Assembly: GCA_964036045.1 (NCBI GenBank) | Contig: OZ038395.1 | Coordinates: 7,946,465-8,010,464 of the forward strand | Reading direction: 5' to 3' | Length of the DNA: 64,000 nucleotides | Origin: Eutreptiella sp. 'Long Island Sound 2002' | Taxonomy: Eukaryota > Euglenozoa > Euglenophyceae > Eutreptiales > Eutreptiaceae | Part shown: positions 1 to 64,000 of the stretch, one piece after another | How the letters are laid out: each line of letters starts with the position of its first letter | How positions within the stretch are numbered: the stretch's first letter is position 1 | Notes under the pieces: generated by a model | The model's input: only the letters and a program-made list of their open reading frames with translations | What the model was told of the DNA's origin: nothing | The model's database searches: none | Position numbers and translations under genes: made by a program

Positions 1-100
1 GCAACCGACAGTAACCGCCCCCAACCGCTTTGGCAACCTCCTCCAACCGCCTGTCTAACCGCCTCTGGGGCCGCCTCTGAGGCCCCTTCCCTTTGAATGA
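1..100. repeat. Family H interspersed repeat, copy 1 (cut by window edge)
   Basis: The AACCGACAGTAACCGCCCCC-type sequence followed by CAACCTCCTCCAACCGCC and a GGCCGCCTCTG block recurs at 25,620-25,747 and 49,650-49,818, and in inverted orientation at 34,300-34,463. The copy is incomplete because the window begins inside it. Confidence 0.65.
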
Positions 101-177
101 ATCCCCACCCGGACCCCAACCGGCCCACTTCCTCAGCCTTTGTCCATCCCCCGTGCAGCATGCACATTCCCCCGCAG

Positions 178-480
178 GTCACGATCAGCAACCCCACAGC
201 CATGCTCTGGTACGACGTCACCATGGTCAACTCCGTCGCGTACACCGACTGGGGCTTCGTGATGGGCACCGGCGACTTCGAGAAGACGCACGTGCCCACC
301 GAGGACGGCGAGGTCGAGATCTGCGTGACCGCCTGGACCGCCGGCACGATGGAGTTCGGCCTCCGGGTCGATATCGAGGGCAAGGCGGCGGAGTCGACAC
401 TGCCGCGGCTGCCGGCGTCTGCGATCAAACTGTACCCGATTGTGAAGTCGGTGCTCGCCGGCAAGTACTGGGAGGCTCAG
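178..480 (+). CDS. Exon 1 in window: strand-rich Ig-like segment
   Basis: The exon encodes residues 1-101. It follows an acceptor CAG at 175-177 and ends before a GTGCGA donor; both junctions are phase 0. The residues alternate between hydrophobic and polar, as in a beta-sandwich, with a single cysteine and no EGF pattern. An Ig-like fold is inference. An alternative acceptor at 158 would extend it. The preceding intron starts before the window and contains a copy of an interspersed repeat at 1-100. The following intron (1,246 bp) holds a sense family A copy and a tRNA-like relic. Confidence 0.7.
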
Positions 481-3400
481 GTGCGATGTCCGGGGGGGGC
501 GCGAGAAGGCGGTGGGTACGGGCGGGAATTCGGGGGTGAGGGGGGCGGTGCACCGCGAGCGACGGTCGGGGCTGGCCGGGGACGGGAAGCGGGGGGGAGG
601 GCAGCAAAAATGGTCAAACGACCCCCACAACAACCACCACAACCCCCAATACGCCAACTACTGGGCAACGCTAACGCACAAACGGCACATCCCGCCGCAA
701 CCAGCACAGCCCCGGCACACCAACTACTGGGCTCCGCGAACGCGGAAATGACACCAGCAAGAGCACCGGCCGCAGCGGCCGACAGAACGCAGCGACGACG
801 CAACATGCGAAAGGGAGAACGGGTGACTGTCCAGGGCCCCGTAAAGAAACAACAACCCGATGGAATGTCACACGGGGGGGGGGAGGAAGCAGGTGCAGCC
901 GCGCTCCTGCTGCCAACACATCCAGGGGCTTCCATGGCGGCAGGAACCGGATTGAAGAACGAGGAATTGTGGTGGTGTGTCTGACGTTGTGTGGGGCAGT
1001 TCACGTCGTGATGGTTGAACGAGCCCTCAGAACAGGTCGCATGGGGGTACCTCATCCGTCACAGCGGAAGGCGCCCATGGCAATGTCGCCGAAGAGCTTT
1101 TTGTTCGGCCTTCAAAAAAAAGTTGTATTTCAGTGCTCAAAATAAGAGTTAGGGGTCCCGAGTGGTGAATGGGGGCGAATCCGCTGGATAATCCAACGCA
1201 GGTTCAAATCCAGCACGGCCCAATGAGAATTTGTTGCTCTGCAGCCTCGTGCCTTTGTGGTGAGGGTTGGCCCTCAGTATCTGCATCCCTCAGCGCGGGG
1301 AGGGGGGGGGGCCTGCCCGACGGGCCCGCTTCCCCGGACGCATCCTCCATCGCATGGGGGGCCGACGCAGGTACGGCACCAGGGCACACCGAGGGCCAGC
1401 AAGGGGACTGAGGGATGAGCGTGCGATGGAGGGGGGGTTATGCTCCGCTGGCACTGGCACTGTCGCTGGTCTACTGTTTGAGTGCCTGATCCCGGGCACC
1501 CCCGGACCGCAAAAGGATCGCCACGTCCCGCCGATCGCATGCCGCGAGAGACTGCCAGGGCAGGGGCTGCGGGGGGGACAACAGTGGACCGCCAACCGGG
1601 GCTTGAGGGTTGCGTCGCGTGCGATTTCGCGATCCGACGTCGCGCGCGATCTGGGAAGTTACCCCTGGTCGCGTGTGCGGCCACTCGGACTCGGGTGCCC
1701 GGGACGCCCCCGTCCGCTCCGCTCAGGTGGAGGCCCGTGTGGAGGTGCCGGAGGGGCTGCCGGCCGGTCTTTACAGCGGGAGCCTCGTGCTGCGGTACCC
1801 GGGCTATTTCCGCATCCCCGTCAACTTCTCCGTCGTGAACGTCGTCGTGGAGCCCGACACCATCCGTCTGTCGGAGACGGGCTCCTTCGAGCAGTGGGCC
1901 TACCGCCTCACGGCCAACCCCATGCGGGACGTCCTCGTGCAGTTCCAGACCAACGAGTCCGTCGCGACCCTCAGCACCGGCTCCGGCAACGTCACCATCG
2001 CGCCCGCCGTGGCCACGGCGCGGCAGTTCCGGGAGGTGTACCCGAGCACCGTCTTCAACGGCTTCGTCACGGGGCCGCTGGAGACCGAGCTGCGGGTGTG
2101 CCCCGGCCGTGGCGCTCGTGTCCGGCACCTGCCTTCTCCCTGTGCCTAGGCCCCTTGGCCCCCTTCGTGTGGCCTCTTTTCCCATGCATGGTCCTCATGT
2201 CCCATGGTCCACGTTCCCCATCCTATGTCCGTGTGTCCCAGACCGAGGGGGATGGGGTACAGAGGTTTCCACCCAGACTTGCCACTAGCGTCCGCCAGGT
2301 CACGCGTGATCAGATGGAGCCGGGCCCTACTGGGTCCGACACAGGACGCAGCTGGTTCCTACTGAGCTCCGGGTGCGACGGGAGCAGATATTACCGAGTG
2401 GCACATGGTACAGGGCCGATTCCTAATGAAATTCAGTTCCCCTGCCGGACACGAGTGGCATGTCTGGTCCCACCCCTGTGCATGCACCCGACCTTGCTGA
2501 ACAACGTGCACAGGCGGGACTGGGGAGGGAGATGGCCACACACACACACCAGGGCGCTGACCACGGAACCCCCGTGTGGGTGGGGGGGAAGGGACCAAAA
2601 GAAGTTTACCGCCGGTTGGATCCGTAAAGTTTTTGCCGACACGACCCGGCGCACGGAGAACCAGAAACGGTGGGCCCAAACAGCGGCTTGCGGGGCTTCA
2701 TCGTGCGCACACCCGCGGTCACGCGCCATTTTGCGAAACGCTCATCTCAGCGGGGGACCGAGCTCCTTGGAGACCAGACTAGCCGCCAGCGCCCTGCTGG
2801 GGCACTGTGAGACCGAGCGGAGCCCTACTTGGGGGGTGCACTGGACGCAGCTGGATCCTACTGAGTTCCCGGTATGACAGGAGAGGGTATTGCTCGGTGC
2901 CAGGCAGCACACGACCGATTCCTTACGAACTGCCGCTCTCCTCTCCGGAACGCTCAGCACAACATCCTGTCGCGTTGCGCTGTTCCCACACCGTCCGTCG
3001 AATCTTTGCACCGCCCCCGCACCGTTCCTCCCGCCCGCGGTCCCGGTCACGCATGTGTCAGATAAGGTACACGCACGTGTTTGCGGGAGGCTGGACGCCC
3101 AGCACTCACCGAATGCCCCCAGCCGAGCTACTTTGTCGGCGAAGACCGGCCCAGTGAAACCATTCGACCATCGCATGCGATTCACAATTTCTGACGCTGT
3201 TCCTCAGAATTTTGCATCGTTCCCGCACCGTTCGGAACTGCACCGGAAGGTTGTTGTCTCAAGGACGGCCCTCGGGGCCGGCGGGAACCAGCCAACCGCC
3301 GGTGTTTGACCGTCTCGCGCTCCCCTGTGGCCTCCCTCTCCTTCCAGTGCAGCTCAGCCCATGCACCCGCGACCTCTGCCTCTCCAGGCCCGACTGTTCA

Positions 3401-6400
3401 TCCTCGCCGAAGGCGTGCGCTGCGACCGCGACGGGGCGTACAGCTCCAAGGCGCGCATCATCGTGAAGGACGAGGACCACCTCTGCAGTCCCCCCGACTG
3501 CAGCGGCCACGGCCAGTGCGTGCGGGCCTTCACCACCTCCGCCATCATCAGCTCGCAGGACGGCATCTGCGCGTGCGACCCCGACTGGCTGGGCCCCGGC
3601 TGCAGCTACACCTGCCCCGTGTCTGCGAGCGGCGCGATGTGCGGGGGCCACGGGGTGTGCGAGCTCTCGACGGCCGCCGGCGCCTCGTGCCGCTGCAACA
3701 CCAGCACCGCCACGGGCTTCTGGGGCGCCCCCGACTGCTTCGCGTGCGCGCCGGACTACTACGGCGCGGACTGCCAGGTCTACTGCAACGGCTGCAGCGC
3801 GCGCGGCGTCTGCAACTCCAACCCCGGCCCCGCAGACCCGGTGTGCCTGTGCCAGCACGGCGCCTGGGGCCCGAGCTGCGAGTTCGAGTGCCCGGGCAGC
3901 CCCGGCAGCGACCCCTGCTCGGGTCATGGCCAGTGCGACGACGGCGCGTTCGGCACGTATGCCCTTGCGCCGCGTGCCGGTCCCGGTTGTTTGTCAGCCA
4001 GGCTTGTGCTTAGCGTGGGATGGGCATAATTTGGAATGGCAAAGTTCGGCACAACAAAATTGTCTTGTACGACATTTCGCCACCGTATTTAGGGACCGAA
4101 GCCGTTTGTTAAGGTAGCAGATAATATCAAGTATCCAAATGTCAGGAACCAACAGCAATTATCTTGCCATGAGGTAATATCAGCCCCACATGTTGTTCAG
4201 CACCACATCATGTTCAAGGTATGAACCCGGTATTACATACAGGGGGGACACTGATACGCACACGGAAACACAGCGAGGCAGGCTATGGACGGCCTGTGGA
4301 CAGAGGTGCGTGGACAGCAAACACAGTCAAACGACCCCTGCAACAAGCAGCACAACCCCCAATACGCCAACCACTGGGCGCCATTCACGCGCAAACGGCA
4401 CCCCATGCCACATTCAGCACAGCCCCAGCACACCAACCACTGGGCTCCGCGAACGCGGAAACGACACCAGCAAGAGCACCGGCCGCAGCGGCCGACAGAA
4501 CGCAGCGACCCGACGCAACATGCGAAGGGAAGAACGGGTGACCGTCCAGGGCCCCGTAAAGAAACAACAACCAGACGGAATGTCACACGGGGGGGGGGGG
4601 ATTTCGTGGCATTTTGATTTCGCGTGGGAGAAATTTTGCGTTTCAAATTGACCGCGAAATTTCCCACACAAAATTCAGGGTGATCCGCGAATTTCTCGCA
4701 CACACTGTGGACTCTGGCGGGGGTACCACACAAAATCCGCAAAATGTCCCTCAGCGAAATTTGCTTTGTGCCAACGCCCCCCCCCCCCCTCCCCCCTGTA
4801 GGCTCTGGTGGTAGTTGAGTTGTTGAAGGATTGCCTTGTGGCACTTGATGTCCCTGGCTCAATTCTTAGGCCGCAGTTTCCCTGTGAGAATTTGGTGTGT
4901 ACGCTTGTTCTTGTGCCATGATGTGGACATTTTGTCCCAAAATTTGCCGTGGTATTCAAGAATTGGTGCCAAGTTGTCACCGAATTTCGCCATTCTAAAT
5001 CCCCCCCCCCCCCGGTATCTGGGTCCTCTGCGCCCTCCCTTCCACTACTCCACGTCCCTCTGTGTCTCGTGCGGTCGCCCCGGCCTCTCTGAGCCTCTGA
5101 CCCTCTCTCTCTGTGTTCGGTGCCTGCGGCCTCCCGCAGACCTGGTCCCCCTTCCGCGGCGTAGGATCGCACGATGTCTGCCCGCGGTCGGCACTCCACG
5201 CGCACAACCGCTGGCGGCGGGCGTGCGTGTCCCCATGCAGTGGGGGGGGGGGATTGAGGTCCGCAATTTTTCGCAATTTCCCACCCTTTCGCAATTTCCC
5301 GCAATTTACCCGCAAATTTTCGCAATTGGATTGGACCCTCCCTGACCGCAATCCCCCCCACGGGACCGCCGCGCAGTCATGGGGGCCCTCTCCTTCCGCT
5401 GCTATGCGAGTGGCGCTGCGCGGAACTCCGCTGGTGCTGATGACCCATCCACAAGTGGAGGGTCCCCTGCTCAAAAGGCGCACACGGACGTACACGCGGA
5501 AGTGCCCACTGGCATACTCCTGCAACCTTTTGGCGCCCTAACAGAGCCAACCACCAAGGCCTTGTGCCAACCCCCCCCCCCCCACGGAGTAGTCAAACAG
5601 GACAAGTCATCCGGGGGCTCCGTTGACACAACCAAAACACGTTCGGACCCGCAGAGGGTCGGGATGTGCAAGGGCGAGAGGCCCATGGGCGCCGGTAAAG
5701 GGAAACAAACCAAAACCATGGCCTCGTTCCAACCCTCCCCCCCTCGGACGGGACGGTAACGCGACGCCGTGCCGGGATCGGAACGGAGAACACTGCAGGG
5801 GGGGGGGGATCAATGGTCGGTTCCAATAGACTGAATGTCCCCGCCATAGACAATTCCAGCCATTAGTCCTGCAGTACTGCGAAGTCCAATCAATGCACGT
5901 GTCCCCTTCTTGGTTGGGGTGCTCCACTATGTAAAGTACAGTGAGGCGTTTTTTGCGGTTAGCTCTGCGGGTCACTTGAGTGCTTGTCCTTTCTGCCGAC
6001 TCTAAAGAACAACCAGGATCAATAAAATAGCAGTGGTCCATAAGGTGTGGACTGCATTCATTGTACTACTTGCAAACTGACTGCGCCGGGGTGCCGTGTA
6101 GGGGGGCTCGGCGGTGTCGAAGGTGAACCGACCGGGTCAGTACGCATGCGCTGCCGTGGCACACCACGCCTTCCCCCGTTCCCACGCAGGGGCTTCTGCA
6201 ACTGCTCTGCGGACTGGCACGGCGCCGCGTGTGAGACCCCATGCCCCGGTCTACTGACCGGCAGCGTCTGCAGCGGCCACGGCCAGTGCACCGCGGCCAT
6301 GTGCCTGTGCCACGCGAGCTTCCGCGGCCCCGCGTGCGAGAAGCAGTGCCCCGGGCCGCTCGACTCCCCGTGCCACGGCCACGGCACGTGCGACAGCCTC

Positions 6401-9400
6401 GCGGAGTGCACGTGCTTCCTGGACTGGTGGAGCCCGGACTGCCACGCCCCCTGCCCGTCTGCCAATGGCCTGACGTGCGCCGGGCGCGGCACGTGCGACT
6501 GGGGCGCCTACGGCGCCGGGAACTGCACGTGCCTGCCCGGCTACTACGGCCCCGCGTGCGACCAGGAGTGCCCCGGCGGCGCCGGCAACCCGTGCTCCGG
6601 CCGAGGCACGTGCGACGAAGGGAACATCGGCTCCGGCGTCTGCATGTGCACCCTCAGTGGGTACTGGGGGCCTGCCTGTGAGAACGAGTGCCTGCCCAGC
6701 GCCGCGAACCCCTGCAACGGCAAGGGGATCTGCAGCGAGGGCTCGGCCGGGACAGGGAACTGTACGTGCCACATGGAGCGGGGCCTGGGCTTCTGGGGCG
6801 GCGTGGATTGCACGGACTGCATGCCCCTCTACTGGGGCGCCAACTGCGACCAGAGATGCCCCGACTGCAACGGCCGCGGCACCTGCTCTGCCGGGGTGGC
6901 CGGCCTCGGTTACTGCATGTGCAACCCCGGCACATGGGGCAACAGCATGAACGGGTATGTTCTGTTGTTGTGGAGGGGTGGGGCCAGGTGAGGGGAGGCG
7001 GGGCAAGTCAAGGATGAGGGTGATGATGAGGGTGAGGTGAGGTGAGGTGAGGTGAGGTGAGGTGAGGTGAGGTGAGGTGAGGTGAGGTGAGGTGAGGGCA
7101 GGTGAGGTGAGGTGAGGTGAGGTGAGGTGAGGTGAGGTGAGGTGAGGTGAGGTGAGGTGAGGGCAGGTGAGGTGAGGTGAGGTGAGGTGAGGTGAGGGCA
7201 GGTGAGGTGAGGTGAGGTGAGGTGAGGGCAGGTGAGGTGAGGTGAGGTGAGGTGAGGTGAGGTGAGGTGAGGTGAGGTGAGGTGAGGGCAGGTGAGGTGA
7301 GGGCAGGTGAGGTGAGGTGAGGTGAGGTGAGGTGAGGGCAGGTGAGGTGAGGTGAGGTGAGGTGAGGGCAGGTGAGGTGAGGTGAGGTGAGGTGAGGGCA
7401 GGTGAGGTGAGGTGAGGTGAGGTGAGGTGAGGGCAGGTGAGGTGAGGTGAGGTGAGGTGAGGTGAGGTGAGGTGAGGTGAGGTGAGGTGAGGGCAGGTGA
7501 GGTGAGGTGAGGTGAGGTGAGGTGAGGGCAGGTGAGGTGAGGTGAGGTAAGGTGAGGTGATTCCCTGTCCAATACCACGTCCATCACCACCTCCAATGCC
7601 ATGTCCCTGTGCCCGATCCCGCGTCCACTTCCATGTTCAAGTTTATTGACCCCCTTGCCATGAGGTGTCCAAAAACGCCATTTTTCGCTTCTCTGTTTTT
7701 TTTGAGGGGTGCTGCCAAGCGGGGGCCCGCAACGCGGACCAGATACAGGAGCCCGATGGGTGGCGTGGGTGCGGGGGGTGGGTGGGTGAAGATAGAGTTG
7801 TCCAAATGGGCCCCAGTCGCGGCCCCCCACCCCTTCCGTGGAATGCCGGATCACACCACACCGCACACCAGATTCCTCCGCTTGACCAGGGCGTGCGTGC
7901 CCTGCGCAGCGACAGCCACGGCGGTCGTCTGTGTCCGATGTCGAAGAAAGGCCTGGCTTCGCGATTTGCACATCTGCGATTCGCGATTTGGGGTAAGAAA
8001 TGCCCTCGTGGCGGCCCATTGGCCCTTGCTTTGCACGTGGCACCATTATCCGGGTCGCCAAGCAAACAACAATTCTGCGGTGTAGTGTCGTCGCGTTGCC
8101 GGTGCCTGCGTGTGGTCGAGCGTCATCCGGTGTGGCCACCTTGCCTCCCTGTCCACCGCAGGCGGCAGCAATGCGTCCACGACTGCCCCGGCGGCCAGAG
8201 CAACCCCTGCAACGCCCACGGCACATGCTCCGAGGGCTGGGATGGCACGGGCGAGTGCACCTGCGACGCCGATTGGTATGGGCTGGCGTGCCAGTTCGAG
8301 TGCCCCATGGGCTTGTTCATGATCGCCTGCAGTGGTAACGGCCGCTGTGACGACGGTCGCCTGGGCTCCGGCAACTGCACGTGCAACGCCCAATACCGCG
8401 GGCCGGACTGCGGGGCCATGTGCCCCGGGAGCTACGTGGGCACGGACGTCTGCTCTGGCCACGGTCAGTGCGATCAGGTGTGGGGCCCGGGCGCCCGGGT
8501 CGGGTCTATGCCGTGCGTTGAGGGTGCGGAGGGTACGGGGTACGGGGCGGTCCGGGGGCGCAGGGCTGTGGGGGCCCGTGGGCCTGCCACTCCAACCGCA
8601 TGTCAGGGAGGGCCTCGGACGGGGGGCCCGGCCCGGATGACTGCTTTTTTGTGCACCCGGCCCCCTCGCCGGGCCTGAATGACTGAAAAGTTTTCCAAAA
8701 AAAAATTCTACAAAAATTCCCAAAAAATTCCCAAAAAAAGACCTGAGGCACACAGGGGGGGAAAAGGGCATATGGGGGACGGCCCGGACAGCGCGTGGAG
8801 GAACAGGGCACCTGGGCCGCACAGAAACACAGCGAGGCAGGCTATGGACGGCCTGTGGACAGAGGTGTGTGGACAGCAAAAACAGTCAAACGACCCCGGC
8901 AAAAACCAGCACAACCCCCAATACGCCAACTATTGGGCGCCGCTGACACGCAAACGGCACACCATGCCGCATTCAGCACAGTCCCAACACGCCAACTATT
9001 GGGCTCCGCGAACGCGGAAACAACACCAGCAAGAGCACTGGCCGCAGCGGCCGACAGAAAGCAGCGACCCGACGCAACATGCGAAGGGAAGAACGGGTGA
9101 CCGTCCAGGGCCCCGTAAAGGAGCAACAACCAGACGGAATGTCACACAGGGGGGTCCGCTTGGGGGCTCTCTCTCCTTTCTTTTCCTTCGGGCCTGTGAT
9201 CCTCCCCCCCCCCTTCCCCCCCCCCGCCACTGGCAGCTGCCGTTCATGCTGCGCCAACCCGGTGACGCGAAGACCGAACCGCCGTCTGCGCTCCTGTTGC
9301 GCCGCGGGGCACTCCGCCGTGGCAGAGACGGTGCTCTCCGCGCGGGAGGCTGTTGTCGTGTGGATCCCGAATGTGTTGGTGCCACGGCCCGCCACGAATC

Positions 9401-12400
9401 GAGACACAGAATCGGTCGGCCAGCACAGCGGCTTGGGGGGTCTTCGTGCGGAAACGGCCACCTCGTCGATTCACATCGGACATGATCGCATGAGATCCTA
9501 CTGAGTCGGCCGCCGCACGCAGCGCATCCCACTGAGTCCCGGTGTCCAAGCGGGCGGGTATTAGCGAGTGGCACAGGGTACGGGGCTGGTTCGTCGCAAG
9601 CGCAGCCCTGCCCTGCCCCTGTCCCTCGCTCCTCCTTTCAGGACGCGGCGTGCCACTGCTCCCCGAACTTCTACCTCTTCGACTGCTCTGCCGAGTGCCC
9701 GAGGACAGCGGACGGCTACTGCGCCGGCCACGGCACGTGCAGCTGGGGCACCAACGGCACCGGCCTGTGCACGTGCGACGCGGACCACTGGGGCCACATG
9801 TGCGAGTTCCAGTGCCCTGGCCTCGCCCAGGGCAGCGTCTGCTCCGGCCACGGGCGCTGCGAGGACGGCGCCTTCGGCTCGGGCCTGTGCGACTGCGACG
9901 CGAACTACGGCGGCGCGATGTGCGTGAACCTGTGCCCCGGCGGCGCCGACAACATGTGCCACGGCCACGGCCAGTGCACCCCTGAGATCGGCATGTGCTA
10001 CTGCGACTGGTATGCGCCGGGGCTGAGTGTGAGGGCCAACGTGCTCGTGGAGGAGAGGGCGGGCCGGCGCGTGAGGGAGGGGAAGGCCACGGGGTGCAGC
10101 GGCAACTGCTTGTGAAACGGGTCGGGGGGGCGGTTGGGCAAGCGGTTCTGAAAGCGGTTGGGGAGCAGGAGGCGGCAGTTACGCCGCGGTTGGAGTTGGA
10201 AGGATCAGGCCTGAGAGAAGGGCTTGAAGGTGAGGCGATGTCTCAGGCCCGATTTGGTGGCGGCCCACGTTCAGCAACAACGTCGACGAGTGCCCGGCGG
10301 TTGGCGGCGAGTGGAATGCCGGCGAGGGCTGCCCGTTGGCCCCGGGGGGGGGGGGGGAGGGCGTGGGACGGCGTTTTTGGTGCGCCCCGCCGGGGCGTGT
10401 GCGTTCTTGAAGGGGGTTGCGCACCGAGTCGAAGGCAACACGTTCTTTTTGGTTGTGAGTGAGGGGCGAGGCGGGGGTAGGGCGTTGTGCCCCTGTGCGT
10501 TGCCCTCCTTTGACCCGCCCCCCCCCCCCCCCACCGCATCTGGATTCCCCCCACAGGCAGTGCGGATGCCCACAGTAATACAGAGGCCTGCTTGTCATAG
10601 CAGAAGGTTCAAGGGTGAGAGGCCAATAGGCGCCGCCACAGGCTAACAGAGCCAACCACCAAGGCCTTGTGCCAACCCCCCCCCCCCCACCGCCACCACC
10701 GTGTCCTGCGCCCCATTTGGCCACCCTTCGGGGTCAGTGCCCGGATTTGGGCGGTAAACTTGGTTAGCCACTGGGGTCACCGGCGGAAGTTGGGGAGTGG
10801 CCTTGGTCAGGCTTTGGGGTCACTGCCCGCCTTTGGGCGGTCACCTTCCGATGCGAGTGGGGTCACTGCCCTGGGGCCCGCGACACGGACCAGATACAGG
10901 AGCCCGACGGGTGGGGGTGGGTGCGGGGGGTGGGTGGGGATAGAGTTGTCCAAAATGGGCCCCAGTCGCCGCCCCCCACCCCTTCCGTGGAATGCCGGAT
11001 CGCGCACCCCAGATTCCCAGGGCGTGCGTGCCCTGCGCAGCGACAGCCACGGCGGTCGTCTGTGTCCGATGTCGAAGAAAGGCCTGGCTTCGCGATTTGC
11101 ACATCTGCGATTCGCGATTTGGGGTAAGAAATGCCCTCGTGGCGGCCCATTGGCCCTTGCTTTGCACGTGGCACCATTATCCGGGTCGCCCGCAGGGCAG
11201 ACGCTCCCTCGCCGGGCACGCCGGGTGCCGGTCACCGGGTCGCCAACCAACCTTGGCCACCCTGTGGGGCTGTTGCCTGGATTTGGGCGGTAGCACCCGA
11301 TCCTCGACCGCTTTCGGACCAGTAAGTGGCAACCTGAAAATTGCTCTGCAGGGGGGGCCGACATGGACGCCCGCCGAAGGAGGGGGGGGGGTTGGAGAAA
11401 TGGGGTGCCGTGTCGGGCCCTTTGTTTTGTGTAAGAACGGATGTTGGCGCCAAAGGCACAGGAACACAAAATTTGGCCTGAAAATTTTTTTTCACCAATA
11501 ATCCCCCCCCCCCCCCACATTTGAGTAGTCAAAATGATCAGCGCGACGTGGGTATCATTTTGAGCCATAGATGTTGGGTTGACCCTCCCCCCCCCCCCCC
11601 CGGCACGGCAGGTCGGGCGCCCCCGCCCTCAACCTCCCCCTCCCGTCACGGTGGCCAAGGAGGGAGGGGGGGGGGTGGTTGGGAAAATGGGCTTCCGTGT
11701 CACCCCCCCCTCGCAGAGCAATTTTCTTCCTGCCAAGTGGCTGCCGCTCGCGTGTCCGCTCGTCTCACTCGGCCACTTAGTGCGTTGGTTGGCCAACTCG
11801 ATCTGCCGTCCACAGGGGCATGCAGACCGGCTATTGGAGCTACGATGCCAACATGAGCTGCACCGTCTGTATGCCGGGCTACTGGGGCCACAACTGCACC
11901 AACATGGCCAAGTTCTGCCTGTGGGGCACCGTCAGCGACGGCCGCTACGGCGACGGCAACTGCACGTGCCTCAACGGGACCTACGGCGACCTGTGCGACC
12001 ACGAGTGCCCCGGCGGCATGGCCAACCCGTGCAACGGCCACGGCCACTGCAGCGACGGCGTCACCGGCACGGGCGAGTGCACGTGCGCCCCCAACTACTG
12101 GGGCTACGGCTGCGGCAACCCGTGCCCGCTGCTCGACACGCCCTCCGGCGTCTGCAACGCCGGGCAGTGCGACGACGGCGTGAACGGCACCGGCAATTGC
12201 ATCTGCCCGACCTCGTACCGCGGGGTGTTCTGCGAGTGGCAGTGCCCTGGCCCCGTCGGCAACCCCTGCACGGGGCACGGAACGTGCGACGACTACGGCC
12301 TCTGCCACTGCGACAGCGGCTACTGGGGCTTCAACTGCAGCTTCACCTGCCCCGGCTTCGTCGCCCCGGTGGCCAGCGGCGACAACGCCACCGTCTGCAG

Positions 12401-15400
12401 CGGCAACGGCTACTGCGACGACGGCTACATGGGCACCGGCATCTGCCAGTGCCACGCGGCGTACTACGGGCCGAGCTGCGAGAAGGTGTGCCTGTCCTTC
12501 TCTGGCCGTGTGGCAGTTCACTGGGGCGTCGCGCGCGCTGCTGCGTATTGAAAGGAAAGAGGGTAATGGTACATCGTTACATGGGTTCACTTCTGATCTG
12601 TGGCATGGTGTATCCAAGGGCGGGGGTACCTGCACCGCGTGCACCAACCAGACATGCCACTAGCGTCCGGCAGGGCTTCCGGCCTTGTTAGAAATGAGCC
12701 CTATGAAACGCACCACCCAGTAATACTCGCCCCGCTCACTTCCAGAACTGAGTAGGAACCTGCTGCATTCAGTGTATGGCTCAGTAAGGCCTGGGACTCG
12801 CCTGGTTGTGGATGGTTTGGCAGACGCTAGTGGCAAGTCTGGCACCAACACACCGAATCCACGCGTGGAAGATTCCCTCCTCGAAAGGTGAACACGTACG
12901 CCCACCGAAAGTCCCAACCGGCGTTCCTTTCCAATTTTTATGCCCCCCGAATCGGTGGCTCCTGTCCACGTGTGTACTCAGGTGTGCCCGGGCGGCGCGA
13001 CGTCCCCCTGCAGCGGCCACGGCATCTGCAACTCCGGCGCAAGCGGGTCCGGCACCTGCAACTGCGACTACGGCTGGTGGGGCACCGCGTGCGACACCGA
13101 GTGCCCTGGCGGCGCGGCCACGCCCTGCAACTGGCACGGGCACTGCAGCATGGGCGCCAGCGGCTACGGCAACTGCACGTGCTACGCGGACGCCGGCACT
13201 GGGTACTGGCAGGGCGCGGCCTGCGACGCCTGCCAGCCCGGCGTGTGGGGCATTGACTGCCTGAACGTGTGCCCCGACTGCAGCGGCCAGGGCAGCTGCT
13301 TCGACGGGCGCGCCGGCAACGGCTCGTGCGCGTGCGACCGCGGCGTCTGGGGCTACAACTGCGAGTTGCACTGCCCCGGCGGCAAGGCCAACCCCTGCAG
13401 TGGCAACGGGACCTGCGACGACGGCGCCCACGGCACGGGCACGGGCATGTGCACGTGCAACCCCGACTACTTCGGGTGGGCATGCGACCAGGCGTGCCCG
13501 GGCGTCGGCACCGCCGCCGGCGTGTGCAGCGGCCACGGCTCGTGCAACGACGGGGCGTACGGCGCCGGGTTCTGCAACTGCGACCTCGGCTACCGCGGCC
13601 TGGCGTGCGAGCACCGCTGCCCGGGCCCCGCGGGGGTGCCCTGCCACGGCAACGGCATGTGCAACGCGCAGGCCCACTGCGAGTGCGCGTTCGGCTACTT
13701 CGGCGCGGACTGCGCGAACCAGTGCCCCACGGACGCGCTCGGCGGCGTCTGCGGCGGCCCGCACCGCGGCACCTGCCTGGACGGCGCGGCCGGCAACGGC
13801 ACGTGCGTCTGCCACTACCCGTACGCCGGGGCCGCCTGCACGAAGGAGTGCCCGTCGGTGGTTGTGCCGCTCTCGCCGCTGCTGTCGCCGTCGCTGGCGC
13901 CGTTCGGCGGGGTCTGCACGGGGCACGGCACGTGCGACTGGGGCAGCAACCGCACGGGGCTGTGCGAGTGCGACCCGGGCTACTTCCGCCCGGCGTGCGA
14001 CGGGGAGTGCCTCCCCAGCGCCGCGAACCCCTGCAATGGGCACGGCAGGTGCTCTGACGGCCGCGGCGGCACCGGCGTGTGCCAGTGCCACCGCTCCGCC
14101 GGCACGGGCTGGTGGGACGGCCCCGACTGCTACGACTGCGCCCCCGGCTACTTCGGGCCGGAGTGCAAGGGGCTGTGCCCGACCTGCAGCGGGCGCGGCA
14201 TCTGCAACGCCGGCCGGTTCAGCGACGGGTCCTGCACGTGCCAGCCCGGCACGTGGGGCGCCAACTGCCAGCACTGGTGCCCCGGCGCGCCCAACAACAC
14301 CTGCTCCGGCCACGGGCACTGCGACGACGGCAGCACTGGCACGGGCGCATGCACGTGCGACCAGTTCTGGTTTGGCCCCGCGTGCCACGGCTACTGCCCC
14401 GGGACCGCCGAACAGAGTGCGCCGCCCGCGGTGCCGTTTGACCTGACCTTCAACGAGGACTTCATCTTCGGGAGCCCCGAGAACATCCAGGCGTACGTCA
14501 TGGGGCTCGCCGGCGGCGGCATCACCGACCAGGCGCTGACGGTCGGCGGTGGTGCCACGACGACCACCATCGTCGAGTGCTCGAACCACGGCCACTGCTT
14601 CGACGGCTCAACCGGGAACGGCACGTGCGCGTGCGACCCGGGCTGGCGCGGCCCCGGCTGCGGCGTCGCCTGCCCCGGCGTGCTGGCCGGCTACGCGGCG
14701 TGCTACGGCCACGGCACGTGCCTCGCGAACGCGACGTGCGTCTGCGACGCGTCCTTCTGGTCGCCGGACTGCTCGCAGCAGTGCCCGCAGGCCAACGGCC
14801 TGACGTGCGCCGGTTTCGGCACCTGCGACGACGGCGCCCACGGCAGCGGCACCTGCAAGTGCGACGAGGCCCACTTTGGCTTCGCCTGCTCCAGCGAGTG
14901 CCCCGGCGGTCCGTCGAACGTGTGCAGCGCGCACGGCTGGTGCGGCAACGGGACCCTCGGCAGCGGCCTGTGCACGTGCGACTCGGGCTACTACGGCCTG
15001 GACTGCGCCAACGAGTGCCCCGGCGGCGCGGGCAGCGCCTGCTCGCTGCACGGCGCGTGCTCCGACGGGCGCATGGGCACCGGCCTCTGCACGTGCACCC
15101 ACAGCGACACCGGGGGATACTGGGCCGGACCCGCCTGCACCGTCTGCTTGGCCGGGCACTGGGGCGCCGCGTGCACGGGCAAGTGCCCGGCCTGCCAGCA
15201 CGGCTACTGCGACGCGGGCCTGACCGGCACGGGCGTCTGCGTGTGCGACGTCGGCGCCTTTGGGCCGCTGTGCGACGGCATCTGCCCCGGCGGGCAGAGC
15301 AACCCGTGCTCCGGCCACGGCACCTGCGACCAGGGCCGCACCGGGACCGGCGCCTGCACGTGCGTCCAGGATTGGTTCGGGACGGCGTGTTCGACGCGGT

Positions 15401-18400
15401 GCCCGCTGGGCACGAACGGCGACGTCTGCGGCGGGCACGGCACGTGCGACTGGGGCGCCACCGGCACCGGCCTCTGCACGTGCGACGCGACCTACTACGG
15501 CCCGAATTGCGAGAAGGAGTGCCCGAAGACCCTCATCGGCGGCATCGCCTTCGAGTGCAACGGCCGCGGGGTGTGCCAGGCCCCCCAGACCGAGACGTGC
15601 ATCTGCGACCCCCTCTGGTGGGGCTTCGACTGCGGGGGAGGGCCGTGCAACTGCGGCAACGGCACGTGCGACGACGGCGCCTCCGGCACCGGCGACTGCA
15701 CGTGCTTCGCGGGCTTCTTCGGCCCCAACTGCGGCGGCGAGTGCCCCGGCGGCGCAAGCAACCCCTGCTACGGCCACGGCCACTGCAGCCAGGGCGCGAA
15801 CGGCACCGGCCAGTGCACGTGCGACCCCGGCTACTACGGCCCCGACTGCGGTCAGGAGTGCTTCCCCAACCGCACCCACGAGTGCTTCGGCCACGGCACG
15901 TGCCACGACGGCGCGGCCGGCGACGGCGCGTGCACGTGCCACAGCGACGCGGCTTTGGGATACTGGGCCGGCCCTCTGTGCATGGACTGCGACCCGGGGA
16001 TGTACGGGCCGGGCTGCCTCGGCCGCTGCCCCCCATGCGCCGCCGGGTACTGCCTCGACGGCACCGCCGGGAACGGCACGTGCGTCTGCGACTACGGGAT
16101 GTGGGGCGGGCTCTGCGAGAACGAGTGCCCGGGAGGCCGGAACAACACGTGCTCCGGTCACGGGGCCTGCGACATGGGCAGCAGCGGCACCGGGGCCTGC
16201 GAGTGCGTGTACCCGTACTGGGGGCCGGCGTGCCAGCACCTGTGCCCTGGCGGCCAGACGGACACCGTCTGCGACCTCCACGGCACATGCGACTGGGGCG
16301 CGAACGGCAGCGGCACCTGCCAGTGCGACCACGGCTTCCGCGGCACCGGATGCGAGACGCAGTGCCCCGGCCCCATGCACTACCCCTGCTCGGCGGCCGG
16401 GCAGTGCAGCGCGGACGGGTTCGAGTGCGCGTGCGACGCCCTGCGCTGGGGCCTGGCGTGCGAGCACACCTGCCCCGACTGCCACAACGGGTACTGCCAC
16501 GAGGGCAACACCGGCAACGGCACGTGCACGTGCACAACGCCGGGCTGGTGGGGCCCCTTCTGCAACACGGAGTGCCCTGGCGGCGCGGCCACCGCGTGCA
16601 GCGGGCACGGCGTGTGCGACGATGGGGCCACCGGGTTCGGCAACTGCACCTGCGAGGCGGGCTACTACGGCGCGGACTGCAGCCAGACCTGCTTGCCGTC
16701 GGCCGGCAACCCTTGCAACGGCCACGGCACCTGTGACGACGGCAACCTCGGGACCGGCCTCTGCACATGCGACTACTCCGACACCGCGGGCTACTGGGCC
16801 GGGGCGCTCTGCGCGGACTGCGAGCTCGGCTGGTGGGACACCGCGTGCGGGTCGCAGTGCCCGCCGTGCGTCTACGGCGTTTGCTCCGAGGGCACGGCCG
16901 GCAACGGCACATGCCTCTGCCAGTCCGGCACTTGGGGCGCGCTGTGCGCTGACGAGTGCCCGGGCGGCATGGCGACCCCCTGCGGCGGCCATGGCAAGTG
17001 TGACGAAGGCAGCGCCGGCACCGGCGCGTGCACGTGCGATGCGGACTACTACTCGCCGGTCTGCCTGCCGTGCCCCGGCGTCCTCGCCGGGGCGACCTGC
17101 GGCGGCCACGGCACGTGCTACGACACCGCAGCCGGCAATGGGACGTGCGCGTGCGCGCCCGGCTGGCGCGGCGCGGAGTGCAGCGTGCAGTGCCCCGGCA
17201 ACGGCACGTGCTCCGGCGGCGGCACCTGCGACGAGTCCGCCAACTGCCACTGCGACCCTGGCCGCTTTGGGATGGACTGCAGCGGCGTGTGCCACAGCAC
17301 CGCGAACGGCGACTGCAACGGCCCCAGCGCCGGCGTCTGCCACGACGGCGAGCACGGCAACGGCACGTGCACGTGCACGTACGGGTACTGGGGCCTGGGC
17401 TGCGACAAGGAGTGCCGAGGCACCGCGCAGAACCCGTGCAGCGGCCACGGCCTCTGCAGCTCCGGGGCCCAGGGCACGGGCGAGTGCTTCCAGTGCGACC
17501 CCGGCCACTACGGCGCGGACTGCGGCAGCCCGTGCACCGGCAGCGGCCCCGACGGCGTCTGCAACGGCCACGGCCGCTGCTTCGACGGCCCGCACGGGAA
17601 CGGGTCCTGCGCGTGCCTCAGCGGCGAGGAGACCGGGACCTGGGCCGGGGCGGCCTGCACCGACTGCGCCCGCGGCTTCTACGGGCAGAACTGCACTGGC
17701 GAGTGCCAGACCTGCAGCGGCCAGGGCTACTGCCTGGACGGCCGCCAGAGCGACGGCTCCTGCGTGTGCGACCCCGGCCTGTGGGGCCACAACTGCGAGT
17801 ACGACTGCCCCGGGGGCCGCGCGAACGTGTGCTCCGGCCACGGCGTGTGCGACGCCGGCAGCACGGGCGCCGGGACGTGCACGTGCACGCCCGGGTCCGG
17901 GCACTGGTACCCCGACTGCAGCCAGCAGTGCCCCGGCCTCAACGAGACGGGCCAGGCCTGCAGCGGGCACGGGCAGTGCGACGAGGGCAGCACCGGCACC
18001 GGGACGTGCACGTGCGACCAGAACTGGGGCGGCGCGGCCTGCAACCTGCCGTGCCCCGGGATGGTGATCGCGCAGAGTGCAGGGTTCACCGGCGGCGTGT
18101 GCTACGGCCACGGCACTTGCGCGACCAACCCCGTCCCCGCGTGCACGTGCTTCGACACGTACTACGGCAGCGACTGCTACCAGGAATGCCCCGGCATCGT
18201 GACCGACGGCAACGGCCGGGACGCCTGCAGCGGCCACGGGCAGTGCCACGACGGCAGCGCCGGCAACGGCACGTGCGCGTGCGACGTCGGCTACGCCGGG
18301 GAGGACTGCGGCAAGGCCTGCGCGCTGGCGGCGGACGGGTCGATCTGCGGCCACGGCTCGTGCGCGGACGGCGCGGGCGGCTCCGGGCTGTGCACGTGCG

Positions 18401-21400
18401 AGCCCGGCTGGTGGGGCCCGGCCTGCGACCAGGAGTGCCCCGGCGGGTACCTGGACCCCTGCAGCGGGCACGGGACCTGCTCCGAGGGCCGCCGCGGCAA
18501 CGGGTCGTGCACGTGCTACGCCGACCCCCGCTTCGGGCACTGGAACGGGACCGACTGCGGCGTGTGCCTCGCGAACTACTCCGGGATGCTCTGCGACCAC
18601 GCCTGCCCGGCCTGCGCGCGCGGCCACTGCGACGACGGCCAGACCGGGAGCGGGCGGTGCGTGTGCCCCGCCGGGACGTGGGGCGTGCGGTGCTCGAAGG
18701 ACTGCCCCGGCGGCCTCGGCAACGTCTGCTCCGGCCACGGCCTGTGCGACGACGGCGACATGGGCACGGGCAACTGCACGTGCCAGGCCGGCTACTGGGG
18801 CCACGCGTGCCAGGGCAAGTGCGAGGGCATGATCGGCAACAGCACCGTCTGCCACGGCCACGGGCACTGCGACGACGGCATCCTCGGCACCGGCACGTGC
18901 GCCTGCCACTTCGCGTTCCGCGGCCCCGGCTGCGGACAGCCATGCCCGGGGCCGATGGAGCAGCCGTGCCACAACAACGGGATGTGCACCAGCAACGCGA
19001 CGTGCGAGTGCCTGCCCGACTACTTCGGGCGCGACTGCAAGGGCAAGTGCGAGTGCGAGCATGGCACGTGCAACGACGGTGCGGCCGGGAACGGCTCGTG
19101 CACGTGCGACCCCGGCTACTACGGCGTGGAGTGCGATGAGGAGTGCCCCGGGGGCGCGGACGACCCTTGCTCCGGCCACGGGCTGTGCGACGCGGGCTCC
19201 GCCGGATCCGGCGTTTGCGCATGCGACGCCGGGTGGTGGGGCGAGGACTGCGGCAGCGAGTGTCCGGGCGGTGCCTCAACGCCGTGCAAGAACTCTGGCG
19301 TCTGCTTCGACGGCAGCACTGGCAACGGCTCGTGCGCCTGCTACATCTCCGATACTCGAGGTCTGTCCCTGACCCCCCCCCCCTGCCCCCACCACCACCA
19401 AAGAAGGCAAAGCCTCTGCGGTGTTTTGCTTGTAGCGTATGCGCATGTTTGTACCCATGAACCAGCCATGACTCTACCCCTGACTCAACCCATGACTCAA
19501 CCCACTCTTCCCATTGACTCTACGCATGACTACCCCTGACTGCCATGACGAAATTCAACCTGTGACCACCCACGCGTTGGAAAAATTGTTTGGTTGGAAA
19601 GGTTTTTGGAAACGTGCAGGGGAACAATCACCAAACATTGGCATTTCCCCCCACTTTTAAGTGTGTGACCATTGGCGACCGGGTGCCTTTCTGTGGGGAA
19701 CAGCTGCACGGAGCGCAATGAACATTCCTTCCTCAGGCAGGCAGAGGCACATCATATGTTCCAATGCACACACGTGAACACAAACACACACACATGCACA
19801 CCCCATTGAGAAGTTGGAAAGAGATGGGCGCTTTTCGGGTGCCTTACTAGGCATTTAAGGGCCGATCCAGCCGGGCGCTTCTGCGGCCTGCTCCTCCTCC
19901 TCCTCTCCCCCCCCCCCCCTCTCTCCCTCCCTCTCTGTTCTGTTGCCTGCTGTGCGCACCGTGTTTTGTGTGTTCGTGCGTGCCCATTGAAGCCTTACAA
20001 ACCAATCGTCAGGTTACTTCGAGGGCGGTGCCTGCGAGAACTGCCTGCACTTGTACTTCGGCCCTTCATGCAAGAACAAGTGCGACGACTGCAACGGCCG
20101 CGGCGACTGCAGCTGGGGCAAGCGCGGCACTGGCCAATGCACATGCGAGCCCGGCACCTGGGGCCGCTACTGCCAGCACGACTGCCCCGGAGGCAAAGAT
20201 AACGCCTGCTACGGACACGGACAGTGTGACGATGGACGAGATGGCAAGGGTGCGTTTGCTGCCTGCACCCGCTCCTGTCAACAGGGCAGAGGGCACGCCG
20301 GAGACACGCACTGGCTTCGGCAGAGTCAGGGCGGAAGTATTGGTGACGGCAGGACAGCAGCCGGAGACGCAGGCGGAGAACCAGGCATCACGGCACGTGC
20401 TTGAAGCCCCCCCCACCCCCTCCCCCCACTGTCTTTGGTTGACAAAAACTGTGACGGCAGAACGTGGACAATCGATAGAGCTGAGCACAGGTGAGCAGAG
20501 GTGCCTCCATCTGAACCCACTGTAAGTCTCCTGACGAAGATATGATGGGTAGCAAAGACTCCAACGGGACCGAGCACCTGCAGTTCGAGAACACCGATGC
20601 CCTGTGTTGAATGTGTTTTGCACACACACACACACCCCATCGCCCGATGTGTGCAATCGTTCTGCGAACAAATGGTACATTGTTTGACCTCCCTGTTTGA
20701 ACTTTGCAGTCGAGCATGGGGCCAGGACCACGCTGGTCACATGAAAATTTTGACACCATGGCCCCCCTCGCCCCAGCAGCTTGTGCCAACCCCCGAACGC
20801 GCCAACCATTCTGCAACCGCCAGACCGTCACCCCTCCCCACAGAAGGCCCTATTTGGCCCCCATACCCCCCAGACGCAATTGGATTCAGTTTTTGCACTC
20901 TGTGAGGGTACGTTAGCGCGCCGGGCACGTGCCGGGCGCCAGGCAAAGTTTTCCCACGCTTTGGTCTGGCCCCTCGAGTTGGGGTTAAGGACTCCCACTC
21001 TTCGGTGTGGCCACTTGAGTGGTCCGTCACGCGCAAGAGGGGGATTCTTTGATTTTGAGGTTGGTGGCCATGATGGGGCCTACAAGGGAGGGGTGCACGT
21101 GATCGTCCCGGTTTTTGGGCGAGAAAATGGGAATTTAACTGATCGCCAACAGTCATACAATGTACTTGTGCGTAGCGTTCCTGGGCTAGAGGAGGGAGTG
21201 ATGTTTGGGGGTAAAGCATTGTGATAGATGGCGGGAACATTCATTTGGGTGCCGGGCGCGCGCCGGGCAAACGCACCCTCTGTGATGCTTCACGTGCTTG
21301 TTGGTCATTCAATTCACTCAATTTCTCCCAATTGAATTCATGTCAGCCCCCTCCCCCCTACCTCATTATGCCTTGATGGCACACGCACCCCAACCGCATT

Positions 21401-24400
21401 CCGGCCACCAGCAACCGCTTTGGCCACCATCTTTGAAACCCCCTTTCAGCCTGTGTGCCCCTCTGCCTGCGTGCCCCATCGCACACATGGCATTTCTCAG
21501 GGACCTGCACCTGCGAGGACGACTGGTGGGGCTCTGGCTGCAACAAAAAGTGCCCCGTGTTCAAGGAGGACGTGTGCGCCGGCAACGGCCTCTGCTCCGA
21601 TGGCGCCATGGGCTCCGGCAACTGCAGCTGCGTGTACGGCTGGACGAGCCGAGACTGCTCTGTGCCGTGCCCGGGGCTGCTGGAGGCCGGCTGCCCATGC
21701 CACGCCCACGGGATGTGCCACGCCGACGCCACCTGCACGTGCGACCCCGGCTTCTGGGGCCCGGCGTGCGGGAAGGCGTGCCCAGCCAGTGCCCGCACCG
21801 GGAACGTGCCCTGCTCTGGCCCCGGCCGCGGCACGTGCCACGACGGCGCGGCCGGCAACGGCACCTGCACGTGCGAGCCGGGCCACTACGGCCAGGCCTG
21901 CCACAGGGAATGCCCCGGCGGCGCCGCCAACCCGTGCAGCGGCTTCGGGCGGTGCGCGGACGGCGCCAGCGGCTCCGGCGTGTGCCTGTGCGACCCCGGC
22001 CGCACCGGCGACATGTGCGAGATCTGCATGGACGGCCACTTCGGCCCCACCTGCCAGGAATGCCCCGGCGGCGGCGGCGTGGGCGCGTGCTCCGGCAACG
22101 GCGACTGCGACGACGGCTTGAGCGGCAGCGGCGTGTGCACGTGCGACGAGGGCTGGGGCGGCGTTGCGTGCGACGTGGAGTGCCCCGGCGGCCACCTGAA
22201 CCCGTGCACCGGGAAGGGCCAGTGCAGCGATGACGGGCTCACGTGCGCGTGCGTCTCCGGCTTCGCCGGCACCAACTGTTCGATTGAGTGCCCGGGGCTC
22301 CGCGTGACCGACAGCCGCGAGGCGCTCTCGTTCTGGGGCGGCGGCAAGCCCGGCGTCGCGCTGAACCTCGCGGGCTGCTGCGCCAGCGAGTACGACCCCG
22401 TGACGCCGCAGTCTTGGCACCAGGCCTTCGACATGCACGTGCGCCGCTTCTCCAAGCCGCTGACGGCCTTCGAGCACTACGCGCATGCGACCCCCGAGGG
22501 CGGCATGCTGTTCGCGCAGGACTACCGCGACGGCAAGGCGCACGCGTCCGGAGACTTCATCTCCCCGTGCGGGAACTACGACGCATGGGGCTCCGACGTC
22601 GTTATGCGGCTGACCATGGGCGAGGTGGTGGACTACATCCGCCCGCGGTCGGGCCTGAACCTCTGTGAAGTGCTGACGTCGAACGTGAACCATCTCTGGT
22701 CCGGCGTTGAGGAGGGCCCCTTCGAGACGCCTGACTACTACACCGAGGTCGATTGGGTCCTCGGTGGCTCCGCCCGTGGCTGGCCCAAGGCACGGCTGCT
22801 GAAGCAGCCCGAGGGCATCTCATTCAAGGTACCGCAGCTTTGGCTTTTCCTTGTGTTTAAGTTTGTGGTGTGTTGTGCTGTGTTGTGTCGTGTGGTGAGG
22901 ACGCGTGTTGCAGCCGTGAGGAAGGGCAGGCACGGGGAGGCCGGGTCGAGCGACGGCCATCCCGATAGGACACACCCCTCCTCTCCCCTCCCTTGGCTCT
23001 GCCTCAGGTCGTGTGCGGCGGCGTCGGGACCTGCAACGACGGCAACACCGGCGACGGGACCTGCACGTGCGACATGTCCGGCCACTGGCTGGACCTGCCC
23101 ACCGCGCCCTGCAGCGCCTGCCAGCCCGGCTACTGGGGCGTCAGCTGCAACCTCACCTGCCCCGTCTGCGAGAACGGCGGCGTGTGCGACGAGGGCGTCC
23201 TCGGCACGGGCGAGTGCCTCTGCCAGCCCGGCTACTGGGGCCCGACCTGCAAGGGCGAGTGCAAGCCCGCGCTCGACAACATCTGCCACGGCAACGGCAT
23301 GTGCCTCGACGGCAGCGGCGGGTCCGGCGCCTGCGTGTGCGACGGCGGCTGGAAGGGCCGCTACTGCGACCAGGAGTGCCCCGGCGGCTTCGCCAACCCG
23401 TGCCACGGCCACGGCACCTGCGCGCTCCAGTCGGACCAGCAGGGCGCCGACGGCGCGGCGGCGGTCTGCACGTGCGAGGGCGTCTTCTACGGCCCGGCTT
23501 GCGACATGATCGCCGACGAGCCGCTCGGGCAGTGCCACCACTACACCCTCGACGGGACGCTGTACCCGGAGATGACGCCGGGGTCCCCGGCGATGTTCGC
23601 GGCCGCGCCGCTCGTGTACGAGGCGGCGCCGAACGGGCGGGCGGCGAAGTTCACTGGGGCTGGAACCGGGGCGTTCGCGACTCCGGTGGATTACAATTAC
23701 CTCCAGGTGTGGTCTTGGGCGGTGAAACACTCATTTGGGGGGGGGGGGGGGGGGACTCCGGCATGGACGGCCTGTGGACAGAGGCGCGTGGACAGCAAAA
23801 ATGGTCAAACGACTCCGGCAACAACCAGCACATCCTCAATACGCCAATTGTTGGGCGCCGCTGACGCGCAAACGGCACATCCCGCCACATTCAGCACAGC
23901 CCCGGCACACCAACTACTGGGCTCCGCGAACGCGGAAACGACACCAGCAAGAGCACCGGCCGCAGCGGCCGACAGAACGCAGCGACCCGACGCAGCACGC
24001 GAAGGGAAGAACGGGGGACTGTCCAGGGCCCCGTAAAGGAACAACAACGCGACGGCATGTCACACAGGGGGCACTCCGGCCCCCCAAAATAATGGTGGGG
24101 TGGGTGTGGGAAAGCGTGACTGAGCAGTACTTTGTGTAAAAAAAAAAAGGCCTTTTTGTGCCAGCCTTTTACTGTTTTTTACTGTTGGAGTGTGCTGGGC
24201 GGTAGGTACAAGCTCATTTTGCATCTTTGAAAGTGTGGGGGTGGTGGTGCCCCCAGACGTCGTTTCTTTTGTATGGGTGGAGGGATCTCAATGGGTTTTG
24301 TAGCCTCCTCTCAGCAGATCCATGACAGGAGGGGAGAAAAGAAGACCCTGATGACCTGGGGGCGCCCGGGACTCCTCATCAGGTTTTCCTCATTCAGGAG

Positions 24401-27400
24401 TCGCGATGCCCATCCCCCTGATAAATTGGGGCCGGAAAATGGGCTCGTTCACGGGCACCCCTGTCTAGGGCTTCAGGGTGCTGGTTTTCACTGCCCCCGA
24501 CTGCCCTCCAACCGTTTGGTAACCGCCAGCACTTGCATGACCGCTTTTCCACCCGCCCGTGACCGCTGTTGCCGGTGCTCTGGAGGCACCCCTCCAGCCT
24601 CTCTCCCCCTCAAGGCCATCCGTGCAATCCCCGCTCTCGCGCAAAGTATGCTTCCCGTTCGTCCCCAAATGCCATACAGGGGGTAACTGGTGGTGGTGGT
24701 GGTGGTGGTAGGTTTGCCAGGGTGCCCGCAACTACCGTTTCCCACGTCCAGGGCTTCACGGTCATCGCCTGGGTCCGCGCGGACGACTTCGCCGGCTGCA
24801 CCGGCACCGCCGGGTGCCCCGTCGCCGGCCGGATCACGCTCCGCGGCGACACCAACACGTTCGGGTACCGCATGAGCCTGACGGCCGCAGGGAAGCTGCA
24901 GTGGACCGTCGGCAACGGCCCGAACCTCCCGCTGACGACCGTCACGCACAGCGCGACCCTCAACGCCGGGCAATGGCACCACGTGGCCGCCACGTTCGAT
25001 GCCATCACCTACCTCATCGGCACCATGCAGGTCTGGGCTCCGGAGCGTTGTGCCTCTGCCTGGTCCCCCTCCGCGCGTTGCTTGCGGTGGTGGCCCCAGA
25101 ATGACGCCACATGCAGACCCCGGAGGGCTAGTAGTTGGTGGGCTGTGTGGTCGACAGGGACCAGCAGGGATGCATTGGAAGGGGAGGGGGAGGGAACCCC
25201 CCCCCCCCCTTTCCTAACAACCTTCCGCTCCGAGTGTCTGCGGACCATGGGATCAGCTTCAAGCACGGCTATACCAGGTTTGCCCAGAAATCAGGAGTGC
25301 GCCTTTCTGAACTCCACTATGCAAACCGCGATACGGTTGACAAAACACGGTCCAGCAGTCAGAAGGACAGCCACAGAGTAAAGATTGTAGCATAGCGATG
25401 ACCTCGTGCACGAAACTATGTTTGTAACATTGTAGCAGTGTGGCCCTGGCCTATGATGAAAGAACTGCTGAACATTGCTGCATATGCATGACAGGACTTG
25501 CATGTGTGGAGCGCTTTGGGGGGTGGACCTGCGCGCAGCCCCCCCTTTCCAGGGCGCTCTGTGACATCAGTTGGTCACCGCAGAGTTGGATGGATGATCG
25601 ATTGAACACACCATATTGGCCTCTGCCAGCCTATACCCAGATACTGTCTCCCTGACGGCAAGTGCCAGCTTCAATGGCATTTGTAACCGACAGTAACCGC
25701 CCCCAACTGCCCTGGCAACCTCCTCCAACCGCCTACAATGCATCCCAGGGGACCAGCTGCCCGGAGGCACAGCCAGGGGTTGACCCTTGACCGGTAGGTA
25801 CGCCTGACCCGGTAAAGCCCAACACCTCAGAGGCACTTGCGGTCGGACCAGTAGCAGGGCATGCCCTCCCTCTCTCCTCATACACGCGTGCCCCCCCCCA
25901 ACACCCCCCGCACACACCGCCAGGTCTGTGTGGACGGCGTCTGCGAGTCCCAAGGCACCAACTACGGCATGATCGGCTACGAGATCGATTCGCGGTTCAC
26001 CGCCGGCGCCGCGCAGGACGGCTCCAGTGGACTTGTCGGCGCCATCGATGCGCTGTGGGTGTGCAACAACCCGTACCCCGCGGCCGCGGTGAAGGTGCAC
26101 TACGACAACACGCGGCTGAACCCCGTGATTCAGAGCATGAGCGCGACGTCGGGCTCGCCGCGGGGCGGCCTCCAGGTCACGCTCGAGGGCTCCGGCTTCG
26201 ACGCGAGTTCGCAGGCCCTCTTCGTCCATTTGGAGGGCCACGGCTACGGCTTCTCGCTGGTGCCCGCCTCCGCGACCCCCACCGCCATCAGCTTCGTCAC
26301 GCCGGAGGTAATTGTCTTACCCCGTTTTTCCTTCTCCTTCTGTATCCCTCCCTCCCTCCCTCCCTCCCTCCCTCCCTCCCTCCCTCCCTCCCTCCCTCTG
26401 TGCACGGTATCGCGTGCCCCAACTCCAATGCCAGCTCCCTTCCTCCCTCTGACCCTCTCACTCGCTCGCTCTCTACCTCCTGATCGTGCAACTGTGGTAC
26501 AAACAGTGCTCCCTCCGTGGGAACCTTCCTCCCTCTGACCCTCTCACTCGCTCGCTCTCTACCTCCTGATCGTGCAACTGTGGTACAAACAGTGCTCCCT
26601 CCGTGGGAACCGAGCTCAGAGGTCAAGGACATGCAGCAACCACACTGACCACTGGGCCAACCCACGTGCCGTTCAGAGTGGGGCAGGGGACGTTGCATTC
26701 TACCCTGTCCCTGTCGACTGCCACCCTTGTGACTTGCGGCGCTGCGGTTTCCGGGGTATCCCATAGTCTTTCGGCCCCGCTCGAACTTCTGTCCCTCCCT
26801 CATTCATCAGGTCTCAATCGTGACTTTCGGTGACATGAGGATGTCGCTGCGCTTGAGCTTCGGCGTGGCCGGCACCCCGGCATATCGCGAGGCCGCGTGC
26901 ATCTTTGGTGAAGGCTGTGCGTTCACGTACATGGCCAACGAGGGCAAACCCGGCAGCATCTGCTACCGCTGGCAGTTCGAGACCGCGCCCGTCGCCGGCC
27001 GGTACGTCGTGGGCGACATCCGGGCTAGCAGCGGGGAGATCTTGGAGGCCGCAGCCGATAACATCCTGGAGGCGCCCGACGGCAGTACGGTCGCGCAGGC
27101 GGCGTCCCCCTACGGGCCCAACCCCGCGGGAGGCGCCAACTTCGGCGCGTCGCTGTCCGGGACGCCGCGGCTGTTCGCGAAGGACATCCACCTCGGCTAC
27201 GCGGATTTCACGCTGTCGGCCTGGGTCAAGATCCCAGACTTCACGCAGTGCGGCGGCGCGCCGAACGCCACACATTGCGCGGTGGCCGGAAAGATGATGC
27301 CGCAGTTCGATCCGAATTCTCAGTACCCTGACGAATGGTGTGAGCCCAGGGACATGCAGTGAGGCGATATGTGTCAGGGCACTGGCAGCTGCTGATTGCG

Positions 27401-28621
27401 TCCCCTGTCGTTCAAAAAGCCGACTCATGACTCAGGCTCAGACTCAAGCGCGAGGAGAGGGCAGAGGCAGGGCATCCGGTTGGAGGGGGGGGCGCATGAG
27501 AGGCGCCTGGAGGCGCTCGGTGGGGCAAGGGCAAGGGTAAGGGCAGGGGCAGGCGTACACACAGGGACAGGGAGACAGGGCTGTGGTGGGGTCGAGGGAG
27601 AAGCAGAAAGGGGCACATGGTACGGGACGCGCGGCTTGGGGCAGGCGGGTGCTGATGGCATCCCAGGCTCAGGGCTGCGCCCCCCCTCCCCCCGTCCTCC
27701 GCATTCTCAGGTACGACTTCGGGTACTTGCTGAGTGTCACGGATGAGGACAGCCCCGACGGCGGCTTCTATGCGCAGATCCGCATCGGCAACGGCCCGTT
27801 CATCCGGCTGCAGAAGCAGACGCACTTCCACACCGCCATTCAGCCCGACACTTGGCATTACGTGACCGGCATCTTCAGCTCCGCCAGGTCTGCAGGGCAG
27901 GCCTGGCGTTCGGGGAGGCGTTGGCCCATGAGCTGTGTTTTGCCTGTGGCACATGTCTTCTGCTTTCACGGAGGGTAGCCTCAGGCGTGTGGCTTGCCGC
28001 CGGCGGTGGGTTGATTGTCAACGGATGCCAGTTGGTCCGTAACCGATGTAACTGGCGGCTCTTTGACGTGCAGGCACGCCGGATTCCAGGAGAGCTTGTT
28101 CCTGTTTCAGTAAGAACTGCCCACCACCTACACGTACCAACAGCTGAACGTATCGATAGGACAGGCGCTATGGGGACAGGGCCTGTGAGAGGTGACCCCG
28201 CATCCATCGCATCCCCATCCCTGACTCTGTGCTGCCTCAGGTCGACCGGGGACCAGATCGGGACTCTCCACGCATGCGTGGACGGCTCGTGCTCGTCGTC
28301 CCCTGTCCTCTCGGATGACATTCTCGGGTACCGTGCGGGTACTGAATTCCAAGTCGGAGGCGCTCTGGGCAAGGTGCGTCATCCCTCTGCACAGCGATCC
28401 CCCCCCCCCCCCCCAGGGAGCGGAGGTGTCCGAGGGGCTGACAGGAAACGTGCACCGCCTAACCGGGGAGCAAGCGCAGCAGCTAAAGGCGGCGGCGAGC
28501 CCGAGCCCAAGCCTACCGACCCCGGCGCCCAACCCGACAGACGCGCTGACCGTGGGGTGGGCGAGCAGCGGGTCCCGCCCAGCCGGGGGGCTCCATCATG
28601 CTCTGCCGGTATCGTGCTCGC

Positions 28622-28653
<32 letters not shown>

Positions 28654-31600
28654 CCAGCAGCAGCAGCAAACATGAATTTTGTAAACGTAACATCTCATGC
28701 AACATTGCTACATTCCCACATTAGGTGCTGTCCTAAGGCGCAGCTGTCCTTCACTTGGCCGCACAAGCATTTTGGCATCTCAAAAGGGCCAATGACCCCC
28801 CCCCCCCCAAAAGGTAAACAATCAGATACCGAGGCCTTGTGCCAACCCCCCCCCCCCGAACCACCAAGGCCTTGTGCCAACCCCCAACCCCCAACCCCCA
28901 ACCCCAGCCTTCCCCCCCCCCCCCCCCCCGAAAAAAAGGCGCTTTTTGGCCTGCGGGATGTTTGGCGGGCGTTTGTACAGGTTCTGCGTCATGGAAGAGT
29001 AGACAAATAACAAATAAGGCAAAATGAATGAATGAAACAAGGACCTGATCATCCGAAAAACATCACTTCATACTTCAGAAATCAAATAAAAATGAAACAT
29101 GAGATGAAGTGAAGTATGAAATGAAATGAAATGAATGAAATGAAATGAAATGAAATACATCAATACATCGACTGTCAGTCAGTGAAGAAGGAAATCTCCT
29201 CGTCTATCGTAACAATGTGCGGAGGTGAGGGTGCACCCGAAGTTTTGATTTTCTGGCCTCGTTTTGTTTTTCTTTTTATGAATGATTTCTTTCTTTCTTC
29301 ATTATACGTATTTGTTTCCTGTCGTCTCATTCACTGCATTTGTCTAGTCACAGCGTCGTCCCCCCCCCCCCTGAACGGCACTGGCAGCAGCCCGTCTCCG
29401 GGACGGCCAACCCCCGGAGTAGTCAAACAGGACAAGTCATCCGGGGGCTCCGTTGACACAACCAAAACACGTTCGGACCCACAGAGGGTCACAATGAGCA
29501 GTGGCGAGAGGCCAATAGGCACCGCCAAAGGCAAACAATCAGATACCGAGGCCTTGTGCCGACCCCCCCCCTCCCCCTGAAAGTGCTGTCCACCACCGTT
29601 GGTCACCAGCCAAGCGCTGGCCGCCACTCATCGCTCGCTCGTTATATCATCCGTTGTTCCCGTTTTCCGTTTGCCCGCCCCCTCGGGGACCAGCCCACTG
29701 CGTTCCCTGCACAGGACTGGGACTTCGTTGGCACCCTGGACGAGCTCAACATCTGCAACTACCCCCTGACCCGGCCTCAGCTGTACCTCCGCTACATCTC
29801 GTATTTCCGCTCCGACCCCGCCCTCGTGGTCTCGGTCCTCCCGGTGCAGAAGAACGTCAACCCCACCCGCCCCATCACCCTCACCGGGGCGGCCAACAAG
29901 CCGGTGGCCCCGGGCTCTTTCCGCTGGCGCATCACCTCGCCGCCCGGCGTGACCCTGACGCCCGCCATGACCAAGGGCAGCCTGAAGCAACCTGCCGTCC
30001 GGCTGCTCCCCAACGTGCTGCAGCCGGGCATCACCTACGTCTTCGAACTCTGTGCCAACGCGACCGACAACGGCGTGTTGGAGTACGCCTGTGGCAGCAC
30101 ACAGGTCACGCATGACCCCCGTTTGCCCCTCCCCGTGCATGAGCCTCCCTCTGGCTGCGTCCCTGCAGCAGCACCGGCAGCAGCAACAGCAGCAGGAAGA
30201 ACCACGATAGCAACGAGGGCCAGACCAAGAAGACAAGGGGGAGGACGCAGGGATGCGCGGTGGGGGAGTGGGGCTAAAGGAGGGTTTCGACAGTGGTTGC
30301 CGGCGGTTACCGGCGGTTGGAACAGCGGTTGGGAAGCAATGTCTGGCAGGTACAAACTGGTTGGGGGGCCGTTTGGGGTGGGCCAACACCCCCCCCCCCC
30401 CTTGTCCTTCCCCTCCCGGGGGGGGTTGGGGGGGGCGTCACTTGGCTCATGAATAATAAGAAATCAACAGGACAACACAGCCGAAGAAAATTTTCAGTTG
30501 GGTTATACTAGAATTCAGAACACAGAACATGTTGGGAGTGACCATCCGACGCGACGCGACACAACACAACACAACACGACACGACACGATCCGACACCAC
30601 ACGGCACCGCACCGCACAACACAACTCATCACTGTACAACAACACACTAGCACACAGCGCACACTTAGACACACAGCCCTCCCGTTTACCTGTACCCGTG
30701 GGTAGACATCCCGGCCATTGCCTTCTGGTAACAGCGCCTCCGGCACACCACACCACACCACACAACACACCACGACACAACTCGTCCACCGTCGTCCCCG
30801 AAGCCCCAGCCCGTCCCCGCCCTCTGCAGATTGCCATCGCCCCGAAGCCGAGCATCGGCCTCTTCTCGTGCACCACCGTGAACGGGTCCCTCGTCGGCAC
30901 TGCCATGACCGAAACCTGGGCACTGCGCGTCGTCGGGCTGACCGGCAGAGGGCCGTTCAAGTTCTCGTACGCCATCAAGGCCGGCGCCGACGAGCGCCCG
31001 CTCTCCGGCGGCTTCATCGCCTCCGGGGTGCTCAGCGTGCTGCTGCCGGCGGCCCCCGGCCCCCAGAACCGCCACGTGCTGGTGGTGGACGTGATGGACG
31101 CCCAGGGGCTCGTGTCGCGGGCCTCCTGCCGCGCGCACGTCCTGCCCGGCACCAACGGCGCCGACGCGGCGGTGGCCACGGTGGACAAGCAGCTGCAGAA
31201 CCAGGACCTCAGCAGCGCCCGCGCCAACATCGGGGTCTACGCGATGCTGACGGCGTCGCTGACGGTCACGGTGGACGTGAGCGTGCACGCGCAGATCATC
31301 CAGCAGTACATCAACACCACCGGGCACCCGGGCTGCGGCTGCAACTCGCCGGAGTCCTCGGCCGCCACCCTCCAGGTGCGTCGTCGTTTTGGGGGGCGGG
31401 GGTGGCGCTGCAGCGGCACCTGTGAGCAACCCCCCCCCCCCCCCCGGTCTCCGGGACGGCGGACCCACAGAGGGTCGGGACGTGCAGTGGCGAGAGGCCG
31501 ATGGGCGCCGCCAAAGGCAAACAACCTAATACCGAGGCCTTGTGCCAACCCCCCCGCCCCCCCGAATATCCACGCACGGAGGATGTTATCCTCAAAAAGC

Positions 31601-34600
31601 GAACAAATACGCACACCCGGAGGTACCAACCAACGTACTCACTCAGCGTTGATGGGACACCCTCCGGATCGGGGCCCTATTCCCCCGGTTTGTCCGCCCG
31701 CTTCAGTTTCAGGAGTGAACACCAAAAACCAGGCATTCTGGCTGACGTGGCCGGTGTTTGGAGGGAGGTGTCTTTGTGCATGGGCCGTTGTATCGGTGAT
31801 CAACAGATTCACCGTGATTTCGGACGGCAAAGCCCGCTGTGTTTACTACAGCAAGGGGTCAGAGGTGACAGTGGTCAGACTTTGGTGGACCTGAGCACGC
31901 CCCACTGGCAGCACGACACCCTGGCCTTGCCACAGAGGACACGATGTGTTCTCTGTGTGCGCGTTACCTGCGGCCGCCCCCTTTCTCTGCCCCAACCCGT
32001 GGGCAATTGCCTCCTGAAAGGCGAAACCGGTGTGCGCACCCAGAAGTACCAACCGGCCCATTTGCTGAGCTGCTGCGGCAGTCATCCAGGTGCAAGGCCA
32101 CCGTGCGAGAAACAGGGTACAGGAGAGGCCACACACCGCCGGGTCGGTAGATTGCCCGTGATGCCCAGACTCCTGCGTATTGCTCGTACCGGTACTGCCC
32201 TTCTCACGCCCCCCCCCCCCCGCGGGGCGGACGGAAAGGGGGTCTGCAGCAGAAGGGGCATTCCGGGACCGGTGAGGCGTGGTGCGAGCGGAACATCCGT
32301 AAGCAGCCCGGGTGAGGGAGAGCGGGGTGAGGGGTGAGGAGGGGTCAACCAGTACAGTGGAGGGGGTTTGCCTCTGTTGGCCGCTGTTTGTGGAGGTGCC
32401 CTCCGCCCATCCCCGTCTCGCGCAGGCACACCCGGGTCCCGTTCAGACATGCCACTGGCGTCTGGCAGGGCAACTGGTTCTCAGTAACAATGGGCCCTGT
32501 ATCAAAGGCCAATTAGTAATACCCGCCCCCTGCACCACCAGAACTCAGTAGGAACGTGCTGCGTCCCGCGCGTGGCTCAGTAGGACCCTGCTCCATCCGA
32601 TCATGTCTGAATTGGCAGACGTTAGTGGCAAGTCTGGTCTCGTTCGCCTGCCTCTCTGCCTCGCGCCGTTCCTGTTGGTTTCGGGGTGTGGGGGGGGGGG
32701 GGCGGGGCGTGCATTTGACCCTCCGCCCCGGACGTCCCGCAGGTGCTGGCCCAGCTCTTGGGCAGGGCGTCCGGCCTCGGCATCGGCGACCTCGTCACGG
32801 AGTTCATCGAGAACCAAACCCGCAACGCCGCCAACACGTCGCTCAACGTGGCCCCCGAGGCCCTCGCGGCGCTGCAGCAGCTGGGCAACCTGGGCGTCCT
32901 GCCGGCGAGCTCCCTGCAGGCGGCCATGCAGCGGGTGATGGGGCACGCGTCGAGCACGGCGGTGCCGGGCGAGGGCGTCCAGAGCTACAGCGTCGGGCAG
33001 CTGCAGACCGCCATCTTGGCCATGTATCAGGTGGTGCCCCGCCCGGCGGAGGGAGGGCCAGGGCCGGTCCGCGGCCGGGGCGGCCCCGGGACGACGGGAG
33101 GGCTTGTTATGCGTTGCCCAGGACTGCGCCGTACGGACCGCGGCGCGAGCCCCGGCGGTGAGTGGCCAACGGCCGGCGCTCAACCGCCCGCCGCCGGTTG
33201 TTGACCGCCACCTTTTCCGAACATGTTCCAACGGCTTCGGAATGGGTTTGGGTCATCAAAAGGTACTCTAGCGCCCGGCCGCTAGGCCCATGTAGCCCAG
33301 GCCATGGGCCCCGCGGAAGCCCCAAAATCGCAGTTTGTAGGCTGTTCAGTCGCGCCTGAAGATTATTGAAAATTTGGATTTTTCAGCCGCCGGCGGGTAG
33401 TGGCCCATCTTTGGTTCATGAAGGACCGACTGCGGGTGAACTTTTACATGCCTTCTTCTTCTTCACTAACGACGAACGTCAGACGGATGTATCAGCGGAT
33501 GATTTGACGCTCTGCCGTGTGTAGTTCCTGGTCGCCCATGGCGGTGTGCGCGTTTATTGGATGAGGCGGAAATCAACGAGATTGAATTTTTTTTTCCTCG
33601 TTGAGGGCTACCCTGGCTCACGGCAACAGCTGGGAAGGACACCACTGCAGGTCTGGAACACACAGCAAATGAGGAAATGCAAACAAGGGCTGTCTTTAAG
33701 CAGCGAGACGTTTTCTTTCCTTTTTTCCCCCACGAAGTTGTTGTCTGTGGATCCGGCTAACCGACGACAGTTGGCCCCCAACCGACGGAGGCCTGCGCTG
33801 AGGCGACGGCAGTTGATGGTCAACCGACGCCGGTTGACCGACTGAAGTCACTCGCCGGCTGGCGCTCTGCCGAGGCCTGAGCGCGCGGCAGTTTGTTTCG
33901 TGTCAAGGACAGCCCCGTGCGAAACGGGGGTAGAGCGCTCAGGCACGGCGCCCACGGGCTGCGAGAGGGACGAGGGGGGGCAGGGCGGTCCGTGCCCCCG
34001 GCCCCTGCCCTCACACAACCCGCGTTCGTTGCAGAGCACCGTCGGCACCGGCTCCAACGCGCCCCTGGCCAGCGGTGCCGCCGCCGCCGTGTCGCTGGGC
34101 AGCGGCGCGCTGCCCCCCAGCACCGAGTCCATGACGCAGCACGACGGCGTCATCAACGTCCAGGTCACAATGGACAGCAGCGTCACCCGCAGCGCCAGCG
34201 TCACCACCACCGTGGGCAACCTGCAGCAGCAGCAGGGCCCTATCGGCCCGGACACGGGCGTGACCGCTTCACAGGTGCGTGGGGCTGCGGGCAGGGATGC
34301 ATTTGAAGGGAAGGGACCTCAAAGGGGGTCCCAGCGGCAGTTGCACTGGCGGTTGGAGGAGATCGCCGAAGCGGTTGGGGGCGGTTACTGTCGGTTACAA
34401 ATGCCATTGAGCCTGGCACTTGCCGTCAGGGAGACAGTGGCTGGGCATAGGCTGGGCGCCCTGGGGAGGGGGGGGGGGGGGGCTCTAACCCAGACGGAAT
34501 GTCACACAGGGGGCAGAATGGAGCGGATGGCAGAGCGTGCGCATGGGAGGCAGCGACAATAAAGGGGATGGCCTGGCCAGCCAGCTCCGTCGCTACCGGG

Positions 34601-37600
34601 TGCCAGGGCAACCCCTGCTCAACCGGCATCAGGTGGGGGGTGTCTCCCGCAGCCCAGATGGGCTGTCTGCGCAACAGGAGTGGGAGCCCATCAGGGGCAG
34701 GCCAACCGTGAGGGGGAAAAGAACATATGGTGGACGGCCCGGACAGCGCGTGGAGGAACAGGGCACCTGGGCCGCACAGAAACACAGCGAGGCAGGCGAT
34801 GGACGGCCTGTGGACAGAGGCTTGTGGACAGCAACAACAGTCAAACGACCCCGGCAACAACCAGCACATCCTCAATACGCCAACTATTGGGCGCCGTTGA
34901 CACGCAAACGGCACACCACGCCACATTCAGCACAGTCCCAACACGCCAACTACTGGGCTCCGCGAACGCGGAAACGACACCAGCAAGAGCACCGGCCGCA
35001 GCGGCCGACAGAAAGTAGCGACCCGACGCAACATGCGAAGGGAAGAACGGGTGACCGTCCAGGGCCCCGTAAAGGAGCAACAACCAGACGGAATGTCACA
35101 CAGGGGGGGCTCTAACCCAGACGGAATGTCACACAGGGGGCACCTCCCCCCCTTCCAATGCATCCCTGGCGTCTATCTCATCTTTTCGTATCTCAGTTTT
35201 GTCGTATCTCATCATTTTCCTTTCTTTCCAGGGAGTGGACATGATTAACCCACGCATTTGTATGGATTGGGACGGAACGAATCGCGGGGTAATTTGTGCA
35301 AACATAATTCCCCCCGGACATCATTTCACCGCATCCCGGTACTCAAGAGGCGTCCGGGGGTGTTTGGCTTCATCGGTGTGTCTGGCTTGTCAAGGTCCAG
35401 CCATACCCCACCCCACCCCAACTTATGTTCAGCACATGTTGTGGACGCCAAATGCCAAGATATGGGCCCCTTCCCAAACAGTATCGAGCCCCTTTATTGA
35501 ACCGTGTTTAGCTTGTGCGCACGCTGTGCACTCCTCGTGTGTAGACGCGAAAAAACACACAGTTTGCACAGTTTGGCAGATACAGCGCCCCGGTGATGCG
35601 CACGCCAACGGCCAAAGCACGTGTCAATGCACATGGTGCCGCACCGGTCGCGTGCGCGTCAGGGTCATGCGCATGTCCACGCGCTAATGCGTGCGTGACC
35701 GTGCCCAGACCAGACATGCCACTGGCGTCTGGCAGGAAAACTGGTGCTCACTCGCAATCGGCCCCGTATCAAAGGCCACTCAGTAATACCCGCCCCCCGC
35801 ACCACCGGAACTCAGTAGGAACGTGCTGCGTCCAGCGTGTGGCTCAGTAGGACCCCGCTCCATCCGATCATGTCTGAGCCGGCAGACACTAGTGGCAAGT
35901 CTGGTTCAGCCGGCTGTCCTCATTCTAGACCCCGGCGGATGCGTGCGGCGTGTGGGGGCTGGGGCGGGACTCTGCGCACGCGGCCGCACACCCGTGTTCA
36001 TGCTGCAGGCCGGCCGTGTGTTGACGGTGGCCAGCGGCAGCGGCAGCAACATCAGCGTCACCCTCCCGTGCCCGTACTGCGTGGTCGCGGAGGTGCCACT
36101 GCCGCGCGACGGCCTCATCCTGGAGTTGCCCCTGACGGCGGACCTCCAGCCCACGGTCGGCGCCGTGCCGGCCTGGACCTCGAGCACCGGCGCCACCCCC
36201 TCGTACACGGAAGGACTGTACTTCGATGGCTCAAGGTGCTGTGCCCGGGGCCCACAACCCCTGAACACCGGACCCAACGCCTCTAATCCGATCTTCCCCA
36301 GCCTCTTGTGGTCGTTCATCGTGAGATTCAGGGCCTCGCTTGTTGCCAAGCTAATTCCGGGGTGTTCCCTCGCCCCCCCCCCCCCCTCTTTTTTAAAGGC
36401 GCGTCTTGCTGAGGTGGCGGTTACTCGCCAACAGATGGCGGTTACTGGCCAACCGCTATTCGTGGCCCAGTGATCACCAACCGCAGGCAGTGTTGAATCA
36501 GGGCTGTTTTTAAGAACCCCAATCTTTCTTTTTTCTTTGGCTAAGGACAGCCCTGAAGGACAGCCCCCCAGGCGCCACCAACCGCTGACCACCAACCGCC
36601 GCCAACCACCAAACATCGTTCAATACTGTGGTTTTGTGTCTTGCCCGTGAAGCAGAGAGCGTCCCCGTGGAGGTTTGTTTCGGTTGGTTGGTGTTAGGAA
36701 CCCTCTTCCCCCCCCCCCCCTTTAAGAACAGCCCAGTGTTGAATAGTGAGTGCTGAGGCCCACATTGTTTTCGAGTTCGGAAGCGCCTTAGCTATTGCGT
36801 TGCCAGTGCAGGGGAGTGAAGACGAAGGCATGAGGAAGGCCCTGCCCTCTGGTCCCAGAACCCCCCGGTCCCCCTTTGTTCGACGACCCAGCACATCCCG
36901 ATCCCCCTCTGCCGCGTCTTCAGTGTGCTGACGCTGGACGCCTTCCAGAACAAGGCGTGGTCGAGCTTCACCGTGTCTTTGCTATTCAAGCGGACGGCCG
37001 CGACCGGGTACATGGGCCTCATCAGCAACGGGTATTGGGACTCCAGCAGCTTCGAGATCCGCGCAGGACCGCAGAATGGCGGCAAGGTACACCCCTTTGT
37101 AACCCACGCCCCCATGCGCCTCTGTTCATGCGAAGCGTCGCACTGCATGGCGTAGCTTGGGTGCACGACACCGGACCGGGCATGCCAATGGTGTCCGGCA
37201 GGCAAACCATTGTTTTGCTGTTACCCCCCCCCCCTTGCAAACTCCCCCCCCTTGCAATCTCCCCCCCCCCCCACCCGGGAGACCGTCACTTCCATGTTTT
37301 TCTAGTTAACATGTATTGTGCTGGTTTGTGTTGCCCATCTGCTTTACGCATGCCCTTGCATTGCTTTTCCCATTACTTCATATCAAGCACCTGTGTGTGT
37401 TCTGTGATATTCTCTCTCCAAAGGCGTTGTATGGGTGTGTTATGTTGCTACTTCAGACCCAAGATGTTCACTCCGGTGGATCATGAGAGTGCTCAACTCT
37501 CAAGGCTAGAGGCTGTGGCGGTTGAATCACCCAAGTCTCCAGAGTCACCGGATGTTACCCCCATGGCTCCGCAACCCCAAACACCGGCACAGCCCACACA

Positions 37601-40600
37601 CGTACCCAGAAGTTCTTTACCGTTCCTTTGGATCCTCAATAACATTTGTGTTGGATGAAGCACATTGGCATCAACGCGAAAGTCGCTTCACACGTGTTCT
37701 CTTTGCTTGCATCAGTGGAGGGTACCACAGTTTGCCTTGAAATACCCTTGCAATCTCCCCCCCCCCCCCGGGAGACCATCACTTGGCGACCGTCCCCCCC
37801 CCCCCCACCCGGGAGACCGTCGCGCGCTAACCCGGGAGTTTGCAAGGGGGGCGGGGGGTAGAACTGAGCCTGGTACTATTTGCTACTCAGTAATATCCGC
37901 TCCTGTCGCACCCGGAATTCAGTAGGAACCAGCTGCGTCCCGTGGCCGACTTGGTAGGACCCGGCCCCTGACTTTTGGACGCAAGCGGCACGTCTGCGCC
38001 GGAGCGGTCAGACCCTCGGGGGCCCGCACTGTGTCTGATCCCGCGCTGCACACCCGCTGCCCACGGCTGCGCACCCGCTGCCTACCACTGCGTGTCGGCC
38101 CCATGCCGCTGCGCACCGGTCACCTCGGTCGACGCCAAGTCGGCGCGGCGCGCACGCGACAGCCCGAACAATGCCCCAATGGCGGACCCGGCCCAGACCG
38201 GACGGTGCGCGTGCGCGCGCGCCCATCAATCCCAAACCCGGCCTCCCGCTCTCCTCCTCGTCACAGCTGCTGGGCGCCGGCCTTCGGTTCCCCGGCGCCG
38301 CCGCGAAGTGGGACTTCCACACGCAGGAGGCGAAGGTGGGCCAGTGGCACCACGTCGCCCTCGTCTACGACGCCGCGCAGAACGTGTCCTACTTCCTGGT
38401 CGACGGCCAGACGCAGAGCCACATCTACAGCCCCGGGAAGGGCCCCGTCCAGGCCACCGCCAACCCCCTGTACATCGGCGCCGCCGACGCCAACACGGAG
38501 TTCTTCGTCGGGTTCGTGCAGAACGTCCGCGTGTACGACCGCGCGCTCAACACCTCCGAGCTGACGGCGCTGTCGGCGGAGCTGGCCACGATGGACACGC
38601 ACTGCATGTACTATGACACGGTGTGCCGGGGCGGGGGGTGTTGGGTGCGGGGGCGAGAGGGCTCTGCGTCTTCCTTCGCTAACCCTCAGGGCTGGCACGA
38701 GGCCATGGTTTGGTGGGGTCTGGGGGGGGGGGGGGGGCAGGATTGCGGTTAAGGGACGGCGGTTGGCTGTTCGCGGGCGGCGGTTCGGTCTGCCGACGGC
38801 AGTTCATAGCCCTGTTCTGATGGGGATTGGGCCTATTTCCGTCCAAATGGTTGGAACATCCAAATTGCCTCCTGTGAGCCCCCCCCTTTTTTTCGTGCCA
38901 TTTTGGGGTGCCCTGTGTCCAGAGGCCGCTAACCAGCAAAAGCCTCTCTTTCGGCCTTCATCCCCCCCCCCCTCCCTCTCTTTCAGTCTTCGTAGCACCC
39001 CCCCCCCCCCCCCTCTTCTCTCACCCCCCAGGAGTCTTTTCCAGCCGGCCAGCGGCGGGAAGCTCTTTTCAGGCATGCCACTAATGCACAGTTTCTTTAT
39101 CCGCCACTGATTGCTGATGTCTGACTGACATCTACTGACTGTGATCGTCTGACTAACTGTATCCAGACATGATGTTCTGTTTTCTGTTTTCAGTGTGTGT
39201 GTTGAGGTTCAACCAGGTTTGGTATGGAGAAGATGCACTCCTGCCTTCCTGTGGAGTGCATTACCTCTGCTTTGCATTTGTCTGTTTTTTAATTAGGTCA
39301 ACCCCCCGCCCCCCTTTCTGTTTCAGCCTTTGTGGCACGCCCCCCCCCCTCTCTTTCTGCCTTTATGCCCCCCTCCTCTCTTTCAGTCTTCATGGCACAG
39401 CCCCCCACCCCCTCTCAGGCGCAGGCCTGTGCCCCTCATCCCCTGTTCATCCCCCGCCAGGTCAACCAGGCGTACAGCTCCCAAGGCCTCAAGATTGGCC
39501 GCATCCTCAACGGCGGCGTCGTCTGCTACTCCGACCATCTGACGCAGTTCTCCGTCGTCAGCACCACCACCTCGTCCACGTCCTCGAACAAGGGCGAGGA
39601 CGGCGGGGCGGGCGAGTTCCAGTTCGACACGCAGTGCCTGCAAGGGCCCTGGACCGTGTCCGTGGCGCACCACCACGGCGCCCTGGTCGAGGACTGCGCG
39701 GACTACCTGGCGTGGACGTACGACCCCCAGGCCAAGTCCGTCAGCGTGTCGAAGAACAAAGGGAATTGCCAGGCCGCCGTGCCCATCTTCGCGATGGACT
39801 CGGTGCAGAGCGTCGCCGGTGACCCTGCTGAGGTGCTGCGCCGCGCCCGCCTCTGGGGCAGCCCTCCAGCCGCTGAGGGATTCAAGTTGGTGGAGAGGTT
39901 AGAGCATGGGGGGGCGCCTACCTGTGAGGCCTGACACCAATCCCCCCCTCCCCCCTCTGGACCCCCCCAACCCATACCAGTTAGCACCTGCTTAGAACTG
40001 GCAACTTTTTTGAGCCTGGAAATTTCTCGATTTTGCAACACACTTGATTCCCCCACTTGTTTCCATTCAAAAAGCTCACAATGAGTCAGGGAATGCCGTG
40101 CCACATGTGTTGTTCTGCTGGCCGGGATGCCTTTGCTGATTCAGAGGTACATCTTTTGGAATACGGTACTGTTTTTCATTTGTTGTGAGGGGTAAAACCA
40201 AATTTCACTCCTTTTGTATATTCAAAATGCTCAGAATGAAACGGGGAATTTAAAAATGCCCCCCCCCCCGGACCCCCCGCCCACGCCGCGGGGGTTGGGG
40301 TCTAGAACTGCACTGCAGTGCCCCCCGTGGGTTAGAGCGCATGAGTTTTGCACCCAAGGTCCCACGCTCGAACCCCAAAAGGGGCACAGATTCCGAATGC
40401 TCCGAAAGACGTTGAGAGCCCGGGGGTTTGACACCGATGGTCTGAAACGCGCTCCGTCGTACGGCAGTATGTGGGTGAGCCCAACCTGCTTCTGTCCAAC
40501 CCCAGTTGCCCTCCAACCGCTTTGCAACCGCCAGCACGGCTACTGCAACCGCTCTTCAACCGCCAATAACCGCCGGTGCAGCGGCTCTTGACACTTCGGC

Positions 40601-43600
40601 CAAGGGTCAAGTGGCGGGAGGGTGTTTCAGGCCATGAATCCTCCGTCTGAGCACCACGGCGGGACTGACAGTCACCCAACGGGCGGGGGTACAACTCTCC
40701 CTTCACAGCCCAGGGAGGCAGGCACCGCTCCAGCAATGCCGGGGAGCACCGCCGAAGGCAAGCCCCCCGAGGCTCGGCATCGGTGGAGCTCTGGGCTCCG
40801 GCCACCCCTCCCCTCGCCGCTCTCGGGCAGGGGGTCTTTTTTGCAAAATTGCTGTTCAGGAAACCTTTTTTTCCCCCTCCTCTTAAGGACCGCCCTGCTC
40901 TCGGGTGAGTCGTGCCAAGGCCCCATGCCCCTCTGCCCCCCAGCCGCTTCGCTTTTTGGGTTGGCGCTGGCGGTTGCCGGTCCGGTCCGCCGGCCGCCCG
41001 GTGCTGCGGCTCCAGCCGCCTGCCGGCCCCAAACCCGGGACCGACCCTCTCGCCGCCCGGCCACCCCCGACGCAACCGCCGCGCGCGCGTGCAGGTGAAG
41101 TTCGTGCAGGACGGCACCCTCAAGTGCGTCCTGATGCGCATCCTGGACAAGGAGCGCGTGCAGGCGCTGGAGAACATTGACGCGCCCGGCCTGTGCCCGA
41201 CCTCCTTCGCCAGCCGCCCGGCCAACTACCGCCTGTACACCACCTCCGCCGCCACCACAAACAACGCCCACTTCGCCGCGAACTGCGGTGTGAGCGCCGA
41301 GGCGCCGCATACCACGACCCTGACCCCGACCCCGACGCTGCTGCCGGTGACGGAGCTCGCGACCGCCGTGACGGACGCGGTCCTCGAGCCCGGCGTCGTG
41401 GTCCGCGTGGCCGAGACGACGCTGTCCGGCACGTCCTCCGTGCAGACCAGCCGCATCGTCGGCAGCGGCGCCGCGGCGAAGATGACGCTGGCGCCGGGCT
41501 CCACCACGACGATCGCGGTGCCGAACGGGGGCACCCTGGAGACCGCGGGCATCACGCTGGAGAACCAGGGCACGTCGACGTTCCAGAGCCCCGTGAAGGC
41601 TGTCGGCGCCACGCTGAAGAACGCGAACAGCGGGGTCATGCAGGTGTGCGCCGCGCAGACGTGCCGCGGGCGTCCGGCCGGGGGGGAAGGGGTCTGGGTA
41701 GGAGCCAGCCCCGTATCATCTGCCACTCAGTAGTATCCGCTGCTGTGGCACCCGAACCTCAGGATGAACCCGTGTCCAGCTCAGTACTGGGGGAGGGGGA
41801 AATTAGGAACAAGCGAAATGTGGAATGGCGAAAGAATTCGGCACAACAGAAGTGTGCCAAATTATGCCGCGGTATTTGAAGGTCCGGAGCCATTTTTCTG
41901 GGGGTCGCTGTTGGCTCTCTTGGCATGCGCAGTCCCACTGTGCCCAAGAGCCTTCGGGAAATCAGAGCAGCCAACCAAAGGCCCGTGGGAAAGAACACCC
42001 ACCGTTCCCGGTCTGCGCTTGTTCTTGTGCCGCAATCTGGGGATTGGTACCAAATTATCGCAGTGGCATTCAAAAATTGGTGCCAAATTTTCTCTCCATC
42101 AACTTCCGCCATTCCAAATGTCGCACGTTCCCAATTTCCTCCTCCTCCTCCGGCGGGAGTCTGCGCCTTCTGATCCCATCAGACCCGCGGACGCCGGGGG
42201 GAAGGTTGGTGCTATGGCGTAACAGCTCCATACTTCGCCACAGCGGCAGGGATTGTGTCATCTGAGAGCTTTGAGGATCTCAAGGGGGGGCGAAACTGTC
42301 CCCCGGCGAAATTATCCGCGGCGACATGGTCCCCGGGAGAAATCCCCCCCGCCCCCCCCCCCCCCCCGCCTGTGCACCAACCGGCACTCTTAAACCCCTG
42401 TCCCAAAAATAAGAACTGGCCCCAAACTAAGAACCGCCCCAAAAATAAGAACTGCCTGGGGCTTTCCACCGAGCGGGTCAAAAATAAGAACCACCTTGGA
42501 CACAAGCAAGACAAACACGGGGAACACTGAAGAGTTTTTTGTGCATCAGTTACTTGCGGAAATACGAAGTGATGGTAGCTTCGCGCTTTGCTGGTGGCAG
42601 GTTGCAGACAGGATCAGGTTCAGGCACTGCCTGAGCCCTTGCAGCTACTATTTGCTGAACATGCTGCTCCACCTCAGACATTGGAACAAAAGTGTAAGAG
42701 GGCAGAACCCGCAGCTTGATGTCAGATGGGTTAGCAGGGAGAATAGGAATAGGAACCGCCCCCAAAAATAAGAACCCCCCCTGCTACCGCCACCAACTGG
42801 GTCAAAAATAAGAACCGGTTCCTATTTTTGGGGCGGGGGTTTACTCAGTTTTATGGCAAGCCCCCCTCTCAAACTTCGCTCTGGGGAACGACCGAGTGTG
42901 CAGCATCGCCGGCGCCGGCGTGGGACAGACGCCAAAGGGGCAGCGGCAGGGCCCGCGAGCAGAGGGACCCCGGTCCCACTGCCGCCTTCCAATAGACCGT
43001 TCTCCCGCTGCGGACACGCACGGTAGACCCCTCCTGCCCCCCAAACCGTTGCGTACGCCCCGGGGGCGAAGACCGGAACCTTCACCCCCCCCCAACCCCC
43101 TGTTCCCCCACCGCCCCGGCCCCGCGCGCGCGACGCACCGCCGCCGCGCCTCCGCAGATGGCCATGTCCCTCGCCGTGACCGGCGACGCCGCGTCGAAGC
43201 TCGAGAACGACGGGACGGTGCAGGTCAACGACGGCTCCGTGGTCGACTTCTCGATCCCGTTTGTGACCAGCGGGACCACGAAGTTGGTCGGCAACTCCAG
43301 GGCCCTGTTCAACAAGGTCTCCCCTCCCCCCTCCCCCTCCCCCCCCCCCCCGCCCGACCCCGTGCTGCGTCTCGGATTTTTGCCCCCCCCCCCCCACAGG
43401 CCTTTGCTTAGTGGGGGCGTGGCCTGGGGGTGACCCCCTGCCCTGGTGAGGGGATCTCAGTAGGATCCAGCCCCACATGCCAGTCAGCTCAGTAGGAAGG
43501 AGCCCCGCCCTATGGGCAACTGAGTAGGACCCAGCGCCATCCACAAGGCTCTGCACTAGGAACCCGCCCTGACCCCCCCCCCCCCCCCCGGTCTCCCACG

Positions 43601-46600
43601 GGGTGTCCACTTGGATGCACCCGGCCAACGGCGGGGGCGGTAGCCTCCTTCGTGTGGACTGTGGACCCGACACGGGGCAGTGAGACGGCGACAGTCCGGG
43701 GGCTGTGTTGGCACAAACCCCCGAGGGAAAGAAAGGGGGTGTGGGGGAGGTGAGGATAGGCCAGGCAGAGGGAGAGGGAGTGCATTTGGGGGGTGAGAGG
43801 CCGATGGGCACCGCCGCCGGTGGAGGGAGGGGGTTCAAGGGACAGGGTAAGGGGAGGTGGCGGGGGGCCAACAGGCGCCGCCCGCTGCAGACAGCAACAC
43901 AACCCGGCGTCATGCCAACCCCCCCCCCCCCTCCCCCCCCCCCCCGCCCCTCTGCACAGAATTCCCCAGGACGGACCTTAATCGACCATCAGGCCCCATC
44001 CACAGTGCGCACCTGGTTTACTGTGCAGTGCCCCACACCCTTCGTGCGCCCCCCCCCCCCCCCCAGGGACTTGCTTTAATTTTCATTCCGGCAGCGGGGG
44101 ACCCCTCCCCCCCTGGACCCCCTCCCCCCCCCCCCCCCCCGCTCAAGCAAGTCCCTCCCCCCCCCCCCCCCTGCCTGACTTGATCGATTCCATCTGATGT
44201 TTTCAGAGCCCCTCTGTATTTCTCTGTCTTCTGCCACTTTTCATTATTTGCAATACTGCACTGAATGTACAGGTCAGCTGTTGTGACGACCAGGGACGCC
44301 TGGTCTGATGTCTGTACTGCCTGTTTTACTGAGGTTCAACCAGGTATGGCATAGAGTATAAAGATGCACTTATGCCATGCTGAGGAGTGCATTACCTCTG
44401 TCTGTTTTGCTGCTCTGTTACTGATTCTCTCTCTTTTTAGTTCAACATCTCTCACTTAATCTAGGTCATACCCCCCCCCCCCCCCCCGCCCGCCTCCTTC
44501 CCACTCCTCCTTCGCAGTTGTGTCCCTTTGAGCGAGTGCCATCCAGTAGCTGTTGGTGGGTGGCGATGTTGAACGGGGTATCTACCAAAGGTCCCACCCA
44601 CGCCTTCACTTAGCTCACTTTAGTTAGCCCCCCCCCCCCCCCCGCCCCGGGAAGCCCCTGTCAGGACAAAGATCCTGCAGATGCACACACCGGCGCGCAC
44701 AAGTCAGCGCAGGAGTCGGCAAACCCCCGCATGGACTCTGGATGCACATGGTCAACGGCACGGGCAACAGCCCCGTCTCCGGGACAGCCGACCCCCGGAG
44801 TAGTCAAGCAGGACAAGTCATCTGGGGGCTCTGTTGACACAACCAAAACACGTTCGGGCCCACAGAAGGTCAGAATGAGCAGTGGCGAGAGGCCAATAGG
44901 GGAGGCCAAAGGCAAACCAACCAACACCATGGCCTTGTGCCAAACCCCCGGGGGGGGGGGGGGACTGGGCGCCGGAATTTATAGGGGTCAGAGTCACGAT
45001 CCCCTCCAATTTTCAGGGTCTGGCAGTGACCGAATGTGACGCAGTGGGGCTGCAGTTTAGGAACGACCCTCGTTTGGGCGTGTGGACGGGGGGAGGGGGC
45101 AGGACAGGCCCCAAAGAGGGCGTTGCTTACCCACCGCCGCGACCCGTGCAACTCGAGGGCCAGACAGAGCCCCCCAACGCTGACGCCCGCCGCAGGCTCT
45201 GACCATGACGCCCAGTGCGAAGCTGGTCCTGGAGGGCACATCCAAGGCAGTGTTGGGCACCACCGCGGCCACAGTGACCAACGTGGAGGGCACCGGCACT
45301 CTGGTCGCCGCGAAGGGCGCGACCGTGACGATGGCCGACGCCAACGTTGCAGTGGACGTCACCGGCGATGGCTCCAAGGACGCCGAGGCAGTGCAGCGCA
45401 GGTGCCCTCCTCCGCTGGTGTCCTGACCGCGTGCAGCCCGTGTCGCACGGTTCCGCAGGCCATCGCCACTACCCCCCCCCTGCCCCCCCTCCAGTGATAT
45501 ATTAGAACCGCCGTACACCGTAGGAGGAGGGGGGGGGTAACCCCCCCCTGGACCCCCCCCCCAGACCCCCATCCCCCCCCCTCATCCCCTTCCAATGTTT
45601 GAGGCTGACAGCCAACATTTTGCTTCCACGCCTTCGGTGCCAAGAGGATTGAAGCTTCAACAAAGTTGGCCCCCCTTCGGCGGGGACCAGAGGGGGACCC
45701 TGGGAGGAGGGGGGTCCCAGCCAACCCCCCCCCCCCCCGTTCAGTCCCCCCCTGCCCCCTTCTGTTACATCCCTGCCCCCCTCCCCCCCCCCCCCTTCTC
45801 CCTGTCGGAGTGATGTCCCAAATGCCCCCTCCTGATCTGTAGGCTGACGATGGCGTAGCACCAGGAAGCCCGGTTTTGAGGACCTTGGGGGGGGTGTGCA
45901 GAGGTGTCAAGGGGTGTTTTCCAGCTCGGGCCTTCAACAGCGAGGGACCGCCCTTCTGGGCCGGCAGTTGACCGCCACCCGCCGGCGGTTCATGCAAGCA
46001 TCCGCACCACCCGCCGTGGCGGTGCGTGTCGGTGAGTGGCAAAGATTCCCGATTTTCTGTCGGTGAGTGCGGTGAGCTGATTGTTACAAAGGGAATTGTG
46101 GGGAAGGTCTTTGACCCCCGGCAAAATGGGTCCCATTTTCCTCCCATTGTTCTCTGCCGTTTCTCCCATTTTTGTCCTATTTTCTTCAACCACATCCCCC
46201 CACACTCCTCCACAACCCACATCCCGTGTGCTGTGCCCGCTATTCCCCCCCCCCCCCGCCGCCCCCCCTTATTTCCCCCCATTTCCCCCATCTCCTCCAT
46301 TTTTCCAGACTCCAAAATCCTGGTGTGGTGAGTTGGTGAGTCCGGTGGCAGTGGCGGTTCTTGTGTTTGAGCACGAAGGACCACCCCCAGGGACCACTCT
46401 AGTTGCTGCCGTCGGTAACCCTCCGGCCGCCGCCGGTTACCCTCCAACCGCCGCCGGTAGCCCTCCAACCGCCGTCGGTTACCCTCCAACTGCCGTCGGT
46501 AACCCTCCAACCGCCGCCGGTAACCCTCCAACCGCCGCCGGTAACCCTCCAACCGCCGCCGGTAACCCTCCAACCGCCGCCGGTGACCCTCCAACCGCCG

Positions 46601-49600
46601 CCGGTAACCCTCCAACCGCCGCCGGTAACCCTCCAACCGCCGCCGGTGACCCTCCAAGCGCCGCCGGTGACCCTCCAAGCGCCGCCGGTTACCCTCCAAC
46701 CGCCGTCGGTTACCCTCCAACCGCCGCCGGTAACCCTCCAACCGCCGCCGGTAACCCTCCAACCGCCGCCGGTTACCCTCCAACCGCCGCCGGTAACCCT
46801 CCAACCGCCGCCGGTTACCCTCCAACCGCCGCCGGTAACCCTCCAACCGCCGCCGGTGACCCTCCAACCGCCGCCGGTAACCCTCCAACCGCCGCCGGTA
46901 ACCCTCCAACCGCCGCCGGTTACCCTCCAACCGCCGCCGGTAACCCTCCAACCGCCGCCGGTAACCCTCCAACCGCCGCCGGTTACCCTCCAACCGCCGC
47001 CGGTAACCCTCCAACCGCCGCCGGTAACCCTCCAACCGCCGAGCCGGGTTTGATGGATCCCCCCCCTCCTTTGCACTCAGGGACGCTTTGCTCAAACCTG
47101 TCCGGACCGTTCCCGCGTGCCTTTGACGCCCTCCTCATGTGGACGGGCATGGTCGCTTAGGGATGGGTTGCCTCCTCCTGCCCCATCCCAGAGCTTTGCT
47201 TAACAACTCAGCATCTCCTGAGGGTGGGGCTGGGGGGGGGGGTCTGACATCCCCCCCCCCCTTTTAAGTGATTGGGCAATTTCTTCTCTGGGCCTTCGTC
47301 CAACCAAAAATTTTTTCTGGCGCCTTCGGCACAAGTCAGTTTAGCCCAAAAAAATTTTGTTCGGCGCCTTTGGCGCCTCCAACAACTCAGAGTCTCCTGA
47401 GGGGGGGGGGGGTCCCCCCCCACAACCCCCCCCCCCCCCACCTGGGTGCGGAACACAGGGTCAGCATAACTCTTCTCCTGCACATTTGACCTATACATTT
47501 CTTTCAATTGCAAATATGTACAGAAGTGTTGAGAACCATCCGGCGCAGACCGCATTTCAGGCTGGGGTAAAACCCCAGTGTTGCCAAAAACTGCAACGCG
47601 ATCAAAGTCATGCCCAAGGAGCAAACCATTCAACGTTTGAACTGTTCGTAGATTCCACAGACGCATAAAATGGTTGGTACAGCGGTCGGACAGCCGAGGC
47701 GCAAGCGTGAGATTGGTGGATCGATTCCCGGAGCGTACCAAACCCCGGGTGAATGAATCGCGGCATGGGCAGTCCTCACGTGCCGGTAATCGCCAGGGGA
47801 GCGGTAGCCCCGGGGATAGAGCTCCTTTGCGCCCCATGCCTTAGGCCTTCAGACACCTTGAGACGGTGGGGCCACGGGCCGAGTGCCGACCAACCCAACC
47901 CAAACCAAACCAAACCCCCCTCCCCCTTCGGGAAAACTCTGCCCATGCCCCCTGCCCCTGCCCCTGCCCCGGGCAGGGCTTCTTTAGAATGATTAAAAAC
48001 CAAAGGGGGGGGGACCCCTCCCCCCAAAACCCCCTCCCCCCCTCCCCAGACCAAAGTGACCATAGTGGGAAAAAACGAAATTTACAACAGGGAAAATCTG
48101 GTCAGGCCATTTTTGGTACACCAAGTTTTGGGTCCAAAACCCCCTCCCCCCCTCCCCCCCCCTGCTCAAAAGAAGCCCTGGCCCCGGGTCCTGCTCGCGA
48201 CTCCGGCCCCTGCCCTTGCCCAGGCACAGAAGTCTGTTGGCCACGCTGCCAGTCGTGATCCAGGGCACTGGCACCATCGGGAAGAACGTGGTGCTGACCC
48301 AGACCCAACTGCTCGTGGACCTGGACACGGCCTCGATGAAGGTGTCCGGCGACCTCACCATCGAGGCCTCGGCCGAGCTCCGCTTCCTCAACGTGGCCCC
48401 CAATGGCAACCACCTGCAAGTCACTGGTATGCCCCCGCTCTGTACTGCCACTGGACCTGTAGCCCCGGCCGGTGCCAAGACGATTTGAGCTTCAAAAATT
48501 TTGGCCCGCCTTCGGCGGGGACCGCAGGGGGACCCTGGGAGGAGGGGGGTCCCAGCCAAACCCCCCTCCCCCCTCCCCCCACCTTCGGACCCCCCCTCCC
48601 CGCCCCACGGAATGGTTGGTCCAGCGGTTGGACATCGGAAGAGCAAGCGAGAGATCGCTGGATCCATTCCCGGAGCGTGCCAAACCCCGGGGGAGCGAAT
48701 CGCGGCGCATGTGCAGACCCCGTGGGCCGGTAATCGCCAGGGGAGAGAGGTAGCCCCGGGGATAGAGCTCCTTTGCGCCCCATGCCTTAGGCCTTCAGAC
48801 ACCTTGAGACGGTGGGGCCACGGGCCGGTCGCCGACCAAACCAGACCAAACCTCCCCGTTGCCCGTGCCGTTGACCAGGTGCATCCAGATGCACACCCCG
48901 AGTCCACACTGGTTTGCCGCCTCCAGCACTGACTTGTGGGCGCTGGGGTGTGCATCTGCAGGATCACGTTCCTGACAGGGGCTTCCGACAACCACCATGC
49001 TTCTTTCCCTTCTGTCCTTTTCTTTGCCTCCTTCTGCACTCTTCCCCCCCCCCCCCCCCAATACATCCCTGAACGGCCCCCCCTCTGTGTGAGCCAAGGC
49101 CGTCCGTAAGGATCCGGGTTTTGCCCTTTTTTTTGTCCTTTTGTGAGGACAGGCCCTATGATGGCCCTCTGGGCCGGCAGTTACCGGCAGACCGTTGGTG
49201 CTCAACCGCCGGCCGCCGTGGCCACAGTCTGAGGCTTTAAGGCCCCCCCTCGGCGCTCCAATGGGGTCCCCGGCAGATTGCCGCCTCCGCGGGGGCCTGC
49301 CTGCAGCTGCTGGCCCTCCTGCGTCGGTTGACCACCACCGCCCGTGTGGCTGCCGGTGAAATGCCTGCGACACACGCCAGCGACTGTGGGGGGCTGGTCG
49401 GTCCACCGCCAGCAATCCCGGCGCCGCCGGTGGACCGTCTTTCTTGGTAACGGAAATGTGGAACGGAAGGCGGCGTGCGTCACGGGGCCATTTTGTAAAA
49501 GTGGCCGGAGCGATGGACGGCTGCTCGTCTCAGTTTTCCTCTTTGTTTCCGTCCGGGCCGCTCTTGTGTCTCCCCCGGCGGAGGTTATTTTCTGGTGAGT

Positions 49601-52600
49601 TGACGCCCGCCCGATGCATCGGAAGGGGGGTGGGGGGTTCCCCCCCCTTGAGGGCGCCCCGCCTACGCCCAGCCACTGTCTCCCTGACGCCAAGTGCCAG
49701 CCTCAATGGTATTTGTAACCGACAGTAACTAACCGCCCCCAACCGCTTCGGCAACCTCCTCCAACCGCCTGTCTAACCGCTCCTGGGGCCGCCTCTGCGG
49801 TCCCTTCCCTTCTGATGCCTCCGTGCGTCCGCCCGCGTGGGGTGCGGATTTGGTGTGTGCTTGTTCCGTTGCGGACGGAGGGCGGTGGTGGTCACCCCTT
49901 GGCCCGTCTCACCCCTTGGCCCGTCGTTGTGCCAGGGAACACCAAGATCCTGAGCCCCATCGTGTACGTGGAGGTCAAGTCCGGCCACAGCCCGTCCCTG
50001 ACGGAGGAGATCAAACTGATGAGCTACGCGGCCCTCGTGGAGTCCGCGGGCACCTTCGCCCTGGAGCTCGTGGTATGCGTGCGGGCGGGCGCGGGGGTCG
50101 TGGCGGCGCTGGGGTGGCGGGTGGGGCGCGCGCTGCCCGTCACGCGGCGCCGGACGGGACGCGCGCACCCGCCGTCGACCAACCCAGACCAAACCTCCCC
50201 CCCCCCCCCTAATACATCCCTGAACGGCCCCCCTCTGTGTGAGCCAAGGCCGTCCGTAAGGATCCGGGTTTTGCCCTTTTTTTTGTCCTTTTGTGAGGAC
50301 AGGCCCTATGATGGCCCTCTGGGCCGGCAGTTACCGGCAGACCGTTGGTGCTCAACCGCCGACCGCCGCCGCTCCACTGCCACACGCAGGCGCGCCCCGT
50401 GGGCCCCGGGACGTGCCGGGGGTTGTTTGGGTTTTGTATGTCCCGTGGGGGGGGGGGGGGGGGGGGCAGCCCGGTCCCATTCGGGGCAGCACCGCGGCCA
50501 CGCCGCGCCACGTCGGGCCTCGGATGTCTGTCGCTGGGACCATTCGAAATGGGGCTCTGCACGTTGAGCACGTTGAGTAGGTGGCGGCGCAGTGGAGGAG
50601 GTGGCGGAAAAAAAGGTCAGCAAGTGCGAGTTGGGTGGCCGCCTCAGCTGGTGAAAGTTTTACTTTGGGGGGGGGGGGGGGGTCAGCACAGCCCCGGCAC
50701 ACCAACACTGGGCTCCGCGAACGTGGAAACGGCACCAGCAAGAGCACCGGCCGCAGCGGCCGACAGAACGCAGCGACCCGACGCAACATGCGAAGGGAAG
50801 AACGGGTGACTGTCCAGGGCCCCGTAAAGAAACAGCAAACCGACGGAATGTCACACGGGGGGTGATTGGAGCCCCCCCCCCCCCCCCGCCCCCCCCCCCA
50901 CAAATTCAGGGAGGGGGGGTTGCGGAAGGGGCTTCAAGGGCCACCCGCTTATTTCCTCAATACAAATGCCTGCCAATGCAAATGCCAATAGGGCCCCGAA
51001 AGCGGGGGCAACGGGGGGTGTGGGGAAGGGGCTCAATTGACGGGGCCATTGGCTGCAGGCCCCGCAAAATTTTTTCAGGGAGGGCTCCCATGGTCTCCTT
51101 TTTTTCCGCGTTGATCACAAGGCACGCCATGATTTTTCTGGACCCCCCGCAACACGCTGATTCCAAGAAAATGTTCCCCCAAGTTTGGGGGTTTGGGTCC
51201 TGGGGGGCGGGAGGGGGTGGGCGGTTGGATGTTGGGAATTCTTTTTGGGGGAGGGTGGGGGGGTCCCACCCTGGGCCTCACGCACACGGAAACACAGCGA
51301 GGCAGGCTATGGACGGCCTGTGGACAGAGGCGCATGGACGGCAAAAACAGTCAAACGACCCCGGCAACAACCAGCACAACCCCAAATACACCAACTACTG
51401 GGCGCCACTGACGCGCAAGGCACATCCCGCCACATTCAGCACAGCCCCAACACACCAACGACTGGGCTCCGCGAACGCGGAAACGACACCAGCAGGAGCA
51501 CCGGCCGCAGCGGCCGACAGAAAGCAGCCACCCGACGCAACATGCGAAGGGAAGAACGGGTGACTGTCCAGGGCCCCGTAAAGGAACAACAACCCGACAG
51601 AATGTCACACGGGGGGTCCGGCCAGGGGGCGCTATGGACCTCCTCTCCCCCCTCCATCACAAACTCGCCCACCCCAGCTACCGTCTGTGACTGGTCCACC
51701 ACCGGTGCTGACTGGCCGTCCCTCGCAGGGTGTGACTGACTTCACCGCCAAGACCATCGTGACGGACCCCGTTCAACTGAAGGTCGGGTTCCAGCCCGCG
51801 GCACCCTCTCCAACATCTTCTCCTGCGCCTGGAACGCCGTCTCCAAGCCCGGCCCCTGAGACGTATGATGCTGCCCACGTTGTCCTCAGCACCTCGCCTG
51901 ACGACCCCGGCCTTTCTGCAGCGGTCCCAGCCAAAGGGGGGGCTTCCGGTGACAGCGGTTGGGGGGGTATCCGGCGAGGCACTTTGGAATTCATTTGCAC
52001 AGCGGAGTCAGGGCTGTGTGTTTTCGCGCGTCTTCGCGTAGACGCGTATCTGCCACGTATACGTCGTGTATACGTACACGCGTGAACATGCCCATGTGCA
52101 CTGGTAAACGCCGTGAGTCGACCGTTTTTTTTGAAGGCCCCCCTTCCCAAATATTGTCTCTTCGCGTCTACAACATCCCGACAGTGTCTACAATTAGCAG
52201 GCGCGTCTATTTGTGGTGCACAGTGTCTACAGACTCTACCCGGGAAAACGTGTACATGCGCAGTGTCTACAGACTCTACCCGGGTAAACGTGCATGTGCA
52301 CAGTGTCTACAGAATTTTTTTTTGTGCACAGGGTCTACAAACTATGCACAGTGTCGAAGGTGGCAGGCGCTAGTGGCACGTCTGGTTGGACATGTGTGCC
52401 ATTCTGTCGCGGAGCTTCTCTGTTACTTTAGAGCCTTTGGAAGGCAGGGAAAGCCTCGAGCGGATGTGACAAGTGGCGACGTGACGTCCAAAATGTGTTG
52501 TTGCACTGTGCAATGAACAACGGTGGAGGGGTCGGCCAAGTGCCGCGTTTGGGGCTCACGAATTGTGGGTCGGTTGGTCGGTCTGCTCAAGTGTTACAAG

Positions 52601-54006: not shown

Positions 54007-57000
54007 CCCCCCGTCGGGCCGTTCTGCGCTGGCGACCGGACTGTGACAACGCACAGGCCCCGCATGTCAATGGCAGAACGTTCGTTTGTGTGAAGGGCCC
54101 ACCCCCTTTCCTGAACCCCCTGCCCCCACGCTGACAACCCAGCCCTTGTTCCGATGCTCGTGTTGACCCCCCTCCTCATGAGCCCCACGCATTGTTGCAC
54201 GTGGGCAGGTCTCCTTTGCAGCCCTCCACGCATGCCATTGAGCCCCACCAACACCCCTGGTGGCGCGGCTGAATGGCTGCGGCACCCCCCTCCCCCCCTG
54301 GGACAGAGCACTATTGCAGGCTGGGCTGGGATGACATACCTTGCCATGGAATACCTCCACAAACGGAAGGCCATCAAGGCCTTGCATCGAAGCCACACCT
54401 CCCTCCCTCTCCGATACATGACCCCCCCCCCCCGCCCCCCCTGCAAAAGCAGCCCCAGTGCCTGCAGCACCGTGACCGTGCGTCAGACTGTGAGGTAGGT
54501 CCGTCTGCTGGAGACTTCAGCTTCAAATGCAACATGTCGTCCCCCGTCCCCGTGACTCTCGGCAACTTGCCCGCTAACGGACAAGTTGGCAACGGTGTAT
54601 TCCGCGGTGACTGTCCTGAATTGCACGGCGGTTGGTGAGGTGCCAACCCCGCAGTCCACAATGTGAAGGAACCACCTTATTGGCAGTTCTGCCCCCCAGT
54701 CCACTACGCCGCTGGAACTCCCCCCTTTCCATTCGGATGCAGCCACAAGACTGTCGCTGCCATCCCAGTTCATCGGCTGCAGAGTGGAATGGTCTATTGG
54801 ACACCCCATCCTTGACTCTGGGACTGGGACACCCCCCATGAAACCCGTTGGCAGCAGGACCCCAAAGACGAGCTTGCCGTTGGCCTCATGACAGCTGCCG
54901 GCTTGGTCGAACGTCAATCAACGTCCCCGTGGTCGGGTAACCAAGTTGCCCGCAAACGGGTGTTCTAACCCCCCCCCCCCCCCCAGATCAAAGTTTATCA
55001 ATGTCAAATGTGCGCCAGACTGCGGTGTATCATGCGTCAATTTCATCACACAGTTTCCATCTGCTCCTGTGACTGCATTAACCAGTCAAGGTGGCCAGTT
55101 CTTATCACCCCTTTCTGACTGCTTTCGCCGTCAGACAGGGCTGTCTACAACAGTTCTCAGCACCTACCACCAGGTTGCAACCCGCATCAGGTGAACCCAC
55201 AAGCCACAAGACCAAATTTGGCATTCTTAGAGTTGGGACCCCCCTCATCGAAATCATATTTGAATCTCGACCCCACCCCATCTTCAGCAAAACAGTTCTA
55301 GTGCTTCCCTTTGTTGCATTGCCACCAATGTTGATGGGACCACAGTTTGTTTCCACCATTGGTTGGCCTCCTCTGGGCATGTACATACCCAGGAATGATC
55401 CTTCGTTTGATGAGTCCCAGGGCTCCGTTGCAACAAATAAATGCAGAACCTCCCAGTGGGTTTACCAGCATCCTGCAAAGCGCCTGTTTGGCTCATTGCC
55501 TATTGTTGTATTATTTCTTGGAACCATGCTAAGACTGGCAGCAATGTGCAGAGATGTGGGCGGCCACTCCATTTCTGTTTCATTAGCTTGCTCGATGCAT
55601 TTGGGTTGTGAGTGTTATCATCTGTTCTATGGCATATTGCAATGGTGACATAGAAGATGTGTTCTCTGCAGACCTGTTCGATCTCGATTCTGTGTTATCT
55701 TTCACACATATTTTGCTGTTGTGCATGCTTGTTGGAGCTGTGTTTTGTTTTTGCAGAAGCAACACAGCAATTGACTAGTGGCCCAAAAAACCCCAACCTG
55801 GGGCAGGGGAGAATTTTCCAAATTAATTCTCTGATGTGGATGGGTGAGTCCTTAAGCAATGGCCTAGAAGCAATCCACAGTGGGATGTCATTTGACACGG
55901 CACATTAGCCAGAGGACAGGAGACAATAATTTTGACCCTCATACATACATACCCTCATACATATGCTTAACCTCTTCATCATCAGTACCCGTAGTCGGGT
56001 GGTGAGACAGAAACGAGGTGTTGCCACACGAAGCGAGAGAGGGATGTGGGCCCACAAATCACCGCCACTACATTATCCAAATTCCTGTATGGGTCCAAGG
56101 GCAAGGCACCGCTGGCCAGACCGCTTTTGGTCGCAACAGAGCCAAGCGCGACGACCACGATGATGCAAAGTCCATTTCAGAGCGTGTCTTGGCAAACAAG
56201 CAAAAGAAGAAACAATGGATAAAGGCAACATACCTCTCTTCATATCCCAAAGTGGCATCATGTTGTTTTTCAAATGGATGCATGGTATAAGATTGGGACC
56301 AGAAGCCCCATGATTGGGGTGCTGTGAACACAAGAATAAAGAGGAGGAAATAATTGCATGTCCATTCCCAAGCTTTAGTGAACTGCACTAGCCTTTCTGA
56401 TACTTTATCCTGCCTACAAAGATTTTTGCCGCTGGTCTAGATGGCAGAGTGGGGTGGACACAAATTAAACAGCTTTCTTTTTTTCTTTTGAGGGCATGGG
56501 TGCAATGCACAAATTAGACATTTACATAGGGTACATAAAAACGGGATGGTAAATATGTGTGAAACCTCTTCGTGATCTAGTGCTGTGAACAATTTTCATC
56601 CCATAGCATCATTTGAGGTTTCCTCCGTTTTTTCTTGCTGCAGGATAAGTCGTGCATTTTCCACTGTGGGGTGTCTACAAAAGACACTTTTTGGAAGTAG
56701 ATCTCATTTTGTTGGTGGCTAAAAGGACAGCCGCGTTTATTGCATTGGTTTATACCAAGGTGTCTATCATCATTGATGCATGTTTGATTGCAAAAGTTTT
56801 TGCTGATGGCTAGTGCGTGTTGCTTTAAGGTAAACGGGCCAATAGATAGTGTGCATATAATGTGCAGATGCAGCACACAGCTACGATTAATGATGGGATC
56901 TAAAATTTTGAGACATTGTTAGTTAAAACATGAAAGTTTAGAATTGCAATGCCATTTTTTGAATCCCAAAATTGTAGAGGAATCACCAGTAAAACTCCGC

Positions 57001-60000
57001 ACCGCGCGCATCGCGGATGTAGCCGCAGACCAATTGGTGAGTCACGTTGTTTTCAGAAAAGGTCTGTAAATAATGCACCAAGTTTAGAATCTTTTATATG
57101 GAATTAAAGCACGAAAAAAAAGCTCTTTTGATTCCTATATCACATTGCGGGCCACAAAAGGAAGGTGCAAATTGTGACCGACAGAGGTTTTTGGCACTAC
57201 AAAACAAGCGATTCCACGTACCGCAAAGACGCGAGCAGCCCCACATCCTCCCTCCCCCTTAGTGCGTGTCTTCCTTTTGCTGAAAAATGCTACGGCGTGG
57301 GAGAAAGCCATCGTAGACATATTGTCTCACTAAAAGACACAACACACCACGCAAGAGACCATGGGGTGAATAGAGTGACACTTGGCGAGGCATGCAAGTG
57401 TGCATTGTACGCTCGTTGCATATTGATAGCTGCCATTCAGTATGCTTTCCTCGTGTCGTCTCCATTTAACACATTTGAGACGGCCTTTTGACACGGCAGT
57501 GTTTCGTGCATCGAAGAGGACGTTCACAAGGTTTGAAGGCAAGCGAAAGCGCGAGTGCAAAGGTAAGGCATCCAGTTTTGCCTTCTTTGGAGGACACAAG
57601 TCCTGAAGTCTCAACACATGTGATTGGTTTTATGGGTCAAAATGCAGTTACCTCATTTTGTTAAGGGACAAATAACAAGATAAAAATGTAGTGGGTCCTT
57701 GAGTGTCTTTCATACAACTAAAGCTACTCTCGTGGCACATGAAATACATTTTTTTACTCCTAGGCGCTACTTTGCTTGGCCTAATCAACCTCTAATCAAT
57801 CTTGTGTGCTCTTGGTTTATGCACTACACGCTATTCGTAGAAAAGTTTATAGTGTTTTCAGCACTGTGTTTTTGCTTCTCCTGCTGCTTGTTGTTGCTGT
57901 AGGGTGTCCTGCTGCTGGTTTTAGATGATGAAAAGCTTTTGTTTGTTGAAATACAGTAAAGCCAACTCAATCCAGGATAGCCCAAGCCAATAGTATGCAA
58001 GGAGAAGGTAATTCAGGATCAAAGCATGAAGGGCTGCAGTGTAAACAGTGAAAGATGATTAGATATTCACAGAAACTGCAACTCAGGATACAAATGAATG
58101 CATATTCACAGAGATAGCTGAAATGTTTTGGGAAAAGAGTTAGAAAACTGCCTCAGGATCACTCTCTCTCCATAGTGCCATCTTAGGAGATGGGCACTCT
58201 TTGTTTTGGGTCCCATATGTGCTGAGGTGGCATGGTATGTGGCGATGAGGTCACTGCCATGTCACATGGGATCTTCCTACTTAGTTAGGCTGACCAGGAA
58301 TTGAACCCAGGACCTCTCAAAAAGAGGTGCCTAACCCCCTATGGTGCATACCACTAGGGCAGATAAGTATTCATGGAAAAACATAGATAAATTCATAGGC
58401 TCTACCTTAGGTATGTCAGTGCTCAGTCAACTCAGGAAAAGATGTTTTACTTCTGATTGAAAGGGGATTAAGGGGTCCACTCCATATCCTGATTGGGTGT
58501 TTGGTTCCATAGGTCAAAATGTGTTCTCACCACTTTTGGCTGGACCAATACTAAGATAAAAATGCATGGATGCTCAGTGCATCTCTAATACAACTAGAGT
58601 ATGTCCCAAAGCAATGGAAAAGCACTTTTTCTTACTCCCCCCTTGTGCTGTGGTGGCCACCACTGTCGCATTTTAGGAAAAAGGGAATTTTTCTTGGCCT
58701 TTCCTTGGTTTCCACATCTACTTTAAAATACCTACAGTCTCCCTCACACTGAAAAATGGGCGCTCACCATGGCTGGCGTCCTTTTGCTGCTCTGATTGTA
58801 CAGTTTCCTACAGAAGACTCAGCGCTCTTGGCGCTGCCGGGGCTCCTGTGGCTTGGTTGGGTTAGATTGGGAGCATGCCAAACATGTGCATATGCATCCC
58901 TCCCTCCAAGACGCAGCGTCAACACAACCCAAACGCAAGACACATTATACACACTCGCATGGGTTCTCGTAAACCTGCTGGCGACCTGTGACCTGTCTTA
59001 GGGCGAAGGGAGTCGAAAGAAAATTAAATTTGCCCCTTGGTGGGGTCTTGGTTCTGCTCAGTCTCTCCAGGCACCTGCGTTTCGGCCCGAACACGGCCTA
59101 CTCAGCGAGGCTGCGCGTGGGTATCTGCAGAGGCAGGAAGGGGAGGAATATGGACGAATCCACGCAAAAACGAAGCGACGACACCAAAATCCGTCAAATG
59201 ACGGCGTAGAATTTTTCTGAAACGACACACCTGAGCAGAATCCAATTGTGCATCTTCAGCACATTTTTATAGAAATTATAGTCATCTCTGGATTTTTTAA
59301 ATCCAGAAATTCATACGCATAAAATGGCGGCGCGCAGGAGCGGCTCCTAGCGAAGCGCCGGAAAATGGAAAAATAATGGAATTATAAACGTATGTATCAC
59401 GTAGTCTTGAAAATGACGAGACACACATTAATAAACAAACATACCGATTCCACCCACACTAATAGAAGCTTCAAAAATTCAAGAATTCGAATATCAATTG
59501 AAAAGACTTCAATGAATCAGGTATAAACTACAGGTATGCCTGTTTCGCATGCCGCATACACATTGCCCGTCTCGTGTCTCCGTGAACGAGTCGTGTAGCA
59601 GCGCTAACAACGATAACCACGATAGGACGCGGTAGAGGGATTGATTAGAAAGATTGCAGATGATTAGCGGTCAGATCAGGGTGATTAGTCATACACACAA
59701 GTGCATAGCAACGTTCTTCGCGTGCGCCCCTTTTGTACTCTCACCTTGCTTCACTTCCCAGCGGTAGGTAAGGTAGGTACGCCCAGGCGGGGCCACCCCC
59801 TGGTGGAGTCAAGATTTACGCGAAGATGGGCAGGTTTGCCCAAGTGGGACGTGCATACTCGTGCATGCACACACGCATTAAAGGGGTAGGCCACGCGAAG
59901 TGCGCACGGTAAACCTTGTTTAGGCTACCCAGGGGCTCCTCGGTACGTTCTTTAAGAGAACCTGAGGAGTCCCTTAACGCTTGCTTGCTTGACAAGGGTA

Positions 60001-60908
60001 GCTGCTCCATGCAGCGTGTTTGCGGACAGCGTATTATAGGGCACACTGAGAAGGGTATAATACCTGGAGTGTGCCTTGGTTCCTCCGCCGCAAACGCCCT
60101 TTCATTTGCCTTTGTTTTACAGGTGGGCAGGTAGGGTGAGTGGTGCAGCAGCATTTTTTTATGCCCTGCTAAACAGGGGCGCAGATCACACAAACAAGTA
60201 ACTCCGCTCCGCCTGTGGCAGAGCAGGGAGTCCGACTTCATCGACATCTGCGCCTTGCACACGAGAGCACTCCTTCCCTCCAAGCCCTTGCAGGGGAAAC
60301 GCGTTGTGGCGTCCCCTGTGAGGCCACAGTTGCTTAGCAGCGCTGTGTTCTCTTGTCATTTCACAGGTGGGTCGCTAGGACCCTTGAGACCTTCCTCTTC
60401 GCAACGCCAAGTAGAGTGTGCGTGTAGGAGTGGTAGTCCTGAGTGGGGGCTAGAGCCAGTTGCCCAGTGCTCGCCCACCAGGATGGTGCCACTGTAGGGT
60501 GTGTAGGACCTGTAGGGGGCGTGTCACTGTCCCACCCTTTTCCTGCAATTTTAGCTGGGCTGGTGGGCTGTGACAGTGGTTAGGTCAGTGTTTTGGCCAC
60601 ATAGCAAACAGGCGTTTTGCATGCCTTCATAGCTTTTGGCCACCCCTCCCTGTAGTAGACAGATAGGTAGGGAAAACAATACCTGGATTAACACTCTGGG
60701 TATTCCCCCAAGGTTTTGCGCCAGCACAGAAATTGGGCGCATAGGGGAGGGGAGACCCGGGGCGTACCCCGTGGCATCAATAAGCCAACCCTCCAGGTTC
60801 AGCAAGGGCGCAGACTTGGGTATAATTAGGACACCACTTCTGCGGCTTGCTCTCAGGACCTTAGGACTAGCACACTCACACATACGCTTTGGCAGGTAAG
60901 GGTAAGGT
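54007..60908. other. 3' flank and intergenic region without supported genes
   Basis: From the stop codon to about 54.9 kb the DNA is still GC-rich with C runs; beyond about 55.7 kb it is clearly AT-richer with no C or G runs. Open frames are short and I see no protein family in them. Weakly similar blocks containing GGTCAAAATG and AAGATAAAAATG lie at about 57,630-57,770 and 58,510-58,650. A tRNA-like relic sits at 58,294-58,361. The stretch from about 59.9 to 60.9 kb may include the 3' non-coding part or LTR of the neighbouring retroelement, but I could not define LTR ends. Confidence 0.7.
58294..58361 (-). other. tRNA-like relic in intergenic DNA
   Basis: On the - strand TGCCCTAGTGGTATGC resembles box A, ACCTC-TTTTTGA-GAGGT forms a 5-bp stem with a 7-nt loop, and GGTTCAATTCC is a perfect box B with a wobble-paired T stem. 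The variable region is too short for a normal tRNA, so a SINE head or pseudogene is likely. Confidence 0.42.
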
Positions 60909-63900
60909 TCAGTCCCTAGCTTTATTCTTGGAGGCAAGCGTCTCAGCGAGCCTCAACAACTCACCAAGGTTGTTCTGGGACAAGTAGTCAACCAGAACTG
61001 AGTTTAGGCATCCCTCAGGTAGAACAAATGCAGAGAAGGGCTCCCAGGTGGCCTCTTCGACTCCAAACCCTTCCCAGAGGGTGAGGAAGCGCCAACCCTG
61101 GCGATAGCGGTGGCGTAGGACAGACTTCACCAGGTAGAAGCCCTCCTTAGCCATCTCCTCGGCGTTCATGTCGGGGAGTTCACCTTCAACTTCCATAGGG
61201 CTGGCAGCCCCTTGTAGGTCCAGAGCGGCGATTTCCTCGTCGTTCAGCTCCCACTCCTCCCCACAGAGGTCTTCAGGATCATGGTAGCGCTTCAGGTGTT
61301 GAGCGGCGCACACCAGGGTCCCCCCTAGACGGGGAGAACACCGCACCGTGATACGGTGACCATCCACAGATAGAATCTTGTACGGCCCGAAGTATGGGTC
61401 ATCGCTGGTAGAACGAGGCCAGGCGGGTAGTCGACTGTGGTGCACCAGCACCCAGTCCCCCTCTTGGTAGGTGGCCGGTACTCGGTGCTTGTTCTTCTTG
61501 TTCCACTGACGCTCCCTCACTCTCTGGAGCATAGCCTTGGCCTTGTCCACCTTCGCTTGTTGCTCTTGGACCCACTCACCCACAGAAGAATGGGTGTCCT
61601 CTGGATAGGGGGCATGTAGGAACCACGCCGGGCGCCCCATGAATAGCTCATGTGGCGAGTAGCCAGTAGCTGAACTCTCTTGGGAGTTCATCATCAAGGA
61701 TATGACGGGGAGTAGTCTCACCCAGTCTCTGGTGCGTTCAGTTTTGCACCATATCCTGACGTTCTCCTTCAGGACACGAATCTGTCGCTCACATAGGGGG
61801 TTGCTCGTGTGAGAGTAGGGAATCCCCGTAGACACCTGGACATTGAGGGATCTCAGGACCCTCTTATACCAGCCAGTATCTGAGCGTACTCGTACGTCCT
61901 CATCGGAGTTGATCTCCTTGGGCGCCCCATAGACACAAAACCACTCCTCCAGGAGTATCTTGATAGTCTCCTCCCCGGTAATGTGCTTGGTACATGGGAA
62001 CACCCTGGTAAACCTGGTCAACCCACAGGTTACCACGAGGGCGAAGTCATAGCCCCCGAACCTCGGCATCTCCGTGTAGTCCACGTATAGAACACTGTTA
62101 GCACAGTGAGGGATGGGCAGGGTCGAGTAGAGACCTCTGTCCCTGATATCCCCTGGTTTACAGGACCTGCACGGGCACTTGTCCACGATAGGCAGGAGCG
62201 TCTTCCGCAGCTGGTCGTCAGTCCACGTAGTGTGGAACCACTGCTTGAACAGCCTCAGGGTACGGTCAGCACCCACATGACCACTGGACTCATGGGTCCA
62301 CTTCAGCAGCGCTGGGACTCGGTCACTAGGCACCACGATGCGGTCCTCGTGCCAGAGGTAGCTCTTGTCCCGCTTCCACTGGTCTTGGTTGACCAGGAGG
62401 GGTTCAAGGCGTTTCTCCAGGCGCCGGTAGATATCCCCAAACTCCTGTAGGTACTCCGATTGTTGGAGTCCATCCAGAGGGCGTATCATGGTCATGTTCA
62501 GGTCCAGATGTACGTCCATACGGCTGAACGCCTCCTTAGCCAGCGCTTCAGACCGGGCACCAATCAGGGCGTCGAAGTTGTTGCGGCTGATGTAGTCGGC
62601 ACACTCGTTCTTCACTCCCTGGATATGGTGTACCGTCAGCCGTAGTTGACTGAGGTAGGTCCACCAGCGCCGTAGCTTGGCCTTCTCAGGTGGGGGACCC
62701 TTCTGGAAACTGCGGACCGGTTCTTGGTCGCATAGCCAGACCACAGGGTTACTCCCCAACAGTCGTGCTTGTGAGGATAGCACCAGCATACCCGCGAGCA
62801 ATTCCTGCTCATAGGTGGAGTAGTTCCCCCTGGCCTGGTTCCACTTCCAGTTCCAGTGGCCCAGAGGTACTAGGACCCACTTGTCGTCAGGGTAGCTGTG
62901 CTTGAGGGTTCCGTCTCGGTTGAGACCTTCCGTCCCCCATTGGGAAATGGCCGAGTCGAACTCCTCCTTCTCTAGTGCTTGCCATTGGAACAACGTTCCA
63001 CCGCCGCCCACATTGCTGGCGTCGGTCACCAGGATAATCTCCCCTTGTGCCCTAGGCACTCCCAAGCACTTAGCGTTGGCTACCTTGTCTTTGAGCTCGT
63101 CAAACGCTTGTTGCTCTTGTGGGCCCCAGCGCCAAGTAGTACTCTTCTTGATCAAGTCCGTCAGAACGGCGCTGGTATAGGTGAAGTTCTTGATGTGGCG
63201 GCGATAGAAGTTGCACGCCCCAATGAAACTGCGTACATCATGAAGTCCTTTCTTGGGGTCTTCGTGTCGTACTTTGGCATCCATCAGGGGTTTGGCCTTA
63301 GAGGCCGCTGGGGTCCACCACCCATAGCCAACGTCAAACCCCAGGTACTGCATGGTCTCCTGCATGAACTCACACTTCTCCAGCTTGAGTCGTGTGTGGT
63401 TCTCCTGGCAGACCGCAAAGAACTCACCCAAGAGGATTAGGTGATCCTCCTGGGTATTGGTCCCGAGGCATACATCGTCGATGTGAGCCTCCATCTGGGC
63501 CCCACGGGATATGAGCTCCTGCACCTTAGGTCTCCTTCGTAGGATGGACAAGATCTTGTTCATCAGCTCTTGGAACAGAGCGGGTGCATTAGCCACGCCG
63601 AATGGCATGACCTTCCACTTGAATACCCTCCCCTGAGGGGTGATGAAGGCCAGTAGTTCCTGCGCGTTGGGCGTCAGGTCCACTTGCCAGAATCCACTTC
63701 GCTTGTCCATCTTGGTCTTGTAGCGACAGGAGGCTATCTTCTCCAGGGTAGATTCCATATTGGGAATGGACCCTGAGTGGTTCAGCGTCTTCTTGTTCAG
63801 CTCTCCATAGTCCACTACCAGCCGTTTGGCTGTAGACCCAGGTTTAGCCACCAGGAAACAGGGGCTGCAGTGTAGGGGGTAGTCCCCGTCCTTGTACTCC

Positions 63901-64000
63901 AGGACTAGGCCAGCGTCGATACATTCTTGTATCTGTCTCTCGATCTCGTCGGCCTGCTCTTTAGGAGCTGGATAGGGTCTCCTCCGAATCTTATGACCCA
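60909..64000 (-). CDS. pol: Ty3/gypsy chromovirus pol polyprotein (RT, RNase H, integrase, chromodomain), 5' partial
   Basis: The frame is open from the right window edge to a TGA at 60,909-60,911, giving 1,029 visible residues. A preceding GHKIRRRPYPAP and CSPCFLVAKPG begin the reverse transcriptase. Its fingers/palm carry TKMDKRSGFWQVDL and the catalytic HIDDV, a variant of the usual YxDD. RNase H follows (ILVTDASNVGGGG, YEQELLAG). The integrase has an HHCC zinc finger (HESSGHVGAD, CPCRSC) and a DDE core with Asp in YVDYTEM, Asp in INSDEDV and Glu in NPLCERQIRVLKE. The C-terminus carries a chromodomain (YLVKSVLRHRYRQG, LWEGFGVEEATWEP), which in known chromoviruses directs insertion to marked chromatin. 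Gag, protease and the 5' LTR are outside the window. No stop or frameshift is seen, so the copy may be young. Confidence 0.93.
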   Translation of the reverse strand, partial: GHKIRRRPYPAPKEQADEIERQIQECIDAGLVLEYKDGDYPLHCSPCFLVAKPGSTAKRLVVDYGELNKKTLNHSGSIPNMESTLEKIASCRYKTKMDKRSGFWQVDLTPNAQELLAFITPQGRVFKWKVMPFGVANAPALFQELMNKILSILRRRPKVQELISRGAQMEAHIDDVCLGTNTQEDHLILLGEFFAVCQENHTRLKLEKCEFMQETMQYLGFDVGYGWWTPAASKAKPLMDAKVRHEDPKKGLHDVRSFIGACNFYRRHIKNFTYTSAVLTDLIKKSTTWRWGPQEQQAFDELKDKVANAKCLGVPRAQGEIILVTDASNVGGGGTLFQWQALEKEEFDSAISQWGTEGLNRDGTLKHSYPDDKWVLVPLGHWNWKWNQARGNYSTYEQELLAGMLVLSSQARLLGSNPVVWLCDQEPVRSFQKGPPPEKAKLRRWWTYLSQLRLTVHHIQGVKNECADYISRNNFDALIGARSEALAKEAFSRMDVHLDLNMTMIRPLDGLQQSEYLQEFGDIYRRLEKRLEPLLVNQDQWKRDKSYLWHEDRIVVPSDRVPALLKWTHESSGHVGADRTLRLFKQWFHTTWTDDQLRKTLLPIVDKCPCRSCKPGDIRDRGLYSTLPIPHCANSVLYVDYTEMPRFGGYDFALVVTCGLTRFTRVFPCTKHITGEETIKILLEEWFCVYGAPKEINSDEDVRVRSDTGWYKRVLRSLNVQVSTGIPYSHTSNPLCERQIRVLKENVRIWCKTERTRDWVRLLPVISLMMNSQESSATGYSPHELFMGRPAWFLHAPYPEDTHSSVGEWVQEQQAKVDKAKAMLQRVRERQWNKKNKHRVPATYQEGDWVLVHHSRLPAWPRSTSDDPYFGPYKILSVDGHRITVRCSPRLGGTLVCAAQHLKRYHDPEDLCGEEWELNDEEIAALDLQGAASPMEVEGELPDMNAEEMAKEGFYLVKSVLRHRYRQGWRFLTLWEGFGVEEATWEPFSAFVLPEGCLNSVLVDYLSQNNLGELLRLAETLASKNKARD
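60909..64000 (-). mobile_element. LTR retrotransposon (Ty3/gypsy, chromovirus-like), 3' part
   Basis: The pol gene defines the element, transcribed right to left. Its 3' LTR should lie left of 60,909. A purine run GGGAGGGG followed by TGGCC on the - strand near 60,645-60,655 could be a polypurine tract next to an LTR start, but without the other LTR in view this cannot be verified. The true left boundary is therefore unknown. Confidence 0.85.

Follow-up and report, generated by a model that had tools for sequence, protein, structure and literature searches.

The window, by which we mean the whole 64,000-nucleotide stretch analysed here, appears to hold the central part of a very large gene for an extracellular protein, and the 77 EGF modules of its periodic array follow a seven-module period over eleven blocks. 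The reading as a whole, in which the array arose by duplication of a seven-module block and the protein serves as a surface spacer or adhesin, is given a probability of roughly three in four.

Module order in the EGF array

In the splice model, nine exons between 3388 and 23706 join as one open frame of 3777 codons with GT-AG at all boundaries (Table 1); the 5' end of the gene is outside the window. Modules were counted with a cysteine-spacing parser and numbered from the exon at 3388, the degenerate module 17 being placed by hand. The gene model contains 84 EGF modules in total. The first-pass annotation had located long eight-cysteine modules at 2, 9, 16, 23, 30, 37, 44, 51, 58, 65 and 72 and short modules at 6, 13, 20, 27, 34, 41, 48, 55, 62, 69 and 76, and the parser returned both series at every position. 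The chance of 11 of 77 modules all falling into one class modulo 7 is about 1e-12. One further long module (81) lies beyond the globular domain, and short C3-C4 spacing was additionally found in modules 5, 16 and 80.

Each block has the order ordinary, long eight-cysteine, CPxC, ordinary, ordinary with arginine, short, ordinary. The arginine, located before C6, marks register 5 (9 of 11 modules there vs 5 of 55). Register-7 modules 42, 49 and 70 show the register-3 type of C1-C2 spacing. The six introns described within 3388-20249 are present in the exon model. The period attributed to this interval was recovered but its end was set too early, as module 76 lies past it, the array continues to 22279, and the period is kept to module 77 and lost afterwards. 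It had also been suggested that the array may form a periodic rod with about 280 residues per turn or segment; the ten long-to-long distances average 291 residues (range 275-336), not 280.

A cruder mod-p survey that lost modules did hide the period in the window array (its top 'period' was 20), as could be held in favour of a period created by the choice of counting motif. The period, however, holds when modules are recounted by profile and cysteine parser, as well as in the marker-free similarity, permutation and shuffled-order controls described below. A counting artefact is regarded as refuted, with practically no probability left to it.

Table 1. Features of the giant EGF gene and its surroundings, in window positions.
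Feature	Position	Strand	Content or basis
Exon A	3388..3956	+	modules 1-3 and start of 4; GT-AG boundaries, open frame
Long module 2	3613-3774	+	inside exon A
Exon B	6190..6954	+	remainder of 4, modules 5-9, start of 10
Short module 6	6347-6442	+	inside exon B
Long module 9	6689-6847	+	inside exon B
Exon C	8162..8477	+	remainder of 10, modules 11-12, start of short module 13
Exon D	9642..10009	+	remainder of 13, modules 14-15, start of long module 16
Exon E	11816..12485	+	remainder of long 16, module 17 (degenerate) and modules 18-21
Short module 20	12243-12338	+	inside exon E
Exon F	12982..19360	+	6.4 kb intronless; modules 22-71 and start of long 72; surrounding open frame 2215 codons
Long 8-Cys module 23	13102..13260	+	inside exon F
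Other long modules of exon F, starts	30: 14008; 37: 15016; 44: 15859; 51: 16690; 58: 17533; 65: 18436	+	
Short module 27	13618..13713	+	inside exon F
Other short modules of exon F, starts	34: 14671; 41: 15520; 48: 16363; 55: 17191; 62: 18052; 69: 18943	+	
Modules 50-56, one full seven-module block of 280 aa	16573..17412	+	served as genome query
Exon G	20013..20249	+	remainder of long 72, module 73, start of 74
Exon H, first part	21501..22279	+	remainder of 74, modules 75-80
Short module 76	21668-21769	+	inside exon H
Globular domain, ~180 aa, common to P0001 and P0003	22280..22828	+	tblastn with P0001
EGF modules 81-84, order long, CPxC, two ordinary	23008..23502	+	module parse
Exons matching Laminin_G, TIG, REJ region of relatives	23503..31378	+	tblastn with P0003 and its Pfam domains
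Exons matching C-terminal Laminin_G part of P0003	36027..39646	+	tblastn, Pfam of P0003
Candidate single membrane span, very hydrophobic, ends YKKV	52931..53042	+	strongest hydropathy peak (3.57)

Similarity and grouping of modules

The lag, permutation and best-match comparisons were performed with gaps and cysteines excluded. Residue similarity peaked at lags 7, 14, 21, 28 and 35 and showed no neighbour effect, the mean identity being 40.5% at lag 7 vs 32-36% at lags 1-6. Modules of the same register had a mean BLOSUM score of 1.876, against 1.526 upon permutation (sd 0.024, highest 1.649; 10,000 permutations). The best match was found in the module's own register for 34 of 77 modules (10 expected), exactly seven modules away for nine and next door for none. 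Leave-one-block-out assignment placed 59 of 77 modules in their register, compared with 13, 5, 13 and 15 when the module order was shuffled four times, registers 1 and 7 being weak (3/11 and 6/11). A super-repeat is recognised where module n is closer to module n+k than to its neighbours over many blocks; here k = 7, over eleven blocks.

In the module tree the register label required 36 changes vs 52.4 when shuffled (0 of 200 shuffles as low), and the block label 62. The phylogeny that had been proposed as a check accordingly grouped modules by register rather than by neighbour, but registers 1 and 7 did not cluster (values as low were reached in 204 and 500, respectively, of 500 shuffles). 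Prediction of two blocks with AlphaFold2 (557 aa, five rows) gave a mean pLDDT of 58 and a pTM of 0.26.

The likeness within registers could also result if the registers had been fixed one by one through functional selection, for instance by ligand binding at every seventh module, without duplication of blocks, and register-specific residues do exist beyond the length markers. However, unmarked registers are also most alike within their register, as is the case for register 4 (mean 2.69 within it), and this counts against separate selection because shared ancestry of entire blocks would lead one to expect it. Copies of complete blocks can moreover be seen directly in the paralogs described below, and we consider separate selection highly improbable.

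Relatives and paralogous arrays of the same genome

The relative P0003 is collinear with the window at an offset of 53 modules (mean score 128.7), and each of the next seven offsets differs from 53 by a multiple of 7; for only 8 of 27 P0003 modules does the best match coincide with the exact counterpart in the window. Individually, P0001 and P0003 fail the lag test (p 0.15 and 0.86) and their register is therefore shown only through alignment to the window. P0001 matches the end of the C11 frame in the same genome with 99.96% identity; it is therefore a paralog and not the ortholog of another species. The best identity of P0003 among 41 loci of the genome was 42%. In a block tree built with the C14 blocks left out, the window, P0001 and P0003 versions of block 9 were set apart together by one branch, and so were those of block 10 and of block 11 (98/96, 89/94, 98/93); by this tree blocks 9-11 are taken as 1:1 orthologous across the three proteins. 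P0003 contains Laminin_G, TIG and REJ domains (Pfam), for which tblastn found collinear exons in the window. Judged by sequence, namely by the collinear C-terminal architecture and block-for-block orthology, the window gene belongs to the same family as C11, C14 and P0003.

The paralogous giant EGF genes C11, C15, C2 and C14 share the module types of the window, arranged as long, CPxC, ordinary. The arrays of C11, C15 and C2 consist mostly of a repeated block of five modules, with units of 597, 609 and 612 nt. Neighbouring C11 blocks are 98.4-99.8% identical, the purest runs being about 99% identical with a dN/dS of 0.14. The C11 open frame spans 15,953 codons, with Sushi and VWA domains ahead of the array. 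C11 and C14 mix blocks of five and seven modules, and in both the final blocks correspond to seven-module blocks of the window and are followed by the same downstream domains. The duplication of a seven-EGF block, as suggested from the window alone, is well supported by the register grouping, the orthology of blocks 9-11 and the whole-block tandem copies in the paralogs, although the unit copied there has five modules. No recent duplication of seven modules was seen in the four paralog arrays read, because the young paralog arrays use five.

The ancestral block might itself have had five modules (2-3-4-x-1), a single insertion between registers 4 and 1 having added two more before the seven were duplicated together. 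In line with this, positions 1, 2, 3 and 5 of the blocks in C11, C15 and C2 score best as registers 2, 3, 4 and 1 with the window profiles, and P0001, itself a part of C11, has N-terminal blocks of five modules. The counterparts of blocks 9-11, however, are seven modules long in window, C11, C14 and P0003, and seven-module blocks therefore predate the split; it is the five-module arrays that are young. In the five-module block, furthermore, the fourth module shows short spacing in only one of two arrays, as would be expected after the loss of different modules; its profile score is ambiguous, register 1 ranking first in both arrays and register 6 following closely where the spacing is short. 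A five-module ancestor is thus considered unlikely.

The period may alternatively be a passive record of unequal exchange without any mechanical or binding role, in which case any block length would suffice. Consistent with this, block lengths of 5 and 7 are found among the paralogs, C11 and C14 mix both, copy number varies from paralog to paralog, and other homologs show lags of about 15-16. Yet the window keeps exactly seven modules over eleven old blocks that are only 41-55% identical, which argues against a passive record because over such a time the period would be blurred if single modules came and went at random. The order of a long module followed by the CPxC type is also near-constant throughout window, C11, C15, C2 and C14. 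A purely passive record is considered less likely than not, at odds of about two to one against.

We favour repeated tandem duplication of a whole seven-module block of teneurin/tenascin type, most likely by unequal exchange and at least partly before the gene family split, after which every block diverged with its register still recognisable; the arrays in sister genes are young and built from a related block of five modules. The sequence itself shows the origin from blocks, and unequal exchange is the presumed mechanism. The protein would most likely act at the cell surface, as a long spacer or adhesive fibre anchored in the membrane; in its array the long, CPxC and short modules, and perhaps a bend or binding site, recur once every ~290 residues, and Laminin_G, TIG and REJ-type domains come after it. 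More tentatively, at slightly less than even odds, we envisage that the genome encodes related giant surface proteins in which the number of EGF blocks, of five or seven modules each, determines the length; the blocks would be copied through unequal exchange in huge intron-poor exons and kept under protein-level constraint, with the window gene as an old seven-module branch that is now frozen, and with C11, C15 and C2 as an active five-module one. If true, block number would be a heritable, tunable setting for the length of a cell-surface fibre. Old seven-module and young five-module stages coexist in one genome, and the growth of giant repeat proteins is therefore testable and visible block by block; unit size, rate, constraint and the moment at which block homogenisation stops are readable from the paralogs.

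Domain families and known parallels

The main exon frame matched PF23106 with 197.4 bits (cut-off 24.3), PF25024 with 200.6 (65) and PF07974 with 147.9 (22.1), and the modules are assigned by Pfam profile to the teneurin/tenascin type of EGF. The long modules have eight cysteines, as in laminin-type EGF, and the laminin-type profile PF00053 was absent from the matches of this frame at E 0.01; calcium-binding EGF (PF07645) gave no match in four EGF-bearing frames at the same threshold. Teneurins possess about eight EGF modules followed by a YD-repeat core, in contrast to the 77 with a seven-module period in the window. The 84 EGF modules counted here, and the absence of the teneurin core domain from 28 frames of the window scanned with Pfam, set the gene product apart from teneurins. 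The Pfam scan of the frame returned only EGF-type families and no name for the globular domain.

In polycystin/REJ receptors, REJ is followed by GPS, PLAT and a channel or 11 membrane spans. The window has exons collinear with the REJ of P0003, no channel or PLAT domain in 20 frames scanned (Pfam), and one outstanding hydrophobic stretch 3' of the last aligned exon. This stretch and several weaker ones, also 3' of the last aligned exon, emerged when hydropathy was scanned past 20 kb in the three forward frames. The candidate span would belong to the giant EGF gene, and together with the domain content it suggests a membrane-anchored extracellular spacer or adhesin.

The closest known parallel is titin, which has six seven-domain units in the D-zone and eleven eleven-domain units in the C-zone of the A-band (PMC10665226), that is, a fixed order of domain types per block with seven domains per block in one zone and 11 copies in the other. 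Titin consists of Ig and FnIII domains inside muscle cells, its ~43 nm unit matching the myosin filament (PMC10665226), whereas the window protein has disulphide EGF modules, is presumed extracellular and has no known partner lattice. Super-repeats are best known from titin; in this large-genome eukaryote the principle recurs in a presumed extracellular protein, with EGF modules as the repeated domains. A search of the open-licence literature, with subscription journals mostly outside its scope, found no paper on an EGF super-repeat. Mastigoneme proteins of the stramenopile Phytophthora are secreted EGF-like proteins of protist flagella (PMC12223298), and a role of the window protein in mastigonemes (flagellar hairs) might be considered as a lead.

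Among the 120 listed homologs, named proteins include those of Bodo saltans and Diplonema papillatum, and also of animals, Naegleria and a Myxococcota MAG; the named hits may hint at a relationship with Euglenozoa. The Euglena-style transcript P0045, whose label EG_transcript probably denotes E. gracilis, reached at best 47% identity in the genome, which is not the one that P0045 comes from. Periods were surveyed in the 38 with at least 30 parsed modules at a corrected p <0.01; a lag statistic was used instead of the mod-p statistic, which had failed on the window array, because one missed module breaks the phase. Twelve of the 38 were periodic, three at lag 15, three at lag 16 and one each at lags 10, 13, 6, 3, 4 and 7. 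The listed homologs share with the window the mixture of long and short modules and sometimes a period, but differ in that the lag is mostly 15-16 where periodic (6/12), TIG is often present and identity is mostly ~30-36%. The six homologs with lags of 15 or 16 are ENA proteins.

A seven-module period in the EGF array

The window DNA is GC-rich and eukaryotic in character, and belongs to a source genome of 2.28 Gb in 2205 contigs. Splicing of exons A–I of the EGF-array gene gives a single 3777-codon open frame, with GT and AG ends at every intron. This frame holds 84 EGF modules, the first 77 of which come before order is lost (blocks 1–11 of seven consecutive modules, positions within a block being termed registers 1–7); a single degenerate module, number 17, was positioned manually between unambiguous flanking modules. 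The central 6.4 kb exon of the array is intron-free. Introns within 3388–23008 hit varied points of module and register, and therefore do not track the block.

The first-pass annotation had placed long, eight-cysteine modules at 2, 9, 16 and so on to 72, and short modules at 6, 13 and so on to 76; both series agree exactly with the module count in the spliced frame, short modules being recognised there by a short C3-C4 spacing. Additional short modules lie outside the period at 5, 16 and 80. A further marker, absent from that annotation, is a C1-C2 spacing of ≤2 residues (CPxC type) at modules 3, 10, 24, 31 and so on to 73, the gap at 17 being the degenerate module. This spacing also occurs in modules 42, 49, 70, 76 and 82. 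Modules 42, 49 and 70 are in register 7, yet have the register-3 type of spacing, perhaps by conversion between registers. A second marker new to the analysis, an arginine shortly before C6, is present in 9 of 11 modules at register 5 versus 5 of 55 in the remaining six-cysteine registers.

Module similarity was computed without gap and cysteine positions. Identity peaks at lags 7, 14, 21, 28 and 35 (40.5, 38.8, 39.6, 39.4 and 38.7%, with little decay) against 32.4–35.7% at lags 1–6 and 8–13, and the same-register mean similarity exceeded every one of 10,000 permutations. The best-matching module was in the same register for 34 of 77 modules and was the adjacent module for none of the 77.

Register signal in the module tree and in relatives

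Resolution of the module tree, built on 33 alignment columns, was poor, with stars on 8 of its 74 inner branches. Register labels required 36 changes on this tree; shuffled labels required 52.4, and none of 200 shuffles reached so low a count. Block labels required 62. Clustering was strongest for registers 4 and 6 (0/500 shuffles as low for each), followed by register 2 (7/500), and was less for registers 3 and 5 (41/500 and 51/500); no clustering on this tree was seen for registers 1 and 7 (204/500 and 500/500). Leave-one-block-out prediction assigned the correct register to 59 of 77 modules, with 11/11 for registers 2 and 6, 3/11 for register 1 and 6/11 for register 7; four controls with shuffled order scored 13, 5, 13 and 15. 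Window profiles also gave the correct register for 21 of 24 modules (one with its insert removed) of the protein relative P0003.

Aligned with the window array, P0003 has one best offset, 53 (mean score 128.7), and its next seven (104.4 to 94.8) each differ from 53 by a whole multiple of seven; for P0001, a second relative, 7 of the 8 best offsets are equal modulo seven. At the single-module level the exact window counterpart was chosen by only 8 of 27 P0003 modules. Pairwise identity among the window blocks is 41–55%, cysteines included. Blocks 9, 10 and 11 from the window gene, P0001 and P0003 form three separate tree groups (98/96, 89/94, 98/93), and therefore were already distinct before these genes split.

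Two modules of register 5 carry additional sequence: module 33 of the window has an inserted stretch, and in P0003 module 15, the counterpart of window module 68, an F5/8 type C domain is inserted.

Block copying in paralogous arrays

Searched against its own genome, the block of modules 50–56 matched at least 15 places, the window included. Four paralogous arrays were read besides the window, named here after their contigs C11, C15, C2 and C14. In C11, Sushi and VWA domains precede the EGF array, which consists of ten blocks of the order long-CPxC-ordinary-short-ordinary, about a dozen blocks of long-CPxC followed by three ordinary modules, and a last section with counterparts of window blocks 9–11; P0001 is the final 2415 residues of this frame (99.96% identity). 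Both five-module arrays of C11 recur in unchanged order, with different copy numbers, in C15 (233 modules in 9527 codons) and C2 (109 modules in 4470 codons), whose open frames stop within the array. In C14, 63 modules of mixed types and a C11-like end were found in the 8335 codons examined, a portion of the frame.

Neighbouring five-module units are 98.4–99.8% identical in C11 (597 or 612 nt), mostly 83–99% in C15 (597 and 609 nt; a single low value of 62%) and mostly 96–99% in C2 (a single low value of 59%). The dN/dS ratio between block copies is 0.14 in C11 and 0.17–0.59 in C15 and C2, where the ungapped comparison has probably left some copies misaligned. Whole-block tandem copying is therefore directly visible and, as judged from sequence, the coding frame of the five-module arrays is under constraint. 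The proposed growth by block duplication is supported by the paralogs, with a unit of five modules there, not seven.

Super-repeats of other proteins and surroundings of the gene

Among 38 homologs with at least 30 modules, 12 showed a significant module lag, and super-repeats of other sizes are therefore present in related EGF giants. Lag 15 or 16 was commonest (6 of 12). These arrays (ENA proteins P0002, P0008, P0012, P0015, P0019 and P0020) represent a second, larger super-repeat, with the rough pattern L.L.L?.s.L?.LLLL in several. No publication on an EGF super-repeat was found in the open-licence literature searched. For the titin A-band, six super-repeats of 7 domains and eleven of 11 domains are described (PMC10665226); the super-repeat principle is common to titin and the window protein, whereas domains, location and partner differ.

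Exons 3' of the array, up to 39646, align with P0003 in its Laminin_G, TIG and REJ region and in a further, C-terminal Laminin_G part; a Pfam scan of 20 single open frames in 29.4–55.7 kb gave no match above cut-off. Because of these downstream domain matches, a hydrophobic stretch, and the Sushi and VWA domains in C11, we infer that the product would be a giant cell-surface protein, either secreted or anchored in the membrane.

Coordinates of features in the window and elsewhere in the genome
Feature	Location	Strand	Remarks
Window	C18:7946465-8010464
Exons A–I	3388-23706
Module 33, with insert	14395-14553
Reverse frame	45359-47134	minus	weak coiled-coil-like matches
Minisatellite	46408-47041		21 bp, 30 copies, 94% matches
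Top hydrophobic stretch beyond 20 kb	52931-53042		weaker peaks elsewhere
Ty3/gypsy-type pol frame	60909-63998	minus	RVT_1, RNase H, integrase; still open at window end
C11 paralog	C11:6480841-6528699		one uninterrupted open frame, 15,953 codons, no N, 200 parsed EGF modules; both five-module arrays homogenised
Long tandem arrays with PF00008	C21:29.69-29.74, 30.03-30.16, 30.94-30.98 Mb
Long tandem array with PF00008	C11:39.90-39.97 Mb
Long tandem array with PF00008	C12:22.80-22.82 Mb
Long tandem array with PF00008	C4:9.25-9.27 Mb

Two forward frames are open through the minisatellite, from which the coiled-coil-like matches of the reverse frame may stem. The long tandem arrays elsewhere in the genome have a unit of mostly ~2262 bp, each with one PF00008 EGF match of nearly always equal score.
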